From assembly GCF_027912455.1 (NCBI RefSeq), contig NZ_CP115446.1, forward strand, positions 2,689,501 through 2,753,500: a stretch of DNA of 64,000 nt, read 5' to 3'. Both the position numbers and the translations under genes were made by a program. Below the pieces are notes generated by a model that made no database searches, was not told the DNA's origin, and worked only from the letters and a program-made list of their open reading frames with translations. The stretch is from Aurantiacibacter sp. MUD61 (lineage in GTDB: Bacteria; Pseudomonadota; Alphaproteobacteria; Sphingomonadales; Sphingomonadaceae). Below are positions 1-64,000 of the stretch, in pieces. Positions within the stretch are counted from its first letter, which is position 1. Each line of letters opens with the position of its first letter.

Positions 1-257
1 TAGCCCAAAGAACTCAGTCGCTGTGCAAGGGCGTCGTACGCGGTCGGCCAGCTATTATACCCATGCGAAAAGAGCGCGACACCTTGCGCAGCTTCGGGTT
101 CCCAGATGGTAAGAGGCACCGCACGGTCATCACCGAGTGGCAGCTCGATAACCTGCGACCCTTGGCCGCCCGTGCTCGCCTCCACTGGAAGATGCAAAGC
201 GAGGGGCGCAGCCAATGCCGCCGCCATAAACATCCGGCGCGATAGCGCGAGCCTCAT
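1..257 (-). CDS. Alpha/beta hydrolase, Tat-exported, partial (C-terminus outside window)
   Basis: The first 85 codons of a minus-strand gene that runs off the left edge. The N-terminus reads MRLALSRRMFMAAALAAPLA, with a twin-arginine SRRxFM motif followed by a hydrophobic stretch and an Ala-rich cleavage region, which is a typical Tat signal. Further on, ALFSHGYNSWPTAYDAL looks like the strand / oxyanion-hole HG motif of alpha/beta hydrolases such as dienelactone hydrolase or lipase-like proteins. The start codon overlaps the stop of the E1 alpha gene (ATGA at 254-257), so the two are translationally coupled. The catalytic Ser and His lie outside the window, so the fold call rests on the HG region only. 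Confidence 0.7.
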   Translation of the reverse strand, partial: MRLALSRRMFMAAALAAPLALHLPVEASTGGQGSQVIELPLGDDRAVPLTIWEPEAAQGVALFSHGYNSWPTAYDALAQRLSSLG

Positions 258-1546
258 TCTGCCGGATCCTCCGGGAATTTGATCTGCCTCTCGCGGATCG
301 CCTGATCGGCCTGCTCTTCCAGATGCCAGGGCAGTTCCTCGAAGACATCTTCGAACATGGTGTGGAACGGGTGGTGCAGGCCGTGGCCGAGGATACCGTT
401 CTTTTCGGCATCCTTCTGCGCCTGCTTCACCATGTTATCGAGTTCTGCGTCCTGCTCTTCCTGCTGCTCCTCAGACCATTCGCCAAGAGCAATGAGGTGG
501 TTCTTGAGCCGCATGACCGGGTCGCCCATCGGCCATTCGTCACGCTCTTCGGCGGAGCGATATTGGCTTGGGTCGTCCGACGTCGAATGTCCCTCGGCGC
601 GGTAGGTAAAGTGCTCGATCAGCGTCGGCCCGCCATTGGCGCGAGCGCGGTCCGCTGCCCAGCGTTCGGCAGCATAAACGGCGAGCGGATCGTTGCCGTC
701 CACCCGCAGGCCCGCCATGCCATAGCCGATGGCGCGCGCGGCGAACGTTGCCCGCTCGGCACCCGCAAAGCCGGAGAAGGACGAAATCGCCCACTGGTTG
801 TTGATGACGTTGAAAATGACCGGCGCGTTGTAGACGGTCGCGAAAGTCAGCGCGGAGTGGAAGTCGCCTTCCGCCGTGCTGCCCTCACCCACCCAAGTGG
901 CAGCGATACGCGAATCGCCCTTGCTAGCGCTCGCCATCGCAAAGCCGGTCGCCTGCGGAAGCTGGGTCGCAAGGTTGCCGCTGATCGTGAAGAAGCTGAG
1001 CCGCTTCGAGCAGTACATGATCGGCAGCTGGCGGCCCTTCAGCTTGTCGGCCTTGTTGGAATAGATCTGGTTGATCATCTCCTCAGGCTCATAACCGCGC
1101 GCGATCAGGCAGCCCTGCTGGCGGTAGCTGGGGAAAATCATGTCATCCCCGGCAAGAGCATGGGTGGCGCAGACGCTGGTCGCCTCTTCACCCGTACACT
1201 TCATGTAGAAGCTGGTTTTGCCCTGCCGCTGGGCGCGATACATGCGCGTGTCGAAAGCGCGGGTCAGCGCCATTTCGCGCAGCATGCGGCGAAGCGTATC
1301 GGCATCAAGCCGCGGATCCCAAGGCCCGTGCGCCTTGTCATCATCACCCAGAACACGGATGAGATCATCGCACAGCGGATAGGTTTCTTTCGCCTCGCAC
1401 GCCTCATCAGGACGCGGTGCCGCGCCTGCTTCCGGCACCTGGATATGGCTGAAATCGACTTTGTCGCCGGGCCGGTATTTCGGCTCCGGCACATGGAGCG
1501 CTAGCGCAGGGCGGTTGCTGCCCTCTTTGTCGCCGGCTTTGGCCAT
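254..1546 (-). CDS. bkdA1: Branched-chain 2-oxoacid dehydrogenase E1 component, alpha subunit
   Basis: Predicted thiamine-diphosphate-dependent alpha subunit of the E1 component that decarboxylates 2-oxoisovalerate and related branched-chain 2-oxoacids in the multienzyme complex for Val/Leu/Ile breakdown. The 430-aa length and the extended N-terminus of about 80 residues match the branched-chain type rather than the roughly 360-aa pyruvate E1 alpha. The TPP/Mg site is visible as GEGSTAEGDFHSA at about 220-232, ending in INN at 248-250. The conserved FPSYRQQG active-site segment lies at about 138-145. E1 beta and E2 would be expected nearby but are not seen; an exported hydrolase gene overlaps the 3' end instead. 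A sigma70-like promoter lies just upstream (1612-1640) and a GGGAGA ribosome site precedes the ATG. Confidence 0.93.
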   Translation of the reverse strand: MAKAGDKEGSNRPALALHVPEPKYRPGDKVDFSHIQVPEAGAAPRPDEACEAKETYPLCDDLIRVLGDDDKAHGPWDPRLDADTLRRMLREMALTRAFDTRMYRAQRQGKTSFYMKCTGEEATSVCATHALAGDDMIFPSYRQQGCLIARGYEPEEMINQIYSNKADKLKGRQLPIMYCSKRLSFFTISGNLATQLPQATGFAMASASKGDSRIAATWVGEGSTAEGDFHSALTFATVYNAPVIFNVINNQWAISSFSGFAGAERATFAARAIGYGMAGLRVDGNDPLAVYAAERWAADRARANGGPTLIEHFTYRAEGHSTSDDPSQYRSAEERDEWPMGDPVMRLKNHLIALGEWSEEQQEEQDAELDNMVKQAQKDAEKNGILGHGLHHPFHTMFEDVFEELPWHLEEQADQAIRERQIKFPEDPAE

Positions 1547-1611
1547 GCTGCTCTCCCAAAAAGCACCGCGTGCCCTGAAGCCCGCGCGTTAGAATGTTTT
1601 ACTGCGGCGCA

Positions 1612-1640
1612 TTTATATTAGTTTCGCCTGAAACCGTCAA
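1612..1640 (-). promoter_or_regulatory. Sigma70-type promoter for the bkdA1 operon
   Basis: On the minus strand, TTGACG (1640-1635), a 17-bp spacer and TATAAA (1617-1612) form a near-consensus -35/-10 pair. It sits about 65 bp upstream of the bkdA1 start and in the gap behind thyA. Seen directly in sequence; activity is inferred. Confidence 0.65.
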
Positions 1641-1655
1641 TCCGCCGCAATCACG

Positions 1656-2600
1656 TTAGACCGCCACCGGTGCGCGCAGGATGCCCTGTGGCTCGTAATC
1701 GCTCACTTCGAAGTCTTCGAAACGATAATCGAAAATCGTCGGCGGCTTCCTCAACAAAGTAAGGCGCGGCGTCCCCGCCGGTTCCCGCGTCAGCTGTTCT
1801 TCGACCAGCTCCGTATGGTTGAGATAGAGGTGGGTATCCCCTCCGCTCCACACCAGTTCGCCGGGTTGCAGGCCCGTTTGCGCCGCCATCATGCGGGTGA
1901 GCACCGCCGCGCCAACCAGGTTGAACGGCAGGCCAAGAGCGACATCGCAGCTGCGCTGGTACAGCAGGCAATTCAGCCGCGCCTGATCGCCCTCACCCGC
2001 GACGTGGAACTGATAGGTCTTGTGACAGGGCGGCAGCGCCATCCGGGCGAGCTCCGCGACGTTCCACCCTTCGATGATGTGACGGCGACTGCCCGGATTG
2101 CTCTTGAGGCTTTCGACCACTTCGGCGACCTGATTGATGCCGGGGCCCTTGGTGTATTTGCCATCCGCTCCGTATTCGTAAGTCGGCCAGTCGACCCACT
2201 GCTTGCCATAGACCGGCCCCAGATCGCCCCAATTGGCGGCAAAGGCCTCGTCCTCGACAATGCGCTTTTCGAAGTCTTCCTGCGAAATATCCTCGCCGCT
2301 TTTCTGGCGGTATTTGGCGAGTGGCCAGTCAGACCAGATGCGCACGCCTTGCTGCAGCAGCGGCCGGATGTTCGTGTCGCCTGTCAGGAACCACAGCATC
2401 TCGCGCACGGCGGCCTTCCAGAACACGCGTTTGGTGGTGAGCAGCGGGATGCGATCATCGCCCAGATCGAAGCGCAGCATTGTTCCGAAAACGGAGCGCG
2501 TGCCCACGCCCGTGCGGTCAATCCGCTTGTCCCCATGCTCCCAGATATGGCGCATGAGATCGAGATATTGCCATTCCGGGTGGCGCGAGGAATCACTCAT
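1656..2600 (-). CDS. thyA: Thymidylate synthase
   Basis: Methylates dUMP to dTMP with 5,10-methylene-tetrahydrofolate as carbon donor and reductant. The nucleophile is Cys192 in LPPCHKTYQFHV and the phosphate-binding QRSCD motif is at 215-219. FDLGDDRIPLLTTK near residues 44-57 is also typical. At 314 aa it is longer than the 264-aa E. coli enzyme; the extra residues lie in the small domain (about 90-155), as in Lactobacillus-type enzymes. The gene stands about 60 bp downstream of the sugar epimerase gene on the same strand and about 110 bp from bkdA1, so it could be transcribed with the epimerase. Confidence 0.97.
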   Translation of the reverse strand: MSDSSRHPEWQYLDLMRHIWEHGDKRIDRTGVGTRSVFGTMLRFDLGDDRIPLLTTKRVFWKAAVREMLWFLTGDTNIRPLLQQGVRIWSDWPLAKYRQKSGEDISQEDFEKRIVEDEAFAANWGDLGPVYGKQWVDWPTYEYGADGKYTKGPGINQVAEVVESLKSNPGSRRHIIEGWNVAELARMALPPCHKTYQFHVAGEGDQARLNCLLYQRSCDVALGLPFNLVGAAVLTRMMAAQTGLQPGELVWSGGDTHLYLNHTELVEEQLTREPAGTPRLTLLRKPPTIFDYRFEDFEVSDYEPQGILRAPVAV

Positions 2601-2661
2601 GCCGGTGGGCTAGCAAAGCGCGATGCGCCGCGCCACTGTCGCCGTCACTGTCATGGGCGCT

Positions 2662-3657
2662 TCATTCGCCCGTATAGTGACGATACCAGTCGACAAAACG
2701 CGGCACGCCTTCGTCGATTGTGGTGCTGGGCGCATAGCCCAGATCGCGCTCGATCGCTTCGATATCGGCATAGGTCCGCTGCACATCGCCCTTTTGCATC
2801 GGTTGCCAGTCGATCTGCACTTCGCGGCCACATGCCTCGCCCAAAAGCTCGATCACGCGGGTCAGCTTTTCGGAGCGATTGTTGCCGATGTTGTAGAGCG
2901 CGTGTGGCTTCGAAGATCCACCCGCTTTCACATTGCCATCATCGGCAGGCGGATTGTCGAGCGCTGCAACAACGCCTGCGACGATATCCTCGATGTAAGT
3001 GAAATCGCGCCACATCTCGCCTTTGTTGAAAACCGGGATGGGTTCGCCGGCGAGGATCTTCTTCGTGAAAATCCACATCGCCATGTCAGGGCGGCCCCAC
3101 GGGCCATAGACGGTGAAGAAGCGCAGGCCGGTTAGAGGGATGCGGTAGAGATGGGCGTAGCTTTCGCTCATCATCTCATCCGCCCGCTTGGTCGCGGCGT
3201 AGAGGCTGACGGGATGATCCGCGCGGTCATCGACGCTGAAAGGCAATTTGTCGTTTCCGCCATAAACGCTGGAGGAGCTGGCATAGACCATATGCTCTAC
3301 CTCGCGGTGGCGCGCGATCTCCAGCATGTTGGCATGGCCCACGACATTGGACTGGACGTAAGCCGCCGGATTCTCGATCGAATAGCGGACGCCCGCCTGC
3401 GCACCCAAGTGAACGATCGCGTCGAAACTCTCGCCATCAAGCGCCGCAGAGAGCGCTGCCATGTCGGCAAAATTGACCTTGTGGAACGTGAAGTCCCCTC
3501 CCCGTCCTTCGAGACGGGAGATCCGGTCTGCCTTCAGCTGCGGATCGTAATAGGCATTGCAGTCATCTAGCCCGATCACGCTGTCACCGCGCGCCAGCAG
3601 GGCATCGACCAAAGCCGCCCCGATAAAGCCTGCCGCTCCGGTGATGAGAACCCGCAT
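2662..3657 (-). CDS. NAD-dependent UDP-sugar 4-epimerase, UDP-glucuronate 4-epimerase type
   Basis: Extended short-chain dehydrogenase. The Rossmann motif GAAGFIG is at 7-13, an SSSVYG strand at about 127-132, and the catalytic Tyr153/Lys157 pair in YAATK. The NPAAYVQSN and GLRFFTVYGPWGRPDMAM segments and the roughly 330-aa length resemble UDP-glucuronate 4-epimerases (GalA-forming, CapI-like), so UDP-galacturonate is a likely product. Substrate cannot be proven from motifs. It lies on the far side of tRNA-Pro from the large exopolysaccharide cluster and was probably part of that cluster before the islet entered the tRNA gene. Confidence 0.9.
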   Translation of the reverse strand: MRVLITGAAGFIGAALVDALLARGDSVIGLDDCNAYYDPQLKADRISRLEGRGGDFTFHKVNFADMAALSAALDGESFDAIVHLGAQAGVRYSIENPAAYVQSNVVGHANMLEIARHREVEHMVYASSSSVYGGNDKLPFSVDDRADHPVSLYAATKRADEMMSESYAHLYRIPLTGLRFFTVYGPWGRPDMAMWIFTKKILAGEPIPVFNKGEMWRDFTYIEDIVAGVVAALDNPPADDGNVKAGGSSKPHALYNIGNNRSEKLTRVIELLGEACGREVQIDWQPMQKGDVQRTYADIEAIERDLGYAPSTTIDEGVPRFVDWYRHYTGE

Positions 3658-3794
3658 TACTGCCCCTTGAACATTCGATGCTGTGCGCGATGGTTAGTGG
3701 CATCGCATGCGTGGCGGCGCAATGGCAGCATAGGCCTTACCGTCAAGTGAAAAGACCAATCACCGGGCCATTGGCTGGCGCGGCGAAAGCGGGC

Positions 3795-3823
3795 TTGCCA
3801 GCACTCGCCACTCCTCCTATAGG
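3795..3823 (+). promoter_or_regulatory. Promoter of tRNA-Pro
   Basis: TTGCCA (3795-3800), a 17-bp spacer and TATAGG (3818-3823) lie about 45 bp upstream of the mature tRNA 5' end on the plus strand. Spacing and sequence fit a sigma70 promoter for the single tRNA gene. Confidence 0.65.
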
Positions 3824-3867
3824 GCCGCCTCTGCCTCGCGGGGGTTCGCCTCCGCAACGCATCCGGT

Positions 3868-3944
3868 CGGGGAGTAGCTCAGCCTGGTAGAGCACTGTCT
3901 TCGGGAGGCAGGGGCCGGAGGTTCGAATCCTCTCTCCCCGACCA
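3868..3944 (+). tRNA. tRNA-Pro (anticodon CGG)
   Basis: 77 nt including an encoded CCA end. The acceptor strands CGGGGAG and CTCCCCG pair fully. The D arm is GCTC...GAGC. The anticodon stem 3895-3899 pairs with 3907-3911 around the loop TTCGGGA, giving anticodon CGG at 3902-3904. The T arm carries GGTTCGAATCC. The C1-G72 pair is typical of tRNA-Pro. The 3' portion from the anticodon loop onward is repeated exactly at 6134-6179, so the gene serves as the attachment site of the islet that follows and its 3' end is restored by the inserted DNA. Confidence 0.97.
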
Positions 3945-3945
3945 G
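3900..3945 (+). repeat. Left 46-bp direct repeat (attL) in tRNA-Pro
   Basis: The 46 bp from the anticodon loop to one base past the CCA end are identical to 6134-6179, with an offset of 2234 bp. Identity stops at 3899 (C versus T) on one side and 3946 (C versus T) on the other. Repeats of this kind, starting in the anticodon loop and covering the T arm, are the usual product of tyrosine-recombinase integration into a tRNA gene. Confidence 0.9.
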
Positions 3946-3968
3946 CAATTTCAATTACTTAACCCCCA

Positions 3969-4001
3969 AGAAAGACAGGGGTCGGAGCCACAATTTGAAC
4001 C
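3969..4001 (+). repeat. Inner 33-bp imperfect direct repeat, left copy
   Basis: AGAAAGACAGGGGTCGGAG (19 bp) is identical to 6005-6023. After three unmatched bases the similarity continues with CAATTTGAACC against CAACTTGAACC. The pair nests inside the attL/attR repeats and brackets the two cargo genes. It resembles a decayed copy of the tRNA variable loop and T arm. Confidence 0.8.
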
Positions 4002-4146
4002 CCGATCTTCCGAGGAGGCCTAATCTGTGCGTGCCCCCCATCCTTTCCCGGAGAACGATGCCGGTTAGATCTGTTGACAAATCTGGCTTCTGCTTGACAT
4101 TTTATACGAAATGCACTTTCTAGGCAGTCTAGACCGGAGATGCCTT

Positions 4147-4740
4147 ATGACGCCTTGGGAACACCACCCTGCACTAACTGAAGACCGCCTGAGTACTGTC
4201 GCGAAGCTGATTCAGATGGGGCGCGACAACGCCCTTGATCGCTTTGCTCCTCGGTTCGGCTGTACTGGATGGACAGTAGGATGCGAGGCCTTCGCTTTTC
4301 AGTGCCATGAAATAGCGACGGCCGCTGAAGATCACGAGTGGCTCAATATTCTCAATTCCTCAATGGAATTTGTATTCAGCATCGGCGGTGTTCCTGCGCG
4401 CTTTTATCGCGGCAAACCTGACGATCCCAACCAGCGGACACTTCGGCAGTCGTTTGATGAAATTAAGCAGGGTGCACTCTTTTCGGATGAAGAGCTTTCA
4501 AGATTGTCCGGCCGTCCCCTTTATCGCTTCGCCGTCGAGACCGATTTTGACGGATCGATCGAAGCAATATCGTTTGTCGTTCTTGTAGGCGATACCCCGA
4601 TGCTGACCTGGCAAATCCCTTTGGATCAGTCCGTGAGCAAGGTGAGCCCGCTGGACGTCGAAGTCGACGATGGTGTCGATCTGGCTGCACCGACAGTGGA
4701 AGTTGCCCGAAAAGAGAGGAAGGACGGCACGAACGATTAG
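4147..4740 (+). CDS. Unknown islet protein, first gene of a pair with the XRE/ImmA peptidase
   Basis: I do not recognise this 197-aa protein. ATG 4147 is preferred over the in-frame ATG 4111 because GGAG lies eight bases upstream of it. There is no signal peptide or membrane segment. The N-terminal part is mixed helical with FGCTGWTVGCEAFAFQCHE, which carries three Cys residues. The middle holds GGVPARFYRGKPDDPNQRTL, and the C-terminus is highly charged (DVEVDDGVD followed by KERKDG). A 5-5-5 dyad TCTAG-GCAGT-CTAGA lies at 4119-4133 just upstream and could be an operator for the neighbouring HTH protein. The next gene starts 42 bp downstream on the same strand, so the two are probably co-transcribed. 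Base composition is more AT-rich than the host genes around it. Confidence 0.75.
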   Translation: MTPWEHHPALTEDRLSTVAKLIQMGRDNALDRFAPRFGCTGWTVGCEAFAFQCHEIATAAEDHEWLNILNSSMEFVFSIGGVPARFYRGKPDDPNQRTLRQSFDEIKQGALFSDEELSRLSGRPLYRFAVETDFDGSIEAISFVVLVGDTPMLTWQIPLDQSVSKVSPLDVEVDDGVDLAAPTVEVARKERKDGTND

Positions 4741-4782
4741 AGATGGCAATAGCCACCGAGTGTGAGAGTACTGTAGGTAACA

Positions 4783-5901
4783 ATGAAAACACAAATGGAG
4801 TTCGCCGGCGAGCAGCTTAGACTCGCCCGGCTTGCGCACGGGTTGTCTCTAGAAGAAGTGGCTGAGAGGATTGCGACCTCTCGTCAGTTTATTCATCAGC
4901 TGGAGAATGGCTCGAGATCCGCGTCCACAGAGCATGTCGAGATTCTCGCTGAGGCGCTCGGCGTAACTGAGGATTTCTTTGCTGATTTGGTCCCATCGAC
5001 CGTGCGCCCGGAACAGTGCCATTTCCGTGGCCTCAGTTCTCGCCCCGCATATGTCACGAGCCAGGTGCTGGCGCGCGGCACTCTCTTGGATAAGTTGGTA
5101 GCGTCGATCGAGGGAGTTCTAAGCCTCCCGACAGTCGACTTCCCTGACATTCCCGTTTCGAATTTCGAAGAAATCGAGCAAGCCGCCGAGGCCGCAAGAA
5201 TCCATTGGAAGTTGGGCTCGACCGGCCCGATCAAGAATATGATGCGCGTCGTCGAGAATGCCGGCGCGGTCGTTACATATTTCGAAGATTTGTCCGAGAA
5301 GGTTGATGCCTTCTCGATGGACCGGCGCCGACCGATCATTGTTAGGAGTTCTCTAAAGCAGAGCCTTTTTCGGCAGCGCTTCGATCTCGCCCATGAATGT
5401 GGGCATTTGATCATGCATCGTGGAATTCAGACTGGTGACCAAGCGACTGAGAAGGAAGCGCACAGATTTGCAGGAGCGTTCTTATTCCCACGCGGAGCAG
5501 TCCTCCGTGAATTCCCGAGAGGAAAGAGGATCGACTGGCAGGCTTTGTACAAGTTGAAATTGAGATGGCGAATGTCGGTGAGCGCGATTGTGCGACGCGC
5601 ATTTGATTTGAGGATCCTGACCCCCGCTCAATATCGAACCGCAAATATCTACTTGCGTAAAACGGGCCAATCGAAGGTCGAGAAGTTTGATAATGACGGG
5701 TCGCTACCCCTCGAATATCCAGAACTGCTTCCCAAGGTCATCGACGCGCTTGATGAAGCGATCCCTGGCGGTGTTCTGTCAGTTGGAATGAAAGCGGGAT
5801 TGAAGCGTGAAATGCTGGTACAGCTCACGGGTATTGAGTTAAATCCATCAGCCCCAATTTCCAGCGCGGACAACGTTATCCAGTTGCATCCCAACAGGTA
5901 G
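4783..5901 (+). CDS. XRE-family regulator fused to ImmA/IrrE-type zinc metallopeptidase
   Basis: 372 aa with two domains. Residues about 9-66 form a Cro/C1-type helix-turn-helix (LRLARLAHGLSLEEVAERI, then QFIHQLENG). Residues about 150-290 are an ImmA/IrrE-like peptidase (COG2856/DUF955) with the zinc motif H204-E-C-G-H208 in FDLAHECGHLIMH and a downstream Glu (about 225) in EKEAHRFAGAFLFP as the likely third ligand. ImmA cleaves an ICE repressor and IrrE/DdrO acts in radiation response. XRE-peptidase fusions are common beside toxin, phage and defence genes. It probably senses a signal, cleaves a repressor or the partner protein, and represses its own promoter. The partner gene is immediately upstream. 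Confidence 0.92.
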   Translation: MKTQMEFAGEQLRLARLAHGLSLEEVAERIATSRQFIHQLENGSRSASTEHVEILAEALGVTEDFFADLVPSTVRPEQCHFRGLSSRPAYVTSQVLARGTLLDKLVASIEGVLSLPTVDFPDIPVSNFEEIEQAAEAARIHWKLGSTGPIKNMMRVVENAGAVVTYFEDLSEKVDAFSMDRRRPIIVRSSLKQSLFRQRFDLAHECGHLIMHRGIQTGDQATEKEAHRFAGAFLFPRGAVLREFPRGKRIDWQALYKLKLRWRMSVSAIVRRAFDLRILTPAQYRTANIYLRKTGQSKVEKFDNDGSLPLEYPELLPKVIDALDEAIPGGVLSVGMKAGLKREMLVQLTGIELNPSAPISSADNVIQLHPNR

Positions 5902-6004
5902 AATTGCGCCTACGGATTTCTCATCGAAACGCCGTGCGCGACATCAGAAGCGGCTTCTGTGTTTTGATGCCGCAGCACGAAAGAATGTCGCCACGTCACC
6001 CACC

Positions 6005-6037
6005 AGAAAGACAGGGGTCGGAGGTTCAACTTGAACC
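6005..6037 (+). repeat. Inner 33-bp imperfect direct repeat, right copy
   Basis: Right partner of 3969-4001; 19 bp are identical and 11 more match with one mismatch. Within it, CAGGGGTCGGAGGTTCAA differs from the tRNA-Pro segment CAGGGGCCGGAGGTTCGAA by one substitution and one missing base, which suggests a decayed attachment site. The following 95 bp up to 6133 are AT-rich and contain no readable gene. Confidence 0.8.
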
Positions 6038-6133
6038 TTTTTTGGTAAATTGAACCTAATTAGATGCCATTCAATGCGATTTTCCCCAAATCCACTCCAA
6101 TTTTTTCAATGGCTTAGCATTTAGAGACGTGTT

Positions 6134-6179
6134 TTCGGGAGGCAGGGGCCGGAGGTTCGAATCCTCTCTCCCCGACCAG
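6134..6179 (+). repeat. Right 46-bp direct repeat (attR), tRNA-Pro 3' fragment
   Basis: Exact copy of 3900-3945. Upstream bases (6121-6133) do not complete a D arm or 5' acceptor strand, so this is not a second tRNA gene but the original chromosomal 3' end displaced by the insertion. Confidence 0.9.
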
Positions 6180-6192
6180 TTTTTCGTGACGC

Positions 6193-6215
6193 AAAGCCAT
6201 CCGGTGGATGGCTTT
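6193..6215 (+). terminator. Stem-loop after attR, possibly the displaced tRNA-Pro terminator
   Basis: AAAGCCATCC pairs perfectly with GGATGGCTTT around a GGT loop. It lies 13 bp past the attR repeat, the position expected for the native terminator of tRNA-Pro before insertion. The T run after the stem is short, so termination strength is uncertain. Confidence 0.4.
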
Positions 6216-6266
6216 GGCCGAAAAACTCCCAAGCGATAGCCCGGGAGCTCCTCTCAGCCCAAAACC

Positions 6267-7235
<969 letters not shown>

Positions 7236-7264
7236 CAGAAACTCCTATCAAAATCGCATGTCGA

Positions 7265-8101
7265 TCATGCCGATTGCTGTTGCCTGATCAACAGCCGAAT
7301 CGTGTGAAAATACCAAGTCTTGTACGCCGCGTAGTGGAAGCCTGTGCCACCGTCGAGGAAACCGCCTTTGGCGACGTAGGTGAAAAGGAAATAGAAAGCC
7401 GGATACCACCATTTGGCCAGGTGCCGGTATTTGAACTGCTGGCGCGGTGTGAACCGTTCCCACAGCTCGGAGTCCTGCTCCACAAGCGCGTAGCGCCGCG
7501 CTTCCCATTTTGCGTATTCCAGATGCTTGGCGATGAATGTATCGAGCGGCTTGAAATCGCGGTGATCGATGCGCGCGGTGATTTCGCCCACCTCGCCTTC
7601 GACGATGGGATGCTCGTGGATTTCCATATCCAGCGTGCTCCAGCCGTCTTCATCGATCCGCTCGAACAGCGCCTTGCCGGTGCGCAGCAGCGCCAGTTTG
7701 CGCTGAGCGAGACCGTGCTTCATCTGCTTGCCGAGGAAGTAATTGTCGTACTGGATCCAGAAGCCGCTCTTGCCGGTATTTGGCAGGGTGCGCGCCAGCT
7801 CATCGCAGAACGCGTCATCGATGAACTCGTCCGCATCAAGGAACAGGACCCAGTCCTGCTGCGGCGGATCGTTCATCAGGAACCAGTTGCGCTTTTTCGG
7901 GAATTTGCCGTCCCACTGGAAATCGACCACCCGCGCGCCAAATTCGTGCGCGATCTCGGTCGTCCGGTCGCTCGAGCCGCTATCAATGACTACGATTTCG
8001 GCAAACCGGCCCAGCCGCTCGAGGCATTTGGCCAGGTTCGCTTCCTCGTTCTTGACGGGAACAGCTACGGTGACGGGCAGAATATCAGAGTTCGCAGTCA
8101 T
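7265..8101 (-). CDS. Glycosyltransferase family 2 (WaaE/KdtX-like)
   Basis: 278 aa from ATG 8101 (a TTG three codons earlier is less likely). GT-A fold: VTVAVPVKNEEANLAKCLE at the N-terminus, EIVVIDSGSSDRTTEIA, then the DXD-like metal site in VLFLDADEFID. The tail with KYRHLAKWWYPAFYFLFTYV contains an amphipathic/hydrophobic stretch, suggesting peripheral association with the inner membrane. It probably adds a sugar to the lipid-linked repeat unit or LPS core; the donor cannot be read from sequence. It lies between uxs and a Wzy-like polymerase in the same cluster. Confidence 0.9.
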   Translation of the reverse strand: MTANSDILPVTVAVPVKNEEANLAKCLERLGRFAEIVVIDSGSSDRTTEIAHEFGARVVDFQWDGKFPKKRNWFLMNDPPQQDWVLFLDADEFIDDAFCDELARTLPNTGKSGFWIQYDNYFLGKQMKHGLAQRKLALLRTGKALFERIDEDGWSTLDMEIHEHPIVEGEVGEITARIDHRDFKPLDTFIAKHLEYAKWEARRYALVEQDSELWERFTPRQQFKYRHLAKWWYPAFYFLFTYVAKGGFLDGGTGFHYAAYKTWYFHTIRLLIRQQQSA

Positions 8102-8231
8102 TTCCGCCAAGTAGCCAATTGGAATTCAGGAAGGTGCTCGTCTCGGAGCGCGCCGACGCATTGGCGGATTTCGCAGGAGCTTTCAACCCCGATGGAACCG
8201 GCCCTCAGCCCTTCGCGCTATACTCGAGCAA

Positions 8232-9599
8232 CTATGCCGGACGCCCCGTCGCAGGCGGTCGATCTGCAGTCTCGTGCGCCCTCCGACGAGCTTGCCGCGT
8301 ATGGTAGACCTTCTGCCCAAATCGCCAGATGAAAGGCAGAGTTACGGCCAGTATGAAAGGCAGCCCTGAAAGGAAGCGGGCAGAAGACTGGGTGAATGCA
8401 ACAAGCGCATCGTTCAGCAGGATAAGATAATAGAACTGCGCCCAGAATGCGCCCGCGAGTGCATGTTTCCAAAGCCATCCAAACAGCATCCCGATCAGGC
8501 CGAATACCAGAACGCCAAAGTAGCTGAATGAGCGGAATGTGTCGGAAAAGCCGGTGTGCGTGATGCCCGGCGTGGCATACATTTCGTAATCCATGCCCTC
8601 CTGCGCCAACTCATGCTCCATCATGAGCGAATCCTTGAAATCGCGGCCAAGTGCGAAGGCAGGGACATAGCGCAGGACCAGATCGTTCCAGAGCTCGACG
8701 GGGCCCTCAGCCACATCCTGCTCGCGGGCATAATGAATATCGAGCGCAGCGATGGACAGCTCGGGTGCGTCATCGGCTTGGAAATAGGAGAAACGTTCAA
8801 AAGGAACGCCTTCCACGAAAGCGCTGACGACGGTCCCCTCTCCGCGCTGGATATAGGCGCGCACGTCACCCACCTGATGCAACAGCACCATGCCAAGGAA
8901 GCAAATTGCAAAGACCGCCACGCGTGGGGGGCGCCAGTTGAACACGAAGAATATGCTGCCACCGAGGATAATGAGTGTTTCGGCAATCATATGGCGTTTC
9001 ACATTGCCGCCAAAGCCGATGAGAACAGCACTCAGCGTAAGCAAGCCGATGATGAGATAAACTTTCCTCCCCGTCCTCGCGTAAAGCAGAGCAGCGATTG
9101 CCAGCGAGAAAAAGGTCGACTGGCCGAGCAGAAACCAGAGCGTCGCAACCCCCGTCCACATATTGCCGAGTTCGGATGTGTCTGTGGCGCTCAGCTGATA
9201 GTTCGCCACCGCCCCGATCAGCCAAAGCACAATGGCTCCGGCTAGCAGTTTCTGCTCGTATTTGTTCATCGGCGCACTCACGTTGCCGGGCAAGCGCCAG
9301 CGCTCGAATGCGGTGGTCTTGCGGCGCTGCTCGGCTGGCCCTCCAAGCAAACCGGAGGATGTCACATAAAACCCGAGCGCGAGCGCGATCAGAGCAGCCG
9401 TCATATAGAGGAAGAGAAAATCGGCGTTGAGCCAGGGCCCGTAGACATCGCGCTCCAAGTGCAGGGCCTGGGGAACAAAAAATGCCAGATATAGATACGC
9501 CACCACAACCGGCAGCGTCAGGATTTTCCTGATGCGCAGGACGCCGAAAGAGAACATCACGAGCGCCGTCGCGAGGAGCAGGAACAGGGCAAAACTCAT
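8232..9599 (-). CDS. Oligosaccharide repeat-unit polymerase (Wzy-like) membrane protein
   Basis: 455 aa with about ten to eleven hydrophobic segments spread along its length and one large hydrophilic loop (about 225-325) containing ERFSYFQADDAPELSIAAL. This architecture, many TM helices and one big periplasmic loop, is that of Wzy-type O-antigen/EPS polymerases. Sequence motifs in this family are weak, so the call rests on topology and context. It starts 38 bp from the acyltransferase gene. A second polymerase/ligase-like protein is encoded at 22904-24343. Confidence 0.75.
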   Translation of the reverse strand: MSFALFLLLATALVMFSFGVLRIRKILTLPVVVAYLYLAFFVPQALHLERDVYGPWLNADFLFLYMTAALIALALGFYVTSSGLLGGPAEQRRKTTAFERWRLPGNVSAPMNKYEQKLLAGAIVLWLIGAVANYQLSATDTSELGNMWTGVATLWFLLGQSTFFSLAIAALLYARTGRKVYLIIGLLTLSAVLIGFGGNVKRHMIAETLIILGGSIFFVFNWRPPRVAVFAICFLGMVLLHQVGDVRAYIQRGEGTVVSAFVEGVPFERFSYFQADDAPELSIAALDIHYAREQDVAEGPVELWNDLVLRYVPAFALGRDFKDSLMMEHELAQEGMDYEMYATPGITHTGFSDTFRSFSYFGVLVFGLIGMLFGWLWKHALAGAFWAQFYYLILLNDALVAFTQSSARFLSGLPFILAVTLPFIWRFGQKVYHTRQARRRAHETADRPPATGRPA

Positions 9600-9636
9600 T
9601 GTTTTCGGTCTATCCTGTCAATTCGATCCGTGGATG

Positions 9637-10677
9637 TCACGCACCCGAAACAGCCCTACGCTCATCCCATGACCGGATGGCCGCTCCGCCCAGCTTCAGC
9701 ATTGGTCGTTCGAGAAGCCTGTGAACCACATAGGACACGAGCAGGCTCGCTACTATGCAAATCGCGATGAATGCAAATCTATTCAGGGGCACCGCGACGC
9801 TTTCCGCCGCGATTGCCAAAGCTGAAATGACGGGCCCATGAACAAGGTAAAGCACGTAGGAAACTGCTCCCAATGTGACCCAGGGCCGGCCCAGTTCCAA
9901 GGTCCCCCGCAATTCCAGCGCCGCAGAGCCAGCGATTATCATCGTCGATGCCGTGCCCACCAAGATAATCCCGAGAGTTCCCATGTGGAAAGCATCGGTG
10001 AAAAGCACAGTGGCCACAAACAAAGCGATCCCGCTCCAGAGCCAGGTCCGGCTCGCGATGGAACGATTGCGAACAATCCACGCCGCTGCTGCACCGAATG
10101 CAAACAGGATGTTGACCGGCGAGAGCGGATAGAATTCGATCCCCATCCAGATGTTTGCGAGGCAAGCCACCATCCAGATGATGAAGAGCGCCCCGCCCCA
10201 TCGCCTGGAAAGGATGACGACCCCGAAGATCACGTAGAAAAGCATTTCGTGAAACAGGGTCCACGCCACGGTGAGCGGAGTTGGATTGATGTCCCCTGCA
10301 AGCAGGAAAGCGCTCACGATCGTTCCCGCCTCGCGGAACTCTGGCAATCCCAGCTGCGGCAGGATTTGATACGCCAGCAGCATCGGTATCAATATCGCCC
10401 AATAGATCGGATAAATGCGATTGATCCGTTTCAGGATATATTTCGGTGCCTGCTCGGGTCTGCCAAAATCCTTCTCATGCACCCAAAACATGACAAAGCC
10501 GGACAGCACGAAGAAGAAATAGATACCGGTCTGACCGGCGAGGAAAAAACGCTCCAGCAGCGGCGCGAGATCGTCCGCAGGCATGGCGTAGGCGGCGTGA
10601 AAAACGACAACACCAAGCGCCGCCACACCGCGCCCCAATTCCAGCGTCTGGATCTTGTTGCGTCCGCTATCTTTCAC
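9637..10677 (-). CDS. Acyltransferase family 3 membrane protein (OafA/ExoZ-like)
   Basis: About ten TM segments and the family signature R-x10-H near the N-terminus (LELGRGVAALGVVVFHAA), where the Arg and His are needed for O-acyl transfer from acyl-CoA to a sugar across the inner membrane. GTG 10677 is favoured: GAGGGA stands about nine bases upstream, whereas the earlier GTG at 10701 has no ribosome site. Product 346 aa, usual for the family. It probably O-acetylates the exopolysaccharide repeat unit. Confidence 0.9.
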   Translation of the reverse strand: MKDSGRNKIQTLELGRGVAALGVVVFHAAYAMPADDLAPLLERFFLAGQTGIYFFFVLSGFVMFWVHEKDFGRPEQAPKYILKRINRIYPIYWAILIPMLLAYQILPQLGLPEFREAGTIVSAFLLAGDINPTPLTVAWTLFHEMLFYVIFGVVILSRRWGGALFIIWMVACLANIWMGIEFYPLSPVNILFAFGAAAAWIVRNRSIASRTWLWSGIALFVATVLFTDAFHMGTLGIILVGTASTMIIAGSAALELRGTLELGRPWVTLGAVSYVLYLVHGPVISALAIAAESVAVPLNRFAFIAICIVASLLVSYVVHRLLERPMLKLGGAAIRSWDERRAVSGA

Positions 10678-10771
10678 ACGAAGTGATCCCTCTGGCCACA
10701 CGGCCGCTCACCATTGTCAGGCAATTTAACGCCTTGCAGGTCCGCGGCGTTGGCAACGAATAGGGTAAAGG

Positions 10772-11986
10772 TCAATCCAGCCTGACGCATTCGGGCTTGG
10801 CGGCCTTGCCCAGCATCCATCGATAAACTGCGATATGCTGTGAGGCGATGCTCGCCCAGCCGAACCGCTGCTCGGCAAGAATGCGCGCATTGCGTCCGGT
10901 CTCGGCCAGATGGCCCGACGCCAGATGTTCGGCAAGCTTGGATGCAAGTTCTTCTGCCGTCTGCGGGATTTCCAATGCCGCCTTCTGATCGAATCCTTCT
11001 GGGAGATTGCACTCCTGCGTCATCAAGGTCGGCAATCCCCACGACCATGCTTCGAGGATGGACATGGGCAGGCCTTCCGACTTCGAAGGCAGCACAAAGG
11101 CATCGGCATGCGCCAAGGCATTGTCCTTGCCATCGCCATGCAAAGGTCCCGGCAATACGACTTCATCGGAGACGAGGCCTGTTCGAGTAATCGCGCGCTC
11201 CACTTCCGCGAGGTGGCCGCCATCGTCCCAACCAGCGATGGCAATCCGCCAATTCGCAGCGAGTTCGGGATGCGTCTCGCGCAGCATTCCCCAAGCCTCG
11301 ATCAGTTCGACGATGCCCTTTTTCTGGTGGATGCGGCCGATGAACAGCAGTGTCTTGCGACCGTCTTCGGGCAACCAGTCCGGCCGGGCACGGCGCACAT
11401 CCAGATCGGGAATATGCGTGCCGTTCGGAATGATGGCGATGGGATTGGTAAGGCCGAAAGCGCGCATCGATGCCGCCTCCGACTCGTTGAGCGCATGCAT
11501 GCAGTGCGCGTGGCGCAGATTATCGTTTTCGAACAGCCAGCCGACGATCCTCTTCTTCCAACCCGCGTGTTGCAGCGCCCACGGATCGAGCATCCCTCGC
11601 GGAGAAATCATCACCGGCCCGCCCGTCTTGCGCCGCCAGTCTGATGCGATCACCGAGGGATACTGCCAGATTCCGTGAAGGTGGAGAACGTCATGTCCTC
11701 CCGCCAGAACGGCTTCTTTCATCCCGCGCGAATAAGCGAGAGAAGCGGGCGCCCCCCTTTCAAAGACGTGCGGCTTGATCGGTGTCCAGGCACCTTCATC
11801 CTGTGCACTTTCACTGTCCGATGGAGCATAGACGCTGACGTCTATGCCAGCCCGATTAAGCTGCAGCGCCGATTGCCGGACCGAATGGAACAGACCGCCC
11901 GCGAGCCGCGAGATACTACCGGTGACGATCCCCAGCGAAAACTCCGCTGGATCGCGATCCCGTGCCGTCGATTCAGGAGACGGCAT
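10772..11986 (-). CDS. Glycosyltransferase family 4
   Basis: 404 aa GT-B enzyme. The open frame extends to 12241, but this part overlaps the upstream gene. ATG 11986 (MPSPESTARDRD) overlaps the upstream stop by only 14 bp. N-terminal Rossmann domain with GSISRLAGGLFHSVRQSA, linker PNGTHIP, and the C-terminal donor-binding E-x7-E region in SEGLPMSILEAWSWGLPTL. It likely adds one sugar of the exopolysaccharide repeat unit on the cytoplasmic face. Donor unknown. Confidence 0.9.
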   Translation of the reverse strand: MPSPESTARDRDPAEFSLGIVTGSISRLAGGLFHSVRQSALQLNRAGIDVSVYAPSDSESAQDEGAWTPIKPHVFERGAPASLAYSRGMKEAVLAGGHDVLHLHGIWQYPSVIASDWRRKTGGPVMISPRGMLDPWALQHAGWKKRIVGWLFENDNLRHAHCMHALNESEAASMRAFGLTNPIAIIPNGTHIPDLDVRRARPDWLPEDGRKTLLFIGRIHQKKGIVELIEAWGMLRETHPELAANWRIAIAGWDDGGHLAEVERAITRTGLVSDEVVLPGPLHGDGKDNALAHADAFVLPSKSEGLPMSILEAWSWGLPTLMTQECNLPEGFDQKAALEIPQTAEELASKLAEHLASGHLAETGRNARILAEQRFGWASIASQHIAVYRWMLGKAAKPECVRLD

Positions 11987-13193
11987 CGATTTTGCGTTCG
12001 GATAGCTTGTCGAGAATGATCCGGTCGAGCAGGCCCAGTTTCCGGCGCCTCGAATGCTTAAGCGCAGCCTGCGCGGCATTCGCCATGTTCTTGCCGAAGC
12101 GTTCGGGCCCCCAATCCGCGATTGCAGCGGCAGCGCGCTCTCCCATCGCAGCCCGTTCGGCATCCGACATGCGGAACAGCTTTTCGATAGCCTCGGCAAT
12201 GCCTTCAACTGTGGGCTCCACGATGAAGCCGCTTTCGCCATCGGTGACGACCGTGCGCCCTACGCCGCAGGGCTCCGACACGGTAACGGGAAGACCCGCT
12301 GCCATGCCTTCATTCACCACCAGACCCCATTGCTCCACGGTGGAGACATGGGCGAAGCCTTCTGACAGGCCGTAGAAGATGGGCAGAACATCATAGCCGC
12401 GATAGCCGGGCAGGTGAACATGATCGGCCACGCCGGCATCGCGCGCTGCCGTTTCGATATTCGCGCGCTCTTCGCCATCCCCGAGGATGACAAGATCTGG
12501 GCTATCGCCTCCCACCGCACTGCGGGCCCGTGCGAATGCGCGGACGAGGTTCGGGAGGTTCTTCTTCGCAATGAAACGCGCAGATGCGAGGATGTAGCGC
12601 TCGGGGAGATTGTGCTCGGCTCGCAGGGCGCCCGCATTGCTGCGCGCTTCGGTAGCCAGCTTTGCAAAATGGCTGTTGCCGACCGCATTATAGCCCAGGA
12701 AAATGCGATCTTCAGCCATGCCGAGTATCTTGATGTAATCAGCATGCGGCGGACCACCGACAAGCGCAGCATCACAAAGCGACACGATGCGCTTCTTGGT
12801 CCATTCGCGGACCTTCGAGCGATCCGCATCATCGATCTGGCTTTCCGACATGACGATGAGCGGCACGGACTGGCCATGCGCCCATTTGATCGCCGCAGCG
12901 CTCAGCGGGCTGCTCCATCCCGGGATGGCGATCACGTCAGGACGCACACGATTGAGGCATTCGTCCATCCGCTCTTGCAGCACGCCCTCGGCAAGCCCCT
13001 GCATGAAGGCAGCGCTGCTTTCGAACAGGCGTTCAACGCTGTACCCATCGCTCGCCTCGACAGTGAATTCGGCGAAGCCGCCTTCATTCTCGCCGACGAT
13101 GACGACCAGATCGTCGATCTGCTCACTCGCACCGCGATAGCGGGCGTCGTGGTAATGGCCGATTTGGCTGGTCAGTATCGCAAGCCGGGTCAT
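11973..13193 (-). CDS. Glycosyltransferase family 4
   Basis: 406 aa GT-B protein. LILGDGEERANIE-like C-terminal nucleotide region, HLPGYRGYDVLPIFYGLSEG (visible near 290-310) and the donor motif GFAHVSTVEQWGLVVNEGMA are typical of GT4. The N-terminal acceptor domain starts MTRLAILTSQIGHYHDARY. Its stop overlaps the start of the next glycosyltransferase (10772-11986), indicating translational coupling. Confidence 0.9.
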   Translation of the reverse strand: MTRLAILTSQIGHYHDARYRGASEQIDDLVVIVGENEGGFAEFTVEASDGYSVERLFESSAAFMQGLAEGVLQERMDECLNRVRPDVIAIPGWSSPLSAAAIKWAHGQSVPLIVMSESQIDDADRSKVREWTKKRIVSLCDAALVGGPPHADYIKILGMAEDRIFLGYNAVGNSHFAKLATEARSNAGALRAEHNLPERYILASARFIAKKNLPNLVRAFARARSAVGGDSPDLVILGDGEERANIETAARDAGVADHVHLPGYRGYDVLPIFYGLSEGFAHVSTVEQWGLVVNEGMAAGLPVTVSEPCGVGRTVVTDGESGFIVEPTVEGIAEAIEKLFRMSDAERAAMGERAAAAIADWGPERFGKNMANAAQAALKHSRRRKLGLLDRIILDKLSERKIDAVS

Positions 13194-13244
13194 GCCGCTG
13201 TCTTTCTGTTTTCGATCTGCACTAAGTTATTCACTTGCCGGTCT

Positions 13245-13799
13245 TTACGGACGCGTCAGCGTTCCATCCGGCTGGATGAGGCGGCGCTGGGTTGCGGGCG
13301 CTCCGGCGATCAGGCTGTTGGCGGGGTAATCGCCTTTCACCACCGAATTGGCCGCGACAATCGATCCTGAGCGAATATGCGCACCGGGGCCGATGTGGAC
13401 ACCCCTGCCGATCCACACATTGTCTTCAATCACAATCGGGCTCACCGCGAACCCCTGCCCCCGCACGCCCTCGGCGGGAATAAAGCGGTGATCCTGGTCG
13501 CGGATCGACACGTATTCGCCAACAGCGACGTTGTTTCCGATCGTAATCGCGTCCCCGGCGACGAGATGCGTGCCCGTGTTAAGCGACACGTCGTCACCGA
13601 TTGTAATGCGTGACGTCTTGCCGGTCTGGAAGAACACATCATGCCCGATCATTGCATTGCGACCGATCGTGACATTGCGGAAAGGCAAAGGCAGGCGAAT
13701 GCGCCCTGTAAACTGCGCCCCTGCCCCGATACGCTTGAAAAAAAGCGGGCAGCTGAGACGCATCAGGGCGCCTTTGAATTTCCAGATCGCAGGGATCAT
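13245..13799 (-). CDS. Left-handed beta-helix acyltransferase (WbbJ/LacA-like)
   Basis: 184 aa made mostly of hexapeptide repeats ([LIV]-G-x4 steps) from about residue 40 to 165, e.g. IGRNAMIGHDVFF, ITIGNNVAVGEYVSI, VWIGRGVHIGPGA. The conserved QDHRF segment carries a candidate catalytic His. Proteins of this size acetylate sugars in O-antigen and capsule clusters. It is separated by 51 bp from the upstream gene of the group at 11973-13193 and follows the FkbM methyltransferase by 10 bp. Confidence 0.9.
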   Translation of the reverse strand: MIPAIWKFKGALMRLSCPLFFKRIGAGAQFTGRIRLPLPFRNVTIGRNAMIGHDVFFQTGKTSRITIGDDVSLNTGTHLVAGDAITIGNNVAVGEYVSIRDQDHRFIPAEGVRGQGFAVSPIVIEDNVWIGRGVHIGPGAHIRSGSIVAANSVVKGDYPANSLIAGAPATQRRLIQPDGTLTRP

Positions 13800-13809
13800 G
13801 TGCGGCCCC

Positions 13810-14694
13810 TCAGCGCTTCAGCGCTGCGATAGCAGCGTCGCCTTCCGGATAGTGATCTACCAGCAAATTGCCTGCCAATCCGCGTGCACGCCGCATGCGG
13901 AAGCGAGTAACGAGCGCATCATCGATGATGGCGCGCCGCACGCAAATCCAGTTGGACTGGCCGAAATTGTCGAGGCTGAAATGATAACCGGTCGCCTCAA
14001 GTCCTTCGGGAAGCAGGCGGCAGAGGACGTAATCGGGGACCAGAAGATCGAAGAAATGTCGCAGCGAAATCCCGGCTGCAAGGGTCGCATGGTTATATTC
14101 GAACTGGATGAAATCCACGCCGCCGTGTGACAGGCTCTGGGTCAGGCCCTGCAATACGGCGAGATCGTGCCCTTCGGCATCGACTTTCAGCACATCGACG
14201 TGATCAATTCTAAGGCGCTCTAGCTCTGCGTCACCCTTTCGCGCTTCGAGCACAAGGGTCTCGACATCGCCGTCTGCAGAATAGTCAGTGTGAGCGGATG
14301 CGAGCTCGGGCCGACCAGAGACGGTCTGGATTTCGAGTGTTCCACTCTCATCTGACAGCGCAGCGTTGACGAGCGTCACGTGCTTGCCGCCAACCGCTTT
14401 CTCCAACATGGCAAAAGTCGCTGCCACAGGTTCGTAGCAGACAAGCTGACAGTTGGGGGCGAAGCGCAAAATGCCTTCCGCCCATTCGCCTTTATTGGCC
14501 CCGACATCCACGGCGCACGATATCCCGCGCGATGCCAGCGTCTGCTGGAACCAGCGCTCACCATTCGCGGTGATCTGGACGCTGCGGTTTTCATAGGCAG
14601 CCACCAACCGGCTGGCGAATACATAGGCGGCATAGGATCCCGGCACACGGCGCGCGAGGCTGCGCCAGGCAAGCTTGTCGACCAGGCCGATCAT
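13810..14694 (-). CDS. FkbM-family SAM-dependent methyltransferase
   Basis: 294 aa. The start at ATG 14694 overlaps the stop of the upstream glycosyltransferase (ATGA at 14691-14694); an in-frame upstream extension to 14808 lies inside that gene and is not supported. The SAM site is VDVGANKGEW with a following acidic strand CYEPVAATF, and the FkbM signature DVLKVDAEGHDLAVLQGL is clear. FkbM enzymes O-methylate sugars or polyketides; in this setting, methylation of an exopolysaccharide sugar is likely. Confidence 0.9.
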   Translation of the reverse strand: MIGLVDKLAWRSLARRVPGSYAAYVFASRLVAAYENRSVQITANGERWFQQTLASRGISCAVDVGANKGEWAEGILRFAPNCQLVCYEPVAATFAMLEKAVGGKHVTLVNAALSDESGTLEIQTVSGRPELASAHTDYSADGDVETLVLEARKGDAELERLRIDHVDVLKVDAEGHDLAVLQGLTQSLSHGGVDFIQFEYNHATLAAGISLRHFFDLLVPDYVLCRLLPEGLEATGYHFSLDNFGQSNWICVRRAIIDDALVTRFRMRRARGLAGNLLVDHYPEGDAAIAALKR

Positions 14695-15782
14695 TTCGCT
14701 GCGCTTTCCAAAGACATCGTGCAATTTTTCCCTATGGCCGCCAGCAGTTCCACGGCGCGGTCGGACCAATAGATGCCGTTGCCCGTTTGTAAAACCCGCG
14801 GATGGCAAATTTCTTCGGCAATCGTCATCAAAAGCGCATCCGCGCTACCGACCGAAATATGGTCCGCCGGATAGTTCGTCACCTGATCGCACGTTGGCAG
14901 AGCGAAGATCGGAACGCCGGTCGCCAAATGATCGTAGAGCCGCATCGGCGAACAAAAATGGTTGAGCTGTGTTGCGGCGTAGGGGATCAATGCCGCGTCC
15001 ATCGCCTGAGCGTAGAGATGCATCTGCTCATGCGGCAAGCGGCCTGTGATGACGACTTTTTCCGAGCGCAAAGCCGGATGAGCCGCCGTCAAATCGTCAA
15101 CCACCGGCCCCGCTACGAGGAATGTGCCCACTTCTTCCAGAGCGATCACACGCTCGATCAGGGCAAGGTCCAGCCGATCCGACAATCCCCCGAGCACACC
15201 GAGTACCGGCGCTTTCCGGCCCTTCAACATGTCCAGCTCGCTATCTTCGCGCTCAGCGAACCGCTTTTCGGTAGCGTTGGCTGAGGTGACGGTCCGCGCG
15301 GCGGGGATATTATCCTCTGCAATCGCGCGCTGGCGAAGGGCATCGGACACATAAGCGCTCAGACACGCGCGGCGCTGCATGGCGGCTTCGCGTTGGCGCG
15401 CGTTGCCCCAGCCCGAATAGCTCGCATAATCATCCGCAGTATAGGTCACGATCGGCAGTTTGCCGTCCAGCATCGCCGCAAGCGGTGCGTAGGCAGGAGA
15501 CGTCAGCAGGACGACCGGGTTTTCCAGGTCCCTCGCGAGGCGCAGAATGCGGCGACACAGCAGTCGCTGGCCGATGAAAGCGGTGCGCGAAGCCCAGCCC
15601 GGCGGCACAAACGGCTGCTCGACGCGCAATTGCCCCTCGCCCGTCTTTTCCTCGCTCGCTTTGGCGGTGGGGCTCGTGAAAGGAGCGATCCCAATGACCT
15701 GCGTTTCGGCAGCGAGGGCCTCAGCCAGGCGGCGGTGCCAAATGGTGTTCACGTCAGCAAAAATGATGTCTGGCTTTGCCAT
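14691..15782 (-). CDS. Glycosyltransferase, GT-B fold
   Basis: 363 aa. PIVTYTADDYASYSGW and CLSAYVSDALRQRA resemble the glycosyltransferases of exopolysaccharide clusters that carry a D-x-x-S/Y acceptor region. The C-terminal half has VLGVLGGLSDRLDLALIERV and an EQMHLYAQAMDAALIPY donor region. It overlaps the FkbM gene by 4 bp and follows the next glycosyltransferase by 4 bp. Donor and acceptor unknown. Confidence 0.82.
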   Translation of the reverse strand: MAKPDIIFADVNTIWHRRLAEALAAETQVIGIAPFTSPTAKASEEKTGEGQLRVEQPFVPPGWASRTAFIGQRLLCRRILRLARDLENPVVLLTSPAYAPLAAMLDGKLPIVTYTADDYASYSGWGNARQREAAMQRRACLSAYVSDALRQRAIAEDNIPAARTVTSANATEKRFAEREDSELDMLKGRKAPVLGVLGGLSDRLDLALIERVIALEEVGTFLVAGPVVDDLTAAHPALRSEKVVITGRLPHEQMHLYAQAMDAALIPYAATQLNHFCSPMRLYDHLATGVPIFALPTCDQVTNYPADHISVGSADALLMTIAEEICHPRVLQTGNGIYWSDRAVELLAAIGKNCTMSLESAAK

Positions 15783-15786
15783 GCCG

Positions 15787-16890
15787 CTAAGCCGCCTCTC
15801 TGCGGGAAAGCAATTGCGTGTAGATGTCTTCGACGCGGCGACTCATCGTCTGGATCGAGAAATGGGTCTGGCAATCGGCGATACCGTCTGTCGCCATTCG
15901 TGCCCGCAATTCCGCTTCGTCACGCAGGCGAAGGATTGCATCCGCAGCCTCCTCCGCTTCCTCATAAGGCACTGCCGTCACCCCGCGGCACAGATCGATA
16001 ACTTCATCGCTGCCCGTCCCGGTGCGATAGGCCACCACCGGGCGGCCATAGGAAACCGGCTCCACCATGCTCAGCCCGAAAGTGTCGACCGATGAAGTGA
16101 ACGCACCCAGATCGACTTTTCGCCAGAAATCGCCGATTTCGGAAACGAAGCCTTCGAAACTGACGGCTTTGGCCAGCCCCATCTGCTCTGCTTTGGCGTG
16201 GTAATGGCTGGCAAGCGGCCCATCGCCTGCGACAGCAAACCGAATATCAGGATCGCGCCTGTGAACCGCGCCCGCAATTTCCAGAAATTCATCGAGCCCT
16301 TTGCGCTCCGAAAGGCGAAGAGCGATGCCCACTGTGAAAGGCCGCCCGGAGCTCCTCTCCAATGCATCTGCCTCCAAAACCGGCATCCGGACGCCATTGT
16401 GCACGGTTACAGGATCGAAACCCGAATGCTCGCGGCGCCAAGCCTGCGCTGCCCAATCGCTCACTGCGAGCAAGGCATCGCAACGCGATAGCAGCATACG
16501 GTCCAGTGCCGAATGCAATCGCCGCTTCCAATTGGGCGGGTAGATCTGCAGCGATGGCCGCGTGTGAAGATGCGCCACCAATGCAAAATCGCGTTTCGAG
16601 CCGAACACAGCAGCCAACCACGATGGTGCGAGATGAAGATGGACGACCTCGGGAGCAAAATCGGCGAGGACCTGACGGGCAGAGCGCAGCTGCGCCAAGG
16701 GATGACCCGGCGCGAAATCGACCATGAACCCTTCACATGCTTCGAGCAGCCTCTCGGCACCTGCACGTTCGCGCCCGGTCACCAGAATGCGGATTTCGTG
16801 TCCGCTCGACACCTGCTCTCGCGCAAGCTCCAGCGCCATTTTCTGCGCCCCGCCAAAAGGGACGCTGCGCAATATGTGCAGGATGCGCAT
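15787..16890 (-). CDS. Glycosyltransferase family 4
   Basis: 367 aa GT-B. N-terminal MRILHILRSVPFGGAQKMAL has the G-G-A-Q loop, followed by EVVHLHLAPSWLAAVFG, VHNGVRMPVLE and a donor motif around FGLSMVEPVSYGRPVVAY. It is among the most clearly recognisable GT4 enzymes in the cluster. It starts 11 bp downstream of the sulfotransferase gene and ends 4 bp before the next glycosyltransferase, so all three are probably one transcript. Confidence 0.93.
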   Translation of the reverse strand: MRILHILRSVPFGGAQKMALELAREQVSSGHEIRILVTGRERAGAERLLEACEGFMVDFAPGHPLAQLRSARQVLADFAPEVVHLHLAPSWLAAVFGSKRDFALVAHLHTRPSLQIYPPNWKRRLHSALDRMLLSRCDALLAVSDWAAQAWRREHSGFDPVTVHNGVRMPVLEADALERSSGRPFTVGIALRLSERKGLDEFLEIAGAVHRRDPDIRFAVAGDGPLASHYHAKAEQMGLAKAVSFEGFVSEIGDFWRKVDLGAFTSSVDTFGLSMVEPVSYGRPVVAYRTGTGSDEVIDLCRGVTAVPYEEAEEAADAILRLRDEAELRARMATDGIADCQTHFSIQTMSRRVEDIYTQLLSRREAA

Positions 16891-16901
16891 CGGCGTCGCC
16901 G

Positions 16902-17798
16902 TCAGCCGCGTTGCTGCGCGCCGAAAACCACGTCCGCAACTCCAAGCTCTGTCAGCTTCCCTCGTGTGTTTTCGACGAGGTAGCTTGCCTCAGCTTCGCT
17001 CAAGGTCTTCTTCCAGCTGCCGATACTTTTCGGACTGATCGGCTCGCCGATGCGCTTGTGATGCTCGCGCTGGCCGTACACCGGCGCATTGGCTGCATGA
17101 ACTTCAGGATCGAGCATGTGCTCCGAATAGGGCACGCCGAGGAAGTCGCAGGTGGCAGGCACAATCGCGGAAGGCTCGCTGACAAGCTCTTCATAAGCTA
17201 CGAGATGCGTGCGGGAGCTATCGACGCTCAAATACTGGTTGCACAGCTCGTTATAAAAGCTCGTGTAATTTTCCAGCGAAGGCTTCGGGAGGTTCTTGGC
17301 CCGCTTCATGCTGGCAAAGGCGTCACGCGGATCGCGAACACAGAAAACAAACTGCGCCTTGGGAAACGCCTGCGCCAGTTTGGTCATATGCAGAGCGTGG
17401 CCGGGCGTCTTCTCGAAGAAACGCGAAGCGCTGTCCTTCTGCGCGATGTAATGCGCGGCAAGCTTGTCGAACAGTTCGGCACGGCTGCGAGAGGCTTCGA
17501 TCATCGCGCGCCAGTCACTCTCAGGCAATCCCGGATAGGACAGCTTCTGGTAGTTGCGCAGCAGGAAGAACTGCGTTTCATCACCGACGGTGACGAGTTC
17601 ATCGTTGCAGGCAAGAACCGTCGCCAGAAGGCTGGTTCCTGCACGCGGCACGCCCAGCAGGAAAACGTGGTTCTCGTCGGATTCCCCCCAGGAGCGCCAG
17701 ACACGCGCTGCGGCCAGTGCGCCTGCCGGATCACTCAAAACGCGTTTTGCACGAGCGACGAGAGAGCCGGGGGTGTTGTGGGGTTTCTGCTGGTTCAT
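16902..17798 (-). CDS. Sulfotransferase family protein (PAPS-dependent)
   Basis: 298 aa from ATG 17798; a TTG start 18 codons earlier is possible. The 5'-phosphosulfate loop is VFLLGVPRAGTSLLATVL and the 3'-phosphate-binding region is FVFCVRDPRDAFASMK, both diagnostic of the sulfotransferase fold. In an exopolysaccharide cluster its substrate is most likely a sugar hydroxyl, which would give a sulfated polysaccharide, common in marine bacteria. No PAPS synthesis genes (cysD/cysN/cysC) are in the window. Confidence 0.88.
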   Translation of the reverse strand: MNQQKPHNTPGSLVARAKRVLSDPAGALAAARVWRSWGESDENHVFLLGVPRAGTSLLATVLACNDELVTVGDETQFFLLRNYQKLSYPGLPESDWRAMIEASRSRAELFDKLAAHYIAQKDSASRFFEKTPGHALHMTKLAQAFPKAQFVFCVRDPRDAFASMKRAKNLPKPSLENYTSFYNELCNQYLSVDSSRTHLVAYEELVSEPSAIVPATCDFLGVPYSEHMLDPEVHAANAPVYGQREHHKRIGEPISPKSIGSWKKTLSEAEASYLVENTRGKLTELGVADVVFGAQQRG

Positions 17799-17893
17799 TC
17801 GGGCTCTGCCATTCCGGTTTAACAATTTCGGGGAGGGAAACTGATCGCTCAAAGACCGCCGTGCAAGCCGGAGATCAGCCCGCTGTCACCCCA

Positions 17894-19210
17894 TCAGCGG
17901 CGCACATAGCGGCGAAGTGCATCAAACAAAACCCGAAAGTCGGCGGTAGAAGGGAGAAGTGCGCTGCGCAAAGCAATCATCCCGTATGAACGGAGGGAAA
18001 AGATGCCAATCGCCACGGCGATCGCATTCCCCGTCGCCAGCGCGACAAAAACCCATTTGGGATCATCGTAGCCGGTCACGGCATATCCGATGGCGAAGAC
18101 ACCGATAATACTCGCTGCCATGGCGATGCTCGGCCAGACACGTTCGACCGATCGGTTCGCTATGTTGATGATGCTTTGCAGCGGAAACAGGGCTGTCGGG
18201 ATGGCGAGCCCCTGGAGGTACCAGGCTGCCTCTCGGAAAGCCTCTCCGTAAACTAGCGGCACGATATATGGCGCGACAAGGATTATCGGCACCGCAGTGG
18301 CAAATACGCTCAGGATTGCCAGACGCAGCAATTGCTCGAGCCGTTTCTTGCGCAGCTCCGGGTCAAGCCCGGACAAGGTGGGCAGCAAAGTCACGCTGAG
18401 CGACTGCATGACCAGCGAGACGCTTGCGCTCGCTGCGGTAAAGGCAACGAAGTAGAAGCCCAGCAATTGCGCCGGCCAGATCGCCACGAGCAGGATTCTG
18501 TCGAATTGCCGTGCCAGCGAAAATGACCCGGTCGCCAGATGGAGCTTGCCCCCCGTCCGTACATCGCTGCGAAGGCTTTGCCGATCGACTCGTCCGATCA
18601 GGTACCCGCGGAAACGAATGATCCGCCAGACAAGGATAGGCACGGCGGCAGCGACGAATGCAAGGACCATCACCAGCGGATCGGCGATATCGAGAAGGAA
18701 CAGCAAACCGATCGCGAGCACGAAGAGAACGGGCGAAACTATCCGCTCGATGTTGAGCCGGCGAAAATCCAGCTTGGCTGATTCGACGACGGTGAACGCG
18801 CGGGTGGAAAGGCCCAATGCGACCAGCAGCGCGGACGCCCAGATAAAGGTGGTCCCGCCGAAGTCGCCGATTTCTATCAGGTCAAGCGCGACCGCAGCGG
18901 TGGCGACAAGAACGTAGATCGCCAGCGCCGCCAGTGCGAGCACCATGACGCTCGGCAGGGCAGATTCGGGATGGTCTTTGCTTTTGCGCAGCCGAATGAC
19001 GGCGGCATCGAAGACAGAGAAGCTGAGCAGGCCAAAGCCGAGCTGCGCCCAGAATTGCACCGTGCCGTAGATCCCGCGCCCCTCCGGCCCCAGCAGGCGG
19101 GACAGCATGACACCGGCTATGAAGGTCAGCGCCATAAAGGCGACAGACGCGACAGCTGTGTCGAGCATCTGGCTGGTAAGCGATCGCTTTTGCGGCGTGT
19201 CGCCAGTCAT
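17894..19210 (-). CDS. Polysaccharide flippase (Wzx/MATE-like)
   Basis: 438 aa with about twelve to fourteen TM segments. LGPEGRGIYGTVQFWAQLGF near the N-terminus is the typical second-helix region of Wzx/polysaccharide transporters. ATG 19210 is preferred because AGGGA lies about nine bases upstream, while the longer frame to 19288 begins without a ribosome site. It is expected to move undecaprenyl-linked repeat units across the inner membrane. It lies between the sulfotransferase gene and an exported protein gene next to wzc. Confidence 0.88.
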   Translation of the reverse strand: MTGDTPQKRSLTSQMLDTAVASVAFMALTFIAGVMLSRLLGPEGRGIYGTVQFWAQLGFGLLSFSVFDAAVIRLRKSKDHPESALPSVMVLALAALAIYVLVATAAVALDLIEIGDFGGTTFIWASALLVALGLSTRAFTVVESAKLDFRRLNIERIVSPVLFVLAIGLLFLLDIADPLVMVLAFVAAAVPILVWRIIRFRGYLIGRVDRQSLRSDVRTGGKLHLATGSFSLARQFDRILLVAIWPAQLLGFYFVAFTAASASVSLVMQSLSVTLLPTLSGLDPELRKKRLEQLLRLAILSVFATAVPIILVAPYIVPLVYGEAFREAAWYLQGLAIPTALFPLQSIINIANRSVERVWPSIAMAASIIGVFAIGYAVTGYDDPKWVFVALATGNAIAVAIGIFSLRSYGMIALRSALLPSTADFRVLFDALRRYVRR

Positions 19211-19331
19211 CGTGCTGTTCCCTGTTGGAGTACCTAGGTGCCCAGTCTGGCACGCGCGCTGACTAGAGCCAGCCCGTTGGCAATGCAATCACCGCCGCAG
19301 GGCGACGCCAATTACGCCAGCAAACGCCGGA

Positions 19332-20465
19332 TCAAATGGCTTCGAAAGAAAAGTTCGTAATCGTGGCGCGCAGGGCTGAACGCTGCTCCCAGGCGTTGGC
19401 ATCGAGAACGAGCCAATAAGCGTCGCAATCGCCGGACACTTCCCAAACCGCGGAACTATCGAGTGCGCGTGGCTCAGCATCGTCACCATTGCCAGTGGCG
19501 CAGAACAACCGTGCCTCCACCCGCTCTGCCGCATTTGCCGGCGAAATGTCGGCCGACAAGCGATAGCGGCCAGGCTCAAGCTGGAGCAGCTGTCGCGCAA
19601 CCTCACCATCGGAATATTGCTGCGCATAAAGCTCGTACCGACCCTCGCCCCGCGCCGATAGCGCACGCTGACCGGTCGAGACCAATTGCCAGCTGATGGG
19701 CGGAAATTCAGCGTCTTGCCTGAAGGCAAAAGGAGCGGCATTTTCGCCGGCAATACTTTCCCGCCAAAGGTCCAGCGCGTCTCCATAGAAGCCGGCGTTC
19801 ACCAGGCCGCCAATCAAGATCGCATCGCTCTGATCCGAAGTCCCGACGTCGGTTTGCTGGCGCAATTGATACAGCCTGCGAAGCGCTTCGGGCTGCGGCG
19901 GTACGCCGTTCCAGAATTGACCGACCCATACCGGTTCGGTTTCGAGCACGCGGCGAAGCGGCTCGACAGTGCCTTCGCGCACGAGGACCTGCTTTATCGA
20001 AGAGATCATGTCCGGAACGAGGCTTGGGTGCGCCATCGCGATACGATCGAGGATCGGGAAAGCTGCGTCCAGATCGTCATCCAGCACGGCTTTTTCCAGC
20101 TGCAGCGTGGCAAGCAGGCGATTGCGCTTGTCCAGATCGCTGCCGACAGAAATCAGCCTTTCAAACTGGTCGAGCTCACCGTCTTCGCGCATCTGCACGG
20201 CGACCAGAAACAGGCCATCGGTTGCCAGGGGCTCCTGCCGCCACGCATTGACGGCAAGATCCTCGCCGCCCTCACGCACGGACACGGAAAATGTGCCGTC
20301 CTCTGCCTGCTCCCCCTGTAGGAAAGCGCGCGAGATATCTGCCTGCCAAAAGCCGTTCCAGCTCAACGGGCCGAGGCCCATTTCGGCATTGGCGTGTCCC
20401 TGCAAAAGCAAGAGCGGTGCAGCCAATACGCATAGCCCCGCGATTACGGCACGACCGATTGGCAT
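19332..20465 (-). CDS. Exported helical-repeat protein of the exopolysaccharide cluster, unknown function
   Basis: 377 aa with a Sec signal (hydrophobic core about 8-22, cleavage near HANA-EM). The middle (about 100-240) is a helical, TPR-like solenoid. The last 120 residues look beta-rich (LEPGRYRLSADISPANAAER, then several short strands), resembling a small jelly-roll or carbohydrate-binding domain. Its start overlaps the wzc stop by one base (TGATG at 20463-20467), so translation is coupled to the Wzc kinase. A role in secretion or assembly at the periplasm is inferred from this context only. Confidence 0.8.
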   Translation of the reverse strand: MPIGRAVIAGLCVLAAPLLLLQGHANAEMGLGPLSWNGFWQADISRAFLQGEQAEDGTFSVSVREGGEDLAVNAWRQEPLATDGLFLVAVQMREDGELDQFERLISVGSDLDKRNRLLATLQLEKAVLDDDLDAAFPILDRIAMAHPSLVPDMISSIKQVLVREGTVEPLRRVLETEPVWVGQFWNGVPPQPEALRRLYQLRQQTDVGTSDQSDAILIGGLVNAGFYGDALDLWRESIAGENAAPFAFRQDAEFPPISWQLVSTGQRALSARGEGRYELYAQQYSDGEVARQLLQLEPGRYRLSADISPANAAERVEARLFCATGNGDDAEPRALDSSAVWEVSGDCDAYWLVLDANAWEQRSALRATITNFSFEAI

Positions 20466-22645
20466 CAGGTCAGAACCTCACGATCCGCAGGAACATCCTT
20501 ATTGCCATAGCCATAGCCATAGCTGTCACCGTAGCCGTAAAGCGTATTCCGGCTGTCCAGCTTGGTTACGGTTGCACCGATGATGTCCGCATTGGATTCG
20601 CGCAGGCGAGAGATCGCGCTCTCGATATAACGCCATTTGCCCTCATTTGCTTCGATCACGAAGACAACGCCGCCCACGCCTGCACCCATCAGCGGGCTGT
20701 CGACCAGGCCAAGGACCGGCGGCCCATCGACGATAACATGATCGTACGCGCTCTCGGCTTCATCCAGCAGGCCACGCAGGCGGCCGGTCGACAGCAGCTC
20801 GGCAACGGAATGCGGTTTGCGACCGGCGGAAATAACGTGGAATCCATCAAGCGGATGGCTTTCGCTGACCATGGCGCGCCAATCGTCATCACCTTGCAGA
20901 TACTGCGCAACGCCTGTCGCGGAACTGCCCTCCAGATATTTGTGGATGCCGGATTTACGCATATCTGCGTCTACCAGGAGGACCCGCTTGCCCTGCCGTG
21001 CAAGGAGATATGCGAGGGCGATCGCGCTGAGGCTCTTGCCTTCGCCCGGCCGTGAAGATGTGACCATGACCGATTGCGGTACCGAGCCACCCGAGTGGTA
21101 GGCGATGCTGGAGGTCAGGCTGAAGTAGCTCTCGTAAAGCTCCGAGAAGGATTCGGAGAGATCGTCCACGATATCGTCTTCCGGGGTTCGCGGGATCGAT
21201 GCGAGCAGCGGGATGCCGAGGCGCTGCGGAACCTGGCGCGGATCGCGCAGGCTCTGATCGAACAGGTCGCGGAGATAGAGTCCAACGGCCACGAAAAGCA
21301 CACCCAGTGCCAAAGCAACCAGCAGGTTGCCGAACAGGTTTGGCGAGAACGGAGCGCGAGGCGCGGTGGCGGGATCGACGACGACAATATTGCTCTCGCC
21401 AACGCCGACGACGCCGATTTCGCGGAAACGCTGCAGCAATCCGGCGTAAATTTCGCGGTTCGTATCAACTTCGCGCTGCAGGATATTGTACTGGACGCTG
21501 TCCTGACGCTGGGACAGGAATTGCGAGCGTAGCTGCTCTACTTCCTGGCGCAGATTGCGCTCGCGGGCCAGGGCTTCGTTATAATTGGCACGCAGACCGC
21601 TGATTGAATTGGATTCTTCCCGACGGATCGAGGATTCCAGCTCGGCTAGCTGTGCCTCGAGCGAGCGAAGCGGCGGATAATCGTTCTGAAAACGCGAACG
21701 CAGTTCGGCGATCTCAACTTCGATCTCGCTGCGCCGCTGGCGCATCTGATTGACCGCAGGCGAATCTGCGCTGACCGCTGGCGATCCCTGCCGGGAGCTG
21801 AATGCAGCCTCCGCCGAGATGCGCTCCGCAGTCGCATTGAGCAAAGCCTGGTTAAGCTGTTCCAGTTCGGTTGCCACCAGGGTTTGCGAAGCTGTGTTTG
21901 CGCTGTCCCCCTCGTCGTTGCCACCGCCGAGAGAAACCAGGCCGCGGTCTGATGCATACTCGATGAGTTCGCGCTCGGCTTGCTCCAGTTGCTGCCGCGT
22001 TTGCTGCAAACGGTCTTCCAGAAAATCACGCGCCTCGATTGTGGCGCCGAAGCGTCGATCGAGGTTTTCCGCGATGTAAGCATCGGCCCAGGCATTGGCG
22101 ATCTTGGCGGACACCGGGCCCGAAGGGCTTACAAAGCTGATGTCGACGAGCGTGCTGTTCGGAATCGGACCGATTTCGATGTTCCGCAGCAGGATGTTGG
22201 ACAGACGCCTGTCGATATTGACCGCTTGGCCCGCCTGAATGTCGAAGGCTTCGAGGAATTCGTCATCATTCGCGAGATCGAGTTCACGAACCACCCGGTC
22301 CGCCAGCGATTGGGATTCCAGCAATTGGTACTGGGTGGGCAGATAAGTGCGGTCACGCAGGATGTTGTCGCTTTGCGCGCCTTCCACATCGGTGACGTTT
22401 TGCTCGATCAAACCGATTTCGACCCGTGTCGTCGCACGGAACTGCTCGGTCGCGAGCAAGGTCAGGATCAATCCGACTGCAAGGAACAATGCGAGGACAC
22501 CGGCAATCGCCAGCTTGTTGTTGCGGACAAGATCGAGATACCGCTCAAAATCGATTACGCGGAAAAGACCGTTACCCGAATAGTCGGATGGACCCTGCGG
22601 GCCAAACTCCGACAGCTCGCGGTATTCATTCGTCACGCTATTCAT
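20465..22645 (-). CDS. wzc: Polysaccharide copolymerase / tyrosine autokinase (Wzc/ExoP family)
   Basis: 726 aa from ATG 22645 (GAGGG nine bases upstream; a TTG five codons earlier is unlikely). N-terminal Wzz domain with TM about 45-65, a long coiled-coil periplasmic region (about 170-420), second TM about 440-460, then the BY-kinase domain: Walker A SSRPGEGKSLSAIALA, Walker A' VLLVDADMRKSG, Walker B VIVDGPPVLGL. The C-terminus ends in a tyrosine cluster (YGYGDSYGYGYG) for autophosphorylation. Controls chain length and export together with Wza, whose gene lies 34 kb away at 56450-57172. Confidence 0.95.
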   Translation of the reverse strand: MNSVTNEYRELSEFGPQGPSDYSGNGLFRVIDFERYLDLVRNNKLAIAGVLALFLAVGLILTLLATEQFRATTRVEIGLIEQNVTDVEGAQSDNILRDRTYLPTQYQLLESQSLADRVVRELDLANDDEFLEAFDIQAGQAVNIDRRLSNILLRNIEIGPIPNSTLVDISFVSPSGPVSAKIANAWADAYIAENLDRRFGATIEARDFLEDRLQQTRQQLEQAERELIEYASDRGLVSLGGGNDEGDSANTASQTLVATELEQLNQALLNATAERISAEAAFSSRQGSPAVSADSPAVNQMRQRRSEIEVEIAELRSRFQNDYPPLRSLEAQLAELESSIRREESNSISGLRANYNEALARERNLRQEVEQLRSQFLSQRQDSVQYNILQREVDTNREIYAGLLQRFREIGVVGVGESNIVVVDPATAPRAPFSPNLFGNLLVALALGVLFVAVGLYLRDLFDQSLRDPRQVPQRLGIPLLASIPRTPEDDIVDDLSESFSELYESYFSLTSSIAYHSGGSVPQSVMVTSSRPGEGKSLSAIALAYLLARQGKRVLLVDADMRKSGIHKYLEGSSATGVAQYLQGDDDWRAMVSESHPLDGFHVISAGRKPHSVAELLSTGRLRGLLDEAESAYDHVIVDGPPVLGLVDSPLMGAGVGGVVFVIEANEGKWRYIESAISRLRESNADIIGATVTKLDSRNTLYGYGDSYGYGYGNKDVPADREVLT

Positions 22646-22903
22646 TCGTACAACCCTCAAAAAGGCCAGTGGCCATTCGTGCCGTCGAACAAGTCAGCAC
22701 GCTGAAATCCTTCAATTCGTTTCCACCGATGAAATCGGCTCACTGATCGACATCCGCCCTTGCGGATCATGCGATAGCGGTGACGTGCCAAGACTGCAAA
22801 AGCCAATTTACAGACTTTTGCTTAAAACTGGTGAGATGTGGAAGGCGTGCGCCTGTAGTGTCCATGAGCACCGTTTTCTACCGCATTTCCGCGCAACCAA
22901 GCA
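22646..22903 (-). promoter_or_regulatory. 258-bp leader region upstream of wzc
   Basis: Gene-free gap between the O-antigen-ligase-like gene and wzc. Two small stem-loops can be read: ATCCGC/GCGGAT at 22752-22767 and CCGAT/ATCGG at 22726-22738, both inside the presumed wzc leader. It is the longest intergenic stretch in the cluster and probably holds the promoter for wzc and the genes after it. No -35/-10 pair was convincing. Confidence 0.35.
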
Positions 22904-24343
22904 TCAGCTTGGCTGGCTGCCGACTGAACCCACGCCGGTTTTCTGAGCCGCCTTGGCGATGAAGATGATCGAAAGCGCTGCGACAAGCATCAGCGAAGGC
23001 GTGCGCAGCGGGTAATCGACGATGCTGTGCAGCCCGATCATCACCAAGGTGAGAAAACCGATAATCGCGCCTCGACCTCCCTGTTTCTGAAATTGACCTG
23101 CCCGCAGCAGAAGCACGAGTTTCCGCACAAGCCAGCCGATCGCGAGAACAAGCAATATAACGCTGGCCGCTCCGCCCTCGACCAGAAACTGTAGCCAATC
23201 GTTATGCGCATGATTGAGGTAACGCGGGCGGATCATCGCTTCCGGCTCAACGATCCGAAATGCCTGCTCGAAAGCTCCGAACCCTGTGCCGAAGGGGAAG
23301 TGATCTTTCAGTAAGCCGAAAATCACCGGCAGTGTTTCAAGGCGCTGATCGTCTGTCAGGCTCGAGCTGAATAGTCGCTCCAAGGCAGGCAAGCGTGAAA
23401 TGGTGGCAAACAGTCCGATCAGTGTAAGCGAGCCTGCGACAAGCCCAAATCCGAGCCACTTTACCAGTTTCGAAGATGCCCCCGCTTTCTCCCGGGTGCG
23501 AAAATCGGAAATGAGCAGCCATGCGAAGACAAGTCCATTCACCGCGAGGAGCAGAAGACCAAAGCGCGATGCATTGATGAGAATGCCGAGCACGAGGACG
23601 AGGCTCACGGCCAGGCGGATTGCCGTGGCCTGTGTGAACTTGCCTGCAGTGCGCGGCATGCCAACCTGCGACGCGCCGCGTTCAAACAGGCTGAACAATA
23701 GAGCGATGTTCAGGAACAGGGCGTTGTGGTTGCGGTTTGAAAACAGGCCCACGGCGCTGTCAGCATTGGTGATTTCGTACAGATACAGACCCGGATTTGC
23801 GCGCAGCACAAGCTGGGCGATGCCCAGAAGCGCACTCACCAGGCCGACAACGATGATGAAAGTGCGAAGCTTACGGCGCTGTGACCCGTCCAGCAAGGCC
23901 ATCAGCATCAGTGCCGCGACAGGAACGGTCAATGATGCGAGCGAATTCCACGTGCGCAGCGGGGAAAGCGTAATCGGTCGCCAAAGATCGCTCAGCCCAA
24001 GCAAGCTATCGATTTCCGCAACCGCCTCACGCCCGGCAAGCGACTGCCAGACTTCGGGCGGCAGCGGGATGAGCTGGATGATCATCCACACGGCAAGGAG
24101 GGCGATAAGCGCAATAGGCCAGCGGATCAGCGCGAAGCTTTCGCGGCTCTGCCACCAGACAGCCACGGCAAGAACCAGAGCCGAAAATGCCCGCAGCGGC
24201 CCGACACTTTCGATGTCGTAGCGCGAGCCGCCTCCCATCAGGAACACGGCAGCAGCGAATATGACGAACAGCCAGAAAGCCTTATCCGACGTATATTCGA
24301 ACCAGCGTGGTTTGACGTTGCGAATGACCCGGTCCCTTCCCAT
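22904..24343 (-). CDS. O-antigen ligase / polymerase-like membrane protein (Wzy_C family)
   Basis: 479 aa with about twelve TM segments. The large periplasmic loop holds the family pattern around FPFGTGFGAFEQAFRI and LNHAHNDWLQFLVEGG, in which the H-N-D-W-L-Q motif is diagnostic of the WaaL/Wzy_C family (PF04932). It starts the minus-strand cluster, 172 bp from the divergent purF gene. With the other polymerase at 8232-9599 it gives two candidates for polymerisation; this one could be the polymerase or a ligase. Confidence 0.88.
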   Translation of the reverse strand: MGRDRVIRNVKPRWFEYTSDKAFWLFVIFAAAVFLMGGGSRYDIESVGPLRAFSALVLAVAVWWQSRESFALIRWPIALIALLAVWMIIQLIPLPPEVWQSLAGREAVAEIDSLLGLSDLWRPITLSPLRTWNSLASLTVPVAALMLMALLDGSQRRKLRTFIIVVGLVSALLGIAQLVLRANPGLYLYEITNADSAVGLFSNRNHNALFLNIALLFSLFERGASQVGMPRTAGKFTQATAIRLAVSLVLVLGILINASRFGLLLLAVNGLVFAWLLISDFRTREKAGASSKLVKWLGFGLVAGSLTLIGLFATISRLPALERLFSSSLTDDQRLETLPVIFGLLKDHFPFGTGFGAFEQAFRIVEPEAMIRPRYLNHAHNDWLQFLVEGGAASVILLVLAIGWLVRKLVLLLRAGQFQKQGGRGAIIGFLTLVMIGLHSIVDYPLRTPSLMLVAALSIIFIAKAAQKTGVGSVGSQPS

Positions 24344-24515
24344 CGATACCGGCAGAGCCAGTTATCACTTGGCTGCGCCGATAGCCACGCGCGCGAAAAT
24401 CATCAAGAATAGTGTTGTAACGCCTGCGGATATCACAAAGCAGCTGTTCCGCCCCCTTGTAATAACCGCGTAACATCGCCATTGCGGCAACGCTGCTGGC
24501 CACAAACGGAAATCG

Positions 24516-26006
24516 ATGACCCTCGCCCATCCCCATCACGACGGAGACGGTGACGACAAGCTGCATGAAGAATGCGGCGTGTTCGGCATTATCGGCGTCG
24601 ACCAAGCCTCTGCCGTCACCGCGCTCGGCCTCCATGCGCTGCAACATCGCGGGCAGGAAGCTGTCGGCATTTCCGCCTATAATGGTGCGGAATTCGTCAC
24701 CCGGCGCGCCATCGGCCATGTCGCCGAGAATTTCGGCACCGAAGAATCCCTGGCAGAACTACCGGGCCACATGTCCGCCGGCCACGTGCGTTACTCGACC
24801 ACCGGCGGGGCGGGACTGCGCAATGTGCAGCCGCTTTATGCCGATCTTGCGAGCGGCGGTTTCGCCGTGGCGCACAATGGCAATATCTCCAACGCCGCAA
24901 CACTGCGTCAGGAACTGGTGGAAAAGGGCGCGATCTTCCAGTCGACGTCCGACACCGAAGTTATCATCCACCTGGTCGCGACCAGCCGGTATCCGACGAT
25001 GCTGGACAAGCTGGTTGATGCGCTGCGCCTTGTCGAAGGTGCATACGCGCTGATCGTCATGACCCCGCGCGGCATGGCCGCCTGCCGCGATCCGATGGGG
25101 ATCCGCCCGCTGGTGATGGGTAAACTCGGCGACGCCACCGTTTTCGCCAGCGAGACGGTTGCGCTGGACGTGGTTGGCGCAACTTTCGAGCGGCAGGTTG
25201 AGCCCGGCGAATTTATCGAAGTCGATTTCGATGGCACCATGCGCTCCCACCGCCCCTTCGGCGATGTGCCTGCGCGCCCGTGCATTTTCGAGCACGTCTA
25301 TTTCAGCCGTCCCGATTCGATCTTCAACAAGCGCTCCGTCTATGACAGCCGCAAGAGTATCGGGATCGAGCTCGCCAAGGAAAGCCCGTGCGAGGCGGAC
25401 CTCGTGGTCCCCGTCCCCGACAGCGGCGTGCCAGCCGCCATCGGTTACGCGCAGGAAAGCGGCATTCCGTTCGAGCTTGGCATCATCCGCTCGCACTATG
25501 TCGGTCGCACCTTCATCCAGCCCTCGGACGGCGCGCGCCACGCAGGGGTGAAGCGCAAACACAACGCCAACCGCGCCATTGTGGAAGGCAAGCGCATCGT
25601 GCTGATCGACGATTCGATCGTGCGCGGCACCACGTCGATGAAGATCGTCCAGATCATGCGTGATGCAGGCGCTGCCGAAGTGCATTTCCGCGTCGCCAGT
25701 CCGCCGACGGGCAATGGCTGCTACTATGGTGTCGACACGCCGGAGCGCTCCAAACTGCTGGCGGGCCGGATGGACCTCGCCGCCATGCGCGAATTCATTC
25801 AGGCGGACAGCCTCGCCTTCGTTTCGATCGACGGGCTTTACCGCGCCGTGGGCCTCGAAGGGCGCGACAATGCCCGTCCGCAATATTGCGATGCCTGTTT
25901 CACGGGCGAATATCCCACTCCCCTCACAGATCTTGCGCGGCGCGAGACCGTGGACGCGCAGCTCTCGCTCGATGTGGGCAAAGATACTGATACAAAGGAC
26001 AGCTGA
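24516..26006 (+). CDS. purF: Amidophosphoribosyltransferase
   Basis: 496 aa. First step of de novo purine synthesis: PRPP plus glutamine to phosphoribosylamine. The N-terminal class-II glutaminase domain starts at a Cys in EECGVFGIIG after a 19-residue propeptide that must be removed. The C-terminal phosphoribosyltransferase domain has the PRPP loop VLIDDSIVRGTTS. The C-terminal YCDACFTGEYP matches Bacillus-type enzymes that carry an Fe-S cluster. The stop overlaps the next start by one base (TGATG), coupling it to an SDR gene. Confidence 0.97.
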   Translation: MTLAHPHHDGDGDDKLHEECGVFGIIGVDQASAVTALGLHALQHRGQEAVGISAYNGAEFVTRRAIGHVAENFGTEESLAELPGHMSAGHVRYSTTGGAGLRNVQPLYADLASGGFAVAHNGNISNAATLRQELVEKGAIFQSTSDTEVIIHLVATSRYPTMLDKLVDALRLVEGAYALIVMTPRGMAACRDPMGIRPLVMGKLGDATVFASETVALDVVGATFERQVEPGEFIEVDFDGTMRSHRPFGDVPARPCIFEHVYFSRPDSIFNKRSVYDSRKSIGIELAKESPCEADLVVPVPDSGVPAAIGYAQESGIPFELGIIRSHYVGRTFIQPSDGARHAGVKRKHNANRAIVEGKRIVLIDDSIVRGTTSMKIVQIMRDAGAAEVHFRVASPPTGNGCYYGVDTPERSKLLAGRMDLAAMREFIQADSLAFVSIDGLYRAVGLEGRDNARPQYCDACFTGEYPTPLTDLARRETVDAQLSLDVGKDTDTKDS

Positions 26007-26737
26007 TGGCTGACGAAACTCCCCAAGGGCCGCTTTCCGGCCAGGTCGCGCTTGTCACCGGTTCCAGCCGCGGGATCGGCGCTGCGACGGCAAAGGCGCT
26101 CGCCGCAAAGGGCGCGCATGTCGTGATCACCGGTCGCCGGGTGAAGGATTTGGAAGCGGTAGAGGATGCGATCCACGATGCGGGCGGCACCGCCACGATC
26201 GCACCGATGGATCTGACCGAAACCGATTCGATCGGTCGCCTGGCCCAGGCGATTGCCGAACGCTTCGAAAAGCTGGACCTGCTGGTCATCAGCGCGGCGC
26301 AACTGCCCACGCTTACGCCCGTCACACAGATCGAACAGAAGCCGTTCAACGAAGCGCTGACGCTGAACGTGCTCGCCACACAGGCCCTGATCGCTGCCTT
26401 CGATCCGCTGCTGAAGCGCGCCGAGGCGGGCAAGATCATCGGCCTTACTAGCTCTGTCGGCGCGGAGCCCCGCCCCTTCTGGGGAGCCTATGGCGCGACC
26501 AAGGCCGCGTTCGACAATCTGCTGGAAAGCCACGCCAAGGAAGTCGAACGAATCTCCGAAATCCGCGTCGCGATCATTGATCCGGGCGCGACTCGCACCT
26601 CCATGCGCGCACGTGCTTATCCCGGTGAAGACCCGCAAACGGTCAAGCCGCCAGAGGCCGTGGCAGAACGGATTGCCGAGCTGGCGGAAAAAGGATTCGC
26701 CAATTTGCACCGCGAACGAGTGGAAATATCCTCTTAA
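26006..26737 (+). CDS. Short-chain dehydrogenase/reductase
   Basis: 243 aa classical SDR. NAD(P) motif TGSSRGIGAA at about 18-27, the NAA-type strand replaced by VISAAQL, catalytic Ser near SSVGAEPRP and Tyr-x3-Lys in YGATKAA. Substrate unknown. The tight overlap with purF (stop/start TGATG) is a positional link seen in related genomes as far as I recall, but the biochemical connection is not evident. Confidence 0.9.
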   Translation: MADETPQGPLSGQVALVTGSSRGIGAATAKALAAKGAHVVITGRRVKDLEAVEDAIHDAGGTATIAPMDLTETDSIGRLAQAIAERFEKLDLLVISAAQLPTLTPVTQIEQKPFNEALTLNVLATQALIAAFDPLLKRAEAGKIIGLTSSVGAEPRPFWGAYGATKAAFDNLLESHAKEVERISEIRVAIIDPGATRTSMRARAYPGEDPQTVKPPEAVAERIAELAEKGFANLHRERVEISS

Positions 26738-26830
26738 CCATCTGTCGTAAGCTGCTGGTAAGCAAATCCGGACATTTTGCGCAAAGCAACACGGTGGGGA
26801 CCGTCAACGCTTTGAATGGATTGTCTGACC

Positions 26831-27178
26831 ATGAGTATGCAAAACACGATTGGCCGATACGAGGTCGCCGCACAGGAAGATCGCAGTGCACCCCGCACGC
26901 GCATCATGATCCCTGCCCAGCTGCGCGCATCGGGTAGCCGCGCTTTCCAGACCGTGGTGAACGATCTGTCTCTCAGCGGCTTCTCCGCAACCGCTCTCAA
27001 CCGGATGCATCCTGGTTCGATCTGCTGGCTGACCCTGCCCGGTCTCGAAAGCCTGCAGGCCGAAGTCGTCTGGTGGGAGAATGGTGTGGCAGGCTGCGCC
27101 TTCACCAATTTGCTCAGCCCGATCGTCCACGACAACATCCTCGCCCGCTATCGCGGCGACGGATCGTTCAAGGGCTGA
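26831..27178 (+). CDS. PilZ-domain protein (c-di-GMP receptor candidate)
   Basis: 115 aa single-domain PilZ protein. The c-di-GMP-binding residues are visible: an Arg-rich stretch EDRSAPRTRIMI (RxxxR) followed by the (D/N)xSxxG motif in NDLSLSGFSAT. It could couple c-di-GMP to exopolysaccharide or motility, fitting the polysaccharide genes nearby, but no partner is fixed. Start choice among 26816, 26831 and 26837 is open; none has a strong ribosome site. Followed by a strong terminator. Confidence 0.88.
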   Translation: MSMQNTIGRYEVAAQEDRSAPRTRIMIPAQLRASGSRAFQTVVNDLSLSGFSATALNRMHPGSICWLTLPGLESLQAEVVWWENGVAGCAFTNLLSPIVHDNILARYRGDGSFKG

Positions 27179-27201
27179 ACCTCCCAGCGAGGCTGACTTG
27201 G

Positions 27202-27235
27202 AAAGGGCTCCGCATTGCGGGGCCCTTTTCTTTTG
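27202..27235 (+). terminator. Rho-independent terminator after the PilZ gene
   Basis: AAGGGCTCCGC (27203-27213), loop ATT, GCGGGGCCCTT (27217-27227), then TTCTTTT. An 11-bp stem with one G-T pair and a T-rich tail. A near copy of its right half occurs at 27581-27605. Confidence 0.88.
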
Positions 27236-27236
27236 C
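27212..27236 (+). repeat. 25-bp repeat (terminator half), first copy
   Basis: GCATTGCGG-G-GCCCTTTTCTTTTGC; identical to 27581-27605 except for one base (G versus C). The two copies flank the 97-aa small gene. Confidence 0.8.
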
Positions 27237-27268
27237 CATGCTTGAGGAGCCACACTACGCAGTCGAGC

Positions 27269-27562
27269 ATGCCACGAAAACGCAAGCACATGCGTAAACG
27301 ACGCAAGGCTTATTCCGAGCCCTCTCGCAGGCCAATCCGCTTCAGTTTCGCCCGAGAGACAGCCTTTCACGCCACTGGCTGGCTAGTTCTTTCTTTCGCC
27401 ATTGTGTTTTGGCGGAGGCCGGAGCGAATGGAGAAGCTTTCATCTGGCGAGTACGAACCCTCGCAGCTTCTCTTGTTTGCAGCAGGGGCGCTCGCGCTCT
27501 CGTCACTTGGGGGAATCGCCAGCACCTGGTTGCGTCGGCGTTCGAAGGCGAACGGCGAGTAA
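27269..27562 (+). CDS. Small basic membrane protein, unknown
   Basis: 97 aa from ATG 27269 (MPRKRKHMRKRRK). A longer frame begins at 27215 but would start inside the upstream terminator hairpin, so the later ATG is preferred. The first 35 residues are strongly basic, followed by two predicted TM segments (HATGWLVLSFAIVFW and LLLFAAGALALSSLGGIAST) with a short charged loop between them. I recognise no family. Flanked by the 25-bp near-identical repeats at 27212 and 27581, which suggests a local insertion or duplication. Confidence 0.55.
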   Translation: MPRKRKHMRKRRKAYSEPSRRPIRFSFARETAFHATGWLVLSFAIVFWRRPERMEKLSSGEYEPSQLLLFAAGALALSSLGGIASTWLRRRSKANGE

Positions 27563-27580
27563 TCGCGGTCCACTGCCTCG

Positions 27581-27605
27581 GCATTGCGGCGCCCTTTTCT
27601 TTTGC
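27581..27605 (+). repeat. 25-bp repeat (terminator half), second copy
   Basis: Copy of 27212-27236 with one substitution. The left stem arm is poorly conserved here (CACTGCCTCG), so this copy may be a weakened terminator. Confidence 0.8.
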
Positions 27606-27636
27606 GTGCGTACCAACGCCTTGGTAGCCTCGGCTG

Positions 27637-28212
27637 ATGATCGACATACCGCCGCAGGAACCACCTTCCGTTGAGGAAACTATCGTCGAGCGCCTAGTTG
27701 ATTGCGGTCTTAACGCTGATGGTATTACGGTGGTCGATGTTTCCGAACACTATTACGTCGACGTAGAGATACGGTCCGAAGCAAACCCACGCGAACAGCA
27801 ATTCACGTGCATTCACGAAGCTGTCTCAGGTGCATTTGTCCGCTTTGATCGAACGGACATGAGCGCCGCTTACGACGCGCATGTCGCAGAAATGATGCGG
27901 CCTCAAATGTTGGAGAGTGCAGAAAGCAGGCCTTCCGAACTTGGTTTGCTTGAAGGCTTTCCTGTCCGGCAGGATTTTACCGATCTGCAAAGCTACGTCG
28001 ATGCGCTCGAAAAGCATTCTGGAGTCGAAACCGAATGGCGTTTGCTCGTTTCCGGAGAAGCTGTGACACTCTGGCCCCCAGAAGAAGCTTCGTCCTCAAA
28101 TTCTGACTACGAAAGCATCTCCCGTCTTCTCGCAGTGCTCATGTATGCTGGGCTCACTCAAAGCCTGCAATTCGGCTTCGTCGGGAATGAAAGCGTCAGG
28201 ACCGGAGACTAA
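27637..28212 (+). CDS. Hypothetical protein
   Basis: 191 aa, acidic, no signal peptide and no clear TM segment; the C-terminal stretch LLAVLMYAGLTQSLQFGF is only moderately hydrophobic. I do not recognise it. The stop (TAA 28210-28212) overlaps the stop of wecC on the other strand, so the two genes meet tail to tail. It reads cleanly with host-like composition but less strongly biased third positions than wecC. Confidence 0.65.
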   Translation: MIDIPPQEPPSVEETIVERLVDCGLNADGITVVDVSEHYYVDVEIRSEANPREQQFTCIHEAVSGAFVRFDRTDMSAAYDAHVAEMMRPQMLESAESRPSELGLLEGFPVRQDFTDLQSYVDALEKHSGVETEWRLLVSGEAVTLWPPEEASSSNSDYESISRLLAVLMYAGLTQSLQFGFVGNESVRTGD

Positions 28213-29477
28213 TCCCGCTCCACCGCTTTCGCCTTGCGGGTCGAGAACATGCCGGTCGTGTCGACGACGGCTTTCTGCAGATAGCTGTCGCCTTCCAGTC
28301 GTTTGAACTGACGGTGGCCGACGAGGAAGGTCACGATATCTGCCGCCTCGCGGGCTTCGTCCGAGGTGACGAGCTTCACATTGTCGCGGCCTGCCAGCGA
28401 CGCGGGTAGCTCCGACAAATTCGGTTCCACCACCAGCACCTGCGCGCCTTCGATGCCGGCGACTTGCTCGACGATTTCGAGCGCGGGGCTTTCGCGCACG
28501 TCGTCCACGTCTGGTTTGTAGGTGATGCCGTAGCAGGCGATCGTCGGTACCTTGAACTTGTCCGCGAGCTTGCGGATCTGGCCGACCACGCGGTGCGGCT
28601 TGTCGTCATTCACCACGCGTGCGGTGCGAATGAGGCGCGCCTCGTCAGGTGCGGAGGACACGATGAACCACGGGTCCACCGCGATACAGTGGCCGCCCAC
28701 CCCTGCCCCCGGCATCAGAATGTTCACGCGCGGATGCTGGTTGGCCAGCTCGCGCACTTGCCAGATATCGGTACCCAGCTTGTCGCAGATGATCGAGAGT
28801 TCGTTGGCGAAGGCAATGTTCACATCGCGATAGGCGTTCTCGGACAGCTTGCAGAGCTCCGCCACGCGGCTGTCGGTGATGTAGCAGGTGCCCATCACGA
28901 AGCTTTGATAAAGCCGCGCAGCCTTGTTCGCGCAGTCCTGCGTCAGGCCGCCGATGATGCGGTCGTTCGAGACGAGTTCACGCAGCATCTGGCCGGGAAG
29001 GATGCGCTCTGGACAATGGCACAAAGCCACGTCCGCTTCGCTATCCTCGTCGCGGTAGCGCGGGAAAGTCAGGTCGGGGCGTTCCTCGGCGAGAATCTCG
29101 CCCAGCCGCTCGGTCGAGCCGACGGGCGAGGTCGATTCGAGGATCACCACATTGCCCTTTTCGAGCACTGGCGCGATCGTGCGCGCGGCGGCCTCGACGA
29201 AGGTCATGTCCGGGCCTTCATCCACCATCGGTGTCGGAACGGCGATCAGGAAGAATTCGGCGGGTTCGGGCGTGGTGGTGGCGCGCAGGCGCTTGGTGTC
29301 GACGGCGGCGGACAGCAGCATCTGCAGGTCCGGCTCCTGGAAATGCGCACGGCCAGCGTTGACTGCCTCCACGACGCTTTCATTCACATCGAGACCGATG
29401 ACCTCATGCCCCCGGCTCGCCAACATGGCGGCGGTCGGCAGGCCGATATAGCCGAGCCCTACGGTGCAGACTTTCAT
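28209..29477 (-). CDS. wecC: UDP-N-acetyl-D-mannosamine dehydrogenase
   Basis: 422 aa. Two-step NAD-dependent oxidation of UDP-ManNAc to UDP-ManNAcA. N-terminal Rossmann motif GLGYIGLPTAAML, catalytic Cys-containing segment around MPGAGVGGHCIAVDPWFI, and the C-terminal dinucleotide region ITYKPDVDDVRESPA, all diagnostic of the UDP-Glc/ManNAc dehydrogenase family. The 4-bp overlap with wecB (29474-29477) and the pairing of both genes fix the substrate better than motifs alone. Confidence 0.95.
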   Translation of the reverse strand: MKVCTVGLGYIGLPTAAMLASRGHEVIGLDVNESVVEAVNAGRAHFQEPDLQMLLSAAVDTKRLRATTTPEPAEFFLIAVPTPMVDEGPDMTFVEAAARTIAPVLEKGNVVILESTSPVGSTERLGEILAEERPDLTFPRYRDEDSEADVALCHCPERILPGQMLRELVSNDRIIGGLTQDCANKAARLYQSFVMGTCYITDSRVAELCKLSENAYRDVNIAFANELSIICDKLGTDIWQVRELANQHPRVNILMPGAGVGGHCIAVDPWFIVSSAPDEARLIRTARVVNDDKPHRVVGQIRKLADKFKVPTIACYGITYKPDVDDVRESPALEIVEQVAGIEGAQVLVVEPNLSELPASLAGRDNVKLVTSDEAREAADIVTFLVGHRQFKRLEGDSYLQKAVVDTTGMFSTRKAKAVERD

Positions 29478-30649
29478 TGCGCTTTTGCCTTGATGAACTG
29501 GGCGACGCTGGCGGCGATTTTTTGGGCCGCCGAGCCGTCTCCATAGGGGAAAACCTTGCGCGCGCGGCGCGCGTAATGTTCGGGGTCGTCAAGCAGGCGC
29601 GTGGCTGCGGCCATGATGCCCTCGACGCTGGTGCCGACGATTTGGGCGACGCCTGTGGCAACCGCTTCGGGCCGCTCGGTGACTTCGCGCATCACGAGGA
29701 CGGGCTTGCCGAGCGCAGGCGCCTCTTCCTGGATGCCGCCGCTATCGGTCAGCACAAAATGCGCGGCTTGCATCAGCGCGACCATCTGCACGTAGTCGAC
29801 CGGAGGGATGAGGTGGATGGCATCCGTATCACCCAGCCGCGCCTCGACCACGTCTTTCACCTGCGGATTGAGATGGACCGGATAAACCACTTCGACATCA
29901 CCGCGATCGGCCAGCGTCTTCAACGCGTCGCAAATCCGCCCGAAGCCATCGCCAAAGCTCTCACGCCGGTGTCCGGTGACGAGGACAAGCTTCTTACCCG
30001 GATCGAGTGCCAGGCCCAGCCCCGCAAGCTCGTCGCCCTGCAGAGTGCCTGCGACATGCAGCAATGCGTCAATCCCCGAATTGCCGGTCACTTCGACATG
30101 CCGGGCATTGCCCTGCTGGGCGGGGCGTTCGCGTTTCAAATTCTGCGCGGCCGTGCTGGTCGGTGCCCAGAGCAGGTCTGCCACGGCATCGATGGAGACG
30201 CGGTTGTATTCTTCCGGCCAGGGATGACGGATATCATGGCTGCGCAGCCCCGCCTCGACATGGCCGACCGGCACGCGGTTGTAGAAGGCCGACAGTCCCG
30301 CTGCCATCGCGCTGGTCGTATCGCCATGCACCATCACGAGGCCCGGCTTGTGCTCGGCGATCAGAGCATCCAGTTCTCGCATCACGCGCGCGGTAATGTC
30401 CGATAGCGTCTGGCCCGGCGTCATGAGGTTGAGATCGATATCGGGCTGTTCGTCGAACACGGCGAAAACCTGATCGAGCATCTCGCGATGCTGGCCCGTT
30501 GTGACAACTTTCAAGTCGACTTCGGGCACCTGCCGCAGCGCGCGCACCACGGGCAACATCTTGATCGCTTCCGGGCGTGTCCCGAAGACGAGCAGGACCG
30601 GCGTCACGCTATGCGCGCCGGAAATCGAGTCTGGTGCAAGGTCAACCAC
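29474..30649 (-). CDS. wecB: UDP-N-acetylglucosamine 2-epimerase (non-hydrolysing)
   Basis: 391 aa. Interconverts UDP-GlcNAc and UDP-ManNAc. Family signatures: VLLVFGTRPEAIKMLPVV at the N-terminus, MVHGDTTSAMAAGLSAF, HVEAGLRSHD and the C-terminal LTDSGGIQEEAPALGKP. It is slightly longer than the E. coli enzyme (376 aa). With the overlapping wecC it supplies UDP-ManNAcA for a polysaccharide; no dedicated ManNAcA transferase is beside it. Confidence 0.96.
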   Translation of the reverse strand: MVDLAPDSISGAHSVTPVLLVFGTRPEAIKMLPVVRALRQVPEVDLKVVTTGQHREMLDQVFAVFDEQPDIDLNLMTPGQTLSDITARVMRELDALIAEHKPGLVMVHGDTTSAMAAGLSAFYNRVPVGHVEAGLRSHDIRHPWPEEYNRVSIDAVADLLWAPTSTAAQNLKRERPAQQGNARHVEVTGNSGIDALLHVAGTLQGDELAGLGLALDPGKKLVLVTGHRRESFGDGFGRICDALKTLADRGDVEVVYPVHLNPQVKDVVEARLGDTDAIHLIPPVDYVQMVALMQAAHFVLTDSGGIQEEAPALGKPVLVMREVTERPEAVATGVAQIVGTSVEGIMAAATRLLDDPEHYARRARKVFPYGDGSAAQKIAASVAQFIKAKAQ

Positions 30650-30706
30650 GCGAGAGCCTTAGCGATTCCGCGTAAAAATAATCCTACCGCGGCGTTCACC
30701 ATTGGC

Positions 30707-31957
30707 TTACCGAACCATCGGCTCGGCAGGTTCGCCCACGCGCACGCCTTCCTCGCCGCGCTCCGCGTCAACGGCGGCCTGCACGGCGGCATAGAAGCGA
30801 TTACGCTCCGTGCCCGCACCGTCATTCCCCGTACCTTGCCGCCAGTTGGAATGCGTAGCGATCACGAGATTGCGCGCAGGATCGATGAAAATGCCCTGTC
30901 CGTAGAGACCGCTCGCAGCATAAGCGCCGCCCGGATAGGTCCACCACTGATAGGCGTAGCCACGGTCAAACCGCCCGGTTTCGAAGGCCGCAGTGGTTGC
31001 CTCATCAAACCAGCCTTCGGGCACGACCCGCTCCCCGCCAGCCATGCCGCCGCCCATCGCGAAGAGGCCGAACCGCGCCATATCGCGCGTGCTCGCCTGA
31101 ATGCAGCAACCGGAAATCTCGCTACCCGAATTGGATAGGAGCCAGGTCGCATCCTGCTCCATGCCGAAGGGCGCCCAGACTTTCTCGGAGAGGTAATCGG
31201 CGAGATCCTTGCCCGTCGCCTCGCGCACCAGCACGCCGATCAGATTGGTCTCGCCGGTGTTGTAAAGCCAGCGCGTCCCGGGCTCCGCCTCGCGTGGCAG
31301 CTGGCCCATGTAATCGACAAGCGAATCAACGCCTTCCTCTTCGGAAACATGATTGTTGAAGCGCGCCACATCGCTTTCCGGATCGGTGTAATCCTCGCTC
31401 CAGCGCACCCCGCTCGACATGGTGAGGAGCTGGCGGATCGTCACATCGGCATAGGCCGAGCCCGCCATATCGGGGATATACTGCACCAGCGGATCATCGA
31501 GGCTGTCGATATAGCCATCGGCAATCGCCGCGCCGACTAGCGTGGAGGTGAAGCTCTTGGCAGCGGAGAAACTCGTCCATTTGCCATCGGCGGAGAAATC
31601 CAGGCCATAGCGTTCCAGCACGACTTCGCCGTCATGGACGACCACGATCCCGGCGGAATTCTGACTGTCCATGAAAGCGTCCATGTCGAAGGTACCGAGG
31701 TCGATCGGTTCGCCAGCGGGTAGCGGGTAGGTCGCATCACCCGCCTCGATCACCCGTGCCTCTGCCAAAGCCGGAAATGCATCCATTGCGCGAAATGCCG
31801 CCTCGCGCGTCTCCTCCGGCCAAAATAACACGTCCGTATCGGTTGGCATATTGGCGAGGACCGCGCGCTGGTCGTCCGTCAGCGTCGCGACATAGATGCC
31901 GGCCGCTGCGAGCAGCAGCACGACAATTCCGAGCAACCATTTGAGAGCGCTAGGCAT
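30707..31957 (-). CDS. Class-C beta-lactamase-fold serine hydrolase, membrane-anchored
   Basis: 416 aa from ATG 31957; the frame extends to 32053 but that part overlaps the upstream gene. N-terminal single TM or uncleaved signal anchor (LKWLLGIVVLLLAAAGIYVA). Nucleophile motif SxxK is SAAK in WTSFSAAKSFTST. The Tyr motif region is WLYNTGETN, as in EstB/6-aminohexanoate-dimer hydrolase relatives, which mostly act as esterases or amidases. A close paralogue is encoded 7 bp upstream on the same strand. Not expected to be a true beta-lactamase. Confidence 0.9.
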   Translation of the reverse strand: MPSALKWLLGIVVLLLAAAGIYVATLTDDQRAVLANMPTDTDVLFWPEETREAAFRAMDAFPALAEARVIEAGDATYPLPAGEPIDLGTFDMDAFMDSQNSAGIVVVHDGEVVLERYGLDFSADGKWTSFSAAKSFTSTLVGAAIADGYIDSLDDPLVQYIPDMAGSAYADVTIRQLLTMSSGVRWSEDYTDPESDVARFNNHVSEEEGVDSLVDYMGQLPREAEPGTRWLYNTGETNLIGVLVREATGKDLADYLSEKVWAPFGMEQDATWLLSNSGSEISGCCIQASTRDMARFGLFAMGGGMAGGERVVPEGWFDEATTAAFETGRFDRGYAYQWWTYPGGAYAASGLYGQGIFIDPARNLVIATHSNWRQGTGNDGAGTERNRFYAAVQAAVDAERGEEGVRVGEPAEPMVR

Positions 31958-31964
31958 TGCTCGA

Positions 31965-33227
31965 TTAATCTCCCATCCGCGCGTCCACCGCGGCCTGCAC
32001 GGCGGAATAGAAGGCAAACCGCTCTGCTCCCTTGCCGCCATTGCCTGTCGCATCGGGCCAGTTTGCGTTTGTCGCGATCACAAGGTCGCGCGAGGGATCG
32101 ATGAAAATGCCCTGCCCGAAAATGCCCTGCGCGGCGTAGGTATCACCGGGGTGCGTCCACCACTGATAGCCGTATCCATCACCGCGAGCGGATAGTTGGA
32201 ACGCGGGATCGGTAGCCTCGGAAAACCATCCTTCGGGCACTATCCGGTCCCCGTCGATCATGCCGTCGGTCAGGGTGAACATGCCGAAGCGCGCCATGTC
32301 GCGCGTGGTCGCCTGGATGCAGCATCCGGCGATTTCATGCCCGGTGTCACCCAGCAGCCAGCTCGCCTCATAGGCCATGCCAAAGGGCTGCCACACTTTC
32401 ATGGAAAGATAATCGGCGAGCGGCATGCCGACGGCTTCGCTGACAAGCACGCCGACGAGATTGGTTTCGCCCGTGCTGTAGCGCCAGTTGGTGCCCGGCT
32501 CATTCGCGCGCGGAAGGTTGCGCATATAGCTGACGGTGACATCGAGGCCATCTTCGGCCTGATGATTGGCAAACTGGGCCACGTCCGAATTCGGATCGCC
32601 GTAATTCTCGTTCCACCGCACGCCCGAACTCATGGTGAGCAATTGGCGGATCGATACATCGTCATAGGCGGAGCCCTGCAAATCCTCGATGTAGCGGGTA
32701 ACCGGATCATCGAGGCTTTCGATATGCCCATCCTGAATAGCGGCGCCGACCAGCGTGGAGGTCAGGCTCTTGGCGACCGAAAAGCTCGTCCAGCGATCGG
32801 TCGCTGTCATGCCGAGCCCATAGCGCTCCAGCACGATTTCCCCGTCATGCACAACCACGATTCCCGCCGAGCTTTGGGACTGCATGAAAGCATCCAGTTC
32901 GAAATCACCCAGATCGAGCGGCTCGCCGTCCGGCAAGGGGAGCACCGAGGTTCCGGTATCGATCGCGCGGGACTGCGCCACCTGCGGCATCTGGTCCATC
33001 ATCCGGAACGCAACAGCGCGCACATCCTGCGGCCAGAACAGCACGTTGCGGTCTGCCGGGATCGCCATCTGTTGCGAGGGAGCGGCGACCGGAGCCTGAG
33101 CGACCGCCGTCGTTGGCTGGGGAGCGGGAGCGACAGAGGTTTCAGCGCTTGCATCCGGCATGGCGGAGTGCGCGCATCCCGAAAGTAAGACTGCCGCGAT
33201 GCACCCGGTAAAAATCTGCGATTTCAT
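31965..33227 (-). CDS. Class-C beta-lactamase-fold serine hydrolase, lipoprotein
   Basis: 420 aa. Lipoprotein signal with lipobox LLSGC (Cys18), then a low-complexity Ala/Pro linker (about 25-60), then the hydrolase domain with SxxK as SVAK in SFSVAKSLTST and RYSTGETN. More than half of the residues in the hydrolase domain match the downstream gene (long shared runs such as SQSSAGIVVVHDGE against SQNSAGIVVVHDGE), so this is a tandem duplication with different membrane anchoring. Substrate unknown. Confidence 0.92.
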   Translation of the reverse strand: MKSQIFTGCIAAVLLSGCAHSAMPDASAETSVAPAPQPTTAVAQAPVAAPSQQMAIPADRNVLFWPQDVRAVAFRMMDQMPQVAQSRAIDTGTSVLPLPDGEPLDLGDFELDAFMQSQSSAGIVVVHDGEIVLERYGLGMTATDRWTSFSVAKSLTSTLVGAAIQDGHIESLDDPVTRYIEDLQGSAYDDVSIRQLLTMSSGVRWNENYGDPNSDVAQFANHQAEDGLDVTVSYMRNLPRANEPGTNWRYSTGETNLVGVLVSEAVGMPLADYLSMKVWQPFGMAYEASWLLGDTGHEIAGCCIQATTRDMARFGMFTLTDGMIDGDRIVPEGWFSEATDPAFQLSARGDGYGYQWWTHPGDTYAAQGIFGQGIFIDPSRDLVIATNANWPDATGNGGKGAERFAFYSAVQAAVDARMGD

Positions 33228-33249
33228 GTCTCTCTCCCCAGTGAGTGTA

Positions 33250-34476
33250 CTATTTGACCAGCGTCACCTGGCTGACGGTGATGCCTCCGCCGCGAAATCC
33301 GCCTTCGCAATACATCAGGTAAAAACGCCACAAGTCACGGAAACGCTTGTCGAAATCAGGCGGCAGCTTATCGGCCTTGGCGGCCGCGTCAAACTGCTCG
33401 CGCCAGATGCGCAGCGTCTCGGCATAATCGAGGCCGAAGTCTTCCTGGTCTTCCCAGCTGAGGCCCCGCGCTTCCGCAAGCGCGCGAAACTCGCTGGCGC
33501 GGATCAGCATTCCGCCGGGAAACACATAGGCCTGGATGAAATCGGCGCTCTTGGCATAGGCATCGAACAGCTCGTCGCGCATGGCGATATACTGGATCGC
33601 GGCTCGCCCGCCGGGCTTCAGGTTGCGGGCGATGCAGTCCATGAAAGTCGGCCAGTATTCACGGCCCAGCGCCTCGACCATTTCCACGCTGACGATGGCA
33701 TCGAACTGGCCCGAGGTATCGCGATAATCCTGCTTCAGGAATTGCACGCCGGGGTGATGCTCTCGCGCCCAAGCCAATTGCTCTTCGGACAGGCTGATCG
33801 CATCGACGCGCGCACCTTTCTCAGCCAAATATGCAGAGAGCGCGCCCCAGCCGCAGCCGATTTCGAGCACGCTATCAGGGGTGCCCACCCGCTCTGCAAG
33901 GCGATGCCATTTGCGGTGCTGGCCAGCCTCGAGATTTTCCTCCAGCCGGTAGGCCGAAGAATAGCTCATCGTCGGATCGAGCCATGCGGCGTAGAAATCA
34001 TTGCCGAGATCGTAATGCGCGTGGATGTTCTTTTCGGCCTGACGCTTGGTGTTGCGATTGAGCGCATGGAGCATCCGGCTCGCCCACCGCCACGGCCCCT
34101 TGGCCCGCGCGACATCGCCCAGCGTATCGGCATTGGCGACGAACAGGGCGAAGAAACTGACCGGATCATCGCTCGACCATTCGCCCGCTTCCCACGCCTG
34201 ATAAAGGCCAACCGACCCGCCAGTCGCAATGCGCAAAAGCCCTCGCCAATCGTGCAGAGTGACCTGACACTCGAACCCCGGCGCATGTCCGCCAAGCGTT
34301 CGGCGCGATCCATCGGGCAAGACGCCGTAAAGCGTGCCAGCAGCCAGTCCCGCGTCGATTCGGTCGAGGATCTTGGAAACGGCGGGTGCCACCAGTCGCG
34401 CGAGGATGCCGGGCTTCGCGCCATACCGCCGCCCGCTTTCGAGCAGCACTCCTCCCCTTGCATTGCGGCTTGCCAT
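33250..34476 (-). CDS. cfa: Cyclopropane-fatty-acyl-phospholipid synthase family methyltransferase
   Basis: 408 aa. Transfers a methylene group from SAM to unsaturated acyl chains of membrane phospholipids. The SAM-binding motif is VLEIGCGWGALSAYLAEKGA, preceded by NIHAHYDLGNDFYAAWLD and followed by VSVEMVEALGREYWP, all conserved in the family. The C-terminal MYCEGGFRGGGI is also typical. Separated from the photolyase gene by about 40 bp, so co-transcription is possible, which could combine two stress functions. Confidence 0.94.
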   Translation of the reverse strand: MASRNARGGVLLESGRRYGAKPGILARLVAPAVSKILDRIDAGLAAGTLYGVLPDGSRRTLGGHAPGFECQVTLHDWRGLLRIATGGSVGLYQAWEAGEWSSDDPVSFFALFVANADTLGDVARAKGPWRWASRMLHALNRNTKRQAEKNIHAHYDLGNDFYAAWLDPTMSYSSAYRLEENLEAGQHRKWHRLAERVGTPDSVLEIGCGWGALSAYLAEKGARVDAISLSEEQLAWAREHHPGVQFLKQDYRDTSGQFDAIVSVEMVEALGREYWPTFMDCIARNLKPGGRAAIQYIAMRDELFDAYAKSADFIQAYVFPGGMLIRASEFRALAEARGLSWEDQEDFGLDYAETLRIWREQFDAAAKADKLPPDFDKRFRDLWRFYLMYCEGGFRGGGITVSQVTLVK

Positions 34477-34518
34477 GCGAACCCTATGCCGAGCGCCCGC
34501 GCAGCATTCAAGCGCAGC

Positions 34519-35910
34519 CTAGTCTTTGTTCGCCCTGTAAGTTTCCAGCGCCCGTTCGCGCGCTTCCTTATGGCCGATGATCTTGGATGGATAATCATAC
34601 GGCTTGCAGCCGTGCTCCTCCGGATCGTGGACGGCATCGCCCTCGATATGGCTGAGTTCGGGCACCCACTGGCGAATGTAATCGCCCGCGTTGAATTTTT
34701 CCGACTGGCTGAGCGGCGCCATGATGCGCACAAACATGTTGGAATCGACGCCGGTGCCGCTGACCCACTGCCAATTGGTGGCGTTCGAGGCGTAATCGGC
34801 ATCGCAAAGCGTATCCCAGAACCATTCCTCGCCATGGGTCCAATTGATCAGCAGATGCTTGATGAGGAAGCTGGCGGTGATCATACGCACGCGGTTGTGC
34901 ATCCAGCCCGTCGCCCAGAGCTCGCGCATGCCGGCGTCGACGATGGGATAGCCGGTCTGGCCGCGCTGCCATTTCTCCAGCTCTTCCTGGATCACATGGC
35001 CGCGATTGGGGTTGCGCCAGAAATTCTCGTCATAGCCATCGCGGTAAGGCTCCTTGCCGTAGGCCGGAAACTGGCAAATCACGTTCTGCGCATAGTCGCG
35101 CCAGATCAGCTCTTCGCGATAGGTCGTCGCGCCATCGGAGGTGTAGCGGCTCATCGCTTCCCACAGCATCCGCGGGGAAACTTCGCCGTGATGCAGATGC
35201 GGGGACATGCGGCTGGTGCCGTGCTCGCTCGGCAGGTTACGCTTGTCGTCATAGTCCGAGACGATGTCGAGGTACTCCTCGAAAGCCTCCATCGCCGCAG
35301 AGGTGCCGTGCTGCGCGCCCCAGAAGTCGCGCATACCGCCCGCCCAATCGGGCTTGGTCGGCAGCAGGTCGAGATCGGAAAGACTGTCGCTATCCGGCCA
35401 GCTATCGGGATTGTCGAAACTCGGCTCCGGCAGGATGTCGAACCCGTCGATGGCCTGAAACATCGATTTCTTGAAAGGCGTGTAGATCTTGTAGGGATCG
35501 CCCGAGCCGGTCGTCACTGAACCGGGCGGCAGCAGGTAATTGCCATCGTGCAATTCAAGCGGGATCTCGTCTTTCAGATCGCCCTGCGCCTTGCGCCACC
35601 ACGGCTCGTAATGGCGGATGGCGTGGACGCAAGCAGCCCCTGTCTCCTCGACCAGCCTGGGCAGCACATCGGTTACCTTGCCGCGCTTCAGGATCAGCCT
35701 GGAACGGTGGCGCCCCAAATCCTTTTCCAGCGCCTCGAGCGCATGATGAAGCCACCAGCGGCTCGCCCCGCCAAGCTTGTGATCGCCGGGCGTTTCATCG
35801 TCGAGGATATATACCGGGATGACCGGACCAGCCTGCGCGGCGGCGGTGAAAGCAGGATGGTCGCAAAGGCGCAGGTCGCGCCGCAGCCAGACGATTTGAG
35901 GTTCGGACAC
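34519..35910 (-). CDS. phrB: Deoxyribodipyrimidine photolyase
   Basis: 463 aa class-I photolyase that splits cyclobutane pyrimidine dimers using light. The N-terminal antenna domain starts IVWLRRDLRLCDHPAF. The FAD domain has GLPIVD-like YPIVDAGMRELWATGWMHNR and the WQWVSGTGVDSNMF region with the Trp needed for flavin reduction. Start is GTG 35910 with GGGGAA six bases upstream. It sits in a minus-strand run after the DUF457-type protein. Confidence 0.95.
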   Translation of the reverse strand: MSEPQIVWLRRDLRLCDHPAFTAAAQAGPVIPVYILDDETPGDHKLGGASRWWLHHALEALEKDLGRHRSRLILKRGKVTDVLPRLVEETGAACVHAIRHYEPWWRKAQGDLKDEIPLELHDGNYLLPPGSVTTGSGDPYKIYTPFKKSMFQAIDGFDILPEPSFDNPDSWPDSDSLSDLDLLPTKPDWAGGMRDFWGAQHGTSAAMEAFEEYLDIVSDYDDKRNLPSEHGTSRMSPHLHHGEVSPRMLWEAMSRYTSDGATTYREELIWRDYAQNVICQFPAYGKEPYRDGYDENFWRNPNRGHVIQEELEKWQRGQTGYPIVDAGMRELWATGWMHNRVRMITASFLIKHLLINWTHGEEWFWDTLCDADYASNATNWQWVSGTGVDSNMFVRIMAPLSQSEKFNAGDYIRQWVPELSHIEGDAVHDPEEHGCKPYDYPSKIIGHKEARERALETYRANKD

Positions 35911-35943
35911 AAAGATTCCCCGTTGTTATGGGCAATCAGCGCA

Positions 35944-36855
35944 TCAGCCGGGCGCGGGTTCCGTGCAAAACTCAGTTGGGATCGCGATGCTGAAACGGTC
36001 GCGGCTGCGTGGATCGTAGAAACGCGCATCTCCAAGGATATATGTGCCCTCTCCCGTCAGGTCGAGCACAGGCGCACGGCTCCAGAACAGAAACGCCTCG
36101 ATCTGGCTGCTCGATGCCCGCGCAGCGTCGAGATCGCAGGCGGATAGCGGCGCATTGCCTACACGCTCGCCATCGATGAAATAATTGTCCGCTCCGCCGA
36201 TGCCGATCGTCTCACGCTGCCAGAAGAACACCGGTGGCGGTGAGCTGATGGAGGCTACGTAAGACGCATTCTGCGCCTTGTCGTATTGGCTGATGGCGAA
36301 GTTCAGGACGATGTATATCCCAGCAATGCTCAAGACATTACGCGCCAGCTCCTGCCAGTCCCCGCCGCGCTTCTCCTTACGCAGGGAGAACCATAGACCG
36401 AACCCCATGAGCACCCACAGGAACAGGTCGATGATGAACAGCGTGTCGCCATAGAACCATTGGCTGGAAAACGGCTCCAGAAAGCGGATGCCGTAGACAT
36501 TGAGCCAATCGAGCGCCGGATGCGTAAGCGCGCCGAGGAAAGCGAGACCGTAAAGCCAGCCGAAATGCACCGGCACCCTGCCCTCTGGCCGTTTTCCGCG
36601 CGATGCTTGCCAGCGATCCCAGCCCCATAGCAGGCCCGCCAGTATCAATGGCAGCAGGATGAGCGCTGGCGGCCCATGCGTGATTCCGCGCCGGAAGCCG
36701 AGGTGCTCCGTCCCTTCGAGCCAGAAAAAACACGCCGCATCCACATCGGGCAAATTCGCTCCGATGATCAGCGCGGGCATGGCGAGGCCGGTCTTTTTCT
36801 TGAGGCCCGTTTGGCCGATCAGCGCGCCAACGAGCGAATGGGTGAGATTGTCCAT
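35944..36855 (-). CDS. Membrane-bound metal-dependent hydrolase, YdjM/DUF457 type
   Basis: 303 aa from ATG 36855 (MDNLTHSLVGALIG); the upstream in-frame Met at 36891 is less likely. Conserved metal-ligand pattern: N-terminal DNLTHS, then NLPDVDA, RRGITHGP and ALTHPALDWLN, with several TM segments between. This is the family of small inner-membrane proteins annotated as putative metal-dependent hydrolases; their biochemical role is not established. The C-terminal ~100 residues are soluble and less conserved. Confidence 0.87.
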   Translation of the reverse strand: MDNLTHSLVGALIGQTGLKKKTGLAMPALIIGANLPDVDAACFFWLEGTEHLGFRRGITHGPPALILLPLILAGLLWGWDRWQASRGKRPEGRVPVHFGWLYGLAFLGALTHPALDWLNVYGIRFLEPFSSQWFYGDTLFIIDLFLWVLMGFGLWFSLRKEKRGGDWQELARNVLSIAGIYIVLNFAISQYDKAQNASYVASISSPPPVFFWQRETIGIGGADNYFIDGERVGNAPLSACDLDAARASSSQIEAFLFWSRAPVLDLTGEGTYILGDARFYDPRSRDRFSIAIPTEFCTEPAPG

Positions 36856-37004
36856 ACCCCAGCCTTGCAGGATTGAGCCACGCAGGCACAAGCCAAAAAG
36901 CGTTGTAAATCCTTAGCACAGGCCAATTGATTTCCCCCGGCGTGCAGCATAGAGCCGCGCGAACGGCGGAGGACCGCCTGCAGCTTTGAAGCCATTCGGA
37001 CACC

Positions 37005-37550
37005 ATGCAAGCGAGCCCAATTCCTGCCCCAAGCCTGAGCCACAAGATCAAGCGCATGATCTGGTCGGCCTGTTGGCTGCTGCTCTATCGGCCGAGCCCG
37101 GTGATGCTGCACAGCTGGCGGCGGTTTCTGCTGCGCTGTTTCGGTGCAGACATTCGCGCAGGCGCCCATCCCTATCCCAGCGCACGCATATGGGCGCCAT
37201 GGAACCTGACCATGCTGGAAGAGGCCTGCCTTGGTCCGCACAGCGATTGCTACAATGCGGCCCATGTGACCATCGGCAAGAAAGCCATCGTCAGCCAGAA
37301 AAGCTATCTCTGTACGCCCAGCCATGAGGCCAATGATGCGTTCCAGCTGGTCGCCGCACCGATTGTGCTCGAAGATCGCGCCTGGGTCGCAGCCTGCGCC
37401 CTGATTACCCCGGGTGTGACGATCGGCCGCGGGGCGGTCGTCGGCGCTGGGTCTGTCGTCACCAAAGATGTCGCGGCAGGAGTGATTGTCGCCGGAAACC
37501 CGGCTCGCCAGGTGGGCACCAGCGACCTTGGAAAAAGCAATGCCGGATGA
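37005..37550 (+). CDS. Putative colanic-acid-type acetyltransferase (WcaF-like)
   Basis: 181 aa hexapeptide-repeat acetyltransferase. The N-terminal segment LSHKIKRMIWSACWLLLYRP and the beta-helix with IWAPWNLTMLEEACLGP, CYNAAHVTIGKKAIVSQ, WVAACALITPGVTIGRGAVV follow WcaF. Candidate catalytic His in LCTPSHEAND. It overlaps the next glycosyltransferase gene by 11 bp, indicating a coupled pair that modifies a polysaccharide. Confidence 0.9.
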   Translation: MQASPIPAPSLSHKIKRMIWSACWLLLYRPSPVMLHSWRRFLLRCFGADIRAGAHPYPSARIWAPWNLTMLEEACLGPHSDCYNAAHVTIGKKAIVSQKSYLCTPSHEANDAFQLVAAPIVLEDRAWVAACALITPGVTIGRGAVVGAGSVVTKDVAAGVIVAGNPARQVGTSDLGKSNAG

Positions 37551-38787
37551 CACGCGCGGGACGATCATTTTTGTCAATCGCTATTTCTGGCCGGACCGCA
37601 GCGCCACTTCGCAGATTCTGAGCGATGTCGCCTTCCACCTCGCCGAAGCCGGCTACAAGGTGGAAGTTATCGCCAGCAGGCTATCGTACGAAAGCGACGA
37701 AGGCCCTTACTCGGCGAGCGAAACCCATCGCGGCGTACACATCCACCGCGTTGCGACGCCAAGCTTCGGGCGCGGCAATATCGTCGGTCGACTGATCGAC
37801 TATCTCGGCTTTTATGTCAGTGCCTTTGCGAAAACGCTTGGCGTTGCCAGTTCAGGCGATGTGGTGGTCGCAAAGACCGACCCTCCCGTCCTGTCCTGGC
37901 CCATTGGCATTGCGGCACGCCTGAAAGGTGCGCGCCGGGCCAATTGGTTGCAGGACCTCTATCCCGAAGTGGCGGAGGCATTCGGCGTCATCGGCACGAA
38001 CAGTATCCCCGCTCGCCTCACCCGAACCTTGCGCGATCGCTCGCTGCGCAAGGCGGATATGAATATCGCGATCGGCGAGAAAATGGCCGAACTGCTGCGT
38101 AGCCGAAACGTCGAGGCCGATCGTGTCATCGTCATCCCCAATATGACCGATGATGAAAGCATCCGTCCGATCGCTGCAGCGGATAATCCGCTGCGCAAGG
38201 AATGGGGGTTTGCCGCATCCGATTTGGTCGTCGGCTATTCAGGCAATCTTGGCCGCGCGCATGAAGTCGAAACCTTGCTTTCCGCAGCGCAGCTCCTGCA
38301 TCGGGAAGGTCGCCGAGACATCCGCTTCCTGGTGATCGGCGGCGGTTTCTTGCGCGAGCATCTCGAACGCGAAGTTGAAGCCCGCGCGCTATCGAACTTC
38401 ACTTTCAAATCCTACCAGCCGCGCGAGCAGCTGGGGTATTCGCTCACCGTTCCAGACGTGCACTGGGTTTCGCTCCTGCCTGCGCTTGAGGGGCTGATCG
38501 TGCCGAGCAAGTTTTACGGTGCTGCAGCGAGCGGTCGCCCGGTTGTGTTTATCGGCAGCACGGAAGGTGAGCTGGGGTCCATCGTTCCCGAGAGCAATTC
38601 GGGTGCCGTCGTCGCGGTGAACGATGCTGAGACGCTAGCAGGCTTGCTCACGAAATATGCTGACGATCCGCAGCACCGTGCCAAGCAGGGCGAGAACGCA
38701 CGAACGCTTGTCGAACAGGGCTTCAACCGCCGTGCTGTGTTGTTGCAGTGGGAAGCGCTGGCGGACAAATTGATGCCGCGCGGCTGA
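37540..38787 (+). CDS. Glycosyltransferase family 4 (WcaI/WbuB-like)
   Basis: 415 aa from ATG 37540 (MPDDTRGTIIFVNRYFWPDRS). Motifs: FWPDRSATSQILSDVAFHLA, NWLQDLYPEVAEAFG, VVGYSGNLGRAHEVETLL and PALEGLIVPSKFYGAAASGR, the last forming the donor site. The sequence resembles WcaI/WbuB-type transferases that add an amino sugar or fucose. It converges with the initiating transferase gene, 2 bp away. Confidence 0.92.
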   Translation: MPDDTRGTIIFVNRYFWPDRSATSQILSDVAFHLAEAGYKVEVIASRLSYESDEGPYSASETHRGVHIHRVATPSFGRGNIVGRLIDYLGFYVSAFAKTLGVASSGDVVVAKTDPPVLSWPIGIAARLKGARRANWLQDLYPEVAEAFGVIGTNSIPARLTRTLRDRSLRKADMNIAIGEKMAELLRSRNVEADRVIVIPNMTDDESIRPIAAADNPLRKEWGFAASDLVVGYSGNLGRAHEVETLLSAAQLLHREGRRDIRFLVIGGGFLREHLEREVEARALSNFTFKSYQPREQLGYSLTVPDVHWVSLLPALEGLIVPSKFYGAAASGRPVVFIGSTEGELGSIVPESNSGAVVAVNDAETLAGLLTKYADDPQHRAKQGENARTLVEQGFNRRAVLLQWEALADKLMPRG

Positions 38788-38789
38788 TC

Positions 38790-40079
38790 CTATTTCGCAC
38801 CGTGGCCGGTGAAAACGACCAGAGCGGTGCGTACGAGGATCAGGAAATCCAGCCAGTATGAAAAGTTCTTGATGTAGTAAAAGTCGTATTGCAGCTTGTT
38901 ATCGATATCGTGGAGGCCGGTGACATGGCCCTGGTTCACCTGCGCCCAACCCGTGATGCCGGGCCGCACGATGTGGCGATAATCGTAGAACGGGATTTCC
39001 TCACGATACCAGCGTGACAGTTCGATTGCTTCCGGACGCGGGCCGATCCAGCTCATGTGCCCAAGCATGATGTTGTACATCTGCGGCAGCTCGTCGATGC
39101 GCGTCTTGCGCAGGAACCGGCCTAGCTTGGTAATGCGCGGATCGTTGTCGCCGGTCATTGCCTTGGCCCGGCGTGCCGTCTCGTCCTCTTCCAGTTTCTC
39201 GGTCCGCATCGTGCGGAATTTCAACACGCGAAACGGAACTCCGCGATAGCCAACGCGGCTCTGGCGGAAAAATACGGGCCCCGGTGAATCGAGCTTGATC
39301 AGCAGAGCCACGCCCAGCAGCGGCAGAAAAGCCAGCGGCAAGAACACAAGACAAAGGAAAATGTCGGCGAGCCGCTTCACCCGCATGAAGCTCATATTGG
39401 GCAGCAGCGAACCAAAGCTGTTCTCGGACAGATGCTCGACCTGCACCTTGCCGGTCGCTGCCTCGATCACCTGCTTGAAGTGGAAAACGGGAATGCCTTC
39501 CAAGGCGGCATTCGCCAGAAGTCGCTCCCAGTCATCTCCGTGGTCGGCATGAAGATCGGCGACCAGTATCGCACCGCGGTGATTGGGCAGGATGGGCGAC
39601 GGCATGTTGCGCACATGCAGCCCGACATTCGCCAAGCGTTTCACCCGTCCGCCCGGCACGGTGTAAAAGACGTTCTGATCATAGCGCGTCGCGATGACCA
39701 TGATGCCGAGGTAAATCGTCAGCGACACGAAGAAATTCACGCCCAGGAAGGGGATGGAATAGTCGAGCCGGGTGACAAGGATGACGAGAGCGGCAAGGCC
39801 ATAGCTGGCAACGAATGTCGGGATCACCGCGCCGAATTGCTTCACGCCGGGATAGATGTTCAGACGGCGCGCGAAGAAAATGCCGCAAACTGTCGCCGCG
39901 ATCGACGCGATCACGCTATGCTGCACGCTTCCCATGCGCGAAAACAGGAATTCCGGCCCGAAATAGAGCAGAGAGGGCAGCAGGCAACCGAACCCCACCG
40001 CTGCAAGGACCTGCAGCGAAAAAGAGCGGTAAATACTGCGCCCATCCTGAATCAGCTCATTTGGCGCTGCCATCAGCAT
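38790..40079 (-). CDS. Undecaprenyl-phosphate sugar phosphotransferase (WcaJ/GumD-like)
   Basis: 429 aa initiating enzyme that moves a sugar-1-phosphate, usually glucose, onto undecaprenyl phosphate. Four to five N-terminal TM helices, a CoA-binding-like cytoplasmic region (about 145-215), one membrane helix (KRLADIFLCLVFLPLAFLPL), then the catalytic domain with FRQSRVGYRGVPFRVLKFRT, KTRIDELPQMYNIMLGHMS and RPGITGWAQVNQGH. This is the only initiating transferase in the window, so it likely primes the polymer made by the other loci. Confidence 0.94.
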   Translation of the reverse strand: MLMAAPNELIQDGRSIYRSFSLQVLAAVGFGCLLPSLLYFGPEFLFSRMGSVQHSVIASIAATVCGIFFARRLNIYPGVKQFGAVIPTFVASYGLAALVILVTRLDYSIPFLGVNFFVSLTIYLGIMVIATRYDQNVFYTVPGGRVKRLANVGLHVRNMPSPILPNHRGAILVADLHADHGDDWERLLANAALEGIPVFHFKQVIEAATGKVQVEHLSENSFGSLLPNMSFMRVKRLADIFLCLVFLPLAFLPLLGVALLIKLDSPGPVFFRQSRVGYRGVPFRVLKFRTMRTEKLEEDETARRAKAMTGDNDPRITKLGRFLRKTRIDELPQMYNIMLGHMSWIGPRPEAIELSRWYREEIPFYDYRHIVRPGITGWAQVNQGHVTGLHDIDNKLQYDFYYIKNFSYWLDFLILVRTALVVFTGHGAK

Positions 40080-40206
40080 GAAACGCTGCCCTTCCCGGTC
40101 ATTAGCAAATTGTGCGAGTGAGAAGTCGGCGGTTTACGCGCCAATTACGAAGGGAGCAAGACTCCTCCCTTCGCATTTGCGGCATTTTGTTCAAAAGACG
40201 TGTCTT

Positions 40207-41310
40207 TTATACCAATTGCTTGAGGTGATCGGTGTTGTACCCTTCGAGCCGATCCCATTCGCCCTTGCGAATATGCTGCGCCCAATGCGGATTGGAAATC
40301 AGCGCGCGGCCTACAGCAACCATATCGAATTCGCCGCGATCCAGCCGTTCCTCAAGATCGCGAAGATCGGTGGATTGCGTTTCCTGACCGGTAAACGCGC
40401 CGAAGAAATCGGCATCGAGGCCTACCGAACCCACAGTGATGGTCGGCACGCCGCCAAGCTTCTTTACCCAACCGGCAAAATTGAGACCGCTCTCGCCGTC
40501 CAGTTCCGGAAATTCCGGCTCCCAGAAACGGCGCTGTGAGCAGTGAAGGACGTCCGCCCCCGCATCGACGAGCGGCGTCACCCAAGCCTCCAGCGCATCG
40601 GGCGTCGTCGCAAGTCGCCGTGTGTAGTCCTGCTGGTTCCACTGGCTGATCCGGATGATGAGCGGGATATCGCCGACAGCCTCACGCGTCTGGCGGATGA
40701 TTTCGGCGGCAAAGCGGGTGCGCTCTGCCAGCGTGTCGCCGCCCCAATTGTCTTCGCGGACATTCGTCACGCCCCAGAAGAACTGGTCGATCAAATAACC
40801 ATGGGCGCCGTGAAATTCGATGCTGTCGAAGCCCAGTTCCACTGCATCCTTCGAAGCACGGACGAAAGCGGCGACTGCATCGGCGACGTCTTCCTCGCTC
40901 ATCGCACGGCCATAGGGCTTGTCTTCCTTGTAGAGCCCTGAGGGGCCCTCTGCCGTGCCCGGACGCGGCCGATCGGGGAATTGCTCTTTCACAAGGCCGG
41001 TGTGCCAAAGCTGCGGAGCGATCGCGCCGCCCTCGCCATGCACAGCTTCCACGACATTGCGCCAGCCGGACAGTGCATCGTCGCCGTGAAAGCGCGGGAT
41101 ATTGGGTTCGTTGCGCGATTCCGGGCGGTCAACGCCGGTGCCTTCCGTAATGATCAGGCCGACCTCGCCTTCTGCACGCTTGCGATAATACTCGGCGACA
41201 TCCGCGCCCGGCACGCCATCGGCGGAGAAATTGCGCGTCATCGGCGCCATCGCAATGCGGTTCTTCAAAGTGAGGTTGCGAATGGTGATCGGCTGGAAAA
41301 GTGCTGACAT
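40207..41310 (-). CDS. NADH:flavin oxidoreductase, old yellow enzyme family
   Basis: 367 aa FMN-dependent TIM-barrel. N-terminal LFQPITIRNLTLKNRIAMAP; EFHGAHGYLIDQFFW contains the family's conserved NGYL-like element; the C-terminal FDMVAVGRALISNPHWAQHI is the phosphate-binding region for FMN. These enzymes reduce alkenes conjugated to carbonyls or nitro groups. Physiological substrate unknown. The gene stands alone about 100 bp from korB. Confidence 0.93.
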   Translation of the reverse strand: MSALFQPITIRNLTLKNRIAMAPMTRNFSADGVPGADVAEYYRKRAEGEVGLIITEGTGVDRPESRNEPNIPRFHGDDALSGWRNVVEAVHGEGGAIAPQLWHTGLVKEQFPDRPRPGTAEGPSGLYKEDKPYGRAMSEEDVADAVAAFVRASKDAVELGFDSIEFHGAHGYLIDQFFWGVTNVREDNWGGDTLAERTRFAAEIIRQTREAVGDIPLIIRISQWNQQDYTRRLATTPDALEAWVTPLVDAGADVLHCSQRRFWEPEFPELDGESGLNFAGWVKKLGGVPTITVGSVGLDADFFGAFTGQETQSTDLRDLEERLDRGEFDMVAVGRALISNPHWAQHIRKGEWDRLEGYNTDHLKQLV

Positions 41311-41415
41311 GGATGGCTATCCTTTGTGATTATCTGATGCAGGCACAATTGATGACCCCAGTTGCAAATTGCAACCCGGATTGACCGGCATCAAGATTTT
41401 CTATGCGCGAGGCGC

Positions 41416-42432
41416 TCAGCCATCGACCGTCCAGGTCTGGCCCTTGGCGAGCAAGGCCGCGAGGTTCGGCTCTTTGCCTTCCGACAAACGCCGGTTTTCC
41501 TCGACCACCTGCTCTTCAAATGCCGGGCGTGGATCGTCATAAAGTACGCCCAGCGCTTTCGGGAACGGGCCGAACGGCAGTTCTACCAGCATGTGGGCGA
41601 TGGCGCGATTGGTGACATCGTGGCGGATCACCTTGGCAGCTTCCCAATCACCATCGACGACATCGACAACTTCCAGCCGCAGCGTATCGTGATTGAGGCT
41701 CAGGCCCTTCTCGCCCTTGGCGAACAGCATGGGCTCGCCATTCTCCAGCCAGAGCTGATTGTCTTCTGCGCCTTTGGGTGCAGCGAATTCGTTGAACACA
41801 TCCTTGTTGTAGACGATGCAGTTCTGGAAAATCTCGATAAAGGCCGCGCCCTTGTGTGCATGGGCTGCCATCAACACTTCGGGAAGCTTTTTGGAAACAT
41901 CGAAACCGCGCGCAACAAATCGCGCACCGGCGCCGAGCGCAAAAGCGCAAGGCTCTGCAGGCTGGTCGATCGAACCACCGGGAGTCGAAGGACTCGTCGT
42001 GCCGGGGCGGCTGGTGGGCGAGTATTGCCCCTTGGTAAGGCCGTAAATCTCGTTGTTGAACAGCATGATCTGCATGTTCACGTTGCGGCGGAGCACATGC
42101 ATCATGTGGTTGCCGCCGATGGAAAGCCCGTCACCATCACCGGTGATCAGCCACACGTCGAGATCGGGATTGGCCAGTTTCACACCCGTCGCCACCGCCG
42201 GCGCGCGGCCGTGGATCGTGTGGAAGCCGTAGCTCTCGATATAATAGGGGAAACGGCTGGAGCAGCCGATGCCGCTGATGAAACAGGTGTTGGACGGATC
42301 CGCGCCAAGCTGCGGCAGCGTGCGCTGCACAGCCTTCAGGATCGCATAATCCCCGCAACCCGGGCACCAGCGCACTTCCTGGTCGGTTTCCCAGTCCTTG
42401 AGCGTCGTTTCGATTTTTGCAGGAGCGTTCAT
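41416..42432 (-). CDS. korB: 2-oxoacid:ferredoxin oxidoreductase, beta subunit
   Basis: 338 aa. Start at ATG 42432, which overlaps the stop of a 33-aa ORF (ATGA); the open frame to 42681 is a shadow of korA. Fe-S/TPP subunit: Cys23 and Cys26 in RWCPGCGDYAI, the TPP motif GDGDGLSIGGNH, and NNEIYGLTKGQYSPTS. It works with KorA to decarboxylate 2-oxoglutarate (or another 2-oxoacid) to the acyl-CoA while reducing ferredoxin, an alternative to the NAD-linked dehydrogenase. Confidence 0.94.
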   Translation of the reverse strand: MNAPAKIETTLKDWETDQEVRWCPGCGDYAILKAVQRTLPQLGADPSNTCFISGIGCSSRFPYYIESYGFHTIHGRAPAVATGVKLANPDLDVWLITGDGDGLSIGGNHMMHVLRRNVNMQIMLFNNEIYGLTKGQYSPTSRPGTTSPSTPGGSIDQPAEPCAFALGAGARFVARGFDVSKKLPEVLMAAHAHKGAAFIEIFQNCIVYNKDVFNEFAAPKGAEDNQLWLENGEPMLFAKGEKGLSLNHDTLRLEVVDVVDGDWEAAKVIRHDVTNRAIAHMLVELPFGPFPKALGVLYDDPRPAFEEQVVEENRRLSEGKEPNLAALLAKGQTWTVDG

Positions 42433-42530
42433 AGCAGGGCTCCGATCAGATACATGGGCAAGGCGAAAGCTGCTCCCATGGCGAGCACTAGCAGCCAAAA
42501 TTTTCCTTCGGATGAAAGCTCGATCTTCAT
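42429..42530 (-). CDS. 33-aa single-TM microprotein between korA and korB
   Basis: Too short for usual gene finders. It reads MKIELSSEGK then a hydrophobic helix (FWLLVLAMGAAFALPMYLIG) and ALL-stop. The start overlaps the korA stop (ATGA at 42527-42530) and the stop overlaps the korB start (ATGA at 42429-42432), so it bridges the two subunits with no spare bases. This arrangement strongly suggests real translation. It could anchor the oxidoreductase to the membrane or assist assembly; no family recognised. Confidence 0.72.
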   Translation of the reverse strand: MKIELSSEGKFWLLVLAMGAAFALPMYLIGALL

Positions 42531-44470
42531 GCTTCGTCTCCAACGGGGCTGGGAAGCTGCTCGTCATTGACTTCAACCTGCCCGCCGCATTTCTCGTCGA
42601 TACAGCGCGTGATCGCGCTTTCCAGTTCGGCAATCGCGAAAGGCTGGCCGCTCGTCTTGCTGAGCGATTCCGCATCGACAAGGAACTGGTCGCGGAGGAT
42701 TGTCTTGAACTGGCCGGTGTTCATTTCGGGCACCAAGACATGGTCGTAGCTGTGCAGCAGTTCGCCCAGATTGGCGGGCAGCGGCCAGATATTGCGGACG
42801 TGGATGTGGCTCACATCGACGCCCTTCGCGATCGCGCGCCGCACCGCCTGATGGATCGGGCCATAGGTCGAGCCCCAGCCGACGACCGCAAGCTTGCCAC
42901 CCTTTGCGCCCAGCTCGATCTCCTGATCGGCGACGGCGATATTGGCGATCTTGTTCATGCGCGCATCGGTCATGGCCTGGTGGTTGTCGGGCGCGTAATC
43001 GATGTGGCCGGTGTCGACCGCCTTCTCGATCCCGCCGATGCGGTGCATCAGGCCCGGCGTGCCCGGCTTGATCCACGGTCGCGCCCCCTTGCTGTCCCGC
43101 TTGTAGGGAAGCAGCGTGTCGTCCGGGCCGTTCTTCTCGGTGAGGAATTCGGCTGGTGTGCGCTCATAGCTTTCGGGATCGGGCACCAGCCATGGCTCGC
43201 TGGCATTGGCGATGTAGCCATCGGTCAGCAGCATCACAGGCGTCATGTATTCGACCGCGATCTTGCACGCCTCTATCGCGCATTCGAACGCGTCCGAAGG
43301 CGAGCGCGCAGCAATCACCGGCATCGGTGCATCGCCGTTGCGGCCATAGACGGCCTGGTAGAGATCGCTCTGCTCGGTCTTGGTGGGAAGGCCCGTCGAA
43401 GGGCCACCGCGCTGCGAATTGACGATCACCAGCGGCAGCTCGGTCATGATGCCGAGGCCCATCGCTTCGCCTTTCAGCGCAATACCGGGTCCGGAAGAGG
43501 AGGTGACGCCGAGCGAACCTGCATAGCTCGCACCGATGGCGGCGCAGATCGCGGCAATCTCGTCTTCCGCCTGGAAGGTGGTGACGTTGAATTCCTTGAG
43601 CTTGGCAAGGTGATGAAGGATCGCCGATGCAGGCGTGATCGGATAGCCGCCGAAGAACATCGGCAGGCGCAGCAGCCGCGCGCCGGCAACAAGGCCAAGC
43701 GAAACCGCTTCCGCACCAGTGACGGTCCGGTAAAGGCCGGGCGCGGTCGGGACGGGGTCGAGATGGACCTGACGCAGCGGCCCTGCCAGCTCAGCCGTCT
43801 CGCCATAGGCATGGCCCGCATCGAGCGCGGCGATATTGGCATCGGCGATGTCGGGCTTGTTCTTGAACTTGTTCCGGAGCCATTCCTGCAGCGGCTCGCG
43901 CGGACGATCGAACATCCACAGCGCAAGGCCCAGCGTCCACATGTTCTTGCAGCGCAGCGCGTCCTTGTTGCCGAGGCCGAAAGGCTTCACCGCCTCCACT
44001 GTCATCGCCGAGATCTCGAGCTTCAGCGTATCGAACTTGGCGAGCGTGTCATCCTCGAGCGGATTCACATCGTATTTCGCCTTGTCGAGATTGCGTTTGG
44101 TGAATTCGCCCGTGTCGATGATCACCAGCCCGCCGGGCTTCAGCGAAGGCAGGTTTACCTTCAGCGCCGCCGGGTTCATCGCGACCAGCACGTCCGGTGC
44201 ATCGCCCGCGGTGTTGACTTCGCGCGCGCCGAAATTGATCTGGAAAGCCGAAACGCCGAACAGCGTGCCCTGCGGCGCGCGGATTTCGGCGGGGAAATCG
44301 GGGAATGTCGCAAGATCATTGCCAGCCAGCGCGGTGGAGAGCGTGAATTGTCCGCCGGTCAGCTGCATCCCGTCTCCACTGTCTCCAGCGAAGCGCACGA
44401 CGACGGCATCCTGTTGGGAAAGATCGGATCCTGATTGTTGACCTAGGGCTTCGGTCGCTTGGCTTGCCAT
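42527..44470 (-). CDS. korA: 2-oxoacid:ferredoxin oxidoreductase, alpha (gamma-alpha fused) subunit
   Basis: 647 aa from ATG 44470 with AGGAAG seven bases upstream; ATG 44476 and a longer frame to 44524 are alternatives. The N-terminal gamma-type domain begins VVVRFAGDSGDGMQLTGGQF and the C-terminal TPP-dependent alpha domain has GGYPITPASAILHHLAKL and TSSSGPGIALKGEAMGLG. KorA-KorB type enzymes reduce ferredoxin during 2-oxoacid oxidation. Coupled to a microprotein gene and korB through ATGA overlaps. Confidence 0.94.
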   Translation of the reverse strand: MASQATEALGQQSGSDLSQQDAVVVRFAGDSGDGMQLTGGQFTLSTALAGNDLATFPDFPAEIRAPQGTLFGVSAFQINFGAREVNTAGDAPDVLVAMNPAALKVNLPSLKPGGLVIIDTGEFTKRNLDKAKYDVNPLEDDTLAKFDTLKLEISAMTVEAVKPFGLGNKDALRCKNMWTLGLALWMFDRPREPLQEWLRNKFKNKPDIADANIAALDAGHAYGETAELAGPLRQVHLDPVPTAPGLYRTVTGAEAVSLGLVAGARLLRLPMFFGGYPITPASAILHHLAKLKEFNVTTFQAEDEIAAICAAIGASYAGSLGVTSSSGPGIALKGEAMGLGIMTELPLVIVNSQRGGPSTGLPTKTEQSDLYQAVYGRNGDAPMPVIAARSPSDAFECAIEACKIAVEYMTPVMLLTDGYIANASEPWLVPDPESYERTPAEFLTEKNGPDDTLLPYKRDSKGARPWIKPGTPGLMHRIGGIEKAVDTGHIDYAPDNHQAMTDARMNKIANIAVADQEIELGAKGGKLAVVGWGSTYGPIHQAVRRAIAKGVDVSHIHVRNIWPLPANLGELLHSYDHVLVPEMNTGQFKTILRDQFLVDAESLSKTSGQPFAIAELESAITRCIDEKCGGQVEVNDEQLPSPVGDEA

Positions 44471-44618
44471 ATTCATTCTTCCTGCCGCGCCTTTTGCTGG
44501 CGCCTTAACTCTTGGGGCTGGCACCTAGGTTCTGCGCGCGCCGGAAACAATCAAGTTTTTCTGTCCGCTTCGCAATAGGCACCTTTTACCCGTCCCCCGC
44601 TGTCGCTACATCGCCCGC

Positions 44619-45101
44619 ATGAGCAAACCAGACCGCAGCCAATACCGCCCGTGCGTCGGCACGATGATGATCAACGGACAAGGCGAGGCTTTCGTCGGCA
44701 AGAGGATCGACAACAAGGAAGGCGACTGGTGGCAAATGCCGCAAGGCGGCGTCGATGATGGCGAAGACTTGCGCGAGGCAATGCTGCGCGAACTGGGCGA
44801 GGAAACGGGCGTCGAACCGCGCCATCTCGAAGTGGTCCACCAGATGGAAGGCGAGCTATTCTACGATCTGCCACCCGAACTGCATGGCAAGCTGTGGGGC
44901 GGAAAATACGTCGGCCAGCGGCAGGCGTGGTTCCTCGTGCGCTTCACGGGCGATGATTCAGATATCGACCTGGAGGCGCACAAGCATCCCGAATTCTGCG
45001 AGTGGAAATGGGTCGATCCGGATCTGCTACCGGAGCTGATCGTGCCGTTCAAACGCGATGTTTATCAAGCGGTTGTGGCGGATTTCAAACCGCACCTTTG
45101 A
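44619..45101 (+). CDS. rppH: RNA pyrophosphohydrolase (Nudix)
   Basis: 160 aa. Removes pyrophosphate from 5'-triphosphate RNA to start decay. N-terminal YRPCVGTMMINGQGE and WWQMPQGG precede the Nudix box at 43-65 (GGVDDGEDLREAMLRELGEE), all typical of RppH/IalA. It converges with a TPR protein gene 5 bp downstream. Confidence 0.95.
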   Translation: MSKPDRSQYRPCVGTMMINGQGEAFVGKRIDNKEGDWWQMPQGGVDDGEDLREAMLRELGEETGVEPRHLEVVHQMEGELFYDLPPELHGKLWGGKYVGQRQAWFLVRFTGDDSDIDLEAHKHPEFCEWKWVDPDLLPELIVPFKRDVYQAVVADFKPHL

Positions 45102-45105
45102 CGCG

Positions 45106-45603
45106 TTAATTCTGCGCCACACCATCATCGGGCGCGACAACCTCTGCCGTCATGACCGGAGGTCCGCGATCGATCGCCGCGGCGAGCTGTAGCGTTTCCG
45201 TGCAGCCATCGCCGCACAGGCTCTGCAATTCGGCGAGATTTTCGGCAGCAGCGGACATTGCACCCTTCTCGACAAGCGCTTCACCCTCGCCTGCAATCGC
45301 AGCGAGGTTTTCCGGATCACGCTCCTGCGCCTCGCGGTAATAGCCGATAGCCTTGCCCTGCAGGCCTTCTGCCCGAGCGGCTTCGGCCAGTTCCAGATAG
45401 ACTTCGGTGTAGCCCGGATCGACGGCGAGCGCGGCTTCATAGGCGTCAATCGCGCCTTGCGTATCGCCCGCGGCAAGCAGCGCCTCACCTTCCGCAACAA
45501 GCGCTTCTGCGCGCGGATCGGGATCATAAACGCTTGCACTGCCAACACTGGCGCTAACGGCAACAAATAGCGAAAGAGCGGCGGCGGCGGGTGCGAAACG
45601 CAT
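45106..45603 (-). CDS. Exported tetratricopeptide-repeat protein
   Basis: 165 aa from ATG 45603 (GGAG seven bases upstream; the frame to 45642 is not supported). Sec signal MRFAPAAAALSLFVAVSASV. Two to three TPR units follow (AEALVAEGEALLAAGDTQGA, YTEVYLELAEAARAEGLQGK). Two Cys residues in LCGDGCTE could form a periplasmic disulfide. Protein-protein interaction role inferred; no partner identified. rsmB lies 50 bp upstream. Confidence 0.85.
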   Translation of the reverse strand: MRFAPAAAALSLFVAVSASVGSASVYDPDPRAEALVAEGEALLAAGDTQGAIDAYEAALAVDPGYTEVYLELAEAARAEGLQGKAIGYYREAQERDPENLAAIAGEGEALVEKGAMSAAAENLAELQSLCGDGCTETLQLAAAIDRGPPVMTAEVVAPDDGVAQN

Positions 45604-45653
45604 GATGGTCTCCTTGAGTGTGGCGGGTTGTGTGTCTGCCATTTGTCAGAGAG

Positions 45654-48346
<2,693 letters not shown>

Positions 48347-48350
<4 letters not shown>

Positions 48351-49036
48351 ACAAAGAAGAACAGCCAGATTGCAGCGATGACATTCCACCCGACATGCGC
48401 AGCAATTGGGGCAGCCAGCCTTCCCCCTCTCCACCAATAAAGCAGTGAAAGCGTCAGCCCGCCGTAAAGTCCCGTATCGATGATGCCTGCCCAGCCCTGA
48501 TATCCATGGCTTAGCGCGAACAGGACCACGACAAAAATGGTGGCAAACATCCGCGCGAAAAAAGCGCTCCCGAAAGTTGAGGCCAATCCACCGAGCAGCA
48601 GGCCGCGGAAGAGCAACTCTTCCGCTGTAGAACCGAACAATCCAAGCGTAAGAACACCGGCAAGCGTCGACAGCTCTGTACCGAGTTGTGCTGAATTAGC
48701 GACGACATCGCTACGCGTTGCACCGCCTGTCGCCGGGATCAGGACCAGGATTTGCAACGCAGCGAACAATATCGCGATCAAGAGGCCAACTGCGAGGTCC
48801 GCAGCAAGCTTGTGAGTGGTGAAGCCAACCTCTTTGGGCCCAAGGCCTGCCATGCGCAGTGCCAGCAGGATAATCGCACCGCCAAGGAAGAATTCGACCA
48901 AGCCCAGCGTCGCGTAGCGCCAGCCCCCGTCGATCTCCAGAACATTGGTCAACGCAAAGTCGGTCGCGATAACGACGGCGTACCAAGCGACGAGTCCGAA
49001 CAGGATCACGGCTATGGCGAGCGATTTCTTCAGCAT
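48347..49036 (-). CDS. CPBP-family intramembrane glutamic endopeptidase
   Basis: 229 aa with about six to seven TM segments. Active-site motif EELLFRGLLLGGL (EExxxR), FALSHGYQG (FxxxH) and HVGWN match the CAAX/Abi intramembrane protease family. Some relatives process bacteriocin or prenylated peptides; bacterial targets are mostly unknown. Stand-alone gene between guaB and 3-hydroxybutyrate dehydrogenase. Confidence 0.9.
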
Positions 49037-49182
49037 GCCCCGCCGGTTAATTGCCGATTTTTCAATTGGCTATACCGCCATGCCGAACCGTCAATCAGCT
49101 TCGACGAACCGCAATTGCTATTCGCAGTCGATGCGACATTCCTCGGACGCGGAGGGATGCGGCTTAGCGATACCCAATACCT

Positions 49183-49938
49183 TCATTCAGCCGTCCAGCC
49201 GCCATCGATGCTGTAATTTGTGCCGGTGATATTACCCGCTTCCTCGCGGCACAGGAACGCAGCGAGCGCGCCGACTTCTTCCACCTGGACGAATTTCTTC
49301 GTCGGCTGCTTGGCGAGGAGGATATCGTTCTTCACCTCCTCCTCGGTCATGTTGCGGGCTTTCATCGTGTCGGGGATCTGGTTTTCGACCAGCGGTGTCC
49401 AGACATAGCCGGGGCTGATGCAATTGGCGGTCACGCCGCTTTGCGCCAGTTCCAGCGCGATGGTCTTGGTAAAGCCGTCGATCCCGTGCTTGCTGGCGAC
49501 ATAGGCGCTTTTGAACGGGCTTGCCTGCTTGGAATGGGCGCTCGCGGTGTTGATGATGCGGCCCCAGCCCTTCTCCTTCATGCCCGGCACGGCGAGCCGT
49601 GTGGTGTGGAACGCGGCCACGAGGTTCAGCGCGATAATCATCTCGAACTTGTCGACCGGGAATTCCTCAACCGGCGCGACATGCTGCATACCGGCATTGT
49701 TGACGAGGATATCGACGGGCCCGTTCTCGGCCATCATCGTTTCGATCTCATCGGTTTTCAGCAGGTTCGCGCCGGAATGCGTCGCTCCCATTTCGTCGCA
49801 CAGCTTCGCAATCTCGTCCGCATCGCCGAAGCCATTGAGAACGATGTCCGCGCCTTCAGCCGACAGCGCCCGTGCAATCGCGAGGCCGATGCCGGAAGTG
49901 GAGCCAGTGATAAGCGCGCGCTTGCCTTTGAGGAACAT
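49183..49938 (-). CDS. bdhA: 3-hydroxybutyrate dehydrogenase
   Basis: 251 aa SDR from ATG 49938 (MFLKGKRALITGSTSGIG). NAD motif GSTSGIG, NNAGMQHVAPVEEFP and the catalytic Tyr/Lys pair in SAYVASKHG. AHSKQASPFKSAYVASKHGI and NYSIDGGWTAE (C-terminal end) are typical of D-3-hydroxybutyrate dehydrogenases. Links polyhydroxybutyrate or ketone-body use to central metabolism. The gene starts 92 bp from the divergent ypfJ. Confidence 0.93.
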   Translation of the reverse strand: MFLKGKRALITGSTSGIGLAIARALSAEGADIVLNGFGDADEIAKLCDEMGATHSGANLLKTDEIETMMAENGPVDILVNNAGMQHVAPVEEFPVDKFEMIIALNLVAAFHTTRLAVPGMKEKGWGRIINTASAHSKQASPFKSAYVASKHGIDGFTKTIALELAQSGVTANCISPGYVWTPLVENQIPDTMKARNMTEEEVKNDILLAKQPTKKFVQVEEVGALAAFLCREEAGNITGTNYSIDGGWTAE

Positions 49939-50030
49939 TTGCGTCTCCAGAAGTTTGAATTCATGAATGGTCCTAAAGGTGTGATGTCGCGCGTCCAGTG
50001 AAAACTGGACGAACAAGGGGAAGAGGGAAA

Positions 50031-50888
50031 ATGAGGCTTAATCCGTTCGATACGAACAAGATCAACGTCGGAACGACCGGCGGACGCGGCGGAGGCCTCG
50101 GCGGAAAATCGCTCGGCTGCGGCGGCATCGTCATCGTGCTGATCGGCGCGCTGGTGTTCGGCGTCGATCCCGCGCAAATGATTGGCGGGCTCGAAGGGAC
50201 GCAAGGCGGCGGACAGCAAGTCAACGCCAGCGAAGACGAGCAGGCCATCTGCTCTTCCAACGAATACGCCAGTGAAAGCTGCGCCGCCCTCACCTCCCTC
50301 AACGAGACATGGGAGAACGTTTTCGACGAGCAGGGATATGGCGACCAGTTCCGCCAGCCGCGCCTCGAATTCGCGACCGCACAGCAATTCAGCACCGGCT
50401 GCGGCACGGGTAATGTCGGCATGGGGCCGTTCTACTGCCCCGCTGACGAGACCATGTATATCGACGTGGGCTTTTACGACCAGCTCGCGCGCATGTCCGG
50501 CAATCGCGGCGACTTTGCGCGGCTTTACGTTGTCGCCCACGAATATGCGCACCATCTGCAGACGGTAATGGGCCTTTCCGGCCAGATCCGAAGCGCGCAG
50601 CAGGCCAATCCCGGGCGAGCCAACCAGCTGAGCGTGCTGCTTGAGCTGCATGCGGATTGCTACGCTGGCGTTTGGGCCGGTCGCAATCGCAACCTCATCG
50701 AGCCTGGCGATTTCGAAGAAGGCATGCAGGCCGCAGCCGCAATCGGCGATGATCGCCTGACCGGCGGCCGGGTGAGCCAGGAAAGCTTCACCCACGGCAC
50801 CAGCCAACAGCGTATGGAAGCCCTGGAACTGGGCATCCGTACCGGTGACGATATCGCCTGCGACAATCGCTATTTCGCGCAGAACTAG
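50031..50888 (+). CDS. ypfJ: Neutral zinc metallopeptidase, YpfJ family
   Basis: 285 aa from ATG 50031 (AAGAGGG immediately upstream; an earlier GTG at 49998 is unlikely). A Gly-rich N-terminus, one TM segment at about 31-46 (GGIVIVLIGALVFG), then the soluble domain with zinc motif H170-E-Y-A-H174-H in VVAHEYAHHLQTV and LELHADCYAGVWA. Family function is not established. A strong bidirectional hairpin separates it from the convergent blaR1. Confidence 0.92.
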   Translation: MRLNPFDTNKINVGTTGGRGGGLGGKSLGCGGIVIVLIGALVFGVDPAQMIGGLEGTQGGGQQVNASEDEQAICSSNEYASESCAALTSLNETWENVFDEQGYGDQFRQPRLEFATAQQFSTGCGTGNVGMGPFYCPADETMYIDVGFYDQLARMSGNRGDFARLYVVAHEYAHHLQTVMGLSGQIRSAQQANPGRANQLSVLLELHADCYAGVWAGRNRNLIEPGDFEEGMQAAAAIGDDRLTGGRVSQESFTHGTSQQRMEALELGIRTGDDIACDNRYFAQN

Positions 50889-50915
50889 GCGCATTCGCCG
50901 CACAGAACGCATGAA

Positions 50916-50952
50916 AAAGGGGCGCGTGGTGGACTAAAGCACGCGCCCCTTT
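50916..50952. terminator. Bidirectional terminator between ypfJ and blaR1
   Basis: AAAGGGGCGCGTG (50916-50928) pairs perfectly with CACGCGCCCCTTT (50940-50952), an 11-base loop between. A-tract on one side and T-tract on the other allow termination in both directions. Confidence 0.92.
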
Positions 50953-50979
50953 CTGTGGGCAGAATTGGGGAAACTGCCC

Positions 50980-52809
50980 TTAAGCGGTGGCGGGATGCTC
51001 GCAATCCTCGTCATGCGGCGCGACAAATGCTTCGCCCGTGATCGGGCTCACCATCGATACCGGACGGACTGTGGCGGCAGCAGCGCTTACGCCGCCGCGC
51101 GCACGTGCAACCGGCAGCGCCCGAGCGCGCGCAGGCTTCACCATTGATCGGGGAGCGACGGAAACGGACGCCTGCTGCTCACGCATACGGACGATAGTTG
51201 CTTCGAGCTGACGCATGATCCGGGTGCGCATTTCCTCCGGAATGTCGGGATCGTTGGCAATTTCGGCGATGGCTTCTTCGATTCCGCCAATCGCGCTGGA
51301 GCGGATTTGGGACCGGCAGACCATGATGGCAGTACGGCCATCGGCGAGTTCGCGCTCGACTACCGGTTCGCGGCCGTCACAGCTCAGGTTGAAGCTTTGG
51401 CCATTGCCTTCGCGAACGACGACCACGCCGCCAGCCATCTCGCGCGCTTCGGCGGCATAGGCCATGGCCATTTCGACATGCTCGGCGATTTCGAGATCGA
51501 GTTCGGCAAGCTCCATATCGACTTCTGCGAGCTCCGCTTCGACCTCTGCCATGATCTGAGCCATTTCCTCTTCGCTGAGATCATGGCCCTCGCCATCGCC
51601 CATGCGGATGACGCGGCGCACGACGCGCTCCTCGCCGTCTGGTTCAGTGATGCGATGTACGATGACGTGGCGCTCACCATCCTGGACGACTTCGACAAGC
51701 GGATCCTCATCCTGATCGACCCATACGTCGGTATCCTCGTCGACATAGACCTGCTGGTCTTCATCGGGATCGACCGTTTCGATGGGATCGCGATCCTGCT
51801 CGGCTTCGTCCGGCGCGGCGTAGCTGATCGAAGCTGTCAGCGGCAGCGCCAGTGCGGTGGTGGTGATCGCAGCAATGCCGAGCTTGCGGCGGGTGCTGGA
51901 AATATCGGACATGGTGAGGCTCCTTAAACGGTGGATGATGCTCTTCTCACCCAGCACCGGACAGGCCATCGGAGCAGCCAAAGCGAGGTGTTCACCGGCG
52001 GCAAAGCCCGCAATCACTTTGGCATAGGCAGCTCTTTCCGACTGCGCGCGGCCGGCGACAACACGCGCGTCGCACGCTGCCTCCTGATCCCTGCGCATCG
52101 CTCGCCAGCCCCACCAGGCGAGCGGATTGAACCAATGCAGGGCCAACAGCGGCTGGGCCGCAATATTGGCGAGAAGATCGTGACCGCGATGGTGCTCTAG
52201 CTCATGGGCAATCGCCATGTCGCGAGCATTCACATCCAGCAGCGTCATAAAATCGACCGGCAGCGCAACCACCTTGTCGCGCACACCGAAGGCAACGGGG
52301 GCGGAGACTGCAGGCGTTTCCACCAGGCGGATATTGCCCGATTCTCCCATCGGACGCGCGTCTGCCAGCAGGTCCCGGCGCATGCGGCGATATTCGCGAA
52401 TACGCCAGCCGAGGAAGACGACGGCACCGACAATCCAGATAGGGAGCAAAAGGTCCGTGCCGAAAAAGCCGCTGGTGTCAGCCGTCGCTACCGAGGCGTC
52501 GGTAGCGAGGGTCGCAGCAGCATCCCCTGCCGCGCCGTCCGGCAGAATGAACATGATGTTTTCCGAACCCGCGGCTACTGGATCAGCGGTAGCCACAGGC
52601 TCCGGCGCAGGCGCCATCCACGCAGGCAGAATTATCGGCGGCATGATAAAGCGCAGCAGCGGCAGCGCCCACAAGGCGTAGGCAACTTGCGGGCCAAATT
52701 GCCGCATCACCGGACGGCGGACCAGCAAGACAAGACCGATCAGCAAAGCGGTGTAGATAAAGGTATCGACCATCCAGTCCGACATGGCAGCTCCCCCAAG
52801 CAAGCTCAT
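50980..52809 (-). CDS. blaR1: BlaR1-type M56 membrane metallopeptidase sensor
   Basis: 609 aa. TM helices at about 15-30 and 42-62 and around 121-137 bracket the zinc peptidase domain: HExxH is H202-E-L-E-H206 and E243 in QEAACDA is the likely third ligand. A further TM near 310-330 (LGIAAITTTALALPLTASIS) leads to a highly acidic periplasmic stretch (about 335-400) and helical C-terminus. No penicillin-binding domain is visible, so the signal is probably not a beta-lactam by the classical route. Start overlaps the blaI stop (ATGA). It would cleave BlaI when triggered. Confidence 0.9.
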   Translation of the reverse strand: MSLLGGAAMSDWMVDTFIYTALLIGLVLLVRRPVMRQFGPQVAYALWALPLLRFIMPPIILPAWMAPAPEPVATADPVAAGSENIMFILPDGAAGDAAATLATDASVATADTSGFFGTDLLLPIWIVGAVVFLGWRIREYRRMRRDLLADARPMGESGNIRLVETPAVSAPVAFGVRDKVVALPVDFMTLLDVNARDMAIAHELEHHRGHDLLANIAAQPLLALHWFNPLAWWGWRAMRRDQEAACDARVVAGRAQSERAAYAKVIAGFAAGEHLALAAPMACPVLGEKSIIHRLRSLTMSDISSTRRKLGIAAITTTALALPLTASISYAAPDEAEQDRDPIETVDPDEDQQVYVDEDTDVWVDQDEDPLVEVVQDGERHVIVHRITEPDGEERVVRRVIRMGDGEGHDLSEEEMAQIMAEVEAELAEVDMELAELDLEIAEHVEMAMAYAAEAREMAGGVVVVREGNGQSFNLSCDGREPVVERELADGRTAIMVCRSQIRSSAIGGIEEAIAEIANDPDIPEEMRTRIMRQLEATIVRMREQQASVSVAPRSMVKPARARALPVARARGGVSAAAATVRPVSMVSPITGEAFVAPHDEDCEHPATA

Positions 52810-53201
52810 TTTTTCATTTCCTGAAGCAGGCGTTCGATTTCGGCGATGTCATCCGCGCTCAAGGCTTCGCTCTCCGCCAGATGCGCGAACAGCGGCGCAG
52901 CGCGGCCGCCGAAAAGTCGCTCGACCAGACGCTTGCTCTCCGTTCCGACATAGGCAGAGCGCTCGATCTTCGGTGTGTAGAGATAGCGGCGGCCATCGGG
53001 CGTGGTATCCAATGCGCCTTTGGTGACGAGGCGAGACAGCAGCGTCTTCACCGTCGGGATGGACCAGCCGCGTTCCTTGCAAACCACATCGCAGACGTCG
53101 GCAGCGGACAAGGGGCTCTCGCTCCAAAGGACTTCCATCACCGCGTGTTCGGCATCGCTGATGCGCTCCACACCGCTATTGGGATCACTGCTGGACGTCA
53201 C
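52806..53201 (-). CDS. blaI: BlaI/MecI/CopY-family repressor
   Basis: 131 aa from GTG 53201, chosen because AAGGAG lies six bases upstream; ATG 53222 has no ribosome site. Winged-helix domain: ISDAEHAVMEVLWSESPLSA, then recognition helix VKTLLSRLVTKGALDT and wing DGRRYLYTP. C-terminal dimerisation segment follows. Coupled to blaR1 through ATGA. Its operator GATTACATTTGTAATC overlaps its own -10 region (53237-53252), so it is autoregulated. Confidence 0.93.
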   Translation of the reverse strand: MTSSSDPNSGVERISDAEHAVMEVLWSESPLSAADVCDVVCKERGWSIPTVKTLLSRLVTKGALDTTPDGRRYLYTPKIERSAYVGTESKRLVERLFGGRAAPLFAHLAESEALSADDIAEIERLLQEMKK

Positions 53202-53236
53202 GGCACTCTCCTTTGGCGGCATCTGTTATCGCTATC

Positions 53237-53252
53237 GATTACATTTGTAATC
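53237..53252. promoter_or_regulatory. BlaI-type operator
   Basis: GATTACA-TT-TGTAATC is a perfect dyad and contains TACAnnTGTA, the BlaI/MecI/CopY core. It lies 15 bp upstream of the blaI ATG and covers the -10 box of the blaI promoter. Repression of blaI-blaR1 by BlaI follows from this layout. Confidence 0.82.
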
Positions 53253-53272
53253 TGAATGCCAAGTGAATGCAA
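53244..53272 (-). promoter_or_regulatory. Promoter of blaI-blaR1
   Basis: Minus strand: TTGCAT (53272-53267), 17-bp spacer, TACAAA (53249-53244). The -10 box is inside the BlaI operator. Confidence 0.6.
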
Positions 53273-53344
53273 CTGGTATGCCTCATTCTCGCAAGGCGCT
53301 GTGCACGGCAAGGCGGCTTTCTATCGAAATTGTCGCATTTTGGT

Positions 53345-53370
53345 GTAACCCTTCGCCGCGATGCAACGAA
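53345..53370 (+). promoter_or_regulatory. SigF-type ECF promoter (autoregulatory)
   Basis: GTAACC (53345-53350), exactly 16 bases, then CGAA (53367-53370). This equals the pattern I know for Caulobacter SigF-dependent promoters (GTAACC-N16-CGAA), the sigma factor controlled by NrsF. It precedes the ECF/NrsF pair directly, implying positive autoregulation. Confidence 0.75.
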
Positions 53371-53381
53371 ATGCTGGCCAG

Positions 53382-53912
53382 ATGACGAATACTGCCGATG
53401 CGCTCGACAGCCTGATGCAGGCGGCGCGTGGAGGCGATCAGAGCGCTTACCGGCAGTTTCTTGCCGAAGCATCTGGCCGCGTACGCGCCATGCTCGCGCG
53501 CAAGATCGGCAGCGACAGTGAATTGGAAGATGTTTTGCAGGAGTGCCTGATCGCCTTGCACCAAAAGCGCCACACGCTCGATCCCGGCCGCCCTGTCGGC
53601 CCGTGGATGTATGCGATCGCCAATTACAAGCTGGTGGATCACTGGCGTAAGCGCGGTCGCAGCAGGACTGTGCTGGATGATGAAGCGGATATGGCCGTTG
53701 ACGCGGACAGTTTTGCCGATGTCGACGTGGCGGCGCTCCTCGATGAATTGCCCGAAGCGCAGGCCGAGGCCATTCGCATGACCCATATAGAGGGCATGAC
53801 GAACAAGGAGGCGGCAGAGCGCATCGGGATCGGCACATCGGCCATGAAACTGCGCGTCCATCGCGGAATGAACCGCCTGAAAGATATTGTAGAAGAACGC
53901 GAAAATGACTGA
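53382..53912 (+). CDS. ECF-family RNA polymerase sigma factor (SigF/NrsF-controlled type)
   Basis: 176 aa from ATG 53382. An earlier ATG at 53361 falls inside the -10/spacer of the promoter and would not be on the transcript, so the later start is chosen. Sigma2 region (AYRQFLAEASGRVRAML, region 2.4 around MYAIANYKLVDHWRKRG) and sigma4 region (LPEAQAEAIRMTHIEGMTNK, AAERIGIGTSAMKLRVHRG). The stop overlaps the anti-sigma start by 8 bp. Probably answers oxidative or metal stress, as in Caulobacter. Confidence 0.93.
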   Translation: MTNTADALDSLMQAARGGDQSAYRQFLAEASGRVRAMLARKIGSDSELEDVLQECLIALHQKRHTLDPGRPVGPWMYAIANYKLVDHWRKRGRSRTVLDDEADMAVDADSFADVDVAALLDELPEAQAEAIRMTHIEGMTNKEAAERIGIGTSAMKLRVHRGMNRLKDIVEEREND

Positions 53913-54531
53913 CACCCAATCCCTGATCGATCAGCTGGCGCAGAACTCCGCGCAGCCAGAGCGCAATCCCGTTGTGCCATTCGCCCTTCCGGTGATCGCC
54001 ATCATGGCGCTGTGCGGGATGGGCGTCGCGCTGGTCTTCAGCGAGCCGTTTCTAAGCGTCGATCTCTACGGCTGGGGGCCGATGGTCGTGAAATGGGGCT
54101 TCTCCATCGCGCTCCTTCTGCTGTGCGTGCCGGCGCTTTGGATCCTCGGCAAACCGGGGCGGCGTTCGCGCTGGGCGATGGCTTTGCTCGCGCTGCCGTT
54201 CATTCCGGTCGCAGGCTTGCTTGTCTTCGAGCTGGCGATCGCTGGGGTGGTTGTCGCCGGGGAGACATGGGCGCGCTGCCTTGCTGCCATGGCGGTGATG
54301 AGCCCCATCGCTTTCGCCGGAGCCATCATGGCGATGCGCACTCTCGCGCCAACCAATACGCGCCGCGCCGGTCTTGTCGCAGGCCTGTTCGGCGGAGCGG
54401 TTGCGATGACCGCCTACGCCCCGTTCTGCCCGGAAATCGGCATGGGCTATATGGCGGTGTTCTACTGCCTTCCCATATTTGCGATGGCGGCCATCGGTTG
54501 GCTGGCCGGCCCCCGATTGCTGCGCTGGTAG
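53905..54531 (+). CDS. NrsF-type membrane anti-sigma factor (DUF1109)
   Basis: 208 aa with six TM segments. DUF1109/NrsF proteins hold their ECF sigma factor at the membrane until released. Caulobacter NrsF needs two conserved Cys residues 50 apart; here C125 and C175 have the same spacing, with a further C188. Overlap with the sigma gene indicates stoichiometric co-translation. Signals could be metals such as chromate or cadmium, by analogy only. Confidence 0.9.
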   Translation: MTDTQSLIDQLAQNSAQPERNPVVPFALPVIAIMALCGMGVALVFSEPFLSVDLYGWGPMVVKWGFSIALLLLCVPALWILGKPGRRSRWAMALLALPFIPVAGLLVFELAIAGVVVAGETWARCLAAMAVMSPIAFAGAIMAMRTLAPTNTRRAGLVAGLFGGAVAMTAYAPFCPEIGMGYMAVFYCLPIFAMAAIGWLAGPRLLRW

Positions 54532-54560
54532 AGATCGCTTTCCCCGGCTAGACCGGCGGC

Positions 54561-55727
54561 ATGAAGATCGGGAAAGTCCGGCGGCTCGCCGACTGTCACA
54601 ATATCGCAGACTTCCGGGAACTGGCGCGGCGGCGCCTACCCTTCCCCGTGTTTCACTACATCGACGGCGCTGCCGATGACGAGGTGACGCTTGCCCGCAA
54701 TACCGCCGCTTTCGACGATGTGGACTTGGTGCCGGACGTCCTTGTCGGAGCCGACGATCTCGACACATCGGTCACGATCATGGGGCGGGAAAGCGCGCTC
54801 CCGCTCATTCTCAGCCCCACGGCATTGCAGCGTATCTTTCACTGGCAGGGCGAGCGGGCGACTGCTGCGGTGGCGGAGAAATACGGATTGTGGTTCGGCA
54901 TCTCCAGCCTCTCTACCGTGAGCATGGAAGAGGTTGGATCGCGCTGGAGCGGCCCCAAGATGCTGCAATTCTACTACCACCGCGATCGCGGGCTGAACGC
55001 GTCACTGGTCGAGAGAGCGCGCGATGCGAAATTCGATGCGATTACGCTGACCGTCGATACGATCGTTTCGGGCAATCGGGAGCGATGCAAGCGCAGTGGC
55101 TTCACCACCCCGCCACGGCTGACGCCTGCGAATATCCTGTCGTACGCACGCCACCCGTCCTGGGCGCTCAATTTCCTCTTTCGCGAGAAATTCGACCTTC
55201 CCAACCTTTCGACCCATGTCGATGCGGGCAGCGGCAAGGCGATTTCGATCCAGGACTATTTCAATTCGATGCTCGATCCCGGCCTCAATTGGAAAGCCGC
55301 CGAGCAATTGCGAGACGATTGGGGCGGCACATTCTGCCTGAAGGGCATCATGTCCGTGGCCGACGCACGCCGCGCGGCGGACATGGGCGTCGATGCGATC
55401 ATGGTTTCCAACCACGGGGGCCGCCAATTGGACGGCAGCCGCGCACCTTTCGATCAGCTTGGAGAGATCGTCGAAGCGGTCGGAGACCGGGTGGAAGTGA
55501 TCTGCGATGGCGGCGTGCGTCGCGGAACTCACGTCCTGAAAGCGCTGGCGACAGGCGCGAAAGCGGCAAGCGGCGGGCGCATGTATCTCTATGCTCTGGC
55601 CGCTGCAGGCGAAGCGGGCGTCGACCGGGCGATACAGATCATGCGCGAAGAAATCCGCCGCGGGATGCAGTTGATGGGCGTCAATCGGATCGACCAGCTG
55701 ACGCGCGAACGGCTGAAACGCCGTTAG
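54561..55727 (+). CDS. FMN-dependent alpha-hydroxy-acid dehydrogenase/oxidase (LldD-like)
   Basis: 388 aa TIM-barrel flavoenzyme. N-terminal DFRELARRRLPFPVFHYIDG; FMN phosphate site near the C-terminus (VICDGGVRRGTHVLKALATG); active-site His/Arg in SNHGGRQLDGSRAPFDQL. Such enzymes oxidise L-lactate, glycolate or mandelate. Length fits quinone-linked lactate dehydrogenases. Starts 30 bp after the anti-sigma gene, so it may belong to the same transcript. Confidence 0.92.
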   Translation: MKIGKVRRLADCHNIADFRELARRRLPFPVFHYIDGAADDEVTLARNTAAFDDVDLVPDVLVGADDLDTSVTIMGRESALPLILSPTALQRIFHWQGERATAAVAEKYGLWFGISSLSTVSMEEVGSRWSGPKMLQFYYHRDRGLNASLVERARDAKFDAITLTVDTIVSGNRERCKRSGFTTPPRLTPANILSYARHPSWALNFLFREKFDLPNLSTHVDAGSGKAISIQDYFNSMLDPGLNWKAAEQLRDDWGGTFCLKGIMSVADARRAADMGVDAIMVSNHGGRQLDGSRAPFDQLGEIVEAVGDRVEVICDGGVRRGTHVLKALATGAKAASGGRMYLYALAAAGEAGVDRAIQIMREEIRRGMQLMGVNRIDQLTRERLKRR

Positions 55728-55766
55728 GGGCTGGACTTCAACACCATCTACGGCACAATTGCTGCC

Positions 55767-56414
55767 ATGAACAAATATCTCACTATCGCCGCCCTGCTTT
55801 GCGCCACTCCCCTTGCCGCGCCAGCCGCTGCGCAGGATGCAGAGGCCGAGGCCGAGTTCGCCACGACCAATGTGGTGCTGGAAACGACCCTTGGCGAGAT
55901 CACGATTGCGCTGGAGACCGAACGCGCTCCGATCACCGCGGCCAATTTCCTGCGTTATGTCGACGAGGATCGTTTCGACGGGACGGTGTTCTACCGCGCC
56001 ATGCCACTCGACTGGGGCGAGCAGCCCAACGGCCTGATCCAAGGCGGCACGCAATGGGACCCGGAGCGAGTCCTGCCCGGAATTGAACACGAACCCACAA
56101 GCGAAACCGGCCTGTCCCACACGCGCGGTGCGCTCAGCATGGCGATGGGTGATCCCGGCACAGCCAATGGCGATTTTTCGATCATGCTCGGCGATCAGAC
56201 CGGACTTGATGCCAATCCGAGCGCGGACAATCCTGTCTGGCGCAATGGCTACGCCGTCTTCGGCTATGTCGTGGACGGAATGGATGTGGTCGAGGCGATC
56301 CACGCCAGCCCCGTGGATCCGGAAGCCGGCGAGGGCTGGATGCAGGGCCAGATGCTGGCCGAGCCGGTGGTCATCGTGGAAGCAAGGCGCGCGGAAGAAC
56401 AGCAGGAAGACTGA
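55767..56414 (+). CDS. Exported cyclophilin-type peptidylprolyl isomerase
   Basis: 215 aa. Sec signal (MNKYLTIAALLCATPLAAPA, then AAAQDA). Cyclophilin domain: TTLGEITIALETERAPITAA, NFLRYVDEDRFDGTVFYRA and FSIMLGD. The loop after the central strands is extended compared with PpiA. Helps fold periplasmic proteins. Convergent with wza 35 bp downstream. Confidence 0.92.
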   Translation: MNKYLTIAALLCATPLAAPAAAQDAEAEAEFATTNVVLETTLGEITIALETERAPITAANFLRYVDEDRFDGTVFYRAMPLDWGEQPNGLIQGGTQWDPERVLPGIEHEPTSETGLSHTRGALSMAMGDPGTANGDFSIMLGDQTGLDANPSADNPVWRNGYAVFGYVVDGMDVVEAIHASPVDPEAGEGWMQGQMLAEPVVIVEARRAEEQQED

Positions 56415-56449
56415 TCTTCCGGCGGCCCGTTCGGCGATTTAGCCAAATA

Positions 56450-57172
56450 TTAGCGAAGCACGCGCTCGATAAGGATTAGCGGCGAAGTCAGCGAGGATAC
56501 GACGCTCAGGATATCCTGGATGCGGCGGCGCCCGGGCGAATCGCCGACCATCACGATGTCGCTCGGATAAATCTGCGGATCGGCGTAATTGCCGCGCTGG
56601 ATCGCCTGCATGTTGTAGACGCCGATATAGCGTTCATCACCCACGGTCCGGAAGACGAGCACTTCCTGCTCATTTGCGAACTCATCCATGCCGCCACCAA
56701 TCGCGACCGCTTCCATCAAAGTGATCGGGCCTTCGATCGGGAAGCGCCCCGGGCGGGCGACTTCGCCGCCTACGGTGAACAGCGTCGTGCTGCGTTCCGT
56801 GATGCGCGAGGTCACATCGGGCTCACGAACATAAGTGTCACGCAGCCGCTGCTCCAGCGCGAAGGACAATTCTTCGGTAGTCCGTCCGGTCGCTTCGACA
56901 GAGCCGATCAGCGGGTAATCGATCATGCCATTGCCGCTGACCTGGACTTCGCGGCTGAGCTCGGGAATGCCGAAAACCTCGACCTGAACGACGTCCAGCG
57001 GGCGAATCAACTGCGTTTGCGGATCGGGCATCACATCAGTGATTTCCGGCATCGGCATGACAGCCGACTGTGCCACGGTCACGCCAGGTGCCTCGCCAAT
57101 CGGGCCTGAAGAGCCGCACGCGGCCAGCAACCCGGCAGCAGCAATGATGGCGGAATTCCGAATGATACGCAC
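56450..57172 (-). CDS. wza: Polysaccharide export lipoprotein (Wza-like)
   Basis: 240 aa. Lipobox LLAACGSS (Cys at about 19), then the polysaccharide export domain (VQVEVFGIPELSREVQVSGN, IDYPLIGSVEATGRTTEELS) and an SLBB domain (FTVGGEVARPGRFPIEGPI). Shorter than E. coli Wza (about 379 aa) as in many alphaproteobacteria, lacking the extra SLBB repeats. It should form the outer-membrane channel for the polymer driven by Wzc at 20465-22645. It is alone here rather than in the cluster. Confidence 0.93.
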   Translation of the reverse strand: MRIIRNSAIIAAAGLLAACGSSGPIGEAPGVTVAQSAVMPMPEITDVMPDPQTQLIRPLDVVQVEVFGIPELSREVQVSGNGMIDYPLIGSVEATGRTTEELSFALEQRLRDTYVREPDVTSRITERSTTLFTVGGEVARPGRFPIEGPITLMEAVAIGGGMDEFANEQEVLVFRTVGDERYIGVYNMQAIQRGNYADPQIYPSDIVMVGDSPGRRRIQDILSVVSSLTSPLILIERVLR

Positions 57173-57293
57173 AGGACAACCCTCTTCAACAGGCGCGGCG
57201 CGCCTTCTTCAAGCGGGCCTATGGAACTCGCCCGCAATCCGCAAGACCTTGCTTATCGCACGGCCATATTCTTGCGACAGGTGGAGACGGATT

Positions 57294-57683
57294 TTACGCT
57301 GACCGGTCGAATTCGCTGGCCACCTCCGGCTCCTCAGGGCGACGCTCATGCCACAGGGCCTGCAGCAGTATTGCAGCCATGATCCCGGAGCTCGCCGCGA
57401 TCACGTCCATGTAAAAATCGATCCATTCACCCACCCTGCCCATGCCGGTGTAGGTCTGGACCACTTCGATACCGCCACCGAGCACGACAAGCCCGATCAA
57501 AATAAGCCACAGGCTGAGCCGCGGGAAGGCAAAGGGCGTGAGGAGACCCAACACAGCAAATGCCAGGCCGTGAAAGCCCGCTCCGCCCAGACCGCCCTGC
57601 TCCGCAGGCGCAAAGGCGAACCACAGCATGCCGATCACGCAGGCCAGCCAGATGGCCTGCACCAAAAGCTGGACGTGCCTCAT
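57294..57683 (-). CDS. VanZ-like membrane protein
   Basis: 129 aa with three to four TM segments. Family features: WFAFAPAEQGG, FHGLAFAVLGLLTPFAF, IEVVQTYTGMGRVGEWIDF and DVIAASSGIMAAILL. Function unknown outside glycopeptide resistance. The start overlaps the M20 peptidase stop by one base (TGATG). Confidence 0.85.
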   Translation of the reverse strand: MRHVQLLVQAIWLACVIGMLWFAFAPAEQGGLGGAGFHGLAFAVLGLLTPFAFPRLSLWLILIGLVVLGGGIEVVQTYTGMGRVGEWIDFYMDVIAASSGIMAAILLQALWHERRPEEPEVASEFDRSA

Positions 57684-58996
57684 CAGAAACGCGGATTGTC
57701 CGATAGCCTCGACATGAGGATGGCCGCGCGCTGTGCCTGGCGGATGATGCTCGTCAGATCGATGGACTCGCCTGCCGCGTGGCTGCCAGAACCGTTCGGC
57801 CCCATTCCGGCAAGCGCCTGATCCACGAGCAGCGCGACGAAGCTGATGTCAGCTGCACCGCGGCGAGAGGGCGGGAATTCCTCCATCGGCTCGAGCCCCA
57901 GATCGGCGTTGATCTCATTCAGCTGCGCCAGAAGCGCGCGATTGCCATCGGTGGGCGCCATGGCGGGATAGCCCGTATCGAATGTGATCGTAGCGTCCGT
58001 CCCCGGCAGGTTATCATCGACGATGGCCTGCATGGCGGCGACCGTGCGGTCGAACTGCTCGACGGATAGTGTGCGAATGTCCCCGCGCGCCACCGCGGTA
58101 GAAGGGATGATATTGGTCTTGCCGCTGGTGTTGGCAGACAGCAGATCATCCCCCATCATCGCAGGCGTTCCTCCTGCCATGAAGCCGACATTGTAGGTCA
58201 AATTCTCTTCCGGCAATTGCACACGGAAGGCATCGAGAATGCGCGTCATCTCGTAAATCGCGCCGTAGCCGACGCTTTCGCGAAAGATGCCGCTGGAATG
58301 GCCGGACTGGCCAGTGGTTTCGAGCTGCCAGCTGTTGGAACTGCGCCGCGCCACCACGCCATAATCACGGCCATCGATGACGGAGAGCCCCTCAAAGCCG
58401 AGCGCGATGTCGGCCCATTCTCCAAGCGCATAAAGGTGCTCGCGCGAAATGGAGAGCGGCTCGCCTGCGTCCTCCTCGTCGCCGGACAGGATGACGGTGA
58501 TGTTGGCACCGAGAATCGTCCCCGATTCCACCATCGCGCGCAGCGCAGACAGGATGACAATGATCCCGCCCTTATTGTCGGTAATGCCGGGGCCAATCGC
58601 GTTATCGCCGTCGCGGCTGAAGGTCTGGAACGGGCTCTCGGGCTCGAACACGGTGTCGAGATGGCCGATCAGCAGGATGTTCGGATTGTCGGAATCGCCT
58701 TCCCACCGCGCGATCAGATGCCCCGCGCGGCCCGCTTCGGATTGATCGATCCATTCGACTGCGAACCCCAGCGCCTCGAACTCCGGCGCAAGCACATCGG
58801 CAACCGCGCGCACGCCTTCGAGATTGTAGGTGCCCGAATTGATATTCACGATCCGCTCGAGCAGGGCGATGTCGGCCTCGTGATGCTCGACCACACTTTC
58901 GGTAATCGCCTCCTCAGCGGGCGAGAACTGCGCCATCGCGGGCGTGGCGTAGGCGAGCGAGAGGGCAGCGAGGCTAGCTAAGACAAATCTGGTCAT
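57683..58996 (-). CDS. Exported M20-family metallopeptidase (glutamate carboxypeptidase-like)
   Basis: 437 aa with a Sec signal (MTRFVLASLAALSLAYATPA). Dinuclear zinc site: LLIGHLDTVFEP (His, Asp), GPGITDNKGGI (bridging Asp) and SGDEEDAGEP (catalytic and ligand Glu). PFQTFSRDGDNAIGPGITDN is typical of exported CPG2-type carboxypeptidases. Likely hydrolyses small peptides or acyl-amino acids in the periplasm. Confidence 0.92.
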   Translation of the reverse strand: MTRFVLASLAALSLAYATPAMAQFSPAEEAITESVVEHHEADIALLERIVNINSGTYNLEGVRAVADVLAPEFEALGFAVEWIDQSEAGRAGHLIARWEGDSDNPNILLIGHLDTVFEPESPFQTFSRDGDNAIGPGITDNKGGIIVILSALRAMVESGTILGANITVILSGDEEDAGEPLSISREHLYALGEWADIALGFEGLSVIDGRDYGVVARRSSNSWQLETTGQSGHSSGIFRESVGYGAIYEMTRILDAFRVQLPEENLTYNVGFMAGGTPAMMGDDLLSANTSGKTNIIPSTAVARGDIRTLSVEQFDRTVAAMQAIVDDNLPGTDATITFDTGYPAMAPTDGNRALLAQLNEINADLGLEPMEEFPPSRRGAADISFVALLVDQALAGMGPNGSGSHAAGESIDLTSIIRQAQRAAILMSRLSDNPRF

Positions 58997-59097
58997 TTTC
59001 TTAAGCTCGCATGAGGGACGAACTCCTGCAAGTAGCAGTGTATGCGGTCTGACTACGAAAGCCAGGTTCTCGAGCCTTGATAGCTTTCACCTCTCAA

Positions 59098-59844
59098 TTA
59101 CTCGTCAGGCGAAATTTTCGGAGAAAGCAGCGCTGCGCGCGTCGCGACCAAGAGGTAAATCGCAACGACGGCAGCTGGCGTACCGATGAATGCGGAAAAG
59201 CGTGCCGAATCTATGCCCAGAACGGCAATGCCAATCGCTGCCGCGCCGAATACAATCGTCAGCGTGATTGAGAGCAAAGGTTTATCATCTCTCCAGATCA
59301 TCAGCCGGGCTGGAAGGCGACCGAATTTAAATGCGAGAATTGCTCCGATGACCAGAAAGACGAGCCACATGATCGGATAGAGGAATAGCAATCCAAAAAA
59401 TGGAATGCCCATACTGTCCGCACACCAAGGAAAATCACCGCGTCTGAAATCCAAGGACAAGCTGTAAAGCTGCGAGATCAGCGAAAGAGCGACCGCACCC
59501 GTGCCGAGCGCAAAAAACTGCCATCGCTCGCTCGGCGTCCGCCACTCTCCGGGGTCTGCGTCGTAGAAGAAACGAGACAGTCCGAGCACTGTAAGCGTGG
59601 CGAGGATCACGCTGATACCGGTCTGCATCAATGGGTGACGCAAGGTTTCGAGCGCACGTAGACGTTCGTGCCAGCCATCTACGACACGAGAACCGTTGGC
59701 GCGCGGTTCGTCCAAGCACGCGTTTAGCTTCAGCTTTCGCGCTGCTTCGTAGTCGGTATAAACGGGATAGGTGAGCCCGATTGCTATGAGAGTCAGGCTG
59801 ATTGCGACTGGGACGACCCACAGCACCGTGCGGCGGGTGATCAT
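59098..59844 (-). CDS. Six-TM membrane protein of unknown function, in the usual place of sdhB
   Basis: 248 aa with six predicted TM segments, e.g. LWVVPVAISLTLIAIGLTYP, VILATLTVLGLSRFFY, ALGTGAVALSLISQLYSL, IPFFGLLFLYPIMWLVFLV and ITLTIVFGAAAIGIAVLGI. Three Cys-free stretches and a short DEPRANG loop after TM1. I recognise no family. Starts 22 bp downstream of sdhA on the same strand, where sdhB is usually found. Confidence 0.72.
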   Translation of the reverse strand: MITRRTVLWVVPVAISLTLIAIGLTYPVYTDYEAARKLKLNACLDEPRANGSRVVDGWHERLRALETLRHPLMQTGISVILATLTVLGLSRFFYDADPGEWRTPSERWQFFALGTGAVALSLISQLYSLSLDFRRGDFPWCADSMGIPFFGLLFLYPIMWLVFLVIGAILAFKFGRLPARLMIWRDDKPLLSITLTIVFGAAAIGIAVLGIDSARFSAFIGTPAAVVAIYLLVATRAALLSPKISPDE

Positions 59845-59866
59845 CGCGCTTTTGCCATCTAGCCCC

Positions 59867-61711
59867 TCAATAAACCCGCTTCTTCGGCTCGATATATTCC
59901 GCGTCGTCGGTCAGTGTGTATTCGTGGACCGGGCGGTAGTCGATTTTGACATCGCCGCCCTTGCCGCCCCAGCCTTCGAACCAGGCGGCGGTGTGCTTCA
60001 TCCACTCGGCATCGTTCCGGTCCGGGAAGTCTTCGTGCGCGTGGGCGCCGCGGCTTTCCTTGCGGTTTTCTGCCGACGACATGGTGACGCAGGCCTGCGC
60101 CATCAGATTGTCGAGCTCGAGCGTTTCGATGAGGTCGCTGTTCCAGATGAGCGAGCGATCGTGGACTTTCACGTCCTCGAGGCGCTTGTTCGTCGCAGTC
60201 AGCTTCTTCACGCCTTCGGCCATCAGTTCGCTGTCGCGGAACACGGCGGCGTGCGCCTGCATCGTCTGCTGCATTTCCTTTCGTATCTCGGAGGTATTCG
60301 AGCCACCATCTGCATGGCGGAAGTGATCGAGGCGGGTCAGGGCCATGTCAGCGCTGTCGGCAGGAAGCTCGTCATGGCTCTGATCAGGTGTGATCAGTTC
60401 CTTCAAGCGGAAGCCGGTCGCGCGGCCGAACACCACGAGATCGATCAGCGAGTTGGAACCAAGGCGGTTCGCGCCATGGACCGAGACGCAGGCGGCTTCA
60501 CCCACAGCGAACAGGCCCGGCACCACGTGATCCGGATTGCCATCGGGGCCGATGGTCACGACTTCGCCGTGATAGTTACAGGGGATGCCGCCCATGTTGT
60601 AATGCACTGTTGGGGTGACCGGCAGCGGCTGGCGGGTCAGGTCGACCCCGGCGAAAATCTTGCCGCTTTCGGTGATGCCCGGAAGGCGCTCTGCCAGAAC
60701 CGCGGGATCGATGTGGTCGAGGTGCAGGTGAATGTGATCGCCATTGTCACCCACGCCGCGCCCTTCGCGCATTTCCAGCGCCATCGAGCGGGAAACCACG
60801 TCGCGGCTGGCGAGATCCTTGGCCGACGGGGCGTAGCGTTCCATGAACCGCTCGCCTTCGGAGTTGGTCAGGTAGCCGCCCTCGCCGCGTGCGCCTTCGG
60901 TAATCAGCACGCCCGCGCCGTAAATGCCGGTCGGGTGGAACTGGACGAATTCCATGTCCTGCAGCGGCAGGCCGGCGCGCAGCACCATGCCACCGCCGTC
61001 GCCCGTGCAGGTGTGTGCGGATGTCGCGGTGAAGTAGCAGCGGCCGTAGCCGCCCGTCGCCAGCACGACACCGTGCGAGCGGAAACGGTGGATCGTGCCA
61101 TCGTCCATGCACATGGCGATCACGCCGACACAGCGGCGGTCTGCGCCCTCACCCTTCATGATGAGGTCGATGGCGAAGTATTCGATGTAGAAATCGGCGC
61201 TATACTTCAGGCTCTGCTGGTAAAGCGCGTGGAGCATCGCATGCCCGGTACGGTCTGCCGCGGCGCAGGTGCGCTGCACCGGCGGGCCTTCACCCATGTT
61301 CTGCATGTGGCCACCGAACGGACGCTGGTAGATCGTGCCGTCTTCGTTGCGCGAGAACGGAACGCCGGCATGCTCCAGCTCATACACGGCCTGCGGAGCT
61401 TCGCGTGCGAGATATTCGATCGCGTCTTGGTCACCCAGCCAGTCTGCACCTTTCACGGTGTCATACATGTGCCAGGACCAGTGATCGGGCGTGTTATTGC
61501 CCAGCGATGCAGCGATGCCGCCCTGTGCTGCGACGGTGTGGCTGCGGGTCGGGAACACCTTGGAGATATTCGCCGTCCGCAGGCCCGCCTCTGCCGCGCC
61601 CATGGTCGCGCGAAGGCCGGAACCGCCCGCGCCCACCACGACCACATCATAGGTGTGGTCGATAATCGGATAAGCGCGTCCGTTGATTTCGAAAGTTTCG
61701 GTGCGGGCCAT
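59867..61711 (-). CDS. sdhA: Succinate dehydrogenase flavoprotein subunit
   Basis: 614 aa. Complex II / TCA cycle: succinate to fumarate. FAD motif [14 protein letters not shown] at about 25-38; the flavinylated His58 in [11 protein letters not shown]; substrate-site region [20 protein letters not shown] and the Arg/His active-site segment in [20 protein letters not shown]. Start overlaps the sdhD stop (TGATG). No sdhB follows; a 6-TM gene does. Confidence 0.97.
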
Positions 61712-62100
61712 CAGGCTACTCCTGCGCCAAAGGCAAGGCGCGCCACGCAGAACAGGCCGAAGCCGGCGCCTGCGAATGTCAGAAGGTTGAGAATGAGAAG
61801 GGCGGCGAACTTGCTGCCCGCTTCGTGCACATAGTCCTCGATCAGGACCTGCAGGCCGAGCCGTGCGTGCCAGAATGTCGTGATGATCAGCAGCGCCACC
61901 ATGAAGGCAGGTACCGGCTCCGCGATCCAGCCGCTCACCGTCTCATACGAGAGGTTCGGCAGCATGAAGAGCGAAATGCCGAGGAAAAGCACGGTGACGA
62001 GGTTGCCGACCGCAGTGAAGCGCTGCACCAGCCAGTGATGCGGCCCTTCGTGGGCCGAGCCGAGACCGCGCACGCGGCCGATGGAAGTTCCGTTACCCAT
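61711..62100 (-). CDS. sdhD: Succinate dehydrogenase membrane anchor subunit SdhD
   Basis: 129 aa, three TM helices. [16 protein letters not shown] contains the heme-ligand His region and the quinone-site Asp-Tyr pair seen in alphaproteobacterial SdhD. N-terminal [19 protein letters not shown] is typical. Coupled to sdhA and 9 bp from sdhC. Confidence 0.93.
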
Positions 62101-62109
62101 AATCCAGTC

Positions 62110-62490
62110 CTAGCGCAGCAGGATGAAGGCCCAGATGGCGGCGGTCAGCACGACCGGCAGCAGCATCGAAACCCAAGAGAAATTGCGATTGGTGTCCAGC
62201 TCATAACCCGCACCGGTATCCAGCACGAAGTGGCGGATGCCCGACGATGCGTGGTTGAGGAAGGCCCAAGTGAGACCGATCAGGATGATGTAGCCGACGG
62301 GCGATCCCATCCAGTCGGAAAACTGGGCGTAATAGTCAGGGCCGCTCGCCAGCGCGCCCAGCCACCACAGCAGCACGAAGAGGCCGACAATGGCCATGCC
62401 ATCACCCGTCACGCGGTGGAGGATAGAGACCGCCATGTGCGGGCCCCATTTCCAGATGGAAAGGTGCGGTGAAAGCGGACGCTCAGCCAT
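62110..62490 (-). CDS. sdhC: Succinate dehydrogenase cytochrome b556 subunit SdhC
   Basis: 126 aa from ATG 62490 with GGGGA six bases upstream (a longer TTG frame is unlikely). RPLSPHLSIWKWGPHMAVSI and SILHRVTGDG (Ser/His/Arg quinone region) precede three TM helices; the heme His is in LNHASSGIRH. First gene of the sdhCDA run. Confidence 0.94.
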   Translation of the reverse strand: MAERPLSPHLSIWKWGPHMAVSILHRVTGDGMAIVGLFVLLWWLGALASGPDYYAQFSDWMGSPVGYIILIGLTWAFLNHASSGIRHFVLDTGAGYELDTNRNFSWVSMLLPVVLTAAIWAFILLR

Positions 62491-62636
62491 GGTATTCCCC
62501 GGACAACACAATCGTCATTACGAACATTGGCACCCACTTAGCGGATCATGCGCGTGAGACAAGCGCACCTTCAGCCGTATTCTGCGCTTTTTCTGAGGCT
62601 TTCCCCGGTAACCGCACCCCGCTATGACCTAAGCCT

Positions 62637-63347
62637 ATGACCAATATACTAGTAACAGGCACCAGCCGGGGTATCGGACAGGCGATTGCGGACCAGCTGA
62701 CGGAGCGCGGATGCAACGTCATCGGCCATGCCACCCGCGCAATCGACGATCGCACGATAGCCGCCGATTTTGCCGATCCGCCGGCCGCGCAAATGCTGTG
62801 GCAGGAAGCGCTCGATCGGCTCGACGGGCGGATAGATGTTCTCGTCAACAATGCCGGGCTGTTCGAACAAAACCCGATGCATGCGAGCGACATCGAATGG
62901 CTGGACCGGTGGGAGGATACCTTGCGGATCAACCTGACCGCCGCAGCGCAATTGAGCCGCTTTGCCGTGCGCCACTGGCAAGACCGTGCGAGCAAGGGAC
63001 GCGTGGTGCACATCGCCAGCCGCGCAGCCTATCGCGGCGATTCGCCGGCGCATTGGCACTATGCTGCGGCAAAAGGCGGCATGGTCGCCATGCACAAGAC
63101 CATCGCCCGCGCCTATGCGAGCGAGAACATCCTCAGCTACTGCATCTGTCCCGGCTTTACCGACACCAGCATGGCGGGCGACTATCTCGAAAGCCGGGGC
63201 GGCGAAGGTCTGCTCGCCGACATCCCGCTGGGCCGCGTGGCCGAGCCGGAAGAAATTGCCGACATAGCGGTGTTCTGCGCGATGGACGCGCCCCCCAGCA
63301 TGACCGGCGCAGTGATCGATGCGAATGGAGCGAGCTTTGTCCGCTAA
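62637..63347 (+). CDS. Short-chain dehydrogenase/reductase
   Basis: 236 aa SDR. TGTSRGIGQA at about 7-16, VNNAGLFEQNP at about 71-81, catalytic Ser in HIASRAAYRG and Tyr-x3-Lys in YAAAKGG. SDR of the FabG-like group; substrate unknown. Overlaps the next lipoprotein gene by 23 bp. Confidence 0.9.
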   Translation: MTNILVTGTSRGIGQAIADQLTERGCNVIGHATRAIDDRTIAADFADPPAAQMLWQEALDRLDGRIDVLVNNAGLFEQNPMHASDIEWLDRWEDTLRINLTAAAQLSRFAVRHWQDRASKGRVVHIASRAAYRGDSPAHWHYAAAKGGMVAMHKTIARAYASENILSYCICPGFTDTSMAGDYLESRGGEGLLADIPLGRVAEPEEIADIAVFCAMDAPPSMTGAVIDANGASFVR

Positions 63348-64000
63348 GCTGCTTTTTGCCGCTCCGCTGTGTCTCGCGGCCTGCGCTGCCACACCGATGC
63401 CCGCGCAGGAGGAAGAGTGGGTCTGGAACGAGCAGATCACCTTTACCGAGGATTGCGAGGAATGGGACGAGTGGGACAAGCCCGCCGATCCCTTCCGCAT
63501 GTTCGGCAACACCTACTACGTCGGAACCTGCGGCATAGCGGCAATCCTGATCGTGGATGACGAAGGCCATATGCTGCTCGATAGCGGCACCGAGGCGGGT
63601 GCCCGCATTGTCGAGCGCAATATCCGGCGTGTTGGCGTAAATCCGGAGGACATCCTGCTGCTGGGCTACAGCCATGAGCATTTCGACCATGTTGGCGGCA
63701 TGGCCTATCTGCAGGAATTGAGCGGTGCATCGCTCGTCTCGCTCGCCGCGGGGGCTGAGGCCATGCGCACGGGCAATTCCGATCCCGCCGATCCGCAGCA
63801 CGGCATGCATGATCCTTTTGTCCCGGTGCGCGTGGATTTCGTGCATGATGATGGCGACGCCATGGCTGTCGGGACCACGCAGCTTCGGTCCTTTGCCACA
63901 CCCGGCCACACGCCCGGCGCGACCACCTGGCAGTGGGAAAGCTGCGAGGGCGATCTGTGCCGGACCATCGTCTATGCAGACAGTCTCTCGGCTGTCAGTG
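63325..64000 (+). CDS. Subclass B3-like metallo-beta-lactamase lipoprotein, partial (C-terminus outside window)
   Basis: About 225 codons up to the window edge. N-terminus ends in the lipobox LAAC (Cys20), followed by an acidic linker. Zn sites: HEHFDH motif in GYSHEHFDHVGG (H116, H118, D120, H121 in standard numbering) and H196 in FATPGHTPGATTW, all present. TPGHTPG is typical of B3 enzymes, as found in Erythrobacter species. The last ligand (H263) lies outside. It could be a beta-lactamase or a related hydrolase. ATG 63325 overlaps the SDR gene. Confidence 0.85.
   Translation, partial: MERALSAKLLFAAPLCLAACAATPMPAQEEEWVWNEQITFTEDCEEWDEWDKPADPFRMFGNTYYVGTCGIAAILIVDDEGHMLLDSGTEAGARIVERNIRRVGVNPEDILLLGYSHEHFDHVGGMAYLQELSGASLVSLAAGAEAMRTGNSDPADPQHGMHDPFVPVRVDFVHDDGDAMAVGTTQLRSFATPGHTPGATTWQWESCEGDLCRTIVYADSLSAVS

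Follow-up and report, generated by a model that had tools for sequence, protein, structure and literature searches.

The locus and its cargo

The window, by which we mean the whole 64-kb stretch of DNA that was analysed, contains a small islet at a tRNA-Pro(CGG) gene that is still intact (Table 1). The first-pass annotation described exact 46-bp repeats of the tRNA 3′ end at this place, and these were recovered as identical 46-mers that occur only twice in the window. With the tRNA located by ARAGORN, the breakpoints also agree with that description. Similarity between the two copies continues beyond the 46 bp, over 58 nt at 93%. The size of 2234 bp given there is correct as start-to-start spacing and too large for the interior, since 2188 bp separate the two copies. 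When the whole genome was searched for the tRNA 3′ end, as had been suggested for the 46-bp sequence, two matches were returned, both belonging to the islet, of which one copy was found. At 0.524, the GC content of the islet is below that of all 288 overlapping segments of equal length taken from the remainder of the window (mean 0.606, sd 0.017).

Table 1 Positions of the islet features in the window and of elements at tRNA-Pro on other contigs
Feature	Position	Strand	Description and evidence
tRNA-Pro(CGG)	3868..3944	+	Integration target, intact; sole tRNA-Pro(CGG) call by ARAGORN
attL core	3900..3945	+	tRNA 3′ end, anticodon loop to 1 base past CCA; exact 46-bp repeat
Islet interior	3946..6133		2188 bp, GC 0.524
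Left arm site	3973..4005	+	28 bp past tRNA CCA; 30.3 bits, rank 2 of window (both strands)
rmrT-like gene	4147..4740	+	197 aa, predicted toxin; PADLOC RmrT PDLC03929, 2e-18
rmrA-like gene	4783..5901	+	372 aa, HTH and ImmA/IrrE-type peptidase, predicted antitoxin; PADLOC RmrA PDLC03943, 6e-112
Right arm site	6009..6041	+	95 bp before GGGAGG of core; 43.9 bits, rank 1 of window (both strands)
attR core	6134..6179	+	Exact 46-bp repeat
Hairpin	6179..6235	+	Natively 3′ of tRNA-Pro, displaced by insertion; fold -26.6 kcal/mol; comparison with G005 and G022
G087 element (L067)	246-2255		1.9 kb; recognised genes: integrase and RepC N-terminal-like protein only
G341 islet (L065)	3881-6217		2.26 kb at tRNA-Pro; reverse transcriptase cargo, no integrase
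G279 islet (L069)	3916-7153		3.1 kb; R-M: HNH, C5 methylase, Vsr; no integrase
G315 element (L070)	2459-17077	both	13.5 kb at tRNA-Pro
L107 islet, Natronohydrobacter thiooxidans	2249-3913		1.58 kb; palindromic end repeat pair, NTP_transf_8 cargo gene

As the annotation had stated, the islet contains only two genes and no integrase. All five PF00589 matches of the genome are outside it, the closest about 116 kb away, and a tblastn search with eight integrases found no integrase relic in the islet (best E 0.13, which is noise). Genes for integration or transfer were also not found there.

The two genes are separated by 42 bp and are predicted, with function inferred from profiles, to encode a RosmerTA-like anti-phage toxin-antitoxin pair. 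In PMC10440598, RosmerTA is described as a toxin gene adjoining one that encodes an ImmA-type protease, in many cases with a helix-turn-helix (HTH) domain. The islet pair resembles it in this arrangement and in its matches to the PADLOC RmrT and RmrA profiles, and the RmrA protein contains the Pfam domains HTH_3 and Peptidase_M78, with the RmrT gene adjoining. Against the closest NCBIfam model, a repressor/antitoxin family, RmrA scored 151 bits, under the cut-off of 335. RmrT, for which the start codon was picked by likeness to the gene in genome G018, has 83 other homologues at E ≤0.001, with identities of up to 68% for full-length and up to 74% for short ones. It had no match in Pfam, and its predicted model (pLDDT 78, pTM 0.72) had none in the PDB at E ≤0.001. 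By visual reading this model has no obvious membrane segment, whereas the Kita phage toxin is predicted to be at the membrane in PMC10440598.

RmrA homologues were found in three of 40 same-genus genomes, own genome counted, and near the other two no tRNA was called by ARAGORN in the stretches examined. The pair was also considered as phage cargo, and no relative was confirmed in viral contigs by a scan sensitive to close relatives only; the phage collection contained one match, 33% identical, in a 582-kb Salmonella record. The HTH and Peptidase_M78 architecture would also fit, in place of an antitoxin, an excision regulator left behind by an integrative element that was lost, comparable to ImmA/ImmR in a conjugative element of Bacillus subtilis (PMC10440598, for the role of ImmA). 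This is very improbable for the islet gene, as RmrA is its top PADLOC profile and aligns along almost the entire protein, the gene upstream matches RmrT, and the same pair is found in G018 (RmrA 63% identical), close to a lepA-like gene in 19 kb of sequence that contains no tRNA.

Insertion at tRNA-Pro

The annotation's proposal of a site-specific insertion is supported by empty sites in two related genomes (G022 and G005), by the low GC of the islet and by the sparse occurrence of RmrA homologues in the genus. Had there been no insertion, all relatives were expected in that annotation to be filled and the composition to be host-like, and neither is the case. The comparison drew on 22 tRNA-Pro(CGG) loci of the genus; many extend over just 3 kb, and 12 include the left flank gene EPI. 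In G022 and G005, EPI (84% and 76% identical, respectively), the tRNA and a hairpin follow each other in a row, and the hairpin is like the one 3′ of the right repeat of the islet. The genes past the hairpin in both genomes differ from the right flank of the window. Because the hairpin directly follows the tRNA in these two genomes, the window can be read as the filled site, in which the islet separates tRNA and hairpin, next to two empty ones. The locus has the attributes of a tRNA-integrated genomic island, namely a regenerated tRNA, a displaced fragment and an empty site in relatives.

The hairpin and its adjoining stretch (window 6179-6248) recur 3′ of tRNA-Pro(CGG) or tRNA-Pro(TGG) genes in several relatives, and a similar hairpin was seen by eye 3′ of attR in the G370 prophage of another genus. 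G026 was considered as a clean empty site, as it has both flank genes and one tRNA copy, but was rejected because about 527 bp intervene before the right flank gene; by eye, this stretch contains a reading frame of about 140-150 aa. In G024 (L041) and G036 (L043), about 12 and 6 kb, respectively, separate tRNA-Pro from the right flank gene, with no second att copy within the stretches read.

Arm sites shared with prophages

An internal direct repeat, absent from the first-pass annotation, proved the most telling feature of the islet. Its two copies match the arm sites of prophage elements, in which a motif, ACAG followed by a palindrome like GGTTCA/TGAACC, flanks the core on both sides, and they are listed as arm sites in Table 1. 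They were scored with a weight matrix made from 13 arms of seven elements, selected by regular expression and by eye and none of them from the window. The next separate site in the window reached 8.7 bits, and the best arm scores in 15 Markov controls were 6.8 to 14.1 bits. The matrix detected both arms of the G087 element, which were in its training set, and found none at the ends of the G013, G017, G027, G316 and G341 elements, where the best score elsewhere was 11.5, inside G017. The integrases of G013, G017, G027 and G316 belong to another family. In G141 the best end score, at the place of the left arm, was only 2.8 bits, and its arms are lost.

At the same tRNA, G370, G305, G156, G079, G083 and G311 each have an element within the range of 39-48 kb whose integrase, located beside attL, is 52-57% identical to that of G087, and the G370 element includes tape-measure and tail genes. 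At the right end of G079 no arm motif was seen. The distance from the GAACC end to the core is 99-100 bp in five prophages, 109 bp in G087 and 99 bp in the window. A pattern of right arm plus core, with an allowed gap of about 84-114, matched 24 viral contigs, and in all 24 the best arm is 95-96 bp from the core, compared with 95 bp in the islet. A left arm follows the core by 26-47 bp in 14 of them (28 bp in the islet), an arm-family integrase is present in 15, and both integrase and left arm in 13, counts in which some loci stop too early to show left arm or integrase and two contigs with identical values (L119 and L129) may be one phage. Of 25 matches in genome contigs, 15 have an arm above 20 bits (L088, L092 and L096 being training elements or their records); L091, L095, L101, L106, L107 and L109 have no arm above 16 bits, and L090, L098, L100 and L110 are intact tRNA genes. 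In Sphingomonas segetis (L103, 4413-4666), the right arm of a 42-kb element is preceded by a tRNA-Lys at a distance of 7 bp.

The left end of the islet is most similar to that of G305 (score 30.9, with 19.3 as the maximum of 700 shuffles), and for the right end the nearest relative is viral contig L118 (score 39.0, with 28.8 as the maximum of 1220 shuffles). One half of the left arm has diverged, and the left arm of G305 is similar. Since the arms match the prophage family at prophage spacing, the islet appears to have kept a phage-type attP in the absence of an integrase, and its insertion by a recombinase of this family is well supported by the sequence comparisons. In circular form, the right arm would precede the tRNA-Pro core by 95 bp and the left arm would follow it by 28 bp, which is the attP layout of the family. 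The prophages have a common stretch just before the core, noted by eye, and its lack in the islet suggests that attP function may be reduced.

The own genome has no arm-family integrase, as all five of its integrases are outside the family, and the 40 same-genus genomes yielded one weak match (35%, one stop). This leaves the islet without a helper today: it is either stranded for now or awaiting a visiting phage, which could in principle move it. In the phage collection, the arm-associated integrase family matched five records at 30-37% identity.

Related elements and origin of the islet

Two matches to the tRNA 3′ end were counted by eye in 22 of 397 family genomes, and both are on one contig in 16 of these. 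Five spacings are below 3.2 kb: G141 (1.8), G087 (1.9), G000, the genome of the RosmerTA islet (2.2), G341 (2.3) and G279 (3.1 kb). The longer ones are 6.9 (G316), 13.5 (G315), 17.5 (G381), seven of 39-55 and 121 kb (G176). Three same-genus genomes beyond the 397-genome sample (G027, G017 and G013) have elements of 5.9-8.2 kb. Among the short elements, the integrase of G087 is accompanied by a RepC-like gene and that of G141 is broken, and no integrase was found inside the G000, G341 and G279 islets.

The G341 islet has one intact tRNA-Pro and a 47-bp att repeat, and none of the 13 integrase matches of its genome is inside it. Its cargo was matched best by a general reverse transcriptase profile (1e-32), followed by RT_UG17 (3e-31). 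Its layout is similar to that of the window islet: measured to the edge of the att copy, a 30-nt repeat (83%) stands at 95 bp on the displaced side and at 25 bp on the tRNA side, and the corresponding values in the window islet are 92 and 27 bp. The sequence of the repeat differs from the arms of the window islet. A helper phage for these arms was sought, and no viral contig with G341 arm plus core was found. Two copies of the tRNA 3′ end were present in one of ten genomes of the genus of G341.

The G279 islet is left out of this arm-cargo-arm plan because the whole tRNA is repeated and comparable end repeats are missing: a 115-bp repeat covers all of tRNA-Pro, and two whole copies bracket the R-M genes. 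Tandem tRNA duplication or homologous recombination, rather than site-specific recombination, could likewise be proposed for the repeat in the window. There, however, the exact repeat begins in the anticodon loop, the hairpin is displaced and two arms are placed at attP spacing, and since these arms score far above controls, such an origin is scarcely credible.

We favour, at a probability of a little under 0.6, the reading of a non-autonomous defence islet with a complete att site, placed in the tRNA gene by a phage integrase acting in trans. Its components would be an attachment site of phage type and a single predicted defence module, and a family integrase supplied by an infecting or resident phage would carry out its insertion and, we infer, its excision. 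The RosmerTA-like cargo is predicted to guard the host against other phages, and as a toxin-antitoxin pair it may also discourage loss of the islet.

The annotation had left the choice between a decayed remnant and movement in trans. Movement in trans fits better, because both arm sites are present at the right spacing and no integrase relic was found; decay keeps a considerable, though clearly smaller, share of the probability. In that case, a RosmerTA-carrying prophage at tRNA-Pro would have lost its integrase and all phage genes in one or a few deletions that left both ends, making the islet a phage-derived CIME (cis-mobilizable element) that may still be excisable once an integrase arrives. 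Both ends are of prophage type, and short islets at tRNA-Pro can arise by loss from larger elements, because G141 and L107 retain pieces of integrase. L107 retains a C-terminal piece of about 40 residues together with its palindromic repeats and one cargo gene. The G315 element, whose ends have their own TCCGGTG repeat by eye, contains no integrase, with no PF00589 match on the contig and none with the query integrases, which is what deletion would leave. This and the lack of both a helper and a second islet copy count against a travelling cassette. On the other side, G141 with its broken integrase lost its arms, whereas both arms of the islet are intact, and the viral-contig scan for close relatives and the single distant match in the phage collection do not place RmrT/RmrA on such a prophage. 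Intact arms, the missing relic and the case of G341 lead us to prefer the travelling cassette.

More tentatively, and rather doubtfully, the tRNA-Pro genes of Alphaproteobacteria may host a class of integrase-free arm-cargo-arm defence cassettes moved by integrase-supplying phages. If so, each cassette would bear an attP belonging to one phage integrase family and be shuttled much like integron cassettes, with the window islet, which carries RosmerTA, and the reverse transcriptase islet of G341 as two members that differ in arm code.

What is new is the presence of putative arm sites of a prophage integrase family inside an integrase-free islet. Among the literature matches listed (titles and abstract starts), no earlier description of an arm-bearing, integrase-less layout was found, which is not proof of its being unpublished. 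How defence genes spread without visible mobility genes is an open question, and the mobilisation mode of some E. coli defence islands is given as unclear in PMC10121019. With conserved arm sites as a signature, the likely helper of a recombinase-less islet can be named from sequence, and mobilisation in trans becomes directly testable.

Several known systems share part of this layout. CIMEs derive from ICEs or IMEs and move by accretion with a neighbour (PMC5704250), and 15 ssrA islands of Dehalococcoides without an integration module have been suggested to be CIMEs (PMC3146451). The islet is like them in retaining attL and attR in the absence of integration and transfer genes. It differs in its size of 2.2 kb, in its phage-type att with both arms and in that no neighbouring element for accretion was seen; for an origin by loss from an ICE or IME, its ends are of prophage type and no relic was found. 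CALIN cassettes and MITEs are hitchers, with recombination sites, no enzyme and a helper in trans (PMC11389934). The islet resembles them in having recombination sites without its own enzyme and in its probable dependence on a helper, but they use integron or transposon recombination, whereas at its tRNA gene the islet would rely on the tyrosine integrase of a phage. Phage satellites are described as 7-20 kb long and as encoding integrase, regulatory and replication genes (abstract of PMC13376191). With P4-like satellites and PICIs the islet shares defence cargo and, as we infer, dependence on phages; in place of an integrase and replication genes of its own, however, it has two genes only, both assigned to RosmerTA.
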